Assembly: GCA_951394405.1 (NCBI GenBank)
Contig: OX596340.1
Location: forward strand, 3,534,001 to 3,598,000
DNA length: 64,000 nucleotides
Direction of reading: 5' to 3'
Source of the DNA: Coprinellus micaceus
Taxonomy: Eukaryota > Basidiomycota > Agaricomycetes > Agaricales > Psathyrellaceae
Shown one piece after another: positions 1 to 64,000 of the stretch; the first letter of the stretch is position 1, and each line of letters begins with the position of its first letter. Under the pieces are notes generated by a model. That model was not told the origin of the DNA. It saw only the letters and a program-made list of their open reading frames with translations, and ran no database searches. The translations under genes were made by a program, and so were the position numbers.

Positions 1-1515
1 AAAAGAGTGAGAAGAATAACATGACGAAGGCGCGGAAATCGTACCTTGAGGCCTTTATCGAGGTCAACCATGTTCGCGTCACCAGTAAGAAACCGACGAA
101 AGCTGACCTCGCGGAAGCACTAAGACAATGGGTAAGTCGACGCTCAGCCATCTCCAGCAAGTGCTCACTTTATTCTAGAGGAGCACCAATAAAACCGTCG
201 ATGTAGCCAGCCCCGAGCCGCTTCCCTATCCCGTCTATAATTTCCCCCTCCCAGGCAGACGAGAAGTCGTCTTGAACGCTGTTGTCTTATCGGAGGTCGT
301 GAAGGATATCAGAAGGACCTCCCTACCGAGTTGGCTTTCCGCCCCGTCGCAGAACATAGGGACGAAGAAGCAGGGCAAGCTGTCTGCGGACCAATGGCGA
401 ACGATTTGCACGGTCAGCCTTGTCATCACCCTGATAAGGCTGTGGGGCGGTGGTGGGGAGTTTTCCATGCCGAAACGGTGGCTGGATAACTTTCTCCAGC
501 TTGTCACAATCATTCGCTTCGCAACAAGGCGATCGGTGTCTCCCGAGTCCATCGCCATAGTTGAGGAGCATCTTGGCGTATATCTCAACGGCCTCGTCGA
601 GTTATTTGGCGCCGACGTCTTGACCCTGAATCACCACCTGTCCCTTCACCTCCCCGACTTCCTCCATCGGCTGGGGCCCGTTCATGGGTGGTGGACCTTC
701 GCGTTTGAACGATATAACGGAATCATTCAACGCTTCAACACGAACAACAAGTTCGGTAAGCTGGGATAGCGACGCCCATGGTCAATGGACTGACCATAAT
801 TTCAGGGGAACTGGAGTCGACATTTATGCGGACGTTCTGTCGAGGGGGGAATCTACGTTCGATGATGGCCGAGCTTCCGGGGAGCGATGTGGACGACGAG
901 CTGAATGGCCTCTTGCATACGCTAAAGGCGGGATTCGACCAGGCTTTCTCCACGCAGTTCCGAGGCACCCTCAAGGCTGATCTGCTTGTGTTGGGCACGG
1001 ATGGGAAGGTAGAGTCTCAGAGCTGCTGGGTTGTCGATGAAGAAGAGCACTTGCTTCCTCCCGCCGTGTATGACGCACTGTCGTCGCGAATTGAGGCCGA
1101 ATCAGCACACGCGATTCATAACAGACGATGCCAGCTATCCAAAAGGTTCAAGGTGCGGGGCCTTGACTTCACGGCGAAGAAAGAATCCAAGGGGAACGCC
1201 CAAATCCTGTTTCGGACGAAGTCGAGTGAGGGTGCGACGGTGAACGCGGCGGGGCAGATCGATACGATTTTCCGGCACAAATATCGCGAGCCAGTCTCCG
1301 GCACAGAAGTCGTCCAAACGTATTTTGCGGTCAAGAGGTACCTCGAGCTCAACGAAGAGGACGCTTCAAAAGACCCGTATCGACGATATCCTCGCTTGGA
1401 CGTTCGACTCTGCTACAACAAGTTTGAGGATGAGCCCTATGTCATCACCAAGGATGAGATTGTTGCCCACCTCGCGACCTGTCCTGTGCATTTGGGCGAA
1501 ACGTACTTCATGATG
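1..1515 (+). pseudogene. Plavaka/CACTA-type transposase, 3' part, cut by a retrotransposon
   Basis: The frame is open from the left edge, so the gene starts outside the window. Exons join in frame across two short introns (132-178 and 756-805, both gtaag...ag). The joined protein carries the block GPVHGWWTFAFERYNG followed by NTNNKFG and ELESTFMRTFCRGGNL, which I recognise from the C-terminal part of Plavaka/Tnp2-like (CACTA superfamily) transposases of Agaricomycetes; the DDE catalytic core would lie upstream of the window. At 1516 a copia LTR interrupts the frame, and a hybrid frame stops inside the LTR at 1735-1737. The true end of the gene resumes beyond the retrotransposon at 7729. Apart from the insertion I see no stop or frameshift, so the gene was probably intact when it was hit. 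The superfamily call is by motif only. Confidence 0.75.
1511..1515. repeat. Target-site duplication TGATG (left copy)
   Basis: TGATG immediately precedes the 5' LTR; the same five bases follow the 3' LTR at 7724-7728. Removing the element and one copy restores the transposase frame. Confidence 0.95.
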
Positions 1516-1898
1516 TGTTGGAAGACAATGCTCATGTCAACTCTATCTCTACAAAGAATACCTCTATTTCGAACGTTTTACTTATCTTCTATTGTTCTAC
1601 AGAGAACAACAAGCACCTTGTATTATTCCCATTATACTCGCACTTATTGTTCTCTTATCTCCACCTTATCTCCATTCACTGCTATTGTTCTCTACTTATG
1701 GAACGTCTATTGTTCTTTCCTATTGTTCCGCATATAGGTTATCTATTGTTCTCCACAGTATATAGTCCACACTGTAAGTGGGTGAGTCCCCATCGAACTC
1801 TCCCCACTTACAGGTGCGTATCTTGTATACCCTACTTACTTCCAATCTAACATCGAACTCTCCCCACTTACAGTGGGTCATACTTGCATCGTTCTACA
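1516..1898 (+). repeat. 5' LTR of the copia element
   Basis: 383 bp, starting TGTTGG and ending TCTACA. It is AT-rich with many TATTGTTC repeats. It contains CTGTAAGTGGG followed by two copies of CATCGAACTCTCCCCACTTA, so that a stem (CTGTAAGTGGG/CCCACTTACAG) can form. Confidence 0.96.
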
Positions 1899-1899
1899 A

Positions 1900-1910
1900 G
1901 TTATGAGCCC
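1900..1910 (+). other. Primer-binding site, half-tRNA type
   Basis: GTTATGAGCCC starts two bases after the 5' LTR. It is complementary to the anticodon arm of initiator tRNA-Met (GGGCUCAUAAC), not to a tRNA 3' end. This is the internal 'half-tRNA' priming mode known from Drosophila copia. The match to the host tRNA is from general knowledge of the conserved initiator tRNA. Confidence 0.75.
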
Positions 1911-2486
1911 CGGGCTCCTCTGATCACGCCACCCGTTATCAGACACCGCGGTAACCGCTCCACTGCCCCTCGATCGCCCATAGCCTACGGCCTCTTCTCG
2001 TGTGATATCTCCACCTGAAGCCTATCTCCCTTCACATTCTCACTATCTTCACTTTCGCTATTTACGTTTCGCTACTTACATTCCACTACCCCTCCTGATA
2101 CTCAGGAGTACATATCAACTTCCATTACCACCTTCTACCCCGCGGCAAGCGTTCCCACTACGGGAAAGAAGCTATCAGGAAGTCCACAGACGCTTACCGT
2201 CTGCAGAATTAGAGTAGTGATCCTTCTTTGAGAGGCCTGATTCGGTTGGACTGGGGAAACGACGCAACGGTAGCGCTCCCTCCATCCAAACGCTTTCAGT
2301 AACCGGTACTCAAAGTGACAGCGGGGTTCCCTCTGCGGATCTTAGTGTAAAACTTCAACTCCTTTTTAGGATATCTACATATTGGTCCGTTTTACCTACA
2401 AAATCACGGGCACTTTACCTATCACCTATCACTTATCGTTTCGTACCTATCATTTTATCCTCTCCCATTCTTTATCACCTACCATC

Positions 2487-5400
2487 ATGGACTCTACCAC
2501 TACGTCCTCGCCCATCATGCTCACGGCCTACACTGTGCAGCAGTGGAAGTTCACTGTCGAGAACAAGGCCTTCGACCTCAACGCCTACGGCATCCTCACT
2601 GGGGAAGAGAAAAAACCTGGGAGCAATGCCGACGACAAGGTCAAGTCCGACTATGCCAGTCGCCGCTCCAAGCTCATCGGCTACGTCCGGTCTACTCTCG
2701 ACCACTCCCAACTCGAGACCGTTCTCTCTGGCATCCAAGTCACCGACATCGCTGCTATCTGGGAGAAGCTCTTGGAAACCTACCAGCCCAAGACTTCCGG
2801 CTCTCGCATCAGTGTCCTTCAGGAGATGATGGCACTCCGAATGAGGTCCTCGGGTTTCGAGAAGGAGACCTACTCCGACTTCGGATCGCGTTGCATGGCA
2901 CACGCCTCACGTCTCACTGCGCTCCTCCCGCAAGGAGCAGAATACCTTCCAGAGACAACACAGACCGTCACCATCTCCTCCCAAACGACATCGGACGGAG
3001 CAACAACGACGATTCAATCCACCAGTCGGGGAGCACATGAACTCCTTACGCCCTCTGCTTTCGAGGAAGGATACACGGCTGCTCATCTCGCGCGCGATCT
3101 TGCAATCAGCATGATCCCCATTGGTCTTGGCAAGAATGACACCATCCTCCGCAATACGCTCAACCACATCTCCACTGGGGACGACAATCCCCTTGAAGTC
3201 CTCGATCACCTTCGCAAGGCCGACTCCCTCGCTCGCAACACTCAGCTTGCTGAGGGGACGTCCGCCGCTCTTCAGGTAGCCACAGCTGCCCCGAAGAAGA
3301 AGGCGAAGTACAGGTGCAAGGTCCACGGTTGGCAGAACACGCATGAGGACAAGGACTGCCGCGTCCAGAACTCCCAGAAGGCCAAGATCGCGGAGACACC
3401 TACCACAGCAGCGACTGCTGAGGAGAGCGTCATGATGGCCAGTGTTGCCCACATCGCAAGTCCCCTTATCCGTCGAGCTCGTAACAACCCCACTAATACT
3501 TCCTGGAACCCAGACTCAGGTGCAACCTCACATATGACACCCAATCGCAAGTGGATCCGTAACATGGTTGCGGTGAAAATTGCTGTGTCTCTCGCCAACA
3601 ACGAGATCGTCTGGGCTACAGGAAAGGGGGAAGTACGTTTCACGCCTCGTATATACGGAAAAGTTGGCCAAACTGTGATATTCAACGATGTACTATATGT
3701 TCCCGCACTTCGCAATAACCTATTCTCAATCCTCTCCGTTGTTAAGAAGAGCAAAATGCGCGTCGTAATTGAAGGAGACTCGCTTGACTTCTTCAAGAAT
3801 GGCGAGCTACTCCTAACAGCTACCATCAACGGAACTGTTGGCTCTCTCAATGGGACAACGCTCGAAAACACGGAAACGGAGGCAGCCTACATCTCCAAGA
3901 TCGAGAAGGAACTATTACATCAGAGGTTAGGGCACATTGGGAAGGACCGTCTGGAGACACTTATGCGCCAAGACTTAGCCACTGGCATCCTGGTGAAGGA
4001 GGGCACGGAACTCAATGACACCTGCGAACACTGCATTGCAGGCAAGCAACATCGGGATCCATTCCCAAAGCTATCAGCGAATCGCTCAACAGAGCTCCTT
4101 GGACGGATTCACTCGGACCTCCATGGACCCCTCGCTGTACAGACACCAATCGGCTATCGATACTGGATCACATTCATTGATGACCACTCACGGTTCAAGG
4201 AGGTCGCCCTCCTGAAACACAAGAGTGACGCATTCCAAGCCTTCAAAGACTTTGTTGCCAAGAGTGAGCGAAAGCTCGGCACAAAGGTCAAGGAACTTCG
4301 TGATGATAAAGGGGGGGAATACATGGGGAACGACTTCATTCAATGGTGCAAGGGACTTGGTATCGCACGGCAACACACAGTTAAAGCCACACCTCAACAG
4401 AACGGTGTCAGCGAACGACTCAATCGCACACTAACTGAAGGGGTCATTGCCATGCTCAACCAAGCACGCCTTCCCATGATGTTCTGGGGTGCAGCTGTAC
4501 TCTATTACACAGACATCCTGAATGCAACCCCATCCTCCACATTATCGAATACTACCTCCTATGAAGTCTGGCATAAAGCAAAGCCCGATCTGTCCATGCA
4601 CCGAGTATTTGGCTGCCGCGTATACGTCCATGTATCGCGCAAGGACCGCAAGAACCTCCAGTCACACACGGAGCCTTGTGTCTTTATCGGCTTTGAACCA
4701 GGCTACAAAGGCTGGAAATGCTACAATCCAGTAACGAAGAAGATCACCATATCCCGGGATGTTATCTTCGCTGAAGGCACCTTCCCTGGTCTCTCGACCG
4801 TAGGGAACGAACAGGCATACACGCCTATAGGCATTAGGGACATCTGGCCAGACGCCAATCTCGAACCGGAGAATCCACCTCTTGCACCACCTCATGCTCC
4901 CATCGCGCCACCACCGCCTCCCCATGACCATCCAGATGATGGATCAGACGAGAGCGACAATGATGACGATGGAGACCAAGCAGCACCTCGGACTCCTGAG
5001 CGACCTCCTAAAACTGAGCCTAAGACGCCAGCCACACAGCAACCGTCTGTCCATCCGTCAATTCCACCTACTCCTACGAAACGGGATCCCTCATCTACTC
5101 CCTCAACGAAACAGCTGCTACCAATACCTGCCTTGTTCCCAGGGCTCCCTGCACCAGCTGAGGATGGACCCATGTTCCCAGAACTACCTCCTCCAGCACC
5201 AGTCGCACCTCCAGCACCTGCCCAGAAACGCACCCGGCCACCTCCCCCTCCCCCTCGCGAATCAATCCCTCGCAAGGCGAAAGTTCCGAAAGCTCCACCG
5301 CTAGTAGCACAAAGCTCCCGGCCCGTACGGAAAACGGCAACGACCGTCAAGGACTACCAACTCGCGAGTGGAAAAGGGAGACGCGGTACAATTCCAGTGG

Positions 5401-7313
5401 CCAGGCGTGAAGGGGGTGAACAGGTAGCAGATCGAGGGGGTGCACAGAGAAACAATCAGCTACCCGAAACAGAGGATGAGGATGACGATGAAGATGACGA
5501 TGAAGATGACGAACCTGTACAACCCATTGCAGCTGAGGACTTTGACCTTGACGACGAACCTGTAGACATGGAAGATGCACTACGTGCCACCAGTATACTT
5601 GATTCTCTCATCAGTCTATACCACGTCCCCCTGGAAGAGACCCTGACTCTTGACCAAGGCATGGAAATGGCATTCTACATGGCACAGGATAAAGCACTAG
5701 GAGCGGCTACACGCCGTCCAGGAGATGCGCCTCGGACACACTGGGAAGCCTTCGCAGGACCAGATGGCGAACACTGGCAGACTGCAGCACAGGTTGAGAT
5801 TGACGCTCTAACCACCAATGGCACTTGGGAACTAGTCGAACTACCAGAGGGACGAAAGGTTGTCGGATCACGATGGGTCTTCCTCATCAAACGAAAGGCA
5901 GATGGCACAATTGACCGCTACAAGGCTCGACTTGTCGCCAAGGGATACTCCCAAATGCCTGGAGTAGACTACGATCAGACATGGGCACCTGCATCTCGTC
6001 TCACATCAATTCGCGCGATCTTCGCCCAAGCCGCCATGGAAGGACACTTCATCGAGACCATTGACGTCGACAATGCCTACCTCAACGGAACAATCGAGGA
6101 GCAATACGAAGTCTACATGGAGCAAGCGCCAGGGTTTGAGATCAAGAATCCAGACGCAAAGGGACGGAGATGGGTGTGCCGGCTGAAGAAGGGTTTATAT
6201 GGCTTGAAACAGAGCGGACGACTATGGTACCAAAAGCTAGCATCAGAGCTTGAAGCAATCGGATTCACCCAAATAAAATCTGACCCGGCTATCTATGTCT
6301 GGGAGATGGATGGGACCCGCATTGTTGTACCAGTCTTCGTTGACGACATCACCATAACCTCGAAAAGCCAGGAGAAGATCCAATGGCTCAAGGACTCCCT
6401 TGCCAAGGTCTTCAAGATCAAGGATCTCGGACCCACCTCGTACCTGCTTGGAATCAAGGTTGACTACGACCGCGAGAACCGAGTCATGCGCCTATCCCAG
6501 ACTCAATACATCCTCGACATGCTTGCGCGATTCAAGATGGAGGACTGCTACCCAGTAGGAACTCCAATGGATCCAGGAAGCGGTGCTACTCTCACCAAGT
6601 ACATTCCAAACAAGGCTGACGACGAGATGATGAAGAACGTCCCATACATGAATGCCATCGGCGCCCTGATATACCTTATGATTGCGACACGCCCTGACAT
6701 TGCCTACGCTGTTGCCAAACTAGCCCAATACAACTCCAACCCCGGACCTATGCATTGGAAAGCAGTCAAGCACCTATTCCGTTACCTCAAGGGAACCAAA
6801 GATCTGAAGCTCACCTATCGTAACAATGGTAGCAAGATGTCTTCGGAACTCTTTCAAGCATACAGCGACGCAGATCATGCTGGGTGCCTTGACACGCGAC
6901 GATCCACATCTGGATTTGTCATTAAAATGGGATCAGGAGCAGTTAGTTGGTCGGCAAAGAAGCAATCGACGGTGGCAGACTCCTCAACAGAGGCAGAGTA
7001 CGTCTCTGCGTCGAGCGCTGGAAGGGACATCATCTGGATGCGCACACTCCTGAAGGAACTTGGTCACGACGTCTCTACTCCCTCACCACTCATGGTCGAC
7101 AATCAATCCGCACTCAAGGTTCTCCGGAACCCAGAACTCCATAGCCGAATGAAGCACATCGACATAAAGATGCATTGGATTCGGGATGCTATCAAGCGAG
7201 GCGACATTACTGTTCACTTTTTATCTACTACCGATATGATCGCCGATATATTTACTAAACCTTTACCCAAACCTGCCGTTGAACGTCATCGACTTGCTCT
7301 TGGACTCGAGTAA
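2487..7313 (+). CDS. Copia gag-pol polyprotein
   Basis: A single 1608-residue frame. I chose the ATG at 2487 (accatcATGg) over the in-frame 2382 start because of its better context and because the 35 extra residues look untranslated. Approximate order: gag-like helical region (1-260); an atypical zinc knuckle CKVHGWQNTHEDKDC (~275); aspartic protease DSGATSHM (~342); GAG-pre-integrase HxxxGH and CxxC pair (~475-510); integrase D (IHSDLHGP ~543), D (LRDDKGGEY ~606) and E (NGVSERLN ~641); a proline-rich, acidic linker (~780-1060); RVT_2 reverse transcriptase with the metal-binding FVDDI (~1285); RNase H with D (YSDADHAG), E (SSTEAEY) and D (MVDNQSA). All catalytic residues are present and no frameshift separates gag from pol, so a single primary product is expected. 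It makes the particle and the cDNA and integrates it; the host benefit is nil. Confidence 0.95.
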   Translation: MDSTTTSSPIMLTAYTVQQWKFTVENKAFDLNAYGILTGEEKKPGSNADDKVKSDYASRRSKLIGYVRSTLDHSQLETVLSGIQVTDIAAIWEKLLETYQPKTSGSRISVLQEMMALRMRSSGFEKETYSDFGSRCMAHASRLTALLPQGAEYLPETTQTVTISSQTTSDGATTTIQSTSRGAHELLTPSAFEEGYTAAHLARDLAISMIPIGLGKNDTILRNTLNHISTGDDNPLEVLDHLRKADSLARNTQLAEGTSAALQVATAAPKKKAKYRCKVHGWQNTHEDKDCRVQNSQKAKIAETPTTAATAEESVMMASVAHIASPLIRRARNNPTNTSWNPDSGATSHMTPNRKWIRNMVAVKIAVSLANNEIVWATGKGEVRFTPRIYGKVGQTVIFNDVLYVPALRNNLFSILSVVKKSKMRVVIEGDSLDFFKNGELLLTATINGTVGSLNGTTLENTETEAAYISKIEKELLHQRLGHIGKDRLETLMRQDLATGILVKEGTELNDTCEHCIAGKQHRDPFPKLSANRSTELLGRIHSDLHGPLAVQTPIGYRYWITFIDDHSRFKEVALLKHKSDAFQAFKDFVAKSERKLGTKVKELRDDKGGEYMGNDFIQWCKGLGIARQHTVKATPQQNGVSERLNRTLTEGVIAMLNQARLPMMFWGAAVLYYTDILNATPSSTLSNTTSYEVWHKAKPDLSMHRVFGCRVYVHVSRKDRKNLQSHTEPCVFIGFEPGYKGWKCYNPVTKKITISRDVIFAEGTFPGLSTVGNEQAYTPIGIRDIWPDANLEPENPPLAPPHAPIAPPPPPHDHPDDGSDESDNDDDGDQAAPRTPERPPKTEPKTPATQQPSVHPSIPPTPTKRDPSSTPSTKQLLPIPALFPGLPAPAEDGPMFPELPPPAPVAPPAPAQKRTRPPPPPPRESIPRKAKVPKAPPLVAQSSRPVRKTATTVKDYQLASGKGRRGTIPVARREGGEQVADRGGAQRNNQLPETEDEDDDEDDDEDDEPVQPIAAEDFDLDDEPVDMEDALRATSILDSLISLYHVPLEETLTLDQGMEMAFYMAQDKALGAATRRPGDAPRTHWEAFAGPDGEHWQTAAQVEIDALTTNGTWELVELPEGRKVVGSRWVFLIKRKADGTIDRYKARLVAKGYSQMPGVDYDQTWAPASRLTSIRAIFAQAAMEGHFIETIDVDNAYLNGTIEEQYEVYMEQAPGFEIKNPDAKGRRWVCRLKKGLYGLKQSGRLWYQKLASELEAIGFTQIKSDPAIYVWEMDGTRIVVPVFVDDITITSKSQEKIQWLKDSLAKVFKIKDLGPTSYLLGIKVDYDRENRVMRLSQTQYILDMLARFKMEDCYPVGTPMDPGSGATLTKYIPNKADDEMMKNVPYMNAIGALIYLMIATRPDIAYAVAKLAQYNSNPGPMHWKAVKHLFRYLKGTKDLKLTYRNNGSKMSSELFQAYSDADHAGCLDTRRSTSGFVIKMGSGAVSWSAKKQSTVADSSTEAEYVSASSAGRDIIWMRTLLKELGHDVSTPSPLMVDNQSALKVLRNPELHSRMKHIDIKMHWIRDAIKRGDITVHFLSTTDMIADIFTKPLPKPAVERHRLALGLE

Positions 7314-7330
7314 ATACAGAGACATTACAT

Positions 7331-7340
7331 TGAGGGGGTG
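7331..7340 (+). other. Polypurine tract
   Basis: TGAGGGGGTG directly before the 3' LTR is the expected plus-strand primer for reverse transcription. It is interrupted by one T. Confidence 0.7.
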
Positions 7341-7723
7341 TGTTGGAAGACAATGCTCATGTCAACTCTATCTCTACAAAGAATACCTCTATTTCGAACG
7401 TTTTACTTATCTTCTATTGTTCTACAGAGAACAACAAGCACCTTGTATTATTCCCATTATACTCGCACTTATTGTTCTCTTATCTCCACCTTATCTCCAT
7501 TCACTGCTATTGTTCTCTACTTATGGAACGTCTATTGTTCTTTCCTATTGTTCCGCATATAGGTTATCTATTGTTCTCCACAGTATATAGTCCACACTGT
7601 AAGTGGGTGAGTCCCCATCGAACTCTCCCCACTTACAGGTGCGTATCTTGTATACCCTACTTACTTCCAATCTAACATCGAACTCTCCCCACTTACAGTG
7701 GGTCATACTTGCATCGTTCTACA
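7341..7723 (+). repeat. 3' LTR of the copia element
   Basis: Same length as the 5' LTR, and I see no base difference on reading both; the shadow reading frames in the two LTRs translate identically. The left edge abuts the polypurine tract. Confidence 0.96.
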
Positions 7724-7801
7724 TGATGGTCCTGAACCTAGACAGGGTACGTGTAAGAAAAGATGTCTTTTGCATGTGGAACTGACCACCTGTAGGACTA
7801 A
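7724..7801 (+). pseudogene. Last codons of the interrupted transposase gene
   Basis: After the duplicated target TGATG (7724-7728) the frame left at 1515 continues as VLNLDR (7729-7746). It reaches an intron (7747-7795: gtacgt donor, ctgac branch, tgtag acceptor) and then a final GAC-TAA (7796-7801). The restored C-terminus LDRD-stop fits this transposase family. The retrotransposon therefore entered only six codons before the end of its exon, seven codons before the stop. Confidence 0.7.
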
Positions 7802-8099
7802 CCTTGGTGAATGGGCGACGATACACCGGCGAGGATGCTCAGGGCGCTACCGGAACTGCGCTCTCTATGAGCCTGTACTAGAAGGGTGAGAACAGTTTCG
7901 AGATGAGAAGCAATATACGCACTTGAGACCGCTGTGAAAGCGACTGATAGTCGATGTTGGAGACCGGTTTTCCTCCACCGGAGATACACAAGACGACGTC
8001 GTCAAGAGAGAGATAAGAGAGAGCGAGATAGCCAAGCAATTGTATAATAAAGAGATTAAGCATTGGAGGTAAACGCAATCCATGGAAGTGTCAGAACTC

Positions 8100-8559
8100 C
8101 CTTCTCTTTCGAATGTCGAATAGAGAAGGTTCAACTGCTTCGAATAAGTCGAATGCAGTTTGCTCTAGCCACAACGCTGGGAAGTCGACCAGCGACACCA
8201 GTGCTTCGAATTGAATCGAATGCAGATGCCGCGGCAGACACAGGCAGGATCGCTGTTTCGAATGTCGAATACAGCGACGACCCTGCACTGAGGTACGAGG
8301 AGGACATGGCATGAAGCTGACTGACTCCGATGCGCTGGCAATCCCGGACCCTTTACTGCGATGGCTGTGATTCGGCATGGGTTCGGCGGCGATTCTGAGT
8401 CACGGTGTGATTCAGCGATTCACACACACATGGGTCCTGTCAATGTGAGTGCTTTGATAACTTTTGACTCTTGACTCAGGCCTGCGTACTCGACATTCGA
8501 GACGCAGATATTGAGCTCTCTTCCATCGATCCTTGGATATTCGATTTTTCGAAATCCAA
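8100..8559. repeat. Cluster of six TTCGA/TCGAA hairpins with a conserved bulged T
   Basis: Six inverted repeats share one plan: a variable stem, YTCGA, a 3-6 nt loop, TCGAR, one unpaired T, then the matching stem. Plus-strand copies: 8100-8129, 8133-8160, 8202-8224 and 8250-8277 (stems CCTTCTCT/AGAGAAGG, AACTGC/GCAGTT, TGC/GCA, TCGCTGT/ACAGCGA). Minus-strand copies: 8482-8507 (CTGCGT/ACGCAG) and 8533-8559 (TTGGAT/ATCCAA). Core and bulge are constant while the stems differ and stay paired, which is covariation. The last two lie inside the reading frame of the next gene. Confidence 0.8.
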
Positions 8560-8587
8560 TCCTCTTCTCAATCCCTCGACACCTCAC

Positions 8588-11356
8588 ATGGAGTTCACGC
8601 CGTTTACAAACGGTCGCATTCAATTTGTCGACGGAGACCGATACTACTCCCCAAACAGCATTGTCGACCCTCCCCTACTCCTGAAACCCCTCGAAGAAGG
8701 CCTTCAAAACATCTTTCTCCCGCATCGCCGAGGCAAGGAACGCGTTCGGTACAGGGAGTACGTGCATCCAAGACCGTGGGTTCTCAAGTACGCTTGGGTC
8801 CCCTTCGTCCCAGTAAACCCCTACCAGTGGTTCGATAATTGCTCCTATATGGGGAGAGTGCTCTCAAAATACCCGCCACTTGAACATTTCGCGGACGAGT
8901 CGGGGAAGCACCACGGCTGGGCCATCGCTCCTGAAAACGAATGGGCACAACTGGAAGCAGACCTGTACAAGGCGATCCGCACTTTGAGCGCGAAATATAA
9001 TATCCCCTGTTCATTACCTTTCCTTCCCAATGCTATCGGTTACCAGGGCATGTACACTCACAAACGCTCCCTCACAACCCGGCTCGATACCGCTCGGGAA
9101 TGGTTCTTCGTATTTTTCGGCGCTCTGTCCTACCTCATAGCTACGCTCAAGCTCGGCCCCGACCACTCCGGTATCAAAAGTGAAGAATGGTTGCCCGTCC
9201 TACATTCCGCAGGCATTTCCCCTACATTCGTCGACGGAATTCACAAGTCTTTGGTGTACGAAGTCAACCAAGACCAAGTCCGCCAGTCTGGTGTCATTCT
9301 CGATCTTCTCAACCCGCCGAAGGGCCAGCCGGACCCGAACTGGTTCATAACGATGGGGGTTCCCGTCTGGTATCGTTGGGGTAGCAGAGAAGAGGTCTGG
9401 GACTTTCTCAAGAAATGGAGCCCTCCAAGACGTTTGCTAGGACAAGGCCTATCAACGATCCTCCCATCGCCCTCCACCCCCAAGGAACCTGTCAGTACAC
9501 AAGCGTCTGACCCTACCCTCACCCAAGAACTTGACCCCCCACCTCCGAACCTTTCCGCTGGTCTTGAATGGCCAACCCAGATGTCCCCTACCAGTCCGTC
9601 TCCCCCTCCCGATGACGACGACGACGACGACGATCTCCCTTCAGCGCCTCGTCCCAAAGGATCAACCAACGGCCCCATTGCTGGTGAGAAAGATCCAGAA
9701 TGGGTGGAATTCTTCGCCGCTCGGGAACAAGCCCATCTGAAGATGTTGAAGTCTGAAACTCCGAAAGCTCGACAAGTGAGGGAGAACCGTACTCGGGAGC
9801 CCGCGACTACGTCGGCAAAGGTGTTTGAATGGCTCGAGTCCGACAAAGAAGGCATTTTGTGGGAGCGAATACCCGTTCTCGCGAAATCCAGGGTCGACAC
9901 CCTCGAAGATTACGGCGTTGGGCAGAAACGTTATGATCCCTTCTTCAATGAGTGGGATTGCTGTTCACAATGGGGGGACGACAACTACGACGATTGGTAT
10001 GAAGACGAGGGATACATACATGCCCCCCCAATACCAGGTGGTTCAACCGCTCTTCACTGCACCAATAAGCAACGATCTCCCGCGCCCGTATCACAGACCG
10101 AAGGTGACCTCCCAACCGACATCTTCCTTGACCCCGAGGCGGCTCCCGAAAGTCTATTAAACGCGGCGGACGTAACTCTCAAAGACTTCTTCGGGTTTAT
10201 TTACCCTGTACCTGGTCCCGAACCTCCCCCAAGTGTACCGTCCGACAAGGAGAAGGCGTTCTTCCTACGAATCCTAGGGCTCGAGTCAAGTAAGTGGTCT
10301 ACCAATCACGACTACTTCACTAGCGGCCATTTCTTCGCCGCGCAAGCCTTCGTCAAATCACTTTGGAGTCGTCAAATTCCGTCACCAGGCGTCTGGGATC
10401 TCAGGGAGGACTGTGTGCGTCCCGTGGCACTCACTTCGAGGGCACGCAGCGTGGGGCTGGTACCGCTGCAGGAGGCAGACAAGGTGGACCCTTACGACTC
10501 AATCAAGCAGTACTATGTTTTCACCGAAACAACCAAGCATTCGTGGAGGCTCGCTGTCACCTCCGCCTCTGCGGTGTTCGTGGTTTCCCGCCGGCCAGCC
10601 AACGAGGACATAACAGACATTGCACTACTCCTATCTATCTATGGCATCCCCTTCCGCGCCTTCTTCCCGTTGAATTCTATCATGAACGGACCGCCGAGCA
10701 TCAACAGCCTCTCCCACTTGATTCCACAACGACCGTTCGGCCACAAATTTACCAAAGCTGACTACGACGCGTACGTGCACATGCGAACGCTTCTTCTCGG
10801 TCAATCACATATGCAAGCTGCCATCAAGCGAGGCGGAATCATTTGGCGTCTGGCTGTGGGTACACTGGGCACATCGCGAGCCTCCCTTCCCCCTTCACTC
10901 TGGGGCTCAACACATAGCTTTGAGCTTGATGGTGTTCAATACGTAGATTCTGTCCTGACGACGATGGAGATGGACCTCATTTGCGGCGCCTACGAATGTG
11001 TTTCTGGTAAGCTCTTCATGACAGATTCTCTTCCTCTGTTCTAATCGTCTAAATCAGCGGACGGCAAGCAGCGAGCCCTCAAATCTTGGTGGCCCTTGGC
11101 TCGATACTACGAGAAGGAAGAGTGTGGCGAGAATTATGGTCGATGGACCGCACGTCGTGAAGTCTGGTACGCGAAGAGACTAGCGGCAATCGAGAGCGGT
11201 GACGATGGTGTCCAGCCGCTGAGCTATACGGACTGGAAGAGCAGTCAACATGGACCCACAACTATTCGTTCCTTGCATGCATACACCGAGCGCACGTCCT
11301 ATCAGACCTTCGAATCATACTGCCTCAATAGACGTGATTCGGAGGATCCGTCGTAG
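8588..11356 (+). CDS. Large protein of unknown function
   Basis: Two exons (8588-11006 and 11058-11356; intron gtaagc...atcag) give about 905 residues. The first clean ATG is 8588 (cctcacATGg). A small upstream exon ATG-GGT-CCT-GTC-AAT (8430-8444) could splice in frame at 8480, but the intron would be only 35 nt. The protein is hydrophilic and rich in W and Y. It has a WAIAPENEWAQLEADLYKAI block near residue 110, a GVPVWYRWGSREE motif near 260, an acidic D-repeat linker near 345, and a C-terminal domain after ~540 ending in a basic W-rich segment (RWTARREVWYAKR). I see no signal peptide, membrane helix or enzyme motif. It resembles multi-copy hypothetical proteins I associate with Agaricomycete genomes. 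Its place right behind a transposase gene and a hairpin cluster makes a mobile-element passenger possible. Confidence 0.75.
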
Positions 11357-12036
11357 ATTATCGTAGTATATATCACACGTTCATTGTAGTAGATATAGTA
11401 TCATTGTAATTTCCTTCCTTCCGCTGTTGCCGTACGTCGAGGAACCCGTCCCCCGAATCCGAATCATATGATTGGGGCGGGCTGACCACGTTGTTCGCTG
11501 CCACGCGCTGACCACGCGCTGGCTGACCCGCTGACCGCTGACGCAAGCGTCTCCGCTTTAGCTGGGCATTCGGCTGAATCCTAGTCTTTATCCAGTCTTA
11601 ATCCTGACCCGTGATAAGCCTCGTGTGCGCACCGGGGATAGTCAATGCATTCGAACAAAGGTAAGCATCTTTTGCTTGTTATATTCCGACTTAAATCTGA
11701 CTATGGATACAACCTTTATAACACGACGGGAACAAGTTAATGCTGGCACTGGATTAAAGTCTTTTCGTTGACATGATTCCGGTCGTCCATATCGGTAAGC
11801 ATAAGTCTCGAGTAGCAAGCCTGATCCTGGACGCAGCCTTGGTGGGGACAATTCAAAAATGCAAAACGGCCATTAGGTATGTAACATGTTTGTGATAATT
11901 GATTGTTTACAAATGCTATCCGGGCGGGAGATTCCCCCCCTTGCCCGTAGTGTATGCTATGGTCTCCCTCTAATCGAGGTTTCTACACGGCGTACATTGA
12001 GAGACATCCACTACTGTTTTTATCACTTTCGTCGTA
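11357..12036. other. Intergenic, with GCTGACC repeats
   Basis: No gene seen. Between about 11480 and 11550 the heptamer GCTGACC or a close variant occurs about five times, twice as CGCGCTGACCACG. This could be a subterminal repeat zone of a DNA transposon covering the preceding genes, but I could not find a matching inverted end. Confidence 0.4.
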
Positions 12037-13888
12037 TCACCACATGTATTTTTCCTCGTCCATGTCGTCCCATGGCCAGTGCGCGATGATATCCGCCCGT
12101 TCCTCCTGCGTTAAATCTTGTTGCAGGGCAAGTTCCTTGACCTCTTTGCAGTGTTCCACGGCCTGCTCATAGATTTCTGCGGGGACCCAGCCATCCATCC
12201 CACAGTTAAGATAACGCCGTAGCTCTGCAATCACATCTTCCCCACCTCTCATGTCTCGATACAACTTGTCCGACTCACGAGCGTCTTCAGCGTCAAACGT
12301 GACAGGGCAAGGGACACGTCCTCCTGTGAGTTTCTCCCAGGAATCGGCTGCGAGTACAAGCGGGTCTTTGAGCATAACCGTCTCGCCGTCCCAAGGTATT
12401 CCGGCGTGGGTGAAGAGGCGGGTACGAAGAACGCACATACGGTCTTTCATGGCGCTATAGTGGGGTTCGTTGTACTTGAGCGTGTTCGTGCAGTAGTAGA
12501 AATGGACGAGCCGCCGATGATAGAGTTCCCTTTCTGCGATTTGCTCCTCCTCGTCCAGCTCGTTGAAGTTATCGGGGAGGGAGGGCACCTGCAATGAGTC
12601 CGAGACGGGGTCGGTATGGTTTTGAAGTCCTTGGGGCATACCTGCATTGAGAAAAAATGGCAAGATAGAGGTGTGCTGCCAGTCCAGCAAACTAGCGATC
12701 TGCCATCCAGACTCGGAGCCAAGCGACTTCTTCAGGATGATTTCGCAGGCCCGGATATCGGGATGGCGGATGCAGAATCGACTAAAGGTAGGGTTACTCG
12801 GGATAAGGAACGGCGCCATGGCGAGGAACCGATTCAGGTTTTCAATGTGGGTCGACGGCGGCTGCTCCTGGTACTTGTAGCAATCCCTCATCTCGCGGCG
12901 GAACGGCAAGAGCGGCTGACCGAACTGTTTGAGGAAGGCCAGCTCCTTGAGGGCTGATGACATGAGGGCTGCTTCGCCGTCTAGGTCTACAGAAGGGATT
13001 GAACAGAGCGATCCAGCGAAAAAGAGACGTGACACACAGGGTTCCCGGTCCACCTCGATTCGCGGTCTCCTCCGCCGGGAGAGATACAAGCCGGTATCAG
13101 GGCCGATGCAGAATCGATCGTCCTCGAGAGCGATGGGCGTCCTACCAGCTTCCACGCTCTTCAGATCGTCGCGATAATAAATGCTTCCGCCAGCGGGAAA
13201 GGATAGCGACATCATTTTCGCCTCCAATTGAACAATCTGTGATAATAGCTGCGCGGTTTCCTCCTCGTTGAACGCATACCATACGTCGGTCAGCTTGACG
13301 CCTTTAACGAACTCCATGAAGATATACTCGGTCTTGGCCGCGTTGTCCGCACTCGGCGAGTATCCGTACACCTGAGGAACGGGGAGTCCAGAGGCGCGAA
13401 GAAAGTCCATCGTGGCCACCTCGCTCGCGATGGCATAGTACTTGGGGACCATGATCGGGTATGGGACGCGAGCGACCAGTTGGAACCCATCGCGCATGGT
13501 GATGAGGAACAGGCGGTTAAATCCTCCTTCGGCGAGCTTTGATAAGTCCACGACATCAGAAGGTTCTCGCCCGACCGATTTCGCTGCGAGATGGCGTAGA
13601 CCCTCGACATCGAACACGCGCCTCCGCTCCGCACGGCGAAGCGCGTCGTTGTATCTGGGCAAGTCAGATACCGTGGGTCTATCCTGGGGATGGGAATAGT
13701 GGGACTCACAGCCAGCGTCCAGTCGTATAATTGAACAGGTCCCCAGCGGTGTTCGGCCTCGTGGATAGGGTGCGGAAGTGGGTGAACCTTGCAGACCGAG
13801 CGAAGGAAGGGCGTCGCGCCGAGCCCAGTGAAACGAGATTCTTCACCGAGTTAGGGGGCAGTCTCGCCCTCGCGAGCCAGTGAATCAT
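12037..13888 (-). CDS. AIM9-like mitochondrial phosphotransferase (APH/kinase-like fold)
   Basis: Two exons (13888-13710 and 13654-12037, intron gtgagt...cccag) give 598 residues. The chosen start MIHWLARARLPPNS opens an Arg/Ser-rich, acid-poor stretch typical of a mitochondrial presequence; an in-frame ATG at 14104 is possible but the extension looks non-coding. The following FNYTTGRWLYNDALRRAERR is the hallmark entry into fungal AIM9/APH-family proteins. A glycine-rich loop (LAEGGFNRLFL), a strand with VARVPYP, the substrate-like FMEFVKGVKLTDVW and the catalytic-loop equivalent RHPDIRACEII follow. In that loop the usual metal-binding Asn is Glu, so classical kinase activity is uncertain. 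The DFG-like position reads LLDWQ. The substrate is unknown. The gene lies downstream of, and on the same strand as, the MFS gene, separated by about 450 bp. Confidence 0.88.
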
Positions 13889-14338
13889 AGTATCTGCGAG
13901 ATGGCGAGCGGGGTATTGGAATCCACGAAGTGCGGAGTGGAGCAATGACTGGCAAGGACGAGCGCGAAGTTCAACCTGGTCAACCGCGATCGAGCTCGTG
14001 AGAATGTTAATATAACCCATTTTAGCAGCCACATCGCAGCCACTAGACACCTGCAGGTCTAGGAGGAGTGAAGCTTGAAGATTCGAAACACGCGTCCGAG
14101 TCATAATACCGGACTGCGAGCTAGAAGGATAGCCTAGAATGGCGAGGTTGACGTACGCGCGATCTCGGAAGTCGGACAGTTGAAACGATAGGCCCGCTGA
14201 TCTCAGGTCTGTTGCAAAGGAGGCCTGGAAACGTTATATTCGCGTTCAGTCTTAACACACAGGGTAATAGGGATCACGTCCAACTACTCTCGTCCCTCTT
14301 CAAGTCCCTCGAGCTAACTTGTTTGGCGCACTTTTTCT
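13889..14338. other. Intergenic between phosphotransferase and transporter
   Basis: No gene seen; this should hold the minus-strand promoter of the phosphotransferase gene and the terminator of the transporter gene. No clear TATA box. Confidence 0.4.
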
Positions 14339-16791
14339 TTAAAGAGAGGCGCGGCCCCGAGATTCGAATGGGAGGAGCAGAGCGACGAGACCTGCAATCA
14401 GAAAGATTGCCCCAGCAATGAATATGGGCACGGAGCTGGTCACGTCGGCGTAGAGGGCGATGATGGGCGCCTATAGTCGAGATTTCGATTCATCAGTGTG
14501 GACATTTGCGGATGCATGGGGAACAAATTGAGGGTCGTGCAATGAAAGAGGCGGCGGGGAACTGAACTCACCATGACCCCGAATATCCGGTTCGCTGTTG
14601 CAGTGAGGGCGTTCCCCGTCCCTCTAGCCTTAGTAGGGAAGAGTTCGGGGGTGATGGTGTCCAACGTGCCAAACATGATGTTGCTCGTGAGACTGTATGC
14701 GCAGTTCCACCCAAGCAGGGCGTTGGAGGACCGGGACGTCGTCGACGCCAGGATGAAGACGCCCGTAAGTGCTGCCAGCGAAATTTGGAGTGAGTGGCGC
14801 GAAGGGTGAGTGTGAACAGAGTCCACGGACAGGTTGCGATAGACAACGTTCCTCGTCTGCCTAGGAGAGGACGGTCGACCATATAGCTTGCGAAAAGTGC
14901 TCCTGGAACAGCGGCCACACTGAGAATGACTTGCTAGAATGAGGCGTCAGTGAAGGCGCGGCGTAGGAAATCGCACGGTGAGCACGCACATTGCGATACG
15001 CAGTGTATACTGTGCCATCACCGAACTCGGCTCCCCGTTTGGCGAGACTATCCTAGATTGAGCGCTAGGGTCTGACTGTGTAAAATGATGCGTACTAGTA
15101 TGTTACGAATGAGTTGTATCTGAGCCGTGGTCAGTGGGTGGTATATCACTACACATGGAAAAAATGCGAAGGAGTTACAAGGGAAACGCCAAGCCGATCA
15201 GAGCTGAAGGGAAACGAGGGTGGTGAGTGAGTGTTTCGTGTATGAATAGAATATGTGGACCTCACCCCAGAGTGAGATTAGCAAACCCGTCGAGTATGCG
15301 AGCTTTTTCGATGCAAAGAGGCTCTTCGCGTGGTCGAGGTTGAACATCGCCAGTCGTATTGTAGTATCCCCTACGAGTTGGGTGTTACCTTGCTTTCCTT
15401 CCTCATGAGAGGCAGTTTTATCTCCTTGTTCATCTATTCTATCCAGATCAGACACGCTAAGATTCGTTGTCGTCCCGTTGTACGCAGCGACCTTATGCAC
15501 AACTTCAACGGCCTTCGCGTTTCTGCCCTTCCCCATGAGGTACTTAGGACTTTCGTAAAGCTTGAAAACGAAGAACCGAAGGACCCAGAAGACGAGCATG
15601 AGCCCGCCCATGGCGATTAGGAAGTATCGCCAACCCATGTTACTCGACCTCGGGCAGTTTTCCCCGGGAGTACTCGTCTCGCATGAGTAGTTGGCGATGA
15701 GCGGCCAGGCAACCTTCGGTTCAAAATCAGCCTGTAACGGAATTGAACGACGTAGAAGGCTCACTAAGCTTCCTACAAGCTGACCGATGGTCCACCAAAT
15801 TGACAAGGTAGTCAGCAGGAATTGGTGTGACGCCGGGAGAAATTCTGGAGAGAAATGGGCGCAGTCAGCGACGTAGCACTTCGTTAGAGCGTTCAAGGAA
15901 TAACTACTTTTTAAAAAAGAAAAAAAGAGGTGCGTAAGATTTCCGAATACACTCACCAAGGAAAATGGCAGAGTCTACAGGGAGATTGCCTCCAGCGCCG
16001 ACCGACCACAAGGCTGCGAATGACGAGAGAGCGATCCAGTTAGGCGACCCAGCCCCCGCGAGAGAGAAAACAGCGATGATCAGCATCGTGACGTTGAATG
16101 AGATCCTAAAGGGAGCTACGTTGGCAAGCAGATTCAACGCTCCGGCCAAAAGGATCGCAGGAGAGCTGAATTGCGATCGCAGGCAGGGATGGCATGAGAC
16201 AGCGGGGACAGGACTCACTTTCGTCCCCAGATGTCCGCCCCAACACCCCAGACAGCTGCTCCTATGAATAGTCCAACATTTTGGCCAAGCTTGATGAACG
16301 GAGGATTGTAGTTGAACTCATTGACGGTAGGTGGTAAGATGAGGCCGGTTGCGATCTGCAACGGAAGACGAACAACGGGTCATTGACGTGTGAGCCAGCG
16401 GAGATAATCACGACGCACGGGCCACAAGTTGTCTCTACAGAAAGGAAATAGATTAGATGACAAGCGCTGTGGGTTAGAGAAGATTGAGGAGGTCGTACGC
16501 GAACCACCCAAACCCAGTCACGAAGAAGAGGCCCCTGTGGAGTACGATCTAGCGCGTCAAGTTGCATCACTATTCGCCTAGTTAGGGGACACACCATTGA
16601 TACCTCCCCATCCCGATCTCCTGCATCGCTTCGTTGAGGATTTGTGCTTTGGCGAAATACCGGGCGTCAATCGTGTCCTCAGTGTATACCGTCTCGAGAG
16701 CAGCGTGTTTGTGCACAATCTCGTCGGATTGAGCCTCCTTTTCGTCAGCACCGTCTACAAGGTCAAATACTTTATCGTCGTTCTCCGCCAT
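14339..16791 (-). CDS. MFS transporter, SV2/sugar-porter type (possible lesion)
   Basis: About ten exons. The first join with clear phase: 16791-16595, 16534-16499, a 16-nt microexon 16434-16419, 16355-16219, 16105-15957, 15844-15266, and one from 15203. The protein starts MAENDDKVFDLVDGADEKE and has an N-terminal cytoplasmic tail. It then shows GLFFVTGFGWFADNLWP (helix 1), GAAVWGVGADIWGRK (the MFS loop 2-3 signature), WSVGAGGNLPVDSAIFLEF, and later LFPTKARGTGNALTATANRI with a final API IALYADVTSSVP helix pair. It is a plasma-membrane-type carrier; the substrate cannot be read. After LIGLAFPL (exon from 15203) the frame meets TAA at 15175-15177, although the next frame spells the expected NSFAFFP. 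A two-base deletion would explain this. Alternatively an intron from gtaact there to ..gatag rejoins at LAKRGAEFGDG but loses about nine helix residues. Its condition is therefore uncertain. Confidence 0.8.
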
Positions 16792-17260
16792 CTTTGTCGG
16801 GGGTGGTGAGGCAACCGTGATTTGAGGGGGGTGCTATGAAGAAGGTGGAATCAAAGTGGCGAAATCTTAAGGCCCGCGAAAGTGCCTTATCTGCTCGTTC
16901 CTGTAAAGAAGGCACACTCACGAGGGGCCGCGTACGTACAGTTCTCGAGCCCACGAGCGCTGTTCCTGACTAATTTCACCGAGATGCCCGCTACATCTGA
17001 GGAGGGGAAGGTCGAATTTGAGGATGATAAGAGCGCTCTGCTTCCGCATGTACAGTTAGATTCTCGCTCTATCGGTGCGAATGCCGTGAATCCCGAAATG
17101 GAAGAGTCAGGTGTGCAATTTCTCTGATAGAGGAACACAAGTCACCTGAACTTTGAGCGCCTCGGCCTGCTGGGGGCCTTCAGTAAAACGGTTCTCGCTG
17201 GAGGTCCTATTGCCTGCAAAGGCCGTTGATCAAAGTTCGTTGAGGAAGGGAGTCGGGACT
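16792..17260. other. Divergent intergenic region, possible short ORF
   Basis: Upstream of the minus-strand MFS gene. A plus ATG at 16984 opens a 47-residue acidic frame (MPATSEEGKVEFEDDKSALL...) ending at 17127. It looks like a first exon of something, but no continuation is recognisable. I would not call a gene. Confidence 0.25.
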
Positions 17261-17860
17261 AGGCGAGTCGGTAGGGACCCTGCCGAACTCCGATATCATG
17301 AATCCGGGGGTCGGATGCATCCGAACGAAACTTCAGGGATCCGAGTTCAAGTCAGAGCTCTGAGATCTGAAGGCCCGTCTACTGGCGATTGCGATGCGCT
17401 GACGCTCAGAAGCGCAGCCAAACGCTTCCATTAGACTTGGACTCATGTACCAGGATTCTTTCAACGTCATCCAAACGTGAGGGCACCGACACCATCGCAC
17501 TCTGGCTCCACATCCGCAGACATCTTGGCTTCAAGCGCCCGGGAAAGTGCGACGGTGCAGGTATGATGCTCTGGAGTAGGTACTGGGTAGTCATCTTGGA
17601 GAGCCACTCCACTCGTTATGGCTTTTGATCCCTGAGAACTGTGGATCACAGTATGAAGCCATTCCGCGATGATCCACGCTCTGCCACGGCTCCGGTGGTA
17701 GAGTTTGATTTTCATATTCATTACTTGGGTCGGTATTTCGACTCCGCTATAGTGAATTTGGCACGGATGGTCTCCACTAGCATGCTCTCCTGCCCCCCAG
17801 AATGCGCCATAGGTGACTCTCGCAATACCTCATCCGTCTGTATCGGGGGATTCGGATTGC

Positions 17861-17870
17861 ATATATAAGC
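17861..17870 (+). promoter_or_regulatory. TATA box of gene A
   Basis: ATATATAAGC lies about 90 bp before the ATG. The same spacing of TATA to ATG is seen in all five family members. Confidence 0.7.
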
Positions 17871-17956
17871 GCTCACCAGTAGGACCGAGACATCTACTCA
17901 ACTACAAGAACCCTACGTTACCAGAAATACCTCATTAAAACACTCCCAAACCCACC

Positions 17957-18273
17957 ATGAAATTCTTTACTACCCTCAGCTTGATCCTCGCATCTCTCGT
18001 CACGCTCTCGCCTACTGTCATTGCCCAGGACTGCCAAGCTGCCTGTTGCGATGTACTCGTCAAGGGCGCCGACGACTCCAACGTTGGCCGTGAGTACCCG
18101 CCTATTACTATCCCCTTGCGTCAATATTTAAGGGTGCGTGCTTATGATCTCCCCACTAAACAGTGGATTGTACCCCGGGTGGCATCGACTGCACCTTTGG
18201 AGGCCAGGTCAAAGCGTGCTGCGAGACCATTCAAATGAGTGTCCCTTTCCAGGCCTTAGTTAACAAATACTGA
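17957..18273 (+). CDS. Hydrophobin-like eight-Cys family, copy A (truncated, lacks last Cys)
   Basis: Exon 1 17957-18089 encodes a signal peptide (MKFFTTLSLILASLVTLSP..AQ) and the DCQAACC motif. After an intron (18090-18163) exon 2 supplies LDCTPGGIDCTFGGQ and KACCE. In copies C, D and E a second intron follows here, and a 14-codon exon 3 gives the eighth cysteine. In copy A the donor is altered (gtgagtg became caaatgagtg) and the acceptor with the start of exon 3 is deleted. Reading therefore runs on to a TGA at 18271-18273 and yields only seven cysteines. Remnants of exon 3 (GGGTCGGAAAGAAG and GTGCGCTTGCCTGA) remain at about 18277-18315. Its near-identical mirror copy is E. It is probably a decaying gene, though still translatable. 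Confidence 0.75.
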
Positions 18274-19290
18274 AGAAGGGTCGGAAAGAAGGTAGGTAGA
18301 TGTGCGCTTGCCTGAGTGGCCGGCCACGCACGTGAAAGAGATATTGCATTTGATGTTTCCCCGCGGAACCTGCTGTAATGTAGTCGCATGTAGATTGGCG
18401 CGGTAGGAGACTTAAAAATTTGAGCGAGAGATGTGCCAGGCGGACAGTTACAGTGGTCGCTCGAGGTCCTATTTCTCGCAAAGGTCCCGCCCATAGGGGT
18501 GCGGGGTAAGGGCGGGGTGTGTGAAGCGAATGAGGTCCACTTCATTCTCCCTAGGCATAGACATCGAACCGAGGCGCATAGAAGATTGGCGCGATAAAAC
18601 ACTTTCGTCCCCTCGGTAAAGGTTACACCTGACATCAAGTAATTTCCAGTCACACGGGATTGAGTGAAGTGAGTGTGTCAGGAAGCTTCTATTCGCCCAA
18701 GTTCCCGGTTTTAATCGTTGGGTGCATGCGGAGCCTTATTTAAATTACGCTGGCTCCCCATTGGTCCAATACCGCAAGAGAGAGCGTCAGTCGGGGAGTT
18801 TGCGGTGACGAGTAGAAGTATGACACCAATTAAGGGATGTCCGAGCTTTGGGGAGAGACGAAGGCAAATCGCTTCAGTGTCGAGTATCGCCGACAAGACC
18901 AATGTCTCCGGGAAGCGGGAGTCACGAATAGCAGGAGCGCAGTTCAGACCCACAGGCGTAATTCACGTATCCTGACGACTTAGTCTGCCTATCGGGTGCG
19001 GACAGCACAGATTTACCTGCACGAGAGTTGCACACCAATCTGAAGATGCTCCGTCGCCAGTATAGGACGATAGCTCTTCGACCCTCGGGAAGCGAAGCTC
19101 GTACTTTGTTCGCTCGGATCTGACTTTGGGATGTCAACGTCATCGGGAAGCTGCGAATTTCATATTCGTCGCAGTGGCGTCAATGGAACGTTGAGGCAAC
19201 ACACTGACGCTTGTCGCGGTCCCTTTTCGGTCGCACGCGCCTTCAATCCCATCTGCCCAAGGTCTGGAATACGTAATCGGAGGGATGTAG
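18274..19290. other. Duplicated non-coding DNA between copies A and B
   Basis: About 1 kb with no supported gene. Several stretches (18360-18640, 18720-18960, 19050-19200) have inverted counterparts at 36340-37200. A minus-strand frame GLNCAPAI..SRFP.. is shared by both arms, but it carries indels between them and is not conserved as protein beyond a short block. Confidence 0.5.
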
Positions 19291-19294
19291 TCCA

Positions 19295-19302
19295 CATAAA
19301 AG
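19295..19302 (+). promoter_or_regulatory. TATA box of gene B
   Basis: CATAAAAG about 85-90 bp before the ATG at 19385, the same layout as in the other family members. Confidence 0.55.
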
Positions 19303-19384
19303 CGTTCGCCCGTCCTCGCATAATTCTAACTTCACCACCACCAGCTTGATACGGCCTACTACCCTTCGACACCTCACACTGAAG

Positions 19385-19787
19385 ATGAAGCTCAGTGTAA
19401 TCCTGTCCACTGTCATCGTCTCCCTGCTCCCGACCATTGTTATTGCGCAAACCTGCACATCAGGGAAGCGCCAGTACTGTTGCGACGCGTCTGTCAAAGG
19501 CTCTGGGCCAGCCATGGAGGGAAAGGACGTCGGCAGTAAGTGTTTTCCTGACTAGCTGAGTGGCTCTGCATTATTAACCTCGATCACACGAATGTAGTCA
19601 ATTGCGTCGAAGGGGGTATCGACTGTGAATTCGGTGGCCAGATCCACGGTTGCTGCACTCGTTTGGTGCGTCAAACTCGTCCAAAGAAGAGACTGTTCCG
19701 TTCCATTGCTCATGCGAGATTCTCGAACATTAGGCTACGTTTGACATGGTAATGCCGGTCGGAACGGGAGTCGATTGCACCTTTTGA
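19385..19787 (+). CDS. Hydrophobin-like eight-Cys protein, divergent copy B
   Basis: Three exons: 19385-19535, 19598-19665 and 19734-19787. The product is about 90 residues, with a signal peptide MKLSVILSTVIVSLLPTIVIAQ. Cysteines follow the order C-x7-CC, C, C, CC, C: TCTSGKRQYCC, INCVEGGIDCEFGGQ, HGCCTRL and GTGVDCTF. The exon 3 acceptor (cattag at 19733) is preferred because it restores the eighth cysteine; reading straight through gives a basic tail without it. Intron phases (1 and 0) and positions match the other copies. The end GVDCTF recalls the C-terminus of class I hydrophobins more than copies C-E do. No counterpart was found in the mirror arm. Confidence 0.75.
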
Positions 19788-20520
19788 AGTGCGTCTGCGA
19801 ATGTGAGGTCATAGTGATTCAAACCAAAGACGGTTGAGCTAGGGACGAATGAAGCTCAAGGAGGAGTTGTATTTGAGTAGATGGCATGTACGCGGAGACG
19901 GGAAATGAACATCATTAGGATTTAGCTCGGTTGATAAGTACCCTGCCGAACTCTGACATCACAACAACGAGGCTGTCTGAACGAACCTGAACTTCAAAGT
20001 CAGGCGTGCGAGTTCAAGTCGGAGTCCCGAAGGCCCGCCCGTTGAGGATTGCGATGGAATAATTTTCAGAAGCGCGTGGCCGGGTGCGTCCATTGGACTG
20101 GTTTCCCATCGGCTGTTTCGCCGTCATTGAGACTTGAAGGCGCCGAGACCATCGCACTCCACATCCGCAGACGGCTTGGATCGGAGTGGGCCCCTTCAAT
20201 GCAATTGCCAGGATACAGGTATAATGTTTTCCGCTGGTTAAAGGTAGTCATCTAGGCAGATGAGTATCAAAGCGATCTTTGAGAGTCTCTCCGGCCGTTA
20301 TGCAATCAATAGGTAACTTGTAAGGAGTCACATCGCGATGATCCGTGGCTCTCTGTCACTTCGCTGACAGTAGAGGGTCCGATTTTCATATTCGATACTT
20401 GGCTTGGTGCTTCAACTCCACTGCCTTTGCATAGATGGCCCCCTTGGCGTGGTCACCGCCCCCCAAAAATGTGCCAGGAATGATTCTTACCATGCATCAT
20501 CCGCCTGTGTCGGATGCGTT
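19788..20520. other. Intergenic, upstream duplicate of gene C
   Basis: No gene seen. From about 19930 the sequence parallels the region upstream of copy A (17260 onward), including CCCTGCCGAACTC and ATCGCACTCCACATCCGCAG. Confidence 0.6.
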
Positions 20521-20526
20521 GGCTGG

Positions 20527-20535
20527 CATATAAAG
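20527..20535 (+). promoter_or_regulatory. TATA box of gene C
   Basis: CATATAAAG, about 90 bp before the ATG at 20619. Confidence 0.7.
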
Positions 20536-20618
20536 GTGCTCGTCGGGCTAGACGTTTACTAGACCACCAGCACCGTATATCACCAGAGATACTTCACTGA
20601 ATCACTCCCAGACTCACC

Positions 20619-21009
20619 ATGAAATTCTCCGTTTCCTTCAGTTTGATTCTCGCGTCGGTCCTCACGCTCTCAAACACCGCCATCGCACAGGGGTGTCAAC
20701 CGGCCTGTTGCGACGTGCTAGTCAAGGGGATCGACGATACTAACGTTGGCTGTGAGTGACTACCTATCTCCACCCCTGTTGCATCGATATCTAAGGCTCT
20801 GCACTAATATTAATACCTCCTCAAAAAACAGTGGAGTGTACTGAGGGTGGCATTGACTGCACCTTCGGGGGCCAAATCAGAGCGTGCTGCGAATCTATTG
20901 TGAGTTCAAGTTCCTGGGGTCACGAATGAGGCGCTGAAGAATGTCACAACTCGCGTTCCCCTCACAGAATACACTCACCAAGGTCGGAAACAAATGCGAG
21001 CCTGCTTGA
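20619..21009 (+). CDS. Hydrophobin-like eight-Cys secreted protein, copy C
   Basis: Three exons, 20619-20751, 20832-20899 and 20968-21009, with clean gtgagt donors. The signal peptide ends about TAIAQ. The mature peptide is about 56 residues: GCQPACC, then ECTEGGIDCTFGGQ, RACCES and VGNKCEPA-stop. The cysteine order C-CC-C-C-CC-C is that of hydrophobins, with spacings x3, x15, x6, x8 and x12. This is far tighter than known class I or II hydrophobins, which normally exceed 70 mature residues. Expected role: a secreted, disulfide-stabilised surface protein. Whether it is amphipathic and self-assembling cannot be read from sequence. The closest relative in the window is mirror copy D. Confidence 0.85.
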
Positions 21010-21990
21010 GCAACCATGCTCGTGGAGGAGAAGTCGTATATCAGTATGATGTTTCACCTTGAGCCCCGCGGTAGAGTAGTGACATAACTATTGTTTTAAG
21101 CCTTTGAAACTTCGACATGACATGTTGCGAGATTTAAATCAGAGGAAATCTAGGTGACCGGTCTCTGCCCGTACCCAGGTCGGAACTAGCGGAGATACCA
21201 AGGGCCCCTGGACATTGTGGTGGGTGGCAAGACACGAAGCACGGTGCTGGAGGAACCTAGAAGTATTGAATCTGCCCCGTTAACCTTCGCGGAGTGAGTA
21301 GCGCCCAAGGTAGTTGTGAAGATCGCTAAGGACTGCGAGGCGTCGTCACGGCAGAGCTAGAGGCAGAGCCTTGTTCAGACACGTGGGCTCGACTTGCCGA
21401 CCGCACCCCCTACCCATGGCCTGGACAGCCTGAATGGTGACTCGAGCAGTGGCTGGTTTGCATGCCAGAACGCAGTGCATAATGTGTGTGGTAGTGACTC
21501 GTACCTGTTTCAATATCTAGAACAGGAGGTCTGAGCAGAGCATGGTAGGGGGTGGGTAGGCCCTGTGCAGGTAAGGTCAGACTTTTCAAGGGGTTCTACG
21601 GCCCAGGCCCCAGAGAAGCTTCAAGCAATTTTCTTCCACGCACTGAGGTGCCTTCGACGTGAGCGACAAATCCGGGGTAGTCAAATGCATTTCACGATGT
21701 GTCTGAGTGCTTATTTGGAGACGAGCGCTCACCGACAGACCTATTGAGAGAAACGGTGGCCAAACGAACCGCAGAATATTCATGTTTCGATGGTCGAGGG
21801 GCGTTGGGCCACGTGTTTGTAGGGCCGGCGCCTAATTTCGCGTGTACAACTGACCAGTGACCTCGTTGTTTAAACGAGGTGGGGGTTTCCCTGAACATGT
21901 GTCTAGGCATTTACGCGGGTATGAAACTAAAGCGATGCATGAATGAAGGTTCCGAGATACGCCAACATGTCGAACGCGGAAGTCCACTCA
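21010..21990. other. Intergenic, nothing recognised
   Basis: About 1 kb without a supported reading frame, RNA gene or repeat; the right end carries the promoter of the next small gene. Confidence 0.5.
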
Positions 21991-21991
21991 C

Positions 21992-22000
21992 GATATAAAA
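21992..22000 (+). promoter_or_regulatory. TATA box of the small membrane protein gene
   Basis: GATATAAAA, about 100 bp before the ATG at 22099. It supports that frame as a real gene. Confidence 0.55.
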
Positions 22001-22098
22001 GACTGTATTGATAGCTTCGACTTGCCTCAATCAGAGCCTGCTCGCACGCACCACCAAGCCGGCTCATTCTCGAAATCGGGACTGTTCCCACTTGCCCC

Positions 22099-22456
22099 AT
22101 GGCCGCACATATCTCGGAAATAGGGTACGCCGCACCTCACACTACTTTGGAATGCCGTCTCACATCTCGGACGGTTGCTTCCGCGCAGATTAGTCGCCCT
22201 CATAGTCTGCGCATTTTTCCTTTTTGTATTGCTCTGCGGAGTACTCCTCAGCTACTTCTGGAACCGGCAAAATGCAGTGCGTTCGAATAGCGGAACCCAG
22301 AACCCCTCCGAAAGGCAGAGAAGAGGGACTGTGGAAGGTGCCAGAGTTCGGTCGACCATCTCTGCAGCGGAGCATACCAGGATCTACCAGAATGGACCAC
22401 CTCCAATATACAGCAAATTCGTGCCCACTCTCACTGAATACACACTTGGCCCATAA
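22099..22456 (+). CDS. Putative small single-pass membrane protein with a PPxY motif
   Basis: Two exons, 22099-22124 and 22189-22456 (intron gtacgc...cgcag, 64 nt), give 97 residues. After a nine-residue N-terminus (MAAHISEIG) comes one strong hydrophobic segment, LVALIVCAFFLFVLLCGVLL. A polar, basic tail of about 65 residues follows, rich in N, S, R and T. The tail has PPIY (within NGPPPIYSKF), which fits the PPxY signature bound by WW domains of Rsp5-type ubiquitin ligases. I know no named family. The call rests on a consistent splice, the TATA box and the helix; a chance ORF is not excluded. It lies head-on to the tyrosinase gene (convergent, about 195 bp apart). Confidence 0.5.
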
Positions 22457-22651
22457 TCAATCCCAAGTCACTCGCCCTTCAGCAATCATCTAGGGTCGAA
22501 CATCGTTTGCCAGTAGTGTAGAACTTGCTCTGAGGGGATCTTTATAAGAGTCAAATTCTACGTTCGGAAGATCACAGGGGATTGAAGCCAATCATGTGTA
22601 TATTATTTCAACTAGGTCGGCTGTCGTCGACGAACATTCAGAGGATTCAGC

Positions 22652-23950
22652 TTAGTAGTCATAAACGAAGCAGCCGGGATAAACTCTCGAGTCCATGACT
22701 TCGCTGATAGTCACGTTTGGACCAAGTGCTGGGAAATCCATCACAAAGTCGAGTGTCACTTGTACCTTGCCCTGCTGCTCAGTGGGCCCAGAGATGGCGT
22801 AGAGGCGGTTGGATTTGTCGGCCTCTTGCCACTTCCACCACACCCTGTCGAGGTTGGCGTGGTGAAGGTAAAATAGGGGGTCTGTAAGCCGATCCTGATG
22901 AGCCCATAAGCCACCCACAAGCGGACAGAGTACGTACCTGCACCCGCGGAATAGATGTTCAGCATCTCGCCACCGACAATACCGTGTCCACCACCATGGA
23001 TCGGCCCAGTCACGAAGCTATCAACGATGATCCTGAAGTCTTCGTACGTCTTTGATTCCATGACCTTCTTCACGATCGAGCTCAGGACCATGTTCCTCCA
23101 GAACTCTTGAATGCCGCGAACGATGCAGTGCTTGGTAGCGAGTCTTCCGGGGCCGAGGTTCGAGAGTCGGTCCTTGAAGGGTCCATCGGCGATGCACCCT
23201 TGCGGTCCGAAGCCCATGTTTCCACCGAGAGGATCTCTTGGTGGAGTGTAGGTCCCGGGAACGCCGTCACCCCCGAAGCCGTAGACCGGGTCGAAGATGG
23301 GAGAGTTCTTCAGCCTTGAAGGATAGTTGAGATAGATTGGGGGTTAACAAGAATGCGAGGAACCTACGGAACGTCGGTCTTGTCTGCATCCCGAGTCCAA
23401 TCCCAGAATCTGTGTATACATTGAGCACCACATTCCTCGAAGGGATGTAGGGGTGCACTAACGCGATCGGCCCCTTGTAGCCGCACTCGTCGCGGAGGGC
23501 ATTTCCGTAGAGGGTGCCAAGATGCCGGTGCCAAGGAAGGAAATGTCCCTGTCACCAGAAACCGAACATTCATTCATATATCTACGCCCGGAAGGGACGT
23601 AATCTGGTACTCACCACCGAGTGAACGCGGTCAGTGAGGTAGATATGAGTCGCTTGGAACTCGTCATAGCGGGACTTGGGGTCAGGTCGAGACGGGTCTT
23701 TCGGCGGGAGCTTCATTAAGCATTGCACTGCGTCGATGTAGCCTAGCTGGTCCTGCTTTGTCATATCGCGCCTTCGAGAGACGTTCATGAAAGGATTAGG
23801 TGGGATAGGCCTCGTATGGTCGGCAAAAGAAGCTTACCACTCTTTGAAGAGACGCATTTCAGTGCATGTTCCTGCGGCTGGAACAGCATTCACGGTCGAC
23901 AGGAGTCCGCTCAGAGCGGCAGAGAACAGGATGCTAGGGAAAAGCAGCAT
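22652..23950 (-). CDS. Secreted tyrosinase
   Basis: Six exons: 23950-23838, 23771-23615, 23548-23463, 23409-23368, 23314-22938 and 22881-22652, with phases that close perfectly (334 residues). The signal peptide is MLLFPSILFSAALSGLLSTVNA. The copper A ligands are the histidines of ATHIYLTDRVHSV and GHFLPWHRHL, followed by the typical ALRDECGYKGPI and FWDWTRDADK. Copper B has PIHGGGH, then FYLHHANLDRVWWKWQ. All six copper-binding histidines are present. The length fits the short secreted tyrosinases of fungi, without the long C-terminal lid domain of intracellular types. The enzyme oxidises phenols to quinones for melanin or cell-wall browning, here outside the cell. I see no lesion. Confidence 0.92.
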
Positions 23951-24780
23951 TGCGTGTGCGAATACCGGACAGCCAACAAGCCTGGAGGTGAATAGTAGGT
24001 CAGCCCCGTAAAGCTTTCTTATACGTGTTGCGACACATTTTTTCCGAGCTTTTATGACGGGGATTCGGTTCATCCGGTTGGCGAGCCAAGGAAAAGGGGA
24101 CCTCTTCTACTCCCTCCAAAGAACGGATAGATGTTTCGTGGCATGAAGTGATGAGCCAAAATGGCGGTAGAGCGGACAAACGTCAGGAGAGTGACTTCAA
24201 ATGATTAGGCGCCCTAGGTCGGCGCCTACCAGCGAAAAATCGGGGGACGGATACGGCCCAATACCGTCCAGGAAAAGCGAAATGCGGCTGCATGCTACGT
24301 AACTATGTCGCATTTCAACCGTTTTCAAACCATTTAGCTTTGTCGATGGCCTGGTGGCCAATACCAACTTGAAGGATGAAGGCAGTCCCATGGTCCGGCG
24401 CCCCGATTCACGGACTGCCTAATTAAGCCAAGATTAGATAGAAGTCGGATACGGGAAGGCTTCGTTTGTGTGTATAATTTCCTTCTGCTTGAATCGGAGA
24501 AGTCGAGAAGCTACTATGACGCCCCAGTGTGGGGTTGGATGAAAGTGTATCCTGCGAACAAGTAGGGAGCCAATGCGTGGTCGCGAGATGCCAACACTAT
24601 CGGCACCGAGTTCTTCAGTCTCGCCGATACTTCTGGTAAAATGGTGCTTATTTCATTGGGCGACCATTGTATAACCGAGCGACGAAACTCCAGTGAGCCG
24701 GATAGGACCTATGGGGGATTGCAGGAGCGATGCGAGCGGGCACTTCCAGTGTTGGCATGGTCGAGCCGATCGTGGGTCGA
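23951..24780. other. Intergenic upstream of tyrosinase, nothing recognised
   Basis: Holds the tyrosinase promoter; no other gene or repeat seen. Confidence 0.4.
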
Positions 24781-25035
24781 GTCGACCGTCAAAGTTGGGA
24801 CCATCCCTTCCGACCCACGGTCTGACCAACGGACTGACCCAAGGTCGGACCAGGGACCTGATGAGATCAATACGCGGGAGGCCTTTGGTCGAGGCTGGTC
24901 GCCGACTTGGCGCTGACCTTTGGCGCCGTCAGTGGTCACCCGCTCGGCCCGCGCAGGGGTCGGACCATGGTCGGAACTTCTGGGTCATTACGACCATTCG
25001 ACCGTGGGTACGGTCAGACCACGGTCGGACCCATG
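24780..25035. repeat. Cluster of GGTCNGACC palindromes
   Basis: GGTCNGACC occurs at 24819-24827, 24843-24851, 24958-24966, 25012-25020 and 25023-25031. Many half-sites (GGACC, GGTC, CCATGGTC) lie between them. Five nine-base palindromes in about 210 bp are far above chance. Confidence 0.6.
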
Positions 25036-25239
25036 GTCTTACCAACACTGGGCACTTCTGCCCATTGCATTCCAGGGCCAGATGAGAGTGGGCACTACGG
25101 GTCCAAGACCTTGAAGGTGACCAGGGGCGTCGCCGATTGCAAAGCACGGGAATTGCCTATCAAGTCCCAAAGCGAAAGGTTTGTTGACAAGTGGGTTGTC
25201 GTCGATCACAGCAGAAGGGAGGTCTTCCCAGGCCAAGTC

Positions 25240-25740
25240 TAAGAGACAGTGCAGATATCGTCACTTTACGAGGGCATGGCCGTGACTTGGAGGGATAGAG
25301 GTGCATGTCTCTCCCCCGCTCGATTATTCGAACAGCGCCGACGGTGTCATTGGGCGGCATTGATGTCGATGTGGACGACATCGCCGGGAAGATTGGGCTC
25401 GAGCGTCGGAGGGAGGAGCGGTTTGGCAACATTTCCAACCGTCCACAGATATATTGAACAGCTTATGAACCAATCCCCATCCATCTACCAGTGAAACCGG
25501 CAGATCCAGGGAGAGATGAGGTCAATAAGCCGCGAGTATTCATGGAAGTGTGGGGTCGACGGTCTCTCGATGGAGGTTTCTAGGCCGCACGAAGCCTACC
25601 ATCTGGTAAACACGAGAAGGTGGGAGGAGGATGACGGGAGTAAGGGTAGATGTAGCCCAGCGATGACGCTCGTCGTGGCACAGAACGACAAAGAAAGGAA
25701 CGCCGGACAAGGTGCCCTGACCGTTCGGCAATCTCCGGCG
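25240..25740 (+). repeat. S block, partial copy 1 (ATG7-unit array)
   Basis: Resembles 29290-29490 and the ends of the other S blocks (GTGGGGTCGACGG at about 25550, compare 29327 onward). It leads into the promoter copy at 25740, as S does in front of ATG7. Boundaries are approximate. Confidence 0.55.
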
Positions 25741-25930
25741 GAGCGATAAGATAAGATGCACGCCTAATCCATCTCCGCTCCTGTGCCGCCACCCCAAACA
25801 CGTCGCGATGCTATCAATTACATATCTTGTCTTATACCCCCATCTCGTCTACACCATCCTCTATCCACACCGAACTCACCCAGCTAGTCTCCCCTGGAGA
25901 TACCATGCAGCCACGTCGTGTTCTCTCTCG
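25725..25930 (+). repeat. Promoter copy P1 of ATG7 without exon 1
   Basis: CGGCAATCTCCGGCGGAGCG, then GATAAGATAAGAT (25745-25757) and CCATCTCCGCTC match the region before ATG7 (58295 onward). The exon 1 sequence does not follow; instead block R begins at about 26110. Confidence 0.65.
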
Positions 25931-26109
25931 CCTCCTCTCACCTTGTCGGGGCCAGCGGTAGATCGGCAGACCAAGTCATCGACAACCTCATGCCTAGGCG
26001 GGGACGTTGAGGTGCCATGTTACGCGGGGGCTGATTGTGAGTGCATCTCCGTGTTTGAGGCTTTCCAGGTCTCAACTTACATTTGGTTGGCATTTTCGTT
26101 AGGGACCTG

Positions 26110-27200
26110 ACCCACCGGATTAGGCCTTCGTTTGGTTCTTCTTCGCGGTCCTGAATTCGCGTCGTTCTTTCCTTGTCCTCCATCCTCGATTGGAAAGTGG
26201 GGTCGCGAGCTATCGGAACAGAAGCGGAATCCTGAACCGATGGTATCTAGACAGTGTCCTCATGGGGCCGCGCATTTTTGCACTTGCTCCCCCCAGGTTC
26301 TTTTCCTTTGTTCTCTTGACGGATCCGTGCTTCTGCGTACCACCACCTAACCACCGGCTCGCTGTCGTCGCGGGTCTACTCCCGTGAAGCCCTTTGCATC
26401 ACTATCTCAGGATGTTGTTGCAGCTTACGGGCGTGGCCCATTTGAGACTCTGCTCGAGCCGGTGGTATGATGGAGCGTGCCATGGGGTGTTTGTGTTTGA
26501 TATTTCTTTTCGTCTCCATCAATATCTTCGCCCTTTTTTTTTTTTTTTTTTTTTTTTTGGCTCCGCACCATCCACCGTTCAATGGCTTGCCTTCTCCAGG
26601 CTCTACGTACTCGCTGCCTCGATGATGCTTCGCCTTTACGAAGCTTTTAAGCGTTCAGTCTCTGCCATGTTCTTTCTCGACGGTATCTGGAATGAGACCC
26701 CGGCCTCATTCCCTGAATACGCCTTTGTCGGTCTCCTCTTTCGTTTCACGCGCAACTTTATCGTGGAGACCTACTCTGAACCCTACCTTCGAACTTCGCC
26801 CTAGGCACCTCTATCTCTCAGGTTTAATCCCCACACCATTGACATTTTGGATAACGGGAATCTGAGAGTTTATGGGTTTCATGCGGTTGGAGTCGATGGC
26901 TGCGGATCGAGAGGTGTTGCGTGAATTGCTATCAGTAGTCCCGTTTTTGGTTGCTTTATTTTCCATGTCGTTTTCACCAATTGGAGGCGTGCACGAGAGG
27001 ATCATACTTCGCTCTCGACCCTGCGTCCCGTTGTCGTTTGACCATCGGCACTCTCTACCCTCGATTTTGGATCGAGCATGGAGTCCTTTGGTCTCGAAGA
27101 GGTCCGATCCGAGGTCGATGATTGGTGGAAGTAGTCAATTTCCGCGGCCAGACATACGCACCCTAGAGCGTTACTCTCGCTCTCCACATTACAGCTCAAT
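26110..27200 (+). repeat. R block, copy 1
   Basis: Shares segments with 38220-39300, 56110-57200 and the big ATG7 intron: for example GTCGATGGCTGCGGATCGAG (26893) against 56717, and ACCCTCGATTTTGGATCGAG (27058) against 38888 and 62150. It contains a 25-base T run at 26534-26558. No gene is supported. Confidence 0.6.
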
Positions 27201-27879
27201 GTGAATTGTACGTACGGTAAGGCTTATAACTGTCTTTGGAGAGCCCGGGTGTGCTATCTGAGGATGTCGGACCACTACAGAGCTAGGGTGTCTGTCGAAA
27301 TGTCGAAACGTTTGTACTGCATCTTGGGGGTGAACCCGAGGGTGGTATTGGAGATGCTGTGTTGGAGTTCATTGAGAAGAGAAGAACCGTAGATCGGGAC
27401 GGTGGAGGAGTTAGCTGGCTTAAGAGTGTTGAGATCACGTTTTGTATCCCGCCGGGGCGAAATATCCTGGGCGAGCTGAGAGGGAGAGGTGTTGATACGA
27501 CGGGCATCGTGATTCGATCGGTTTCGGGAGACGAAGAAGTCATTGCGGGGTAGCGTCACTCGTCGAAGTCCGGGTTGAGTCCTCCAGCGATTCACACACG
27601 TCCCGCGGTAGGATCACTAGGCGAGATTCTGTCTACTGTCTGACAATCCGTACGGGGTCAGAGACGTACGCCCACTTGTATTCTCTTCCCATCAATGGCT
27701 ATGTAACTGTGATTCTTGTCTTGGTGTTTGAATCCATATCTGTTATAGCTTTGTCGGGTATCTAGGATTCGCATGACCTTTGTAGAGTCTGGTTCTTTCA
27801 CCCTTCTAGGGTTTGTTTCGCTGTCGTAAAGCGCATCATTCATATAATGAAGCCTAGATTTGTATATGTACAGTACCTC

Positions 27880-29490
27880 TAACTAGATACGACGACATGA
27901 TTGAAAGGGATCTGGATGTCCCACTGTCGAACGGAATTGGTAGCCACCGGACAGAAAGTCGTTCAGGACGATGATCGATTCACCCTTCTCCAGTTGGCCC
28001 GCGCAGCACCATACACCCACCACTGAAATCTCTGGCACTCGTCCTCTGGAGACTACAACTATGAATTGGGGCCTGGATGGAGGTGCGAGTTGCAGGGTGT
28101 TCTGGCAACGGGTGGATGGGTACGGACTGCCCTCTGAAGCGAATGCAGATCTTTCAAATGCCATTCATGTCGGATCCGAAAGCATAGGAGAAGAATACTG
28201 CACGAAGAAGACGACCGTACAAGGCCCTGGACCTCGCCCTCTTCGAACGGGGCGGCACCCTCGAATAGATCCAACTCGTGGACACCGCGCTTGGATAAGA
28301 GGCGTCGGGTTCCAAGGATAATCAACCGTCGGGTTGTAGAACCGGGGATCCAAAGACGCGTCAGCCGCTGATGCAGAGGTCTGGTCTAGTGGCATACGAG
28401 ATATTGGAATGGTCTCGGCAGCCTAAGATTAGGGGTACCTAGACGAAGGCCGGAGGCTGGGTTTGACCCACGCCACCCTTGCGTCCAGGGTTCAAACGTT
28501 CAAGTGAGGGGAGACTCCTCGAATTCCGAGTAGATACTATCCGACACGCGTGAAGCACTGGACCGAGGGTTGGTGGATCGTCGACGCGCTCAGGAGGAGC
28601 GATGCCAGTTGCACAGATACTCGTCGATTCCCATCTACGACTCGGAGGAGTGGGGATGCACTCGAAGTCCATCCACGATGACCCGCTTATGTGATCGAAC
28701 CTCCCATGGCGACACTCGGAACAGCGAGGTTAGTCGTGAGGAGGGATCGATACTCCAAAGACGGGGAACCATGGATGTGGGCGTTCTGGAGTGCAATGGA
28801 GGTCGGGGGAGGTGATAAGGTATCGGAACGGTGGTGGCGGCGACGTCGACGTCCCCGGTCCCGATGCACTGTTCAAGCCCTCCTGGGGACCCTGTCAGAT
28901 CCGATGCAATTTAACGCGAGAAATCACTAGATTGTGAGGAGTACTCCAGGGCAGATCGTTGAATGGTGCGTCGTTGGTGCAGTGCTGCGATCATCGATGT
29001 GCGTTCAGGCGGGATCTGGCAATGGGCGTCGCGATGGGAGACGTGGTTCGATGGTGCATCCGTGGAGCGACTTCATGCGTATGGACCAATAGACGCGGGC
29101 CTACTAGTAGAAATACCAGTGAATGCAGCGCCGGATGGGTTCGATATAGCACGGAGGTCCATGGAAGTGTCACGTCAACGGCGTCTTGGTAGAGATCGCT
29201 AGTCCCGAGGAGAAATGCGTGGAAGAAAACTCGATCATCACTCGCGTATGTACTAGTAGAGCTGGTAGCCATGGCGATGGGTGGGGTGAGTATACCGCAG
29301 GTATCCGTGGAGGTTGCAATGTCACTGTGGGGTCGACGGCGTCTCGGTTCAGATAGAGGGTCGCAAGGGGAAAACATCGGAAGGATGGAGGGTATCTGCA
29401 GATCAGGAAGCCTCCGTGGGGAGAGTTCGAGTGCATGGATGACGCTTGTGAAGGGGCGGAAGGAGGGGGGATGCCAGAACACGGCGACGA
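27880..29490 (+). repeat. S block, copy 2
   Basis: Parallels 53470-54850 and 57240-58310: CTCGTCCTCTGGAGACTACA (28039) against 57390; ATTCCCATCTACG.. and the recurring GTATCCGTGG..GGGGTCGACGG near 29300. No coding frame is conserved between copies, so I treat it as a non-coding repeat. Confidence 0.6.
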
Positions 29491-30020
29491 GTGGCAAGTC
29501 ACGGCAATCTCCGACGGAGAGATAAGATAAGATTGCTCCAATCAACCCATCTCCGCTCAGGGGCCACGCCAAACACACGTCGCGATACTGATCAATCATT
29601 ACACCTACCGTCTTGTCCAGATACCCACATCTCCCTGTACCATATACCTTCATACATTCGCCTTTACCTACCAAACGCCCTCGACTCATCCGTATTGATA
29701 AGCCTCGTCATTCCGGGACTCGACGCTTGGACCAACCCCAAGCTACGATAACGACCCAAACGCAAGCGCCCAACGATGCCCACACTCCAATTCGCCCCCT
29801 TCTCCGCCCTCGTCTCCCCCGCCTTCTGGCACAAACTCACCGATCTCAAGATCGACTTCCTTGGGCTGTCCGACGACGCCCTCCCCATCACCGGCTCCTA
29901 CACCGCAAGCAAAGGCATCGTTAACCGCGAGACCGGTGTTGAGGTCGTTTTGCCAACGTCCTTCAGCGTCGGCGGCGACTCGTTTGAGCTCGAGTTGGAG
30001 AAGGCTGGGGTGTAGAAGCT
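29490..30020 (+). pseudogene. ATG7 promoter plus exon 1 pseudogene (copy P2)
   Basis: The promoter region with GATAAGATAAGAT (29521-29533) is followed by ATG at 29776 and about 79 codons. These match the N-terminus of ATG7 almost residue for residue ([44 protein letters not shown]). Where the functional gene reads GTG-TCG-AAG, this copy reads GTG-TAG-AAG (stop 30013-30015). About ten codons later the homology to exon 1 ends and R-type sequence begins (30040 onward). It is a dead 5' fragment, although its promoter may still be active. Confidence 0.85.
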
Positions 30021-30292
30021 CACACTGGGATTAACTTCGAGTCGTCTCGCCATCGGCTCCACTCACGACGACCTCAACGCTCTCGCTTTACCTTTCCTTC
30101 CAGTTGGATGTTGAAGGTTGGGGCGAGGGACTGAGACTACTTCGGGTTTGGCGAGCCGATGATCGGGAGACGGAGGCCCCGCCGCAGACATAGGACGTTC
30201 AGCCTATGCTCGTTATCCATCCAGATCCTGTTTTATTGTCTCGATCCGCCGTCGGGGTCGTTGACTGAGGACACGGGCCCATGTATAAAAAA

Positions 30293-31512
30293 AGATGAAG
30301 CTGGTTTAAACCAGGGGGCCTGGGTAGGTTTAAACCAGCCCAGTTTAAACTGGTTTAAACGGGCCGCACGTGGGGCGCCTGACGTAGGCGCCAGCGGTAC
30401 GACGGGGAGCGGGCGCTTATCTGAACGCGCCGCCGTGCATCGTTTGCAAAATTATATCAATTCAATAAATACCTACTACAATCGCAATCAGCCATCGTGC
30501 TACTGACTGAAATGGGGACAATACTCGCACCAGACGAGCAGGATGTGGTCGGAAGCGCGTTCGAGCAGTGGGTTGTGCTCGAACGTGCTTCCAAATACCG
30601 CCTCGCGTACAGGCGGTGCCCCAGCCGTCACCCACAGGAAAGCAAGAATCGAGGGCGGGGAGAGGGTCAAGGGACGCGGTTGGAGAGCGATAGAATGGGT
30701 GGTGCGAGTGGGAGAGGAGGGGTGGGGGAACTAGACGAGAAACGGAGAAGAGGCGACTTACCATGCAACCACCCCCACCTTCCTGCTCCCACCGACTAGG
30801 AGCCCCCAACGCAGACCGCCGCCTGCCGCGTCACCGCTTGCCCCTCTCTAAAACGCGTATTGCCGCGTTCGTTCAAGGCCGACCCTTCGGAGATGGCCTC
30901 AGCGCTGCGGGCGCGGCCAATGTCGGCGCCGAGATTGAGGGGCGTTTGCGCCGTGGCCGATGTGTTGGAGGTCGAAGTAGGTTGGGCTGGAGGAGGTCGC
31001 GATAAGGAGAGGAAGGGTCGCGGGGTACGAGGCGAATGGGCCAAGGCGGAGGTGGTGGTTGCGGTTCAAGAGATGATGCCGTGCCAAACACCACGGTTGC
31101 GCCGGTCACGCGTTGATCGTTTGGTGCGACCAAATAGGGCCAAAGGGCTGGGTGTATATAATCCAGGGCCAATAGAGGGAGCGCCCCACTCCTCTTTTCC
31201 CCTCTCCACTACCTCTGGGACGGTAGTGGGGATGGGACTTAGAGATTTTCGCCATCGTCGCCCATTACGGGTGATGACGTCGACGTTCTTAGACGCCGGA
31301 TAGGGGTTCGGTTTCCGGTTTAAACCAGCGCAATTTAAATTTCTCTGCCTCCGAACTTGAACTCGCAATATCCAAGTCCCAGTTCTCGCGGCATGTATCC
31401 GTTCAAGAAGACCCTAGTAGCACTTTGTATAAGCATAGTAAAATACCGTAATCATTCTCAATAGCACCGGTTTAAACCTACCCAGGCCCCCTGGTTTAAA
31501 CCAACTTCATCT
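30293..31512. mobile_element. 1.2-kb non-autonomous DNA element with GGTTTAAACC-bearing TIRs
   Basis: The left end AGATGAAGCTGGTTTAAACC (30293-30312) runs on with AGGGGGCCTGGGTAGGTTTA. The right end (31471-31512) is its reverse complement over about 43 bp with one or two mismatches. Extra GTTTAAAC copies lie just inside both ends (30342-30360, 31318-31326). No transposase is visible inside; minus-strand frames there are proline-rich and unconvincing. It splits an R block: 30040-30290 on the left and 31520 onward on the right. The target duplication is not clear. Confidence 0.75.
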
Positions 31513-32500
31513 GGCAACAGTCGTGAACCTCGCTTCACCTTCGTTGGCCCGACACGCGAACTGCATTCCACGTGCTCGTGAGCTCTCTCCCTCCCCACCG
31601 GCCAGTTCAACGTTGTCTTCACGCACCCGCGCACTCTCGTTGGGGATTCATAGAACGCCTGCGGTTCCGGGCGATATTTTGGCGTTCCAGCTGGTCGTTG
31701 GTGTGATGGATGAGGTTTTGAGGCGCCGGCTTCCTCGCATCGTATCCACCTTGTTTTTCTCTTTCATTTTTGACTCCTTTCCTTTGTCTGCCTCCATTGG
31801 GCTGCGGGCGAAAGTTCCTCTCCGACGGACTTTCGACCTCCCGCCCAACCCGCCAACCTCTCTCTCCCGTGCTTCGTTCCCGTTGTATGAAGTCGCAGTG
31901 ACGAGAGTGTTCGGTACAGGTCATTGCGATGGCGGTAGGTGGTTCTGTGACGAGAGGATATGCGTTTCCGTTGTCCGCCGACCTGACCCTCTCTTCCTTT
32001 CCTCATTGTATTTGTCGTTCTGGTGGGAATATGGCTCTCAACCTCGCTTTCAACCACACGCGCTGTTGCGGATCGCCCACCTGGATCATGCTTCCGACAA
32101 TGCTGGGGCGTGTGGATGTACGATCTTCTGGAGCGATCGTTGGCGTCGATGGCTCATGATGGGTTCGGGGCGTTCTCGGGGTTTTCGAGGTCACGACGTC
32201 TTTCTTCGCAATATTTCCTTATCTTCGCCTCCCTTAAACCTCGTTTCTTTGAAACGGCAGTTCTCTCTTTTGCCGTTAGATTCTGCACGTGCATTCTTCA
32301 CCGGGGGTCGGTCGGTGGTCCCTTTCACTCGGAGATATGGCACTTCAAGGGACGTTCTTCAGGTGCCCTCCCGCGGCTGTTCAGCGAGCAGAGGGGGTCA
32401 AGAGCATCCGTGATACGCAATTTCACCGACAGTACAGTGACGCGTTGGCTCTTCAGTTGTTCCCCCCAAATTGCTCCTCCTCATGCCGCAAACTCCGACC
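31513..32500 (+). repeat. R block, copy 2
   Basis: Matches the large ATG7 intron: CACCCGCGCACTCTCGTTGG..TTCATAG (31623 onward) against 61663 onward, and TTCAGGTGCCCTCCCGCGGC (32359) against 62815 onward. It also matches 34640-35080 (GGAGATATGGCACTTCAAGG at 32331 and 34922). No gene supported. Confidence 0.65.
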
Positions 32501-33072
32501 CTTTGCAATTCTGGGCGCTTGTTCCTCGGCGATATACAGCCTATGGGTTGATCATGTCTGCGATGTATTCAAGACCCTGGGGATGTTGCGCCAGATGACG
32601 AAGATTAGAATGTACTTGATCGAGCCCCACCAAGCGAAGAGCCTGGGGCTCAAGGAGAACCTGACAGAGACTGAATAAACCCGAGTCGGAAGTCACGGGT
32701 CTGTGATTGGAGGGGTTAGCGGATGACCGGCCAACACCGTCAGGGCGCCTAAACTCATAGCCTTGCATCGTGGTAAATCGGTCACGGTAGATCACAACAA
32801 ATATTACACAGGCAATGCTAGTGCATTAGAAGCAGAATATTTACAATCGATAATAATAATGATATGGTGGATGAAGGAGCCGGATGGCAAAGGAAGATCG
32901 AAGGGGGGGTGTTGGACGCCTGTGGGGATACAGCGAAGGGAACCTTCACTTCAAGCAGTCTGGTTGGGGCATCTGCGACGTAAGACCATATCAGCGTCAA
33001 AATCAATCAGATACCAAGCTCTCCTCGAGTCTACTCACCAAGATTGACACCGGCGAGCTCGAGCCCGACGCA
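32500..33072. other. Region downstream of the pheromone-type gene
   Basis: No gene supported; the stretch near 32790-32880 is AT-rich and could serve as the 3' region of the minus-strand gene. Confidence 0.4.
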
Positions 33073-33261
33073 TTAAGCGATGGTGCAGTAAGTTCCGCCA
33101 CCCTGACCGTTCGGGTCCTCGTTATCGGTGGGGAGGTCCTTGGCGAAGACGACACAGTAGGTTCCGCCACCCTGGCCGTTGGGATCCTCGGCGTTGGTGG
33201 GGATCTTAACGGGGGCGGGAGCCTTGTCGGCGGTGAGGGAGATGGTGATGAAGGAGTCCAT
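33073..33261 (-). CDS. CaaX lipopeptide pheromone-type precursor with two peptide repeats
   Basis: One exon, 62 residues. It starts MDSFITISL, as many basidiomycete pheromone precursors start MD(S/T)F, and ends TYCTIA-stop, a CaaX box for farnesylation and carboxymethylation. The peptide EDPNGQGGGTYC occurs twice: once inside (NAEDPNGQGGGTYCVVF, followed by AKDLPTDN) and once at the end (NEDPNGQGGGTYCTIA). The two copies differ at synonymous sites (GAGGATCCCAACGGCCAG against GAGGACCCGAACGGTCAG), so the peptide sequence seems conserved by selection. An acidic pair before the PNGQ start matches the usual processing position (ER/EH-like). Expected role: secretion through an Ste6-type transporter and recognition by a Ste3-type receptor. 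No receptor gene lies in this window, so it may be a non-mating-type pheromone-like gene. Confidence 0.8.
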   Translation of the reverse strand: MDSFITISLTADKAPAPVKIPTNAEDPNGQGGGTYCVVFAKDLPTDNEDPNGQGGGTYCTIA

Positions 33262-34640
33262 TGTTGGGTTGGTAGTAGTTGCTTTGGCGAGAGGCAGACT
33301 GCTGGGGAAATATCGATGGAAAGGTGCCCATTTTATAGGAAACACCACTCGCGCATTGACCGACTCGCAGATCCGCCGATATCTGAGAGGTTTATTGTTG
33401 CACCTTACCGGCTAATTCGTGAATTAATGGGCGATTCAATGTGTGGACAAGACGAGAAAGGCGGGAAGCGTGAATGGACTTGACAGGTCCGTTAAGCCCT
33501 ACAATCAAACAATTACGACCGACTATCCTTAGATTCCTTAGATTCACCTCGCAAACGGCCCGCGTTCAATTTCTGCAGGGATCTGCATGGGGGGCCGCTC
33601 CACTTTACTTGACCATCTGGTCACTGGCCTCGGTACCGATGATTGTGTTGGCAGGAAGCGTGGACTGGGGCGCCGTTACGCGAAAGTAATTGACGGGGAC
33701 GATTGTCCCATCCGGTTTCCATGACGTCATTAGCCAGCCTTATTGTTCTCGCTTGGGCGCTTATTATTACCTATGCAGGTGGGTTTTGGTCAGGGATTGA
33801 ACTCTTTGGAATCCGGATTCCGCCCACAGCTGCGGGTATACTTTTTGTGTACTCATGCTCTTTGGCCGGTGGTTATGTATAACAATACAGGTACTTGAAC
33901 GGATCTCATTTGGGATGCAGGCGCTCCGAAATCTCCGGCGTTGTCTGAGCAAATGACCGGCGAGTGGTGGGTTCTAGGAGACCCGCGCCCAGCTGTGGGG
34001 GGAAGGGTAGGGACCAAGGGCGATGAATTAGTGCGTCGCCGCAAGATCCCTGACTTGACTTGAGGCATCCCCGCAGTCATAATATTGTGGGCAATTGTTC
34101 TAAGTACCGACCCATTGTGATAGTTCCGAAAGTCTCTATTAAACTCGCAGTGTGCACGCGAGGACCCGCTCGCACTGATTGGGTTAGTGGGTCCAAGGTA
34201 CCGGAGCCGTCCTCCATACAATTCAAGCAAACTTGTGGCGCAATACAGTTTCCCAGGAACCAAGAAAGGCCAGGCGTCCCTGGCCAATTGTCTGGGCTTG
34301 TCTGGGGTGAATACCAATCATGTGGGCGGAAAGGATCGATCAGAGAGTACAGAGCAGGTTCATTCGGGAGTGGAGTGTTAACCCAAACTCTATCTTGCGA
34401 CCACGACGTTTTTAGAAAGAGATAGTCTTCGTTATATGAGGGATGAACATTCTGGGTGGGCTCCAGGTTCACCGGTTCAGGGAGACCCACCCACCCGCAA
34501 GTGCCGTTCGATAGGAAATTTCGACAAGCTTGGGTTTGAATGCTGGTCAGTGATGTCGGAGATGGGCCAGTAGGCTATATTCACCGAACAACCATCGAAT
34601 CGGACGGGCATGAACGAGTGGTTACAAGTTGGTGAGAACC
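33262..34640. other. Intergenic, no supported gene
   Basis: Contains the promoter of the minus-strand pheromone-type gene. Overlapping frames of 120-155 codons on both strands at 33.85-34.49 kb have no recognisable motif and I do not call them. Confidence 0.4.
33331..33338 (-). promoter_or_regulatory. TATA box of the pheromone-type gene
   Basis: CTATAAAA on the minus strand, about 70 bp before the ATG. Confidence 0.65.
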
Positions 34641-35080
34641 ATGCTGGGGAAGAGTCCTCTCCGGCGCGCTTTCGGCCTCACACCCAAGCCATCAACCTCT
34701 CTCGCGCGTGCGCTTCGTTCCCATTTGTATGAAATCGCAGTGACGAGAGTGTTGGGAAATGGGCGTTTCAACTTTCAAGGTCACAACGTCTTTCTTCGGA
34801 TTGGTTTTCTCTTGCCTTCTGTATGCTTCAAAATTCGTTTATTTGCAACGCCAGCTGTCTCTATCGCCTTTGATTTTGCGCGTGCCTCCTTCGTCGGGCG
34901 TTGATGATTCCTTTCACTCTCGGAGATATGGCACTTCAAGGGACATTCTTCAGGTGCCCTTCCGCAGCTGTTCAGTGAGCGAAGGGCTGGCGAAAGGGCT
35001 GGAGAGTACCCATGATACGCAATGTCATTCACGGTACAGAGACGCATTGGACCTTAAGTTGTTCCCTCCACCGGTGTAAA
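34640..35080 (+). repeat. R block, partial copy
   Basis: ATGAAATCGCAGTGACGAG (34731) and GGAGATATGGCACTTCAAGG (34922) repeat 31886 and 32331; it is diverged and lacks the first half of R. Confidence 0.6.
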
Positions 35081-35467
35081 CCCCATTCTAACTGTCCTAT
35101 TCAACTTCTACGTGTCTCCTTTATCCTTCCATTCGCCATTTCAGGCTCTTCCTCGGTTTCATCTCACATCTCCCTCAGCCGGTCCCTTGCGCCGACCTGG
35201 CTATTGACTATGGACAGAGGTTGCGAACCTATGTAGATATGAATCGGGGTGCAATCACTCGGCAGCGCTTGGCGGAGTCGTTTGAGAATGCATGCCTAGT
35301 GTCCGTCATCCGGTTTGAGCCGTACTTATTCCCCCTCATTTAGCTCAGGCAGCACGCCTTGTAGAGATTTCCAAGGCTTACAACAGCATTTGTATGACTA
35401 CTCTAACACAGGGCTCCGAGAGAGACATCATACTCGTATACGATCTATACTCCACGGGCATGGCTAC

Positions 35468-35865
35468 TCAAGCGGGTGCGCACTTGTTTCCGACCCTGGT
35501 AAGCGGATTCTGTCAGGTGAAGGCGAGTTGTGGCCCTTTTTAGTGCCTCGTTCGTGGGAACTCGACGGGGACACTCACAAGAGATTCGCAGCATGCTGTG
35601 ACCTGGCCACTGAACCCGCAGTCGATGCCATCCGGGATACAATCCACTATTTTGTGTGAGGGTAGTAACATTAGTACGGAGCTTGGAATATCGATGCAAT
35701 GGGGGTGGAGACGGACGGCCACTCACAGCCAACATTAGTGTCGTCGATTCCTTTGACGAGCACATTGCAGCAGGCAGGTCGGCACCCCTGGGCAATGGCA
35801 GTACCCGAGAGTGTGAGGATCGACGCGAGAACCACAGGCAAACAAATGGAAACGGAGAGTTTCAT
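35468..35865 (-). CDS. Hydrophobin-like eight-Cys secreted protein, copy D
   Basis: Three exons: 35865-35727, 35646-35579 and 35509-35468. The signal peptide MKLSVSICLPVVLASILTLS..AQ is followed by GCRPACC, LDCIPDGIDCGFSGQ, TACCES and VGNKCAPA-stop. All eight cysteines and both intron positions (phases 1 and 0) match copy C, its mirror partner. The mature part is about 57 residues. A TATA box (CATATATAAG, minus strand, 35953-35963) precedes the ATG by about 90 bp. It appears intact. Confidence 0.85.
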
Positions 35866-35952
35866 GATGAGTCTGGGCGGGGCTGAGTGAAGTGTCTCTG
35901 GGGATGTGCGGTTATGGGGGTTTGGTGAACGTCTAAGACCTTCTGGTGAGCT

Positions 35953-35963
35953 CTTATATATGC
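35953..35963 (-). promoter_or_regulatory. TATA box of gene D
   Basis: CATATATAAG read on the minus strand, with the family's standard spacing to the start codon. Confidence 0.65.
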
Positions 35964-37205
35964 TTGCCAACGTATCCGATACTCACGGACGAGGCTGTAA
36001 CAGAGTTATTTCTGGCCCATTCTTTTGGGACGGGGAGCCATGTCGAGAGCACCATCTTGTCAGTCAGTGGAGTTGGAGCGCCAAGCCGAGTAACATATAT
36101 TAAAGTGGGACAATATACCAATGGCGCAGTGTCAAAGAACCCCAGAGCATCGCGCGGTGGCTCCGGCGTTACGGGCCTCGCAGCTTTATTATCGACAGCA
36201 TAACTATTAACGGGTCGTCTCTGTGCACACACTACTTACTCTAATACGACCCTCTCTAAGATCTTCGTCCCACTCGCCTCGTCCCTACCGCTACCACCTT
36301 TGGTCTCAATTAGTAGTACAAGTACGATGACCCCACATTCGCAGACGCTCTTTGAAAGGCGCAATTGTTCAGTCAATGTTCTCCCGAGGTTTCATTGTCA
36401 CCGCTACGACGAACATGAAATTCGCAACTTCCCGATGACAGTTCAAAGTCAGATCCTAGCGAACTTCGCTTCCCGAGGGTCGAAGAACTGTAGTCCTTAC
36501 TGGAGATGAAGCATCTTTAGGTTGGTGTGTAAATATCTCGCAGGCAAACCTGTTATATCCCCATCAGAATGGGAGAACATGTCGTCAGAGTAGTGAAGTG
36601 AATCACAACTGTGAGTCTGAACTGTGCCCCTGCTATTTATAACTCCCGCTTCCCGGTGACACTGACCTTGTCAACGATTCTCAACACCGAGGCGATTTGC
36701 GATCCCATAATTAGTATGATACTTCTACTCGTCACCGCAAATGCCCCGACTGACACAGTGACACTTACTCTTGCGGTTTTGGATGCATGGGGAGCCAGCG
36801 TAATTGAAATGGGGCTGCACATTCACTCAACGATTACAACCGGGAACTTGGGCGACTAGAAGCTTCCTGGCGCACTCGGGTCACTCAAGCCCGTGTCCCT
36901 GGCAAATACTTGATGTCAGGTGTAACCCTTACGGAGGGACGAAAGTGTTTTATTGAGCCAATTGTCTCTGCACCTTAGTTCAATGTCTATGCCCAGGGAG
37001 CATGAAGTATACCTCATTCGCTTCACAAACCCGCTGTTACCCACGCCCCATGAGCGGGACATTTGCGAGAACCACTACAGCTGTTCACTTGACATACCTC
37101 ATCCTCAAAATTTCAAACCGACTACAGTGCCGAGCTACGTACGACTACATTACAGCAAGTTCCACGTTGAAACATGAAATTAAATCTCTCCTCCACGCGC
37201 GTGAC

Positions 37206-37594
37206 TCAAGCAAGTGCACACTTCTTTCCGACCTTGGTGCGAGAATCCTATCAGGAGGAAACACAAGTTGTGACATTCTTCAGTACTTGTCAACTGAGGG
37301 CCTGGAAAGGGGCACTCACAATGGTCTCGCAACACGCTTTGACCTGGCCTCCAAAGGTGCAGTCGACGCCACCTGGGGTACAATCCACTATTTCGCGGGG
37401 AGATTATAAGCTCGTAGCCTTAAATTTTAACGCAAAGGGACGGTAATAGGCAGATACTCACACCCAACGTCGGAATTGTCGGCACCCTTGACAAGTACAT
37501 TGCAACAGGCAGCTTGACAGTCCTGGGCAACGGCAGTAGACGAGAGCGCGACGACAGATGCGAGGATCAAGCCAAAGGAAGTGAAGGATTTCAT
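37206..37594 (-). CDS. Hydrophobin-like eight-Cys secreted protein, copy E
   Basis: Three exons: 37594-37462, 37387-37320 and 37247-37206. The signal peptide MKSFTSFGLILASVVALSS..AQ is followed by DCQAACC, DCTPGGVDCTFGGQ, KACCET and KVGKKCALA-stop. All eight cysteines are present. This is the intact partner of the damaged copy A, and introns and flanks align base by base with A. It shows what A has lost: a working second intron (37319-37248) and a 14-codon last exon. Confidence 0.85.
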
Positions 37595-37680
37595 GGTTGG
37601 TTTGGGAGTGTTTTAATGAAGTATTTCTGGTGATATAGGGCTCTCGTGATTGGGTAGATGTCTCGGTCCTACTGGCGAGC

Positions 37681-37690
37681 GCTTATATAT
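37681..37690 (-). promoter_or_regulatory. TATA box of gene E
   Basis: ATATATAAGC on the minus strand, about 90 bp before the ATG, identical to that of gene A. Confidence 0.7.
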
Positions 37691-38219
37691 GCCATCCGAA
37701 TCCCCCGATACAGACGGATGAGGTATTGCGAGAGTCACCTATGGTGCATTCTGGGGCGCGGGGGAGCATGCCAGTGGAGACCACCCATGCCAAATTAACT
37801 ATAGTGGAGTGGAAACACCAACCCAAGTAACGAATATGAAAATCAAACTCTCTATCGTCGGAGCGGTGGCATAGAACCATGGATCATCTTAGGGAGTCTC
37901 CGTACCGCGATCCACGGTTCTCAGGGATCAAAAGTCCATAACGGGCGGAGTGGCTCTCCAATACCGTTTCAGCCTTCATCTTCCGAGATGACTACCCAGT
38001 ACCTACTCCAGAATATCGTACTTGTACCACGTACCTTCGAATTTCCTGGGCGCTTGAAACCAAGGTGTCTACGGATGTGGAGCCTGGGTGGATGGCGCGG
38101 TGCCTTCACGTGTGGATGACGTCGAAAGAATTCTGGCAAACAAGTCCAGCTCTAATGGAAACATTTCGCCGCTTGGTCGGTGGATTGTAGAATGGTATTC
38201 CCCCTGTTCCACTGCATGA

Positions 38220-39310
38220 CTCTACCGCTCTGTCGGTGTCGTCTTTTGGTTCATCTTCATCCCAAGCTCACATATGCTCTCGAACGTCCCATCGCGGTGT
38301 AGGTGCCTCTATATCTCTGGTTTCTTCCCCACGCCAGTTTGGCGCACGGGAATCCGAGAGCCGATCGGACCTGTACGTACAAAGTCGCTGGTCATGGATC
38401 CAGACTTGAGAGACGCGCTGTGTTTACTTCCCGTAATCCCTTATTTTATTGTTTCGTTCCCTCGTCGTCTTCCCCTTCGGAGGCGTGGCAAAAATACACT
38501 CCAGTCTTTGCTCTTGATCCCGTCTGCCCTCCTTTTGTGCTCTTCCATTTCCTTTGGGGTCGGACAGTGGACTAAGCGTGCAACGCTCCGCCTGGCCTTC
38601 GACCTCATCCTCAGACGTGCAACCCCTCTCGTGCGCTCCGTTCCTGCTGCCTTTGTGGGTTCGCCGTGTTGAGAGCGTACCCCAAGCCTTTGCAAAATGA
38701 GGTGATTCTGGTATGACCGTACACGCGTTCCCGTTGTCCACCGTCCTCCTCACCGACTGATCCTTACTTTTTGCTCTTCTCTTCTACTAGGTTGCCTGTA
38801 GCAATCCGAGTTTGGACGAGAGCACGGTACTCCACATCACTCTCGACCCCTTGGACCGGCGCTCTCTGCCCATCAGTGTCCTGTACCCTCGATTATGAAT
38901 CGAGGAGGATGGACTGTGGGCTCTTCATCGCTTTGTCAAAGTCGATGGCCGATGGGTGAGGAAGGAGCTCCGCCGCAGAGATGCCCACCCTTCGATACCC
39001 GCGGGGGGGAGGAGGGGGAGGGGAGTGAGGTCTCTTATACCCCCAATGTTTCGTTCACTCGTGGACCCGACGAGAAGCACGAGCGACCTCGCTCTCGACG
39101 TCATATCTCACTGGGAATTGTATGTCCGACGATGCTGGGGACACACCTCTCAGCAGATGTGGGTGTGCGATGCTCGTTGATTCGTTGGACGTCGATTGTT
39201 GAGGTCGGCTTCGAGCGTTCTTGTCTTGGCGTTTGACTGTGTACCTTTTCTTGATCCTTGCTTTGTAGACACCATGCGCAGCCTCAGCGAGCTTTCACTT
39301 TCGACTATCT
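38220..39310 (+). repeat. R block, copy 3 (left flank of the 14-kb element)
   Basis: ACCCTCGATTATGAATCGAG (38885) and the following GGGCTC..GATGGGTGAGG match 56876 onward and 27058 onward. It breaks off at about 39310-39321, where the terminal inverted repeat of the large element starts. Confidence 0.6.
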
Positions 39311-39320
39311 TGAACTCTCG

Positions 39321-39475
39321 TTGAATTGTCCGAAAGTACATAACACTGTCACGGACCCCGATTTTACAATCGCACCTATGGGCGAATTTCGGGGACAAAA
39401 TTGATTGGCACTGGCCCTCATGATGCATGCCCTTGACTTGGGGATATTCACGATGACCACCTGGTCATCGTGAAT
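39321..39475 (+). repeat. Left terminal inverted repeat
   Basis: See the element entry; about 155 bp, ending in a perfect palindrome. It holds the likely promoter of the first gene. Confidence 0.65.
39446..39475. repeat. Perfect 30-bp palindrome
   Basis: ATTCACGATGACCA, CC, then TGGTCATCGTGAAT: 14-base arms with a two-base spacer, located at the inner edge of the left TIR. Only the first half (ATTCACGxTGAC) is conserved in the right TIR. Confidence 0.85.
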
Positions 39476-39628
39476 CAGGGGGGCTGTGCTCGATGCCGAG
39501 TTCAAACGGAGCTTGAATTGAACTCTACGCCCAACGGCTCGGTGCGCACTCCTGGCCACGAACGATTGCCTCCCTCCTCCCCATCTTCTTCGAAACCGCG
39601 CTGGTCGCCTGCGGCAGGGGAGGCCACC

Positions 39629-42281
39629 ATGCCCGAAATTCGGGAATGTTTGGCCTTCTACCTGATAGCCATCGCTTGGTTCCGCCGGGCCCAGGAGGAC
39701 GAGGTGTCCCTCCAGGTAATCAGACTGCATGCAGACGCAGCTGACAGCAACCGGTCAGAGACCATATTGACCCAGGGTGGGCTACCTTATGTCCTGGAGA
39801 ATACCTCCACAGTCATGAGGGGAAACTCCGGCCACCAATATGCTCTCTTTCCCCCTGCCCTTGCTCGCACTGCAGCCAACCCCAACCCACCCAGCCTCAG
39901 CACGTATCATCTCTTTGCCATTGACCGAACCATGCGGTCTTTGATTCTTGGGTTCAAGCAGAATAATGAGGATGGAGGAAGGGTTTTGTACGCCAAGGTG
40001 CGCCCAACAGCACTCATCTCCATCCTTGTGCTCATTCTGTTTCTTGCCTTGAGGTGGCGTACCTAACACACACATGTCTCCAAATATACACGGCGGCTCA
40101 GTGGGAAGTTATGCGGACGACGCCCAAGTCATCCTCGCAGAAGAAAACGGAACTTGGACGTGCAAGGATCGGCCTGGGAATCGAGCTCTCTACCCACACC
40201 ATCGCCTTCATCACCCTCGACAATCTCTTTGAGGTGAGTTATGACTTTGTGACTGGCATCCTGAGGTCTCGAAGTCCAAACACTGTTTCATCAGGTCGCC
40301 TGGAAGGAATCCAAGGAAGAACTCCCCAAGCTCTATGTGGGTGTCGATGACTATCCGGCATTTCTGGAAGCGGTCGTAGAGTGGTTAAAGGCACGGCCCA
40401 ACCGAGGGCGCTACACCCGCTTTGCTCGGGACGCCATACAGGACTCGCAGGATACATTTCATGGGGTGGGTGTGTACACGGTCAACGAGCTGTTTTTTGA
40501 TGCAGGTAAGCAGCCCCTGTGTTGACATGGGACGCTGGTGTACTCACCCATCTATCCCAGGAATACCACCATTCATTTCCGAGGCTGAGCTGACAGATTG
40601 TCCGTCGCGGATGGCCCGTCTATGCGAGGCTCTCTGGTCGTATGCGCATGTATCAACACTTAATCTCCCGTACGTGTCTACCCTCCTTGCCCACCTGCCC
40701 CGCTAATCTTCATATTGGCACTACAGAAAGCTTCTTAGCCCAGCCATGGCCCAGGGAGTCCTTGCTCCGACCAAAGAACACCGGCGTAGATATGTTCACT
40801 GGTTGCACGTTCATGCCAGAGACTACTGCCGTATGCCTGTTCGCATGGCCGAGCTGCTCGAGGACTTCAATGTTAGTAAATTTATTTATTTCTACTCCTT
40901 CTACTAGGCTTGCTTACCGTTGAGTACAGAGTATTCTTAGAGATCATGTCGGAGATATAGAGTGGTTTAGATTGCACGAGAAGCGACTCTATGACATCTT
41001 CGACCCTTATTACATCCGTTTTGCTCTCTTTCCACCCAAGGATCTAGCTGAAAGCAAGCCCACTCTTGGGCACTTGATCTTCCCTCTAGAAGATCATGCT
41101 AGTATCCTTGGTAACTTTGAGAAGCCTACCGACCCTCTTACGGTCCACTTTGAAGAAAATGGTGCGCCTGCTTCATACCATCTCTCCCATCTCAAGCGCG
41201 GCAGCTCACAATTTAGCAGGCAAATATGGTGCAGCACCAACCTTGCTCAAACCTGGGCACTACATTGAAGAAGGAATTGTCGGTGCTGCTCATCGCAACC
41301 GCGTAAAGCGGCCTGTTCACGCCTACAGAGTCGGCAAGCAGGCATGGTCTGGGACACCTGATTACGGGTCCAACTGTAAGTTTTCACCACAAAACCCAGG
41401 ACCGTAAGTCATATGTTCGCCATTTTAAATAGTCCCTATGCTCAACTTCCATTACAGAGACTCATCCAAGATTGCGACCTTGACAGGGCCGCTACGTGAA
41501 TCCAAACTCTTTCTTAACATCATCGAACAGAAGAAACAAGTCGCCGTAGGACCCCTCGAGTATTCTGCAAATGCAAGCCAGGCGATGTCGACACATGGGG
41601 TCAAGATGTATGTGCATCCTCAAACAAGCCTGACTCTAGATCGCGCTGACCAGACCTCTTGTTAGGGTTCACCCCTTGCGCGGTGCTGATTACCACCAGA
41701 CACTGTCTTTCCATCGAGCTGCCACCTCCTCCACTAGCTCCCTTATTGTGTTCCCAGACAACGGAGATGAAGACGACGACGACGATCAAACCTCCACCTT
41801 CAACTTTCACACCGACCCCCCTTCCCCCTCCTCTAGCAACTACCCTCCGACCGATGTCGATTACACATCATCCAGTGCTTACGACTCCTATCTCTCAGAC
41901 ACCGATGCCTTGTTCGCTCACCCTATTCCTTCAACATCCACGTCTATCTCTCCACCTCAAGTCGACCATTCACTCCGCTCTCCCCCACGAAAGAAAACCA
42001 AGGTAAACTACCGATATAAATCAAGAACGTATACGAACACAAACAAGTCAACACTGCTGGAGGCGAATTCAATTCTGCAGGATTTCACAGAGTTGGCCAA
42101 CCCACTGGACTCTGAGCCAGACGATGAAGCACCTCCCCTCAAGCGGAAGCGAAGTTCCCGGAACACCACTGCCAATTACTGCTTCAGTGCCCGAGGCAAT
42201 GCAATGGATCCAAACAGGGAGAAGCCAAAACCAAAACGTCGAGACAAGTCGAAGGGAGCAACGTCTTCAGAAGGAGGGTAG
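39629..42281 (+). CDS. Element gene 1: unknown protein with acidic/basic tail
   Basis: Nine exons: 39629-39997, 40102-40233, 40295-40505, 40561-40669, 40727-40871, 40930-41161, 41220-41375, 41433-41660 and 41719-42281. They join in phase to 714 residues. The start has an ideal context (gccaccATGc). If the last intron is not used, the protein ends at 41665 after 528 residues. No signal peptide. Visible features: a central domain with YVHWLHVHARDYC and RLYDIFDPYYIRFALFPP, and a C-terminal low-complexity tail with an acidic D-run (GDEDDDDDQ), serines, and basic clusters such as PPRKKTKV and LKRKRSS that look like nuclear localisation signals. I do not recognise a family. Its position, inward from the TIR, suggests an element protein, perhaps DNA-binding. 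The end lies 80 bp before the 160-bp repeat array. Confidence 0.65.
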
Positions 42282-42363
42282 AACAACATTTCTGATATAT
42301 CTTTGTAACTTTTGTAGCTTAAATATACGCTTTGCCTGTGACACCTGTCCCAATGCATGAAGG

Positions 42364-42750
42364 GGTACCACCAGGAGCAGACACCGGAATTCCACCGGTT
42401 TGGGAAGGTTCCCCCTTGGGTGGATGGCCCCTACACACCCCAATATTATCCCTTAGTTTGTATCCGAGGCCTCCCACAATTCCTGGTTGGTTCTCCACAC
42501 CCCAATTCAACAAGAGTGTGCGAGGTACCACCGGGAGCGGACACCAGAGTTCCACCGGTTTGGGGAGGTTCCCCCTCGGGTGGGTGGCCCCTACGCACCC
42601 CAGTATGATCCCTGAGTTCATTCCAAAGGCCTCCCACAATTCCTGGTTGGTTCTCCGCACCCCAACTCAACAAGAGTGTGCGAGGTACCACCAGGAGCGG
42701 ACACCGGAGTTCCACCGGTTTGGGGAGGTTCCCCCTCAACTGGATATGTT
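42364..42750 (+). repeat. 160-bp tandem repeat array, left (about 2.4 units)
   Basis: Units begin at GGTACCACC at 42364, 42524 and 42684, giving a period of exactly 160 bp. Each holds CACCGGTTTGGGGAGGTTCC and CTCCCACAATTCCTGGTTGG. The same unit occurs in reverse orientation at 47752-48606. Confidence 0.95.
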
Positions 42751-43848
42751 CATGTCCTGCCCAGTGCACTCATGTTACATCTTGGGCCTCAAATGAGTGT
42801 GAGGATCTTTAGCAAGTGTCCAAGCAAGCCCATGGATCAGGGACATTTCTAAACCCGGCCTTACAAGGACCGGACCATCAGCTCTCCCTCTTTTGTCGCA
42901 ACACCAAGCATTTGGAGATGGACCCGGATTCCCAACGCACTCGTCCTACAAGCAACTCCCGCATTGAGCTTATGTGGCTACTAACACACATGCATCTTGC
43001 GTGGAGCGACATCGTGCAAGTAAGTGTTGTTGCTACGGTTTGCAAGCAAGGCGCTTACCATGGGGTGACGGTTAGCGCCACTACCACAGAAGGCTTCTAG
43101 ATGGAGCACATAGGCCCATTCGTAGACCTCACCCAAGCAGCCGCAGGCTTTATTATGTCGGTCCACCCCAAGATGTTTGGCGGCATCCAGAGCATGAGGA
43201 GGCAGGGTGAATTTGCATACCACTCATTTTCAGAATTGAAAACTGATTCCCTTTATCTGTGATCGCTCAAGTACGAGGGATACCCAGTCATAAAAACCCT
43301 GTTGATGCCTTGAACATTCTGTTGAGGATGTACGGGGCCAGGTGCTGAGGGTGGGGGCCTATAGAAACAAAACATGCCATGCCGGGGGTTGGGGAGTGGG
43401 GCTTACACCTTGTGCAGGCAGCGTCTAAAGTAGTATAATAGTATACATGATACATGAACTACGGTGCTAATCACATTTCTGGTTAGAATTCCGTACTCCA
43501 GCACAACAGTAATATTGGTAATGTCTGAGGTATGAGGAGGGCAAGGTACTAAACCACCACCGTTATGCGTGGGGGTTTCCTCCATTTGCGTTGTGCTGAG
43601 GGATGCGGAGGGGTGGGGCACGTCAGGTCAATCACAAGGTGGGTGTTATAGTACAGTGCGAGCAGGCAGCAGTCTGCAGATGGTGCTGTCGGTGGTTCAA
43701 GGAGGGATAGTGGAGGAGGGGCGGACTTCTTCAACACGATGCCACTGTGAGACCCAGAGCAGTACTAGTCATGTGCATGTCATGTGACTTGGCGCTGGGC
43801 GTCAGAAAGTTACGCATTCACAGATGCAATCCTTCCTACCTTCGAACC
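42751..43848. other. Spacer inside the element, no supported gene
   Basis: About 1.1 kb between the left array and the integrase gene; no frame with recognisable content. It should contain the integrase promoter. Confidence 0.4.
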
Positions 43849-45716
43849 ATGTCCACTATACTTGATAATCTCCGCTCAGCCTGGGTCGTTCTCAATGAAC
43901 GTGTTGGTGTGGCTCTCCGAACTCGCCTTGGTGATGTCCAACATCTGCAGCACCACCTTAACGATACCGCACAGTTTGTACGGTCGGTTGAACAGGTACT
44001 TGGAACCTTTCTGTTCCTCTGAAAACTAACTGACAGACTGGGATCAACGATAGCACCGAGGACAAATGAGCGACCCAGAATACAGATTCATTGTCGGTCA
44101 AGCCGCCTCCATGACCGATACCCTGGAACAAGCCAAAGTGTTGTCGCCGGATCCATACTATGGTCCACCAGCCACTGTCAAAACAGTGACTCGTAGCGGG
44201 AAGCGTGGCAGGCCGAAGATCGACATTGACCCTGTATTTCTTGCGTACTCGTTGAGTCTTCGGGGCCCCAGCAAACTTGCTTCCATCTTGGCATGCAGCT
44301 CAAAGACGATCCGGCGGAGGGCGCTGGAGCACCAGCTGGTAGAGCCTTGCCCTGTTCCTGTTTACCAGGCATTTGAACAGGGAGATGGGACTGTGCAAGA
44401 GATATGGACGTCAGTTGGTCCTCCAATTTCGACGCTCAATGACAACCCTCAGCAGCTGGATCAAGTAGTGCGGCAGATTCTCGATGCATCCCCAGACTAT
44501 GGAAGGGAGATGCTGTATGGTGCACTGCGGGGGATGGGGCATAGGGTGACAAGGGAAAAGATTGGAGCATCATATCTTCGGGTTCATGGAGCTCCCCCAA
44601 CATTCGGAAGGCGGAGGATTGAGAGGCGCCAATACTGGGTGCCAGGCGTCAATTCACTCTGGCACCACGATGGACACCATGGTATGTTCTCAGGTTTAGT
44701 CCCATCTTCCGTTATATTATCATCATCTAATTCCTTGCTCAAATCTAGCCTTGATTAGATGGAAATTTGTCACCCACGCCTTCATTGACGGCCGCAGCCG
44801 CTTTGTTACGTCGCTTCGAATCAGCACTAACAATCGCGCCGACACTGTACTGGGAGTATTCATGGAGGGAGTGACGAAGAACGGCCTGCCCAGCAGAGTG
44901 TGCGGTGATCACGGCACCGAGAACGTCCTGGTTGCTTCGTATATGCTCCGTGCTCGAGGACTTAACCGGGGTTCTTATATCTTTGGGAAGTCTGTGCACA
45001 ACGTTCGTATCGAGCGTTTGTGGGTCGACTATTACGTCGGATTTGGACAGACATGGTACCTGTTCTTTCATGACCTTGAACTCTACAACGGCCTTGACAA
45101 CGAGAACCCAAACCACATTTGGCTCCTGCACCACCTTTTCCTTGCCGCGATGAACAGCAGCGCACAGACTTGGGTCAATACCTGGAATATGCACGCTCTC
45201 CGCACCGAGAAGAATCGAAGCCCGAGGGACCTGTACTTCTTTGGGCTGGTTGAAGACGGTACTCGTGGAATTGGAACCTTCCCAATCGAGGGGGAAGATG
45301 GCTCTCTGGCCCTTCAAACGTTTGGTGGGGATTGGCTTGGATTGCTTCATGCCAATACACGGAGTACAAGCGATGAAGATGCAGGTGTTGACTACCACGA
45401 GCTTGGTATCGACTGGGAATTTCTTCACAATCGCCGCATGATGGACGACTACTACCAGCGCCACCCGAATGACCTGGGAGAGGATGCGGTCAATGTCGCA
45501 CCAAACCCTTTCTCAAGTACCGACACACGGCCGGCTCATCTCAGCGAGGTACTTTGCGAGGCTCCAAACTCCCCATTTACCCCAGAAAGTATTGCATGGC
45601 TTGATAATGAGCTACTGCGCTCCTTTGGGATGGAATTACAGGTCACATCCATGCACCGGCGTAGAGAGATATGGACGTACGCCCTATCGCTATGCGAGTA
45701 CTTGGCAAGATTGTAG
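43849..45716 (+). CDS. DD34E rve-type integrase/transposase
   Basis: Three exons (43849-43995, 44054-44681 and 44749-45716) give 580 residues. The N-terminal part (1-75) is helical. Next comes a basic GKRGRPKI segment and a helix-turn-helix-like stretch ([20 protein letters not shown]), then [20 protein letters not shown]. The catalytic core follows: D in [11 protein letters not shown] in VCGDHGTEN and, after 34 residues, E in [11 protein letters not shown]. The core begins [21 protein letters not shown] know this signature from a eukaryotic DDE integrase family seen in DNA transposons of animals and fungi, possibly the IS3EU group; that name is uncertain. All three acidic residues are present and the gene is unbroken. 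It is expected to cut and join the ends of the element. After the core, about 200 residues of unknown function contain the acidic [12 protein letters not shown] and end in [20 protein letters not shown]. Confidence 0.88.
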
Positions 45717-46021
45717 TTTCTTCCTCTCCAATCTGCATACTCCTTTTTTCATCTTTCCCACTCTTGTCCACAGACGTAGCCCCTCAACCTGGTATGTATT
45801 TAACCCTATCGATCCCCAGCCTTAGGCCATTTTGAATCTTGAACAGTGCTGCGGCCACGATCTGCCGGCACATGTCCAAGGCTTTTCGCACCTGCCTGTG
45901 TCTCACCCACTCCAACAATCTCACATATCAAGGCTGCCTTTCCTCTGCTCGCCCAGATTCTTATTTCCATAGCCCACTCACCTGTTCCGTTCCCGGCACC
46001 TTTCGCCTGTCAGCCCCACAT

Positions 46022-47601
46022 ATGTCTTCGGAGCAGAATACCTCAGGAAGCCATGGCCATGGTGACTCAAAAGGTACGTATCTTTGGCGTGCTATCTCCA
46101 GAGTTTAAGGCTTGATGATTTCGACAGAGTCGTTCGTGGTTGAGGGGTCTGGCCGCTCTGGCCTGCCTGTCCAGCCCGGCTCATTCCTTGAAGCATTCAA
46201 GAAATCTACCTATAAGTCCGTTATGGGCGAGCCACTCTATAACGTGCCTCAGGTACCAACCACTCTGGAGCAGACTGAAACCATTCTTGGGGAGTTGGGT
46301 CTGTCTGCTGCCTCACCGGGACAGACACTATTGCCTTGTACGTACACTTAGTGGTTCTCAATTGTCCTAAGCTGAAGTGCTGGAAAGATGAAGCCGAAGC
46401 GCCTTGTGTTCTCAATGTCGGTTACGAGCTCGATAATCAATCCCGTACATGCAAGATAATCAAGATCGAAAGGATGAAGACAAATCCAGGGCCGTGTTTG
46501 GGAGAAGTTCTGGATGCGCTTGTTGATCCAGCAGAGGGCCACCGAGCATGGTTCACCCCTGACGAGCTTCGCTTTGCTGACAAGATATCTGCATTGATGC
46601 AAGATGGCGGCAGCGACATCACTATCCTTACCTCCACCGATCCCTGGCCCATTACTTCTGACCGTTATCGAAAAGCTGGGAGTCCGTTCGCTCCGCTTGC
46701 CCCCCTTCATACCGTCAGTATTCCCCGAGAAGACCATGTCGACTCAATCAAGAGTGTTCCTCCTGCGGAGCCAACTTCTGCAAGGGCAACTGCCTTGCGG
46801 CGGGAGAATGGAATCGATGCTACTCTTCCTATTTATACTCTCTACTTCGTCAAAAATGTGAGCCTGACACCGATTAGCCATGACACCCACCGTCACTCAC
46901 ACCATGCTAGAATCTTCTTCCCCCTCAAATGCAGATCCCTCAATCCCATGGGGAAGCCGCTAATAGTAGTGCTGAGGAGGCCCAAGACAATGACAATGCT
47001 CCAGGTCGAGAAGAAGCGGTGGACAGCGGTGGCCCACTTCCATCTATCCAGGCCGAAGACGATGGGTCCTCAGAGAATGTGAGTCTTGTGGTTAGGCCTG
47101 ACGCCCTATGGCACCAATGCTAAAGTTTGGGCTTAGACTGTGCGAACCTGCAGGAAGCTCTGGGCCGCATACCCTGGAGAATATGAGCTGATTCAAAAGT
47201 GCCAGCAGCATCCAGATGGCGCTCTGAAGTGGGCACTGGTATACAACTTCATTCAGGCCGTGAGATTGCTCACTAACGGGAGTGTGGATGGAGACACCGT
47301 TGAAACTAGCACCATCTTTTCCTCTATGCCACGCAAGACCCTATCTCTGGCCACGTACCGCAACGTCAGGGCTTGCATGCGGAGGGCTCAGAGGTTGGTG
47401 CAGGTTGCACGGCCATCCACTCTGCAGGCTGGCTACGCCGCCAACCTGGATCTCATCGCGGAGTTGGCTACAATCAGGAACCCAGAGGTTGCTTCATCAA
47501 GGGCCCAGGCACTAGAGATAGTTACATTCAAGTCTATGATACAGACCTTGGAAGGTGTGGTCCTTACCTCCACGTCAACGGGTAATCGTAGTGTAGCTTA
47601 G
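46022..47601 (+). CDS. Element gene 3: unknown protein
   Basis: Five exons: 46022-46073, 46128-46337, 46388-46857, 46935-47078 and 47137-47601. They give 446 residues, with all phases closing. The second intron (46338-46387, gtacgt...aaag) is the least certain. The ATG at 46022 is the first in the frame after the integrase gene, 305 bp downstream on the same strand. The protein is soluble-looking: an S/G/H-rich start (MSSEQNTSGSHGHGDSK), a middle domain with PCLGEVLDALVDPAEGHRAW, an acidic linker (EEAQDNDNAPGREEAVD), and a helical C-terminal domain (KLWAAYPGEYELIQKCQQ, MPRKTLSLATYRNVRACMRR). I do not recognise a family. It is likely an accessory protein of the element. Confidence 0.62.
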
Positions 47602-47751
47602 ATCACTGGGCTCACAGCGTTCATTATGTTTCTCTACCAGTGCGAACCTTCAAACACAGATTTTGAATGACTGTTACTTGAATCTTCTGTGGGAGATGGG
47701 ACGTATCACACCTGGCATTATATTCAAGTGCCCAAAGCTGACCATCTGAGG

Positions 47752-48606
47752 GAAACCTTCCCAAACCGGTAGAATTCTGATGTCCGCTCCCGGTGGCACC
47801 TCGCACACTCTTGTTGGATCAGGGTGCGGAGAACCAACCAGGAATTGTGGGAGGCCTCGGATACGAGCTCAGGGATCATATTGGGGTGCGTAGGGGCTAC
47901 CCACCCGAGGGGGAACCTTCCCAAACCGGTGGAACTCCAGTGTCCGCTCCCGGTGGTACCTCGCACACTCTTGTTGGATTGGGGTGCGGAGAACCAACCA
48001 GGAATTGTCGGAGGCCTTTGGAATGAACTCAGGGATTATATTGGGGTGCGTAGGGGCCATCCACCCGAGGGGGAACCTTCCCAAACCTGTAGAACTCCGA
48101 TGTCCGCTCCCGTGGTACCTCGCACACTCTTGTTGAATTGGGGTGCGGAGAACCAACCAGGAATTGTGGGAGGCCTCGGATACGAGCTCAGGGACTATAT
48201 TGGGGTGGGTAGGGGCTATCCACCCGAGGGGGAACCTCCCCAAACCGGTGGAACTCCAGTGTCCGCTCCCGGTGGTACCTCGCACACTCTTGTTGAATTG
48301 GGGTGTGGAGAACCAACCAGGAATGGTGGGAAGCCTTTGGAATGAACTCAGGGATTATATTGGGGTGCGTAGGGGCTACCCACCCAAGGGGGAACCTCCC
48401 CAAACCGGTGGAACTCCGATGTCCGCTCCTGGTGGTACCTCGCACACTCTTGTTGGATTAGGGTGCGGAGAACCAACCAGGAATTGTGGGAGGCCTTGGA
48501 TACGAGCTCAGGGACTATATTGGGGTGCGTAGGGGCTACCCACCCGAGGGGGAACCTTCCCAAACCGGTGGAACTCCAGTGTCCGCTCCTGGTGGTACCT
48601 CACACA
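47752..48606 (-). repeat. 160-bp tandem repeat array, right (about 5.4 units, inverted)
   Basis: GGTGGTACC (or one-base variants) recurs near 47792, 47952, 48112, 48271, 48431 and 48591. This is the reverse complement of the unit at 42364. Units are 90% or more alike by eye. Together with the left array it brackets the integrase gene and gene 3. Confidence 0.95.
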
Positions 48607-48744
48607 CAGCATGGCGGGAGTGGCGGGACTGGGAGGCTGGGAGAGACCTTTGGAGCTTAGAAAGGAAGAGGTACCAGGTTTATCATTACTGCCAGGGGTG
48701 TCAGGAATCTACAACTATGAAGGTACACAATGCAAAAACAAGTC

Positions 48745-51700
48745 CTAAACGCGAGTATAGCCCTCTTGGGACGAAAGTAACGATTGGTGCACAAAGGTGT
48801 CAAAGAAGGATGTATGTGATTCCTCCTCGTAATGGCTGACCTCATTCAGCATCTCCTTGAGCACCGAGTTAAGGTAGAAAACGAGTTGGTTTGTACAGGT
48901 TTGGATGGTGCAGATTGGCTCCGTTTCACCGACATGCATCAAGTCGTCTGGGGCCTTTATAGTAATCTGGATGTATCCTATGTCAGCGAAGACACGAATC
49001 TGGTATCCCATGAAACTACCCACCCTGAATACAAGACTGTCGGGGATGCGTATTGTCTGGTAAGATGATAACGCCCGTACAAGCATAAGCGCCCTGGTGA
49101 GCTTGTTGCCCCTTTCAGCCTTATATGCAGACCGAGTGACCAAACCCTGCATCATTAGGGACCAGGGGTGACCCTCTCCACAAAGCCATCGAATGAAATG
49201 CTGCATCAACAGCATCGAGTACAGCCGCCCTTCCTTCTGATCTTGCTTGTACTGAGTCTCGAAGTGGACGTGCTTCAGGAGCATCTCGATGTGCTGAAAG
49301 CCCAGTGAGTATAGAGCCTTGACAAAGTCGTATGGGGCAAGATTGCCCAATATCTAGAAGGAATGTGAGAGGATTTCTTCAGCAGTGTATACCCGGCTTA
49401 CACTTTGATCAAACAGGTATGTACGTGGTCGAGTTCCGGTCCCTTCAGAGAGGGGGAGACGTACCCCCTCGACTAGCCCTCGGAAACATGCATGCTCCCA
49501 AGGCAGGAGGAAGGTAAAGCCAAGAAACATCTTGCAGATGAACATGAAAAGCATCTCTCGCTGCTCTTCCTTCGTTCGAGGGCTAGCAAGAGGATTCTGA
49601 AACAATATGAGCAGCAGCCCTCTCTCCTGAGTAGAGTTGACGTACCGGTGTTTCAAAAGCCAACGAAAGGTATGTTACAAGCTCATCCCCTTCCCGGAGC
49701 ACCTTGTGAGGCGGCAACTGCTCAAGACGAAAGAGAAGCTTGGCTGCCTCTGGATCTAGCGGCTCGACATTGTCGGAGGTGACGCTGAAGACGACATTTC
49801 TAACCACGGTTTCCATGAACTGATCGCGAGCTGCTTCGACCTGCTGATTGGTAGCACCAGATGGAGGGTTGAAGTCGGAGAGGGCGCTTGCACAGGCGAC
49901 AAGAATGAACAAAGTCATAGGGTTTAGGATGGAAGAGGGAACACCCCTTCTTGTTGTAAAGATGGCAAGGGCTGCAGCATCGGCCTTGAATGCGAGGGAA
50001 GTCACGCTAGAGTTACGATTAAGTTGGTTCAAAACTGGCACCATGCATTTGTCTCCAAGTAGGGCAGGAGTCCAGCGGCGAGAGGAAGGTTCAAATACCA
50101 CCTTCTCAAGCTCCTCGATCAGGCTGTTTAGAGGTCCAACTCCAAATGCCCGGTTCGTTCTAAAGGGACATTAGCCACACTAAAGAATGGAATAAGGCAG
50201 TGAATACTTGCCGACATTCAAGTGGCCCAAACGACGAGAGAAGCATGTAGAGCTTGGGAGGTCTGCTGAGCTTGACAACAACCTCTACCTTGTCACCGTC
50301 GGCATGGTCAAAGGGGTCGCCAAAGTCTTGGACAAGGTGCTTAACAAAGGATAAGAACTCCCTTGCTCCACCCTCAATACTACCGAGCTCTTTACACATG
50401 AACTTGATAGAACCGCCAACGAAAGGCACAGTAGTTGAGACCTTGGAAGCCCATGCCTGCAATTCGCCGTTGCTCCCACGCCTTTGCTGAAGAAGTCCAG
50501 CCGTACCTGTACCTGAAGATGAAGAGAAAAGCGACAGAACATCAGGGAGCCGCTCATCCAGGTCAGAATCATCGCCGTTGGGGGTGGGCCTGGTGGTCGG
50601 GATATTGGCAACAGCACGGGGGGTTGACAGAGTGGCGTCTGCAGGCTGAAAGGGCGGGGAGTGCAGGCCAGGGCCTGGGAAAGGCTCTACGTCTTCCATA
50701 GGCTAATGGCGTCCGGTCATGTCTTAGAATAGAGCAATAGAAGAAGAAGACATTAGAGCTGACCTCATCGACTAGCTGATGGTCATCATCATAGAACGGC
50801 AACACAGGACTGGAGGAGCGGCTCCAGAATCGGGGTTGCTCAATGTTGTCAACATCCCGGTCAATATCATCAACATCCTGGTCAATATCATCAACATCCT
50901 GGTCCACCCGCACGGGAGTAGGGGTAGTAGGAGGAGAGATAGAGTGGCGGGGGCGGACCCGGCGTCTTGGCGGTGATGGGGTGACAGGGACGGGTCGACG
51001 AAGTGGACCAACATGGGCAGGATCCTGGAAGGGTTATTGAAATCTGATAGAATGAACATTCAAAAAAGTGCGTACCACAGGAGCAGTGGGGTTCACTCCA
51101 TCAGGCGGACGCTGCAAAGCTTGTTCCTCCTCCAAGCGTATGGGACAAGTGGGGAGTGGGCACCGGAAAACACCCATGCGGACGTCCTCCTCCAGGGCTT
51201 CATCTTCATACTCCTCTGGAAGCTCGGGCTTCAACGTGGGTAGAAGGTGACCACAGACGTGAAGGGCCCAGCACTCCCATGGACTCCCATTGTACAGTCG
51301 CTGTAGATGGCGGGTCCGGGGCGCTGAAAACAAAGAGAGTTAAATACGTGATTGGAAGACAGGCGAGCAAGGTTGACCTACGCATGATCAACACCCTACG
51401 GTTAGGGTCAGTTGGGTGCAGGAAGGTACTTGAGCAGTGCATAAGATGCTCTCTGTTGAAGGTGGAATGATGAAAGGTCGTGAGCCTCAAGTCCTTTGAA
51501 TCAATGTGTCCTGTATGCTTCTGCCTGCCAGGCTTGGGCTCCCCGAGGCTGAAGGGGAAATTGTTCAAGTTGATGGGGATGGGTCCATTCTCCGGCTGAA
51601 GCATGCATTCAGCAAAGCTGACGATGTCCTCTCCAGCACAGAACCGAGCGGGGAGGGGAACCTTAATCTGGCTCCTGAAGAGCGCATTGTTGACAGTGGC

Positions 51701-53035
51701 GATAAAGTGGTTGGGATCGTAGTGCGAGGCCAGTGTCTCCCACGAGATCACCAAGCCATTTTTCTTGAACACCCGATGGATGGAGGCAATGTCGGATTGA
51801 CTGAGGGAGATGGGCACAGAAGGGCCGTTGAAACTGTCTTCTATCCGCGTCCACTGCTTATCGGGCTGCATCAAGTCCATGTAAGCGCATGTAGGGGCAG
51901 AAGAGGACGATGTTGTACATACACTTGCTGGTGGAATGAGGAGATCCCAGAGGTCTATTTGCTCGACCGGCGGTCCGGGCTGCAGCGGAACCCCAGGGTG
52001 CATTGGCATCATCCCAGCAACACCAGGATACATTGGCTGAAGTCCGTGCATCGTTTGGCTTGTGGCAGGTAAGTTAAAACCCTTTTTGCGTATGCGTGCT
52101 CCCTGCCGATGCCTCTCAGCACCAGTCATCCTGAGGTGGTGAGTGACGGTCCGCCGAGCCTGAGATTGAGATTGGGCAGGAGCAGGATTATAGTTGGGTG
52201 GATAGTTGGGTGGAGTGATGAAAGGCTGGAACTCCTGAGTCACAGTCTGGGGCGGCGCACCATAACCCTGGAATTGCTGGAGGCCAGGTGGAGGTGGGGG
52301 AGGGGGGGGTACAGGCACACCGCCTGGCGCTCCCCATCCCATCGTCCCATATGCTCCGAAGGGAAGGGTTTGCTGAGGGAGCTGGTCATGGTTGATAGCG
52401 GAATGTCCGTAGTGGTGATAGTAGGGATTGTATGCAATTCCAGACTGTTGAGCGTACTGTTGAGCGTACTGGGGCGGAATAGCGAGGTGATGAGGGCCGG
52501 TGAACAAGCCTGGAGGAGGTGGAAGGTGGTTGGACTGAGAAGGGGGAGGAGGAAGTCCTGGAGGTGCGGTGATGCCAGGTGGGGGTGGAAGTCCTGGCGG
52601 GCCCGAGCCAATGTCTGCTCGATTGGTGGCGGCTAAGTTGACGCCTGCAAACTCCTGCGTCGGCTGCCGCTGGTGAGTCTGATCAGGCTGTGCTGCTGGG
52701 AGAGCCGGGGGAACCTCCCGGGATTGAGCAGGGGCCATCGTGCTAGCCCCTTCGGCATTTGTGGCCCCAGGTTGAGGCTGCGTCTGGGTGAACATCGGGC
52801 TGCCAATGAAAGGTCCAAACGTCGCTCCATGAGTAATCGCCTGGCTTGGGGCAGGTGCGGTGGGCTGATTTGGGCCTTGCTGATACTGAGACCCAAAGCC
52901 GCCAACAGGGTGTTGGGTCGCGGAGGCGGAAAACGGGAGTTGGGAAAGGTACTGAGTCCCATTATTGCCAGGCTCGTGCTGGCCAGTGGGACGCCCATAG
53001 AACGGAGGCCCACCGAATCCGGAGAAGGTGGACAT
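48745..53035 (-). CDS. Element gene 4: very large unknown protein with proline-rich N-terminus
   Basis: Seven exons: 53035-51382, 51323-51076, 51024-50764, 50702-50212, 50159-49646, 49596-49402 and 49353-48745. They join in phase to 1323 residues. One intron (50211-50160) has a GC donor (gcaagt...tttag). Residues 1-350 are P/Q/G/Y-rich with PPPPPG runs, prion-like in composition. A globular part begins at about 380 (QIDLWDLLIPP). Three tandem DQDVDDI-like repeats follow near residue 665. The last 600 residues look globular and helical, with SVTSDNVEPLDPEAAKLLFR, LPWEHACFRGLVEG and GFQHIEMLLKHVHFETQ. No signal peptide, membrane helix or known catalytic motif. It is transcribed inward from the right TIR, about 300 bp inside it. 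I do not recognise the family; the size and low-complexity head suggest a structural or regulatory element protein. Confidence 0.68.
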
Positions 53036-53339
53036 GGCTTTTATGAGAAGCTGGTTGCTGGAAGGGATCCGAAGGTTGCTAGAGTGCTGTAGCCTATAGA
53101 ACTTGCGGAGGAGAGCTTGCAAGGCGAGGCCAAATTTTCGAACACTCGTCGCGCTGGCACACGCGGAACCAGCTTGAGTCCCCGATCATCTCTCCGACGC
53201 CCCCTCAATGGTGCCGGCCGTCCTTGGCATAGGGGCGTTCCAACCGATTCACGGTAGGCGGGCCAAAGTGCATAGTGCTCGGGACAAGAAAGCGCCCATG
53301 CATTTCCGCGTATCAATACATCCACGCGGTGTCAGCGTG

Positions 53340-53476
53340 AATATTACCCAAATCGGGAATTGTCACTGTGGTAAATACATAGCAATCCGATCATGGTAAA
53401 TGCTAATTATTTTTGTCCCAAAAATCCTGCCATACGCACCCGCACTTGTAACTACAAACTATCGTACAATTGAAAC
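53340..53476 (-). repeat. Right terminal inverted repeat
   Basis: The reverse complement begins TTCAATTGTACGATAGT and carries GGGACAAAAATAATTAGCA and ATATTCACGCTGAC in the order of the left TIR, with about 20 extra bases between blocks. Confidence 0.6.
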
Positions 53477-54850
53477 ATAAATCTGGATATCCGACCGTCG
53501 AACGCAATCGCTAGCAGCGTGGCCACCAGCCAGAGCAACCTTCAGGGCGATGGTCCGTTCGTTAATCTCGGACCCTCAGATCCGTGGAACAACCCGATAC
53601 CCCCGCGGATTGGAATAATGTCTACTCGCCCTGATAGACACCGCAACCATGAGTTGGGGTGCTAGAGGAGGTACGAGGCCGACAGTGTCCTCTAGGTCGG
53701 TGGACGGGTCCACGCTCAGGTGTGCCGAGGGCTGGGGCTTGGCGAAAGAGACCATGGATGCCAGTTACGGTGCACAATATAGGCGCGCAAACACAGTAGG
53801 AAGACAGAAACAATGGAAAACCGAAGCCCGATCCCCAGCTATGGCGACAACGGGATTGAGCAGGTGCCTCGGGTACTCACACCCCGCGTTTGAAGCAGTA
53901 TTTACGACCCAATCAATTTTTTGGACCATTCACGCGTCAGGAGGTCACCCGGATTTCGGGTGGCTACCCTGTGCGCATGGTGCGGTAGCAGCCCGTGGGA
54001 TGATGGGTCGTGCACACTCTCGGGCGGGGTCGTGGTGTGCCGAGTGACAGGGATTCAGGGGGTGGTGCAGGGTTAAGAGAGGATTGGGTTGGAGTTATCG
54101 ATGATGTCCAATCATGGAGTTCACATCTCGCTACATCGGACCTTCCTCCCAGACCATCGGCAGATCGAGAGAGGGAGGTCAGTGATCTTTGGTACGAAGA
54201 TCCATAGACGTGAGTCTCCGTGAAGGGAAAAGCGGTGGCGATTAAGGAGACCGTTGCACCAGAACGAGAGCAAAATGGAGAGCAGTGCGGCCAGGCGAAC
54301 GACTGGGTGTGAGAAGTCGACCAACACTTGCGATGGATCGATCGCGGTCGTGGGGTGGCGTGTTGACGCTGGTCCTAGAATTTGGGGAGCGAGCACTGGA
54401 TTTTTTTTTACAAGGGTGGTGGCGCAGATCGTTGAGCAGTGCATCGTCGGTGCACTAGGTCGTCGATGTGGATCATGGAGGCGCCTGGGAGATCGGCTTG
54501 AGAGAAGTATGGTGGAAGGCGCGGATCGATTATAATATGCAATCCACGGAGAGTTATGCCATATTCCCAACCATCCCCAGCATATGTACGAGTAGAACTG
54601 GTAGATACGGTGAGAGATGGGGTAAATGTGCCATAGGTATCCGTGGAAGTGCCATGAAGTCGACGTCGGCCTCGGTTTGGATCGCAGGTCCTAAGAGGAA
54701 ATGATCGGAAAGGCGGAGAGTATCGGTAGCTCAGAGGCCTTCAGTAGGGAGTGATCAAGCTTAGGAATGGCGCTCGTGGAGGTGCAGAAGGAAAGGGAGA
54801 CGACGGAGAGATGGTGGAGGCCGAGCGGCAATCTCCGAACATGTGATTGC
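53470..54850 (+). repeat. S block, copy 3 (right flank of the 14-kb element)
   Basis: ATTGAAACATAAATCTGGAT (53471) resumes the sequence seen without interruption at 27898 and 57234; later parts match 28900-29500 and 57900-58300. No gene supported. Confidence 0.6.
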
Positions 54851-55500
54851 GGAGCGAAGCGACGCACTCCTGGTGTTGTGTGCGATGGAGAGTGGTGGGC
54901 AGGCCACCCAAACACGGACAAACGTATCTACGGATTTTTGATGGCAAAAGTTGGCTGGTGGATTGAATATCTCTATTCTCTCGCTCAGTTCTGAAGGCGG
55001 GGCCTTGAAACTACTTGAACATATTGGCATGTGCTGTAAAAATCAGAATATCCAAAAATAATGAGGGGAATCGACGATGTATAGCAGTTTCTACGCTCAG
55101 AGGTATCCGTCGCGGGCCAGACGCGGCGCGATCACTTGAGAGGTTTACCCTCACCAGCCCATTTCACTGCGAAGACGCCTCGGTATTAAGGATGGGAGTC
55201 TTGGGTGTACGACTCAAGGTTACGGCGAGCATATTCATGAAGCTCACTACCTGTATGCGGGATGCAACCGATGGTGCCTCCTATTAATAGGCGTGTATCG
55301 CAGTCAACTAACCCGGACTCGCCAATGCTGGAAGTTCTGGTACTAGGACAACCAGGCCACTCCCAGCACAGAAGGCCTGAAAAAAATTGCCAGAAACCCT
55401 CCGAGTACTCCTGTGTATCCAGGCTCAGAACCTGGTACCCAACTGGGGTTTGTCACCGAGGAAAACTCGGATTCCTTCGCTCCGCGAAAAGGGCCGCCGC
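54851..55500. other. Spacer between S block and ATG7 copy P3
   Basis: No gene recognised. It interrupts the usual direct S-to-P junction and may be an insertion. Confidence 0.35.
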
Positions 55501-56045
55501 GGCGAACCTATTACTTTATAAGATAAGATCTCGCCATATCAATCCATCTCCGCTCAGGGTCCGCGCCAAACACACGTCGATCCTGATCAATCATTACGCC
55601 TACGCGTCTTGTCCCGATACCCTCATCTCCTCTATACCACGTCTATTTACACATTTGTCACTCTCAAACCAAACTCATGCGGCTAAGTATACCGACAGAC
55701 CACGTCTACAGAGCCTATCCATCGCACACGCCGCTGTCACTTGGGCTGCGGGGAATCTAACCCAACGAAGATAACGACTGGACACTAAGCGCCCAACGAT
55801 GCCCACAATCCAATTCGCCCTTTCTCCACGCTCGTCTCCCCCGCCTTCTGGAGCAAACTCACCGATCTCAAGATCGACATCCTCAAACTCTCCCGCGACG
55901 CACTCCCCATCACCGGGCCCTACATCGCCGGCAAAGGCATCACCGGCGCTCAGATCGTCCTGCCCACGTCCTTCGGCGTAGGTGACGACTCGTTTAAGCT
56001 CGAGTTGGATATGACTGGGGTGTCAGAGCTCACACTGGGTTGAAC
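55500..56045 (+). pseudogene. ATG7 promoter plus exon 1 pseudogene (copy P3)
   Basis: The promoter copy keeps CCATCTCCGCTCAGGGTCCG and one GATAAG (the first of the pair is changed to TATAAG, 55517-55530). From the ATG at 55799 the DNA follows ATG7 exon 1, but one C is missing in the run after ATTCGCC. The frame shifts after about eight codons. In the shifted frame [20 protein letters not shown] is still legible. Homology ends near TCAGAGCTCACACTGGGTTG, then R begins. Confidence 0.85.
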
Positions 56046-57230
56046 TACAAGTCGTCTCGCCATCGGCTCGAGTCACGACGACCTCAACGCTCTCGCTTTA
56101 CCTTTCCTTTCAGTTGGATGTTGGGGTGTGGAATGGAGATAGCTTGAACTCGATCGAGGCGAGCTTGTGGTCAGAAGAAGGAGGCCCCATCGCAGACACA
56201 AGACGTTCAGCTTACGCTCGCTATCCATTGCAATCCTGTTTCATTGTGGTCGATGTCAATGGTTCCGACCAGAACATACGCGTTCCTCTACTCGTCAGTC
56301 TATCGCTGTTTTGCTGTGGTTTCTTGCGCTCTCGTTTCGCTCTCGCTCCAAGTCTTTCTGAGGGTCGAAGAGGTTCACCCTGCGCCATCGACTTTGCACC
56401 GCACCGCCTCCCCCCGCACATCCTCCACGCCTCGACGGTACCTCTCGTCGGCGGGGGCTGTGGGTGGTGGAGCTCAAGCGGCTATCGGTCGATGGTCCGT
56501 GGAATGATACTATTCCCCTCTGTTTCGTGACACAATTATACGGTTTCTGGTGGTATCGTCGTTTGGTGGATCTTCGGCCCAAGCTCAGATATACTCTCAA
56601 CTCGAACCGTGCCATCGACCTCCGACGTAGACACCTCGGTCTCTCCGGTACTCCCCAAGCCATTAATATTTTGGGTAACGGGAATCGGAGAGTCATTGGG
56701 CGTGCATATGGAGGTCGATGGCTGTGGATCGAGAGATGTGCTGGGTTTACCTCCCTTTTCTTGTCCTTGTCGTCTTCCCAATTGTCACCGTGCACCACAG
56801 CACGATACTCGGAGTCTCGACTCAGTTCTCGACCCAGTCGACCGTTATCGTTTGCCCGTCACTGTTCTCTGCCCTTGATTGTGAATTGAGGATGGGGTCC
56901 TGTGGGCTTCGCAATATACCGATTGAGGTTGATGGGTGAGGGGAAAGAGCACGCTATATTCGTTGAGAGATGCACCCGGAGCGCGGATGTGGTGTTCGGG
57001 TGAGGATGGTCAATGTCGATGGTCGGGGGCAACCTCGGGGGTTATCGCTTCAGTATTTGACTCCATACATTTTGTTGCGCTATTGTCATTTTGTCGGGGT
57101 ATGATGCGTAGCAACATGAATTGTGAGTCGCCTTCCCATACTTTGGCTCCTTCTCTGGGCGTCGTAAGACACGTCAAGTGTATGATGAAGGTTAATTTTG
57201 TACTCGTCTCCGTACCTATATTCGACTACA
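56046..57230 (+). repeat. R block, copy 4
   Basis: Starts GTCTCGCCATCGGCTCGAGT (56052), shared with 30037 and, diverged, with 60863 and 61110 inside ATG7. It runs to about 57230. No conserved reading frame among copies. Confidence 0.6.
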
Positions 57231-57233
57231 TGA

Positions 57234-58295
57234 TTTGAATTTATGGGATATCCGGTGGTAGAACCGAATTCCTAGGAGCATTGCCACCAGACAGAATTCC
57301 TAATCGTCCAGGATGACGATGTATTCACTGGACACCCGTCCCTCGTGCACGCAGTGCAGCACCATACACCCACTAATCTTGTCCTCCCACTCGTCCTCTG
57401 GAGACCACAACTACGAGCTGGGCTTGTACAGGAGGTACGAGGTTCGGGTGTTCGTGTCGGTGGGTGGATGGGCACGCGGTGCCGGTGATGCTCTTCGAGG
57501 AATCAGTGGGCAGAGGCGACGTTGCGGTTTCGATTCTAGCTCATGGGGGGGACAGGAGACAGGTGTACACGGCCGATTCTCACTCAGGACTTGGGGAGTC
57601 GAGATGCACTCGAACCCCATCCATAGTTCCCCCTGCTTATGGAATCGAATCTCCTTCGCCGACATTCGGCACAGCGAGGTCGGTCGTGAGGAGGGGGCGA
57701 TACTCCAGAGGCGGGGAACCGTGGATGTGGGGGTTCTGGCGTCCGAAGGAAAGGTTGGGAGAGGTGATCAGGTATCGATACGGAGGGTGGTGAAGTCAAC
57801 GTCCCTGGCTTCGATGCACCGTTCAACATTCGCGCAAGACCTTTTCAGATTTGACACCATCTCGAAGGGGAGGAAGCGCTGGATTCTGAGGAGGATTCCA
57901 GAGCGGATTGTTGAGCGGTGCGTCGTCAGTGCGCTGGGTCGTCGATGTGGATCGCGTCGACTGGGAGATCCAGGGTCGAGAGAGGTGTAGATGGACGCCT
58001 GGGTTGAGTACACTATGCGATCCACGAATTCTCAGAACGCCTCTAACACCCCTCTCGCATGAACTAGTAGAACTGATAAACACGGCGAGGGATGGGGTGA
58101 GGATGCCCTAGGTATCCGTGGACGTGTGCAGTCGACGTTGGCGTCTCGGTTCAGATCGCGAGACCCAAAGGGAAAGGAACAGAGGAGCGGAGAGGAGCAG
58201 CAGGGAAGAGAGCTTGGGTAGGGAGCCATCGATTGGGGGTTAGTTGAGGTGCAGAGGAAAGGGAGATGACCGAGAGGTGGTGGTGGAGGCCAAGC
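57234..58295 (+). repeat. S block, copy 4, directly upstream of ATG7
   Basis: Matches 27890-29490 and 53470-54850 (CTCGTCCTCTGGAGACCACA at 57390). It joins without a break to the ATG7 promoter. Confidence 0.6.
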
Positions 58296-58311
58296 GGCAA
58301 TCTCCGACGGA

Positions 58312-58328
58312 GAGATAAGATAAGATGT
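58312..58328 (+). promoter_or_regulatory. Double GATA site in the ATG7 promoter
   Basis: GATAAGATAAGAT at 58314-58326, about 270 bp before the ATG. GATAAG is the core bound by fungal nitrogen-regulatory GATA factors, which control autophagy genes in yeast. The pair is preserved in duplicate promoters at 25745 and 29521 and half-lost at 55517. Confidence 0.6.
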
Positions 58329-58593
58329 TACCATATCAATGCATCTCCGCTCAGGGGCCGCGCCAAACACGCGTCGTCGCGATCCTGATCAATCAACGCC
58401 TGCGCGTCTTGTCTTGTACCCTCATCTCCTTGTACCATATAACTTCACCTTTCGAGGTTCACACCGAACTCATCCGGTTCATTGAGATCGAAGCGCCACG
58501 TCACCAGCGCCTCTTATCCATCGTGCACACCGCTCCCACTCGGGCTGCGGGGAATCTAACACAAGATAACGACCCCAACACCAGCGCTTCCCG

Positions 58594-61500
58594 ATGCCCG
58601 TCCTCCAATTCGCCCCCTTCTCCACGCTCGTCTCCCCCGCCTTCTGGCACAAACTGACCGATCTCAAGATCGACGTCCTCAAGCTCTCGGACGACGCCCT
58701 CCCCATCACCGGGTCCTACACCGCCGGCAAAGGCATTGTCGACAGGGAGACTGGGGCTGAGGTGGTGCTTCCGACGGGGTTTAGTGTGGGCGGGGAGAGC
58801 TTTGAGTTGGCGTGGGCGCAGAGGGTGGGGGTGTCGAAGGTTACTTTGGGTGGGGAGGGGCAGGGACAGGGAGGAGGGGGAGGAGGGGTGAAGGCTGTGG
58901 GGAGTTTTAAGAATTTTAATACGGTTGAGGAGTTTAAGGCGTTGGATAAGACGAGGTATTTTGATGAGGAGGCGGCCAAGGTGTGTCATTTCTCTTCCTC
59001 ACTTCCCCTAGTCATTAAACCTAACCACCCCCTCCGTAGATCTGGCACTCAATCCACACAACACGCTCTACCACCGACCTCACCCGTTTCTTCCTCATCA
59101 CATTCGCCGATCTCAAGAAATACAAATACTACTACTGGTTCGCTTTCCCAGCGTTTGTCTCGAAGCCGAATTGGGAGATCGGTGAGGAGGGGTGGGGGCC
59201 TGTGGGTGGCGTGTTGGATTTGGGGCAGGTACGCTTCTGCTCGTTGACTGCCACTTTCCCTTCCACGTTTCACTTCTCATTCCCGCTGATACGCGTATCG
59301 TGCCTTTCCCATCCCACCCCCACCGATACGCGTACCCCATGCTAACCACCCCTCCACCCATAGCTCGACACGATCAGCGCGCACCTGCGCTCCCAGCCCA
59401 CCCAGCCTGCGTTCTTCCTCATCAAGAAGAACGGGGAGAGGGTGGAGGTGGGGAGGGTGGAGGATTATGAGGAGTTCTTCAAGGACGGCGTGGCGGTTGT
59501 TGGGAACGAAGAGGTCAGTCGTCTAGCACTCGTTTCGATTAAGTCTTCCGTTCTCTTACTTTTTCGTCTTTCTATCCCCGTGACGCTCGTAAATCGTTAT
59601 ATTTTGTCCTCTGGACACTGCCCTTCTTTCACATCGCGTTTCGTGCCCATGTTCCCCGTTCGATTTTCCACTTCCACTTCTGGACCGCTCGCTTGCTGGG
59701 TCCCACGCGTAGGCCCCCCCTAGTCGACCTGTATCGCGCGCGTCGTCCATCCGGACGTCGATCTCGCGGTTCCTGCACTCGAGGTCGCGTACGCCGTCGA
59801 GGTCTAGCTCGCGTGCTCCAGTTCCTTCGCTTGTTCGTGTCCTTCTTCCTCTCACTTTCTTTCTCTTCTCCCTACCCTCCTTATTCCCGTCTTCCTTCCC
59901 TCTTTCCCTTCCTTCTTTCATTCCTCTTTCCCCTCGTCTCATTCCCCCTTACCTCATAAACAAAAGCTAACGCCCACCCCTCCTTAGCACCTAATCGCAT
60001 TCACAGACCCCTCCTCCTCCCCCACCCACCCCGGCTGGCCACTCCGGAACCTCCTCGCGTACCTCCGGGCATTGTACCCCGCGTCGACGAGGAGGGTGAG
60101 GGTTGTCAGGTGGAGGGATACGGACCACACTCCCGGGGTTTCAACGGCGAGTCATGTTTGGAGAAGTCAGGTTGGGGAGGTGTACCTCCCAGAAGGGAGT
60201 GGTGAGACCGCAGCGACGAGCGCTACGGAGGTGAAGCCGGCGGAAGGGGGTGTGAAGACGGAGACAGAAACGACGACGACGGGTGAGATAAGTGGAGACC
60301 CGACCCCGCCTAAGCCGAGCGCGGTTGGGTGGGAGCGCAACCCGCAGGGGAAGTTGGGTGCGCGGATGGCGGATTTGGGGCCTATGATGGATCCGGAGCG
60401 GTGAGTTTCCTTCTTTTCCTCTCTTCCTTGTTCCTTCTTTCCGTATGCTTCCTTCATCTCTTCCGTCCCCATCCGCTCCGCTAAGACCTCACGCTTTCCC
60501 CTCCCATCTACGAACTCACACTAACCCTCTCCCCCTATGTAGACTCGCAGCCCAAGCAGTCGACCTGAATCTCAAGCTCATGCGCTGGCGGATCCTGCCC
60601 GGGCTGGACCTCGAGCGGGTGAAGGAGACGCGGTGTCTCCTCCTGGGCGCGGGGACGTTGGGGTGTTACGTCGCGCGGGGGTTGATGGTGAGTTGGTTTC
60701 GTTTTGTTTTTTTGAGGGGGTGGTTTTTGTTGCGATTTCTTTGGACGTTATCGTTCGTTCGTTCGTCCTTTCCCTTTTTATATCGATTTCGCTATCTCGT
60801 TTCCGTTACATCGTTCTCTGCTCCTTGGACTCTTTTGTCCCTGGGCTGTTCCGGAGGAGTCCGCCTCGTCACCGGCTCCAGTCACGACCTCCGGAACGCT
60901 CTCGTTTCTTTTCTCCTCGTTTGTCAACGGGGGGCGGAGTCCCGAGCTTTCAACAGTCGCACGCGACGGAGCCGGTGGTCTGAAGGTTGAGCCTTCGTCG
61001 TGCCAGTGCGTTTTGAGCTTCCTTCCAGCTTTCCGATTCATTTGTCTCGTGACCTTTTGCCCTGTTTCGTGATCTTTTGGCGTGCCCTGGGGACGCCCAA
61101 GCGTAGATTCGTCTTCGTCACCGGATCGCGCTACGACGTCGCCGACGCTCTCGTTTCTGTTCTCCCTGTTTATTGACGGAGGGCGGGAGTCCCGAGCTAG
61201 GGCAGTCAAACAGCATTGAGCCAGTGGTCTGAAGGTTGAGCCTTCGTCGTCGCGGACACAGGCCGGGTGCGGCTTACCCTTGTTCTCGATTTCGTTTCGT
61301 TTCCTGCGCTTCGTTTCGTTGTCGTTTCCAGCTGGACAGGAGCCTACGGCCTCGACGTATCCAGTCTCGTCACCGTCACCGGCCCGCTGGAGTAGGGACG
61401 CACGCCCGTGTAAACCCCGCTTCACAGCTTCGTATCTGTGGTGGAGGACGTGGGGATGTGAACTTTCCTGACGATCTTGTGGGTTGGTGAGTTGGGGGTT

Positions 61501-64000
61501 GGTATCCAGCGCACGTTATGGCGTATTGGACTGGCGATTGTCCGGTTCTTGCCTTGGTCGTCACTTCCTTTCATTCGTTTCTTTTGTCGCACGAGTGATT
61601 TCTGCCCTCTTGGGAACCTTTCCGTCTCTTCCGGCCAGATCGTCGTCGTCTTCGTGCTCCCGTGCACCCGCGTTGGGGTTCATCCAACGTCTGTGGTTCC
61701 GGGCGCTAAAGGCGCTGCACGTAAAGTGGCCGGTGGTGTGTTGGATAGGACCTTGGGTCTTTTCGTCTTTCGGTTATGGCTGGGGTGTGCTCGTCACCTC
61801 TTTCTTTTCGATGGTCACTCTGGTCTATTTCTGTCGGAGGCGGACGGCACGCGATGCTCTGTCTGGCTTTCGACCTCGGAACCAACTTGTTAGCCTTTCT
61901 CGTTCGCTGAGGCCCCAATTCATTGGGTTTGCAGTGGCGAGAGTGTTAGACAGGGATTGAGTGTACGAGGTCGATGGTTCCGACGAGAGGAGCCACGTCC
62001 CGATATCCCTCCAAGTTGTTTCTGTTTCATTCGTTCCACTCGTCTTGGTTGTCGTTTTCAATGGCGACTCCGAATGGGAGCGTGGCGCTTGACCTCACTC
62101 TCCACCGACCCCGTTCATCGATGTTCTCTGCCCATCAGCGTCTCGCGCCCGCGATTTTAGATCGGGGACAGGGCACTGTGAGCTGGGTGACACCTGAGAA
62201 CTATGGGTCGGTGGTTGAGGAAGGAATACGCTGCCTTCCCACTCCCATGGCGCGTCCCTCTTAGTTCGTTGTTTTCTTTCACCTGTGGGTGGAGAAGAGA
62301 GGAAGATGGGGACGAGCCGAGACGCATGAGGGACCCCGCTCTCGACGTCACGGCGTGCTGGAGATCGTGCATTCACTGAGGCTGGGGATTTACCCCCAGG
62401 TGGTGTGGGTGTGTGATCCCAACATTCCCCATGGACGTCGATGGTTGAGGGTGACTCTGGGCAGTTCTCCGGGGTTTCGACTTCCCAGTGTTTCTTTGAC
62501 GCATTCTCCTTTTCTTCGTCCCTTTCGTTTCTGTGCGATGTCGAGCGCTCCCCCTTGCCATCGGCCCTTCTCTCACCCGCCTGCGGACCTCGTGGCTTCG
62601 TACCTCGAGCTTTACACCGACTCTGAACTACGGATGGTCCAAGGTGGGGCTAGTTTGGGGTCGACGGTTGAGGGAAGTTGAGCGATCGAACGTTCGGTCT
62701 GCGTCGTTTTCTACTCTCTTTTTCCTCTATTCCGTTGCGTACTTGGTGAGACGGCCGAGGTTTGGGGCTGGTCAACGTTCTCCGCTCTCGGAGGTATCGT
62801 ATTGCTGTGGCCGTTCTGGAGGTGCCTTTCTGCGGCTGTTCAGCGAGTGGAGGGACTCGAGAGCATCCCCTGGCATGCTATATGATCCGACGGACAGGGA
62901 CCCGTTGGACCTTGTTTCCCCCATCGGTTTATACGACATTCTAGCTTTCCTATTCAAGTTCTATACCCTTTCCTCTTCCTCAATTCGATCTCACTTCTCT
63001 CTCAAACTGATACTAACACTTTCTCTTCTCCCCCTCATCTAGGGCTGGGGCGTCCGCACTATAACCCTCCTCGATTCCTCGACCGTCTCCTTCTCCAATC
63101 CCGTCAGGCAGCCGCTGTTTGAGTTCGCGGATTGCCTTGAGGGAGGGAAGCCTAAGGCTGAGTGTGCGGCGGAGTCGCTGAAGAGGGTGTACCCCGGGAT
63201 TGTGAGTCCCTTTCTCATGCCCTCCTTCCCCCTCTCCGCCTTCCTCTGGGTCCACCCACATTCAAAGTGATAGGAATGCTGATACAATTGAAAATAGAAC
63301 GCGACAGGCGTGAACCTATCCATCCCGATGCCCGGACACCCTGTACCCAAAGGCCAAGAGGCGAAAGTGAAAGAAGACGTGGAGAAGTTGGAGAAGTTGT
63401 TTGATGAGCATGATGCGGTGTTCCTGTTGATGGATAGTAGGGAGAGTAGGTGGTTGCCGACGGTGCTTGGGGCGAGTAAGGGGAAGGTGAGTGGGGTTCT
63501 TTTTGGTTCATGTCCTTTCGTTTGTGTCGATTCGGTGGGAGTGCATCGAGAGGGACTCTGCGTGTGAGGCCAAGTTGACACGGTTGATCGCCTCTTTTAC
63601 TCCTCTCGCGCGCCGAAACGCCCCTCGCCGTCCGAGGTCGTCGCGGAGGTTGCGTCGAGTTCAGAAGGTGGAATATTTGGTGTCCGCTTCGGCGCGCACT
63701 GCGCTACCTCATGATATCTCCATTCCTTCCCCTCTCAGCCTCTCCACTTCGTCAATCCACATTCCACTCTGCATATTCCCGATACACCAAGCAGATACTG
63801 ACACTCGATATTTTCAATAGATCGTCATCAACGCCGCCCTTGGCTTCGACACCTTCCTCGTCATGCGCCACGGTGTACGGGCGAAGGACGTGAAGGAGGG
63901 TGCGCAGAGATTGGGGTGCTACTATTGTAACGATATCGTTGCACCTGGAGACGTACGTACCCGTTCCCTCTCCGTTTCAAACTAGGTCTAATGAAGGGTA
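58594..64000 (+). CDS. ATG7: Autophagy E1-like enzyme Atg7 (5' part, runs off the window)
   Basis: Exons seen: 58594-58980, 59040-59228, 59364-59513, 59988-60400, 60543-60687, 63043-63201, 63298-63486 and 63821-63952. The donor at 63953 leads out of the window. The N-terminal domain has [59 protein letters not shown] and [10 protein letters not shown]. The nucleotide-binding core has [46 protein letters not shown] and [16 protein letters not shown]. The catalytic cysteine lies downstream, outside the window. Atg7 activates Atg8 and Atg12 with ATP and passes them to Atg3 and Atg10 in the cytoplasm. Oddities: a G/Q-rich insertion near residue 90, a T/E-rich insertion near 315, and a 2355-bp intron (60688-63042) composed of block R, in contrast to the other introns of 60-475 bp. 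Confidence 0.96.
60840..63000 (+). repeat. R block inside the large ATG7 intron
   Basis: Contains two tandem diverged copies of a 150-250 bp segment (60863-61010 and 61110-61260, both with GTGGTCTGAAGGTTGAGCCT). It also holds segments shared with 31520-32500 and 38220-39300. It starts about 150 bp after the donor and ends before the acceptor. Confidence 0.65.

Follow-up and report, generated by a model that had tools for sequence, protein, structure and literature searches.

A probable IS3EU-type transposon of Coprinellus micaceus carries a gene with a predicted Fpg/Nei/NEIL glycosylase fold

Introduction

A window of 64,000 nucleotides from the basidiomycete Coprinellus micaceus (contig OX596340.1, positions 3,534,001 to 3,598,000) contains an integrase gene and three multi-exon genes enclosed by inverted repeats. 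A preliminary description took the locus for a possibly undescribed multi-gene integrase element with three unclassified partner proteins. What kind of element is it, and what might its partner genes do? Positions below are those of the window.

Results

Ends and target-site duplication

The element spans 39377-53434 and measures 14,058 bp. Borders had been placed at 39321 and 53476; the actual ends lie inside both, and are composed of the following features.

39371..39376, no strand: left target-site duplication (TSD) CGCACC, a perfect 6-bp direct repeat directly abutting the terminal inverted repeat (TIR)
39377..39410, plus strand: left TIR, starting TATGG, 26/34 identical to the right end, ungapped
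53401..53434, minus strand: right TIR, ending CCATA, an ungapped match to the left TIR
53435..53440, no strand: right TSD CGCACC, read in the sequence and found flush by script

Inverted repeats are thus present close to the borders first proposed. The two TIRs share 26 of 34 nucleotides without a gap, and 19 of the outer 24. The similarity by itself is borderline, since 19/24 is reached in 22 of 4,000 shuffled pairs. In four search spaces that differ in size, the alignment score is reached by 0, 1, 3, and 42 of 300 shuffles. Combined with a flush 6-bp duplication, a match of at least 17/24 occurs in none of 4,000 shuffles. The expectation that the TIRs would exceed shuffled sequence holds for repeat and duplication together, and is borderline for the repeat alone. 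In a rougher null of 2,891 pairs of real window segments, 19/24 with a flush 6-bp repeat is found at four position pairs and 15/24 with a flush repeat at 38, perhaps representing repeats.

The right flank resembles another place on contig C7 (333 bp, 78%), and the similarity begins at 53438, inside the duplication. When the joined flanks were compared with this C7 place in search of an empty site, only the right flank matched, and no empty site emerged. DNA searches of the genome with the integrase, the arrays described below, and both ends gave no second copy. Around other loci of this genome, no TATGG-type ends with flush 6-bp TSDs passed, and a looser TA..TA scan yielded weak candidates only, on C10, C12, C6, and C9. 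The searches yielded no second copy bounded by such ends, and so do not point to recent movement.

Gene content

The element contains four genes and two tandem arrays.

39629..42281, plus strand: gene A, encoding 731 aa in 9 exons, with the predicted fold of an Fpg/Nei/NEIL DNA glycosylase
42364..42746, plus strand: 160-bp tandem array, about 2.4 copies, past the 3' end of gene A (sequence repeat search)
43849..45716, plus strand: integrase/transposase gene, 3 exons, 580 aa, PF24764, DD34E (gene model, Pfam, structure model)
46022..47601, plus strand: gene B, 5 exons, 446 aa (gene model)
47750..48607, minus strand: array of about 5.4 tandem 160-bp copies, in the opposite orientation to the left array, past the 3' end of gene C
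48745..53035, minus strand: gene C, encoding 1323 aa in 7 exons, with one GC-AG intron, and rich in proline over the N-terminal third (gene model)

The integrase gene is complete, as had been proposed. Its catalytic triad consists of D255, D312, and E347, with 34 residues between D312 and E347, and is invariant in all 52 aligned sequences. The protein matches PF24764 with an E-value of 9e-63, and its predicted model matches retroviral integrases.

Genes A, B, and C are likewise intact, with no stops or frameshifts. Genes A and C point inward, and start 252 and 399 nt from the element ends, not the 150-310 bp originally given. The overall picture, in which TIRs bound a large element that carries an integrase and whose terminal genes face inward, is upheld.

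Searches with gene B gave no relative in this genome, Pfam, NCBIfam, or PDB. Full-length gene C has no Pfam match, and its residues 420-1167 of 1323 retrieved nothing at E 0.001 from a large protein database. The C-terminal 538 residues of gene C gave no relative in this genome or NCBIfam, and a single chance-level match in PDB. The label "unclassified" remains apt for B and C in the searches run, but not for A, which has a recognisable predicted fold.

The 160-bp arrays were overlooked in the preliminary description. Their arms are 92% complementary over 383 nt. They have no other match in the genome in a search skipping very common words, and three 149-nt array pieces fold no better than shuffles.

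Class of the element

In the accessible text of a recent report, rust IS3EU elements are characterised by TAYGG..CCRTA ends, TIRs longer than 30 bp, and a 6-bp TSD (Kojima 2025, PMC12730594). IS3EU/GingerRoot elements generally have TA..TA termini, usually a 6-bp TSD, and an integrase-related transposase, according to the available part of another source (PMC10045372). The element here begins with TATGG at 39377 and ends with CCATA at 53434, is flanked on both sides by flush CGCACC, has 34-nt TIRs with 26 identical positions, and encodes a DDE integrase-type transposase of PF24764. Because ends and TSD match those of rust IS3EU elements and the integrase fits, the element very probably belongs, as a new multi-gene member, to a known superfamily rather than to a new transposon kind, and what is new is the cargo. 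The IS3EU assignment, made by comparing ends, TSD, and integrase with published descriptions, is very probable, and on this reading the element is not "undescribed" in its kind.

Two other classes fit less well. Ginger1 elements are described, in the portion of the source at hand, with TGTNR termini and a 4-bp TSD (PMC2836005), in contrast to TATGG and 6 bp here. Polintons/Mavericks share the size class, the 6-bp TSD, and an integrase, but the element here has short TIRs starting TATGG, and no Pfam domain for polymerase B, ATPase, protease, or capsid was found in its four proteins. The original view that it is not a Maverick is therefore correct.

Rust IS3EU elements with TET/JBP genes resemble the present one in ends, TIR length, and TSD, and also in carrying extra genes, one acting on DNA bases, with partner genes oppositely oriented (PMC12730594, as far as its accessible text describes them). 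Unlike them, the element here contains no TET/JBP or alpha-kinase domain detectable by Pfam in A, B, C, or the integrase, and so falls outside the TET-carrying fungal IS3EU subset. The genome's matches to alpha-kinase, at C7:2829281 and C11:136479, are far from the element. Relative to what is described of the rust elements, it has a predicted Fpg/Nei/NEIL-fold protein instead, adds inverted 160-bp arrays and two genes for which no relatives are known, and resides in an agaric host. Its gene content also differs from that given for IS3EU/GingerRoot in the available part of PMC10045372.

Predicted fold of gene A

The first lead was a weak match of P0121, a Coprinellus homologue of gene A, to NCBIfam endonuclease VIII (E 0.025). 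The same homologue was used to correct intron 1 of the gene A model. The protein starts with MPE, contains an H2TH-like motif, and ends in an acidic/basic tail.

A structure model of gene A, which is of low confidence (mean pLDDT 44, seven sequences, and a wrongly placed intron that cost it 16 residues), was compared with known structures. The seven best Foldseek matches are all Fpg/Nei/NEIL glycosylases, with E-values of 6e-3 and above, as are all 50 matches listed by a second structural aligner. As regards the C-terminal zinc or zincless finger of the superfamily, many VIA-align rows extend to model residues 495-499, close to a conserved VGPLEY, in a region with pLDDT below 50.

At the sequence level, the profile of the gene A family scores higher against Fpg/Nei than shuffled controls do. 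The signal lies mostly in the H2TH stretch, and masking residues 225-285 drops the score to 21. One of the eight family members, P0123, fails to beat reversed controls. Gene A does not match the Pfam families of the Fpg/Nei fold, with chance-level names only, and its profile gives one chance-level match among PDB sequences. Set against individual MutM and Nei sequences from E. coli, the family shows a similarity too weak to discriminate. Taken with the structure model, gene A very probably has the Fpg/Nei/NEIL fold.

The MPE start (Pro2-Glu3) is present in gene A, in six of eight database rows, and in both further copies, on C1 and C12. The two rows lacking it are P0124, which is N-terminally short, and P0127, which is fused and was cut at residue 641 for alignment. 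The position of the active-site lysine, Lys57 in Fpg and Lys53 in Nei, is occupied by arginine in six of eight rows; P0122 has a gap and P0127 is not alignable there. The H2TH motif (G.GN) is recognisable, but its asparagine is replaced by valine in all eight rows. Judged from these replacements, the activity of gene A may be altered or lost. As the lysine and asparagine are both absent, we describe gene A as an Fpg/Nei-fold protein and do not rank it among the Fpg, Nei, or NEIL enzymes.

NEIL1, Nei, and Fpg (MutM) share with gene A the predicted fold, the Met-Pro-Glu start, and an H2TH-like motif with G(V/I)G and AG. Gene A differs from them in its length (731 aa, including inserts and an extended tail), in having Arg for Lys and Val for Asn at conserved positions, in falling below Pfam detection, and in being transposon-borne.

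Relatives and linkage of gene A

Seven database members of the gene A family are all named hypothetical or uncharacterized protein. The genome contains five gene A loci, in the window and on C1, C12, C6, and C8. An integrase piece lies within 7 kb of three of them (window, C1, and C12), those on C1 and C12 being integrase remnants, and is absent at C6 and C8. The C8 copies adjoin a Helitron. Relatives of the four genes lying apart had been named as evidence against a single element; this proved half true, with three of five gene A loci integrase-linked and two apart.

Conversely, four of seven integrase loci with flanks of at least 3 kb on both sides have no gene A relative nearby. ORFs beside the integrase loci on C2, C1, C10, and C12 matched no explanatory Pfam family, with two exceptions: CxC6, which is KDZ-associated, on C10, and HTH_7, below threshold, in the ORF that precedes the integrase core on C1. 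In Fomitopsis serialis, P0127 joins the gene A family domain to a Plavaka transposase domain, that is, to the transposase of another superfamily; it may be a gene-model fusion of neighbours.

Discussion

We propose that the locus is an IS3EU-type transposon whose glycosylase cargo excises modified cytosines and thereby evades silencing, with a probability of about one half for the account as a whole. The integrase would cut and join the TATGG ends into 6-bp staggered targets. Gene A would remain catalytic through its N-terminal Pro2-Glu3, acting on a methylcytosine derivative, probably one with an oxidised methyl group, and not on ordinary oxidative damage. Base-excision repair would then put plain cytosine in place of the modified cytosines cut out of the transposon DNA, sparing the element from silencing. 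The anti-silencing role of gene A, taken by itself, is tentative and somewhat less likely than not.

Methylcytosine derivatives have been published for Coprinopsis and Laccaria. According to a 2022 paper, the base-removal step of DNA demethylation had yet to be found in fungi; the paper also states that a potential thymine DNA glycosylase gene had been predicted in C. cinerea (PMC8889193), and gene A therefore need not be the sole candidate. The mode of action of NEIL1 is called debated in one abstract (PMC5566547).

Gene A might instead be an active glycosylase with a direct part in transposition or repair, cleaning oxidised bases or trimming abasic sites and flaps at excision and insertion gaps, without any link to methylation. 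Proteins of this fold are known above all for excising oxidised bases and for acting as AP lyases, and both the retained MPE and the integrase linkage on C1 and C12 suit such a role. To our knowledge, other DNA transposons manage without a glycosylase gene, and the host possesses a canonical gene with an H2TH domain elsewhere, at C2:2734077. With a rust IS3EU gene also read as anti-methylation in the accessible text of PMC12730594, such a direct role is unlikely.

The replacements of lysine and asparagine, together with the inserts and diverged sequence, would also suit a catalytically altered or dead protein that binds DNA as a partner of the integrase, for example by holding or bending the ends. 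This is quite unlikely, given that MPE is kept in 6/8 database rows and 2/2 further genome copies, and that the known use of an N-terminal MPE is catalysis.

The arrays, 92% complementary and symmetric about the integrase and gene B, could delimit a 6.2-kb inner unit (42364-48607) nested in older sequence bearing A and C, and a flush 5-bp repeat, GCATG (42360/48608), lies at their borders, with a 6-bp GGTACC within the array. Such nesting is highly improbable: the 1,260 border offsets tried would by chance alone yield roughly one 5-bp match, GGTACC belongs to the array itself, A and C lie inside the TATGG ends and 6-bp TSD that suit the integrase class, and A relatives occur near integrase pieces elsewhere. 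That TIRs and duplication are coincidental, the four genes being ordinary neighbours in a repeat-rich region, is barely credible despite the weak TIR similarity and the real-segment counts (4 position pairs at 19/24, 38 at 15/24), in view of the 0/4,000 shuffles with 17/24 and a flush 6-bp repeat, the right-flank similarity starting within the duplication, and the fit of both ends to the signature in the accessible text of PMC12730594.

The preferred reading, a transposon that removes modified cytosines from its own DNA, bears on fungal transposons more widely. A 2014 PNAS paper reportedly treats fungal TET/JBP genes and transposons. Carriage of TET/JBP oxidase genes by fungal transposons has been published, and these genes pass among transposon superfamilies. 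By titles and the starts of abstracts, in a literature search whose scope covered few subscription papers, no Fpg/Nei-type gene on a fungal transposon was encountered. It is conceivable, if doubtful, that fungal transposons carry both arms of demethylation, TET/JBP oxidases and a NEIL-fold glycosylase that moves among superfamilies (IS3EU, Plavaka, and the C8 Helitron) and constitutes the missing fungal excision enzyme.

One of three "unknown" partner genes in a large IS3EU element gains a first functional handle, and a profile is now available by which the gene A family could be recognised. If the proposal is correct, a transposon arms itself with a DNA-repair-type enzyme against silencing, and its NEIL-fold gene would be a concrete, clonable candidate for the missing excision step.

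Element ends and target duplication

The stretch to the left of gene A was aligned locally with the reverse complement of the one to the right of gene C. A single best inverted match resulted, TATGGGCGAATTTCGGGGACAAAATTGATTGGCA versus TATGGCAGGATTTTTGGGACAAAAATAATTAGCA, identical at 26 of 34 positions, and it places the element ends at 39377 and 53434 (14,058 bp). The six bases CGCACC precede the left end and also follow the right end. These are the terminal inverted repeats (TIRs) and the flush target-site duplication (TSD) of the ~14-kb integrase element that the preliminary description had proposed at 39321..53476.

In a scripted comparison of all matches between the two stretches, the best 24-nt inverted match (19/24) lies exactly at 39377/53434, flush with the 6-bp repeat. 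Among 4,000 dinucleotide-preserving shuffles, 19/24 was attained somewhere in 22; a flush 6-bp repeat accompanied an inverted match of at least 15/24 in 29 and of at least 17/24 in none. A second, rougher null used 2,891 pairs of real window segments, 42 of which attained 19/24. With the flush repeat also present, 4 position pairs reached 19/24 and 38 reached 15/24; dispersed repeats abound in the window. An end pattern derived from both ends, and hence matching both, has no further site at up to two mismatches in the 50.3-Mb genome; at three mismatches it has two sites, as many as the control.

Gene content and element class

The element contains four genes and two tandem arrays.

Features of the element and a related repeat copy
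39629–42281, forward: gene A, predicted Fpg/Nei/NEIL-fold DNA glycosylase, gene model
42364–42746: 160-bp tandem array, ~2.4 copies, behind the 3′ end of gene A
43849–45716, forward: integrase, gene model
46022–47601, forward: gene B, modeled from frame and splice signals only
47750–48607: 160-bp tandem array, ~5.4 copies, inverted, behind the 3′ end of gene C
53035–48745, reverse: gene C, modeled from frame and splice signals only
C7:3659971–3660155 (same contig as the window): dispersed-repeat copy resembling the right flank

The four models read through without stop or frameshift, bearing out the intact multi-exon genes noted earlier. Their 20 introns are GT-AG throughout, save one GC-AG in gene C. 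The terminal genes A and C do face inward as described, but their starts lie 252 nt (A) and 399 nt (C) inside the ends rather than at 150–310 bp.

The integrase carries Pfam PF24764 (E 9e-63). All 52 sequences of the alignment share its triad of D255, D312, and E347; they are the query and 51 homologs picked among 120 matches listed of 417 found. The gene is complete, as first supposed. The best matches of its structure model (pLDDT 81) are retroviral intasomes.

IS3EU transposons have TA..TA termini and usually 6-bp TSDs (PMC10045372), and those of rusts are described with TAYGG..CCRTA ends, TIRs longer than 30 bp, and 6-bp TSDs (Kojima, PMC12730594). The TATGG..CCATA ends and duplicated CGCACC agree with these published features. 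By its ends, duplication, and transposase class, the element is a probable IS3EU member. Published TET-carrying IS3EU members contain a TET/JBP gene and an alpha-kinase gene, whereas Pfam detected neither domain in the genes of the Coprinellus micaceus element. The element type is already known, although it was first taken as possibly undescribed. Its gene content and paired 160-bp arrays, however, were not found in print in the literature searched, nor was a predicted glycosylase fold carried by a fungal transposon.

The 160-bp unit was seen inside the element only, with no other location by genome search, and three pieces of array folded no better than shuffles. The unit length is near that of a nucleosome.

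A probable single unit and its surroundings

From 53438 on, the right flank is part of a dispersed repeat; a second site on this contig, at a distance of ~73 kb, resembles it at ~78% over 333 bp. The similarity begins inside the target duplication, which is what an insertion junction would show. Nothing at the second site matches the left flank, so it is not an empty site.

A separate inner element, composed of the integrase and gene B and bounded by the arrays, is an unlikely reading. The array borders offer only a flush 5-bp GCATG and a 6-bp GGTACC repeat; the former is about what chance would give because 1,260 offsets were tried, and the latter is sequence of the array itself.

Elsewhere in the window, an LTR retroelement (1514–7723) has a pair of 385-bp direct repeats at 100% identity and a single open 1647-aa gag-pol frame (2370–7313), which we take to be Copia-like from its motifs. 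The identical repeats and open frame indicate a probably young insertion. Positions 17414–19189 and 36389–38172 are inverted copies of 1.8 kb that share 77% identity, and additional diverged pieces lie close by; this region is made of dispersed repeats.

Related loci in the host genome

Integrase relatives with the PF24764 core occupy seven loci, counting the window, and N-terminal pieces without the core lie at two further loci, on contigs C12 and C11. Gene A relatives outside the window lie on C1, C12, C6, and C8. On C1, the matched pieces of integrase and gene A stand tail to tail, ~0.9 kb apart; on C12, the A copy is ~5 kb from the integrase N-terminal piece, a weaker link.

Seven integrase loci could be read with 3 kb or more of flank to either side; gene A is present at three of these (window, C1, and C12) and absent within the fetched stretch at four (C2, C10, C8:2040424, and C9:2923108). 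No gene A was found within the ~1.3–1.5 kb flanks of C9:2806086 and C11:1715742. Conversely, an integrase piece lies less than 7 kb from three of the five A loci, and none is so near on C6 or C8. At C8:3062787–3073116 (stretches L056 and L035), two gene A fragments flank a Helitron Rep/PIF1 gene. Genome searches returned no relative of gene B or of the C-terminal 538 aa of gene C, and the whole gene C protein had none in the fetched stretches.

A 1195-aa predicted protein of Fomitopsis serialis (P0127) combines a gene A family domain with a Plavaka transposase domain. Whether a true fusion or merged neighbors, it links the A family to a second transposon superfamily. On C2, two overlapping ORFs without a Pfam family (L046:94–1871, minus strand) adjoin the integrase relative and point toward it; they are perhaps one two-exon gene, and perhaps another IS3EU partner gene. 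On C10, a KDZ-transposase-associated CxC6 cysteine cluster (L052:548–1447) lies ~4.5 kb from the integrase relative.

Proposed role of gene A

Among the eight database rows of the gene A family alignment, the Fpg/Nei active-site Lys is replaced by Arg in six, with one gap and one unalignable row, and Val replaces Asn of the H2TH GxGN motif in all eight. Because these sites differ, gene A is named an Fpg/Nei/NEIL-fold protein and is not filed as an Fpg, Nei, or NEIL enzyme. Rivals to the role proposed below are that its product is a catalytically altered DNA-binding partner, or an active enzyme for repair or transposition-gap processing.

In the proposed mechanism, the TATGG ends would be paired and cleaved by the integrase, which would then join them to the target with a 6-bp stagger. 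The gene A product would act on DNA bases, and its basic tail may direct it to the nucleus. Excision of 5-carboxylcytosine has been reported for human NEIL1, by a mode of action called debated (PMC5566547), and the TET/JBP genes of rust IS3EU elements are read by their author as an escape from silencing (PMC12730594). On the simplest reading of these points together, the element would carry the excision step of the same silencing-escape route as TET/JBP.
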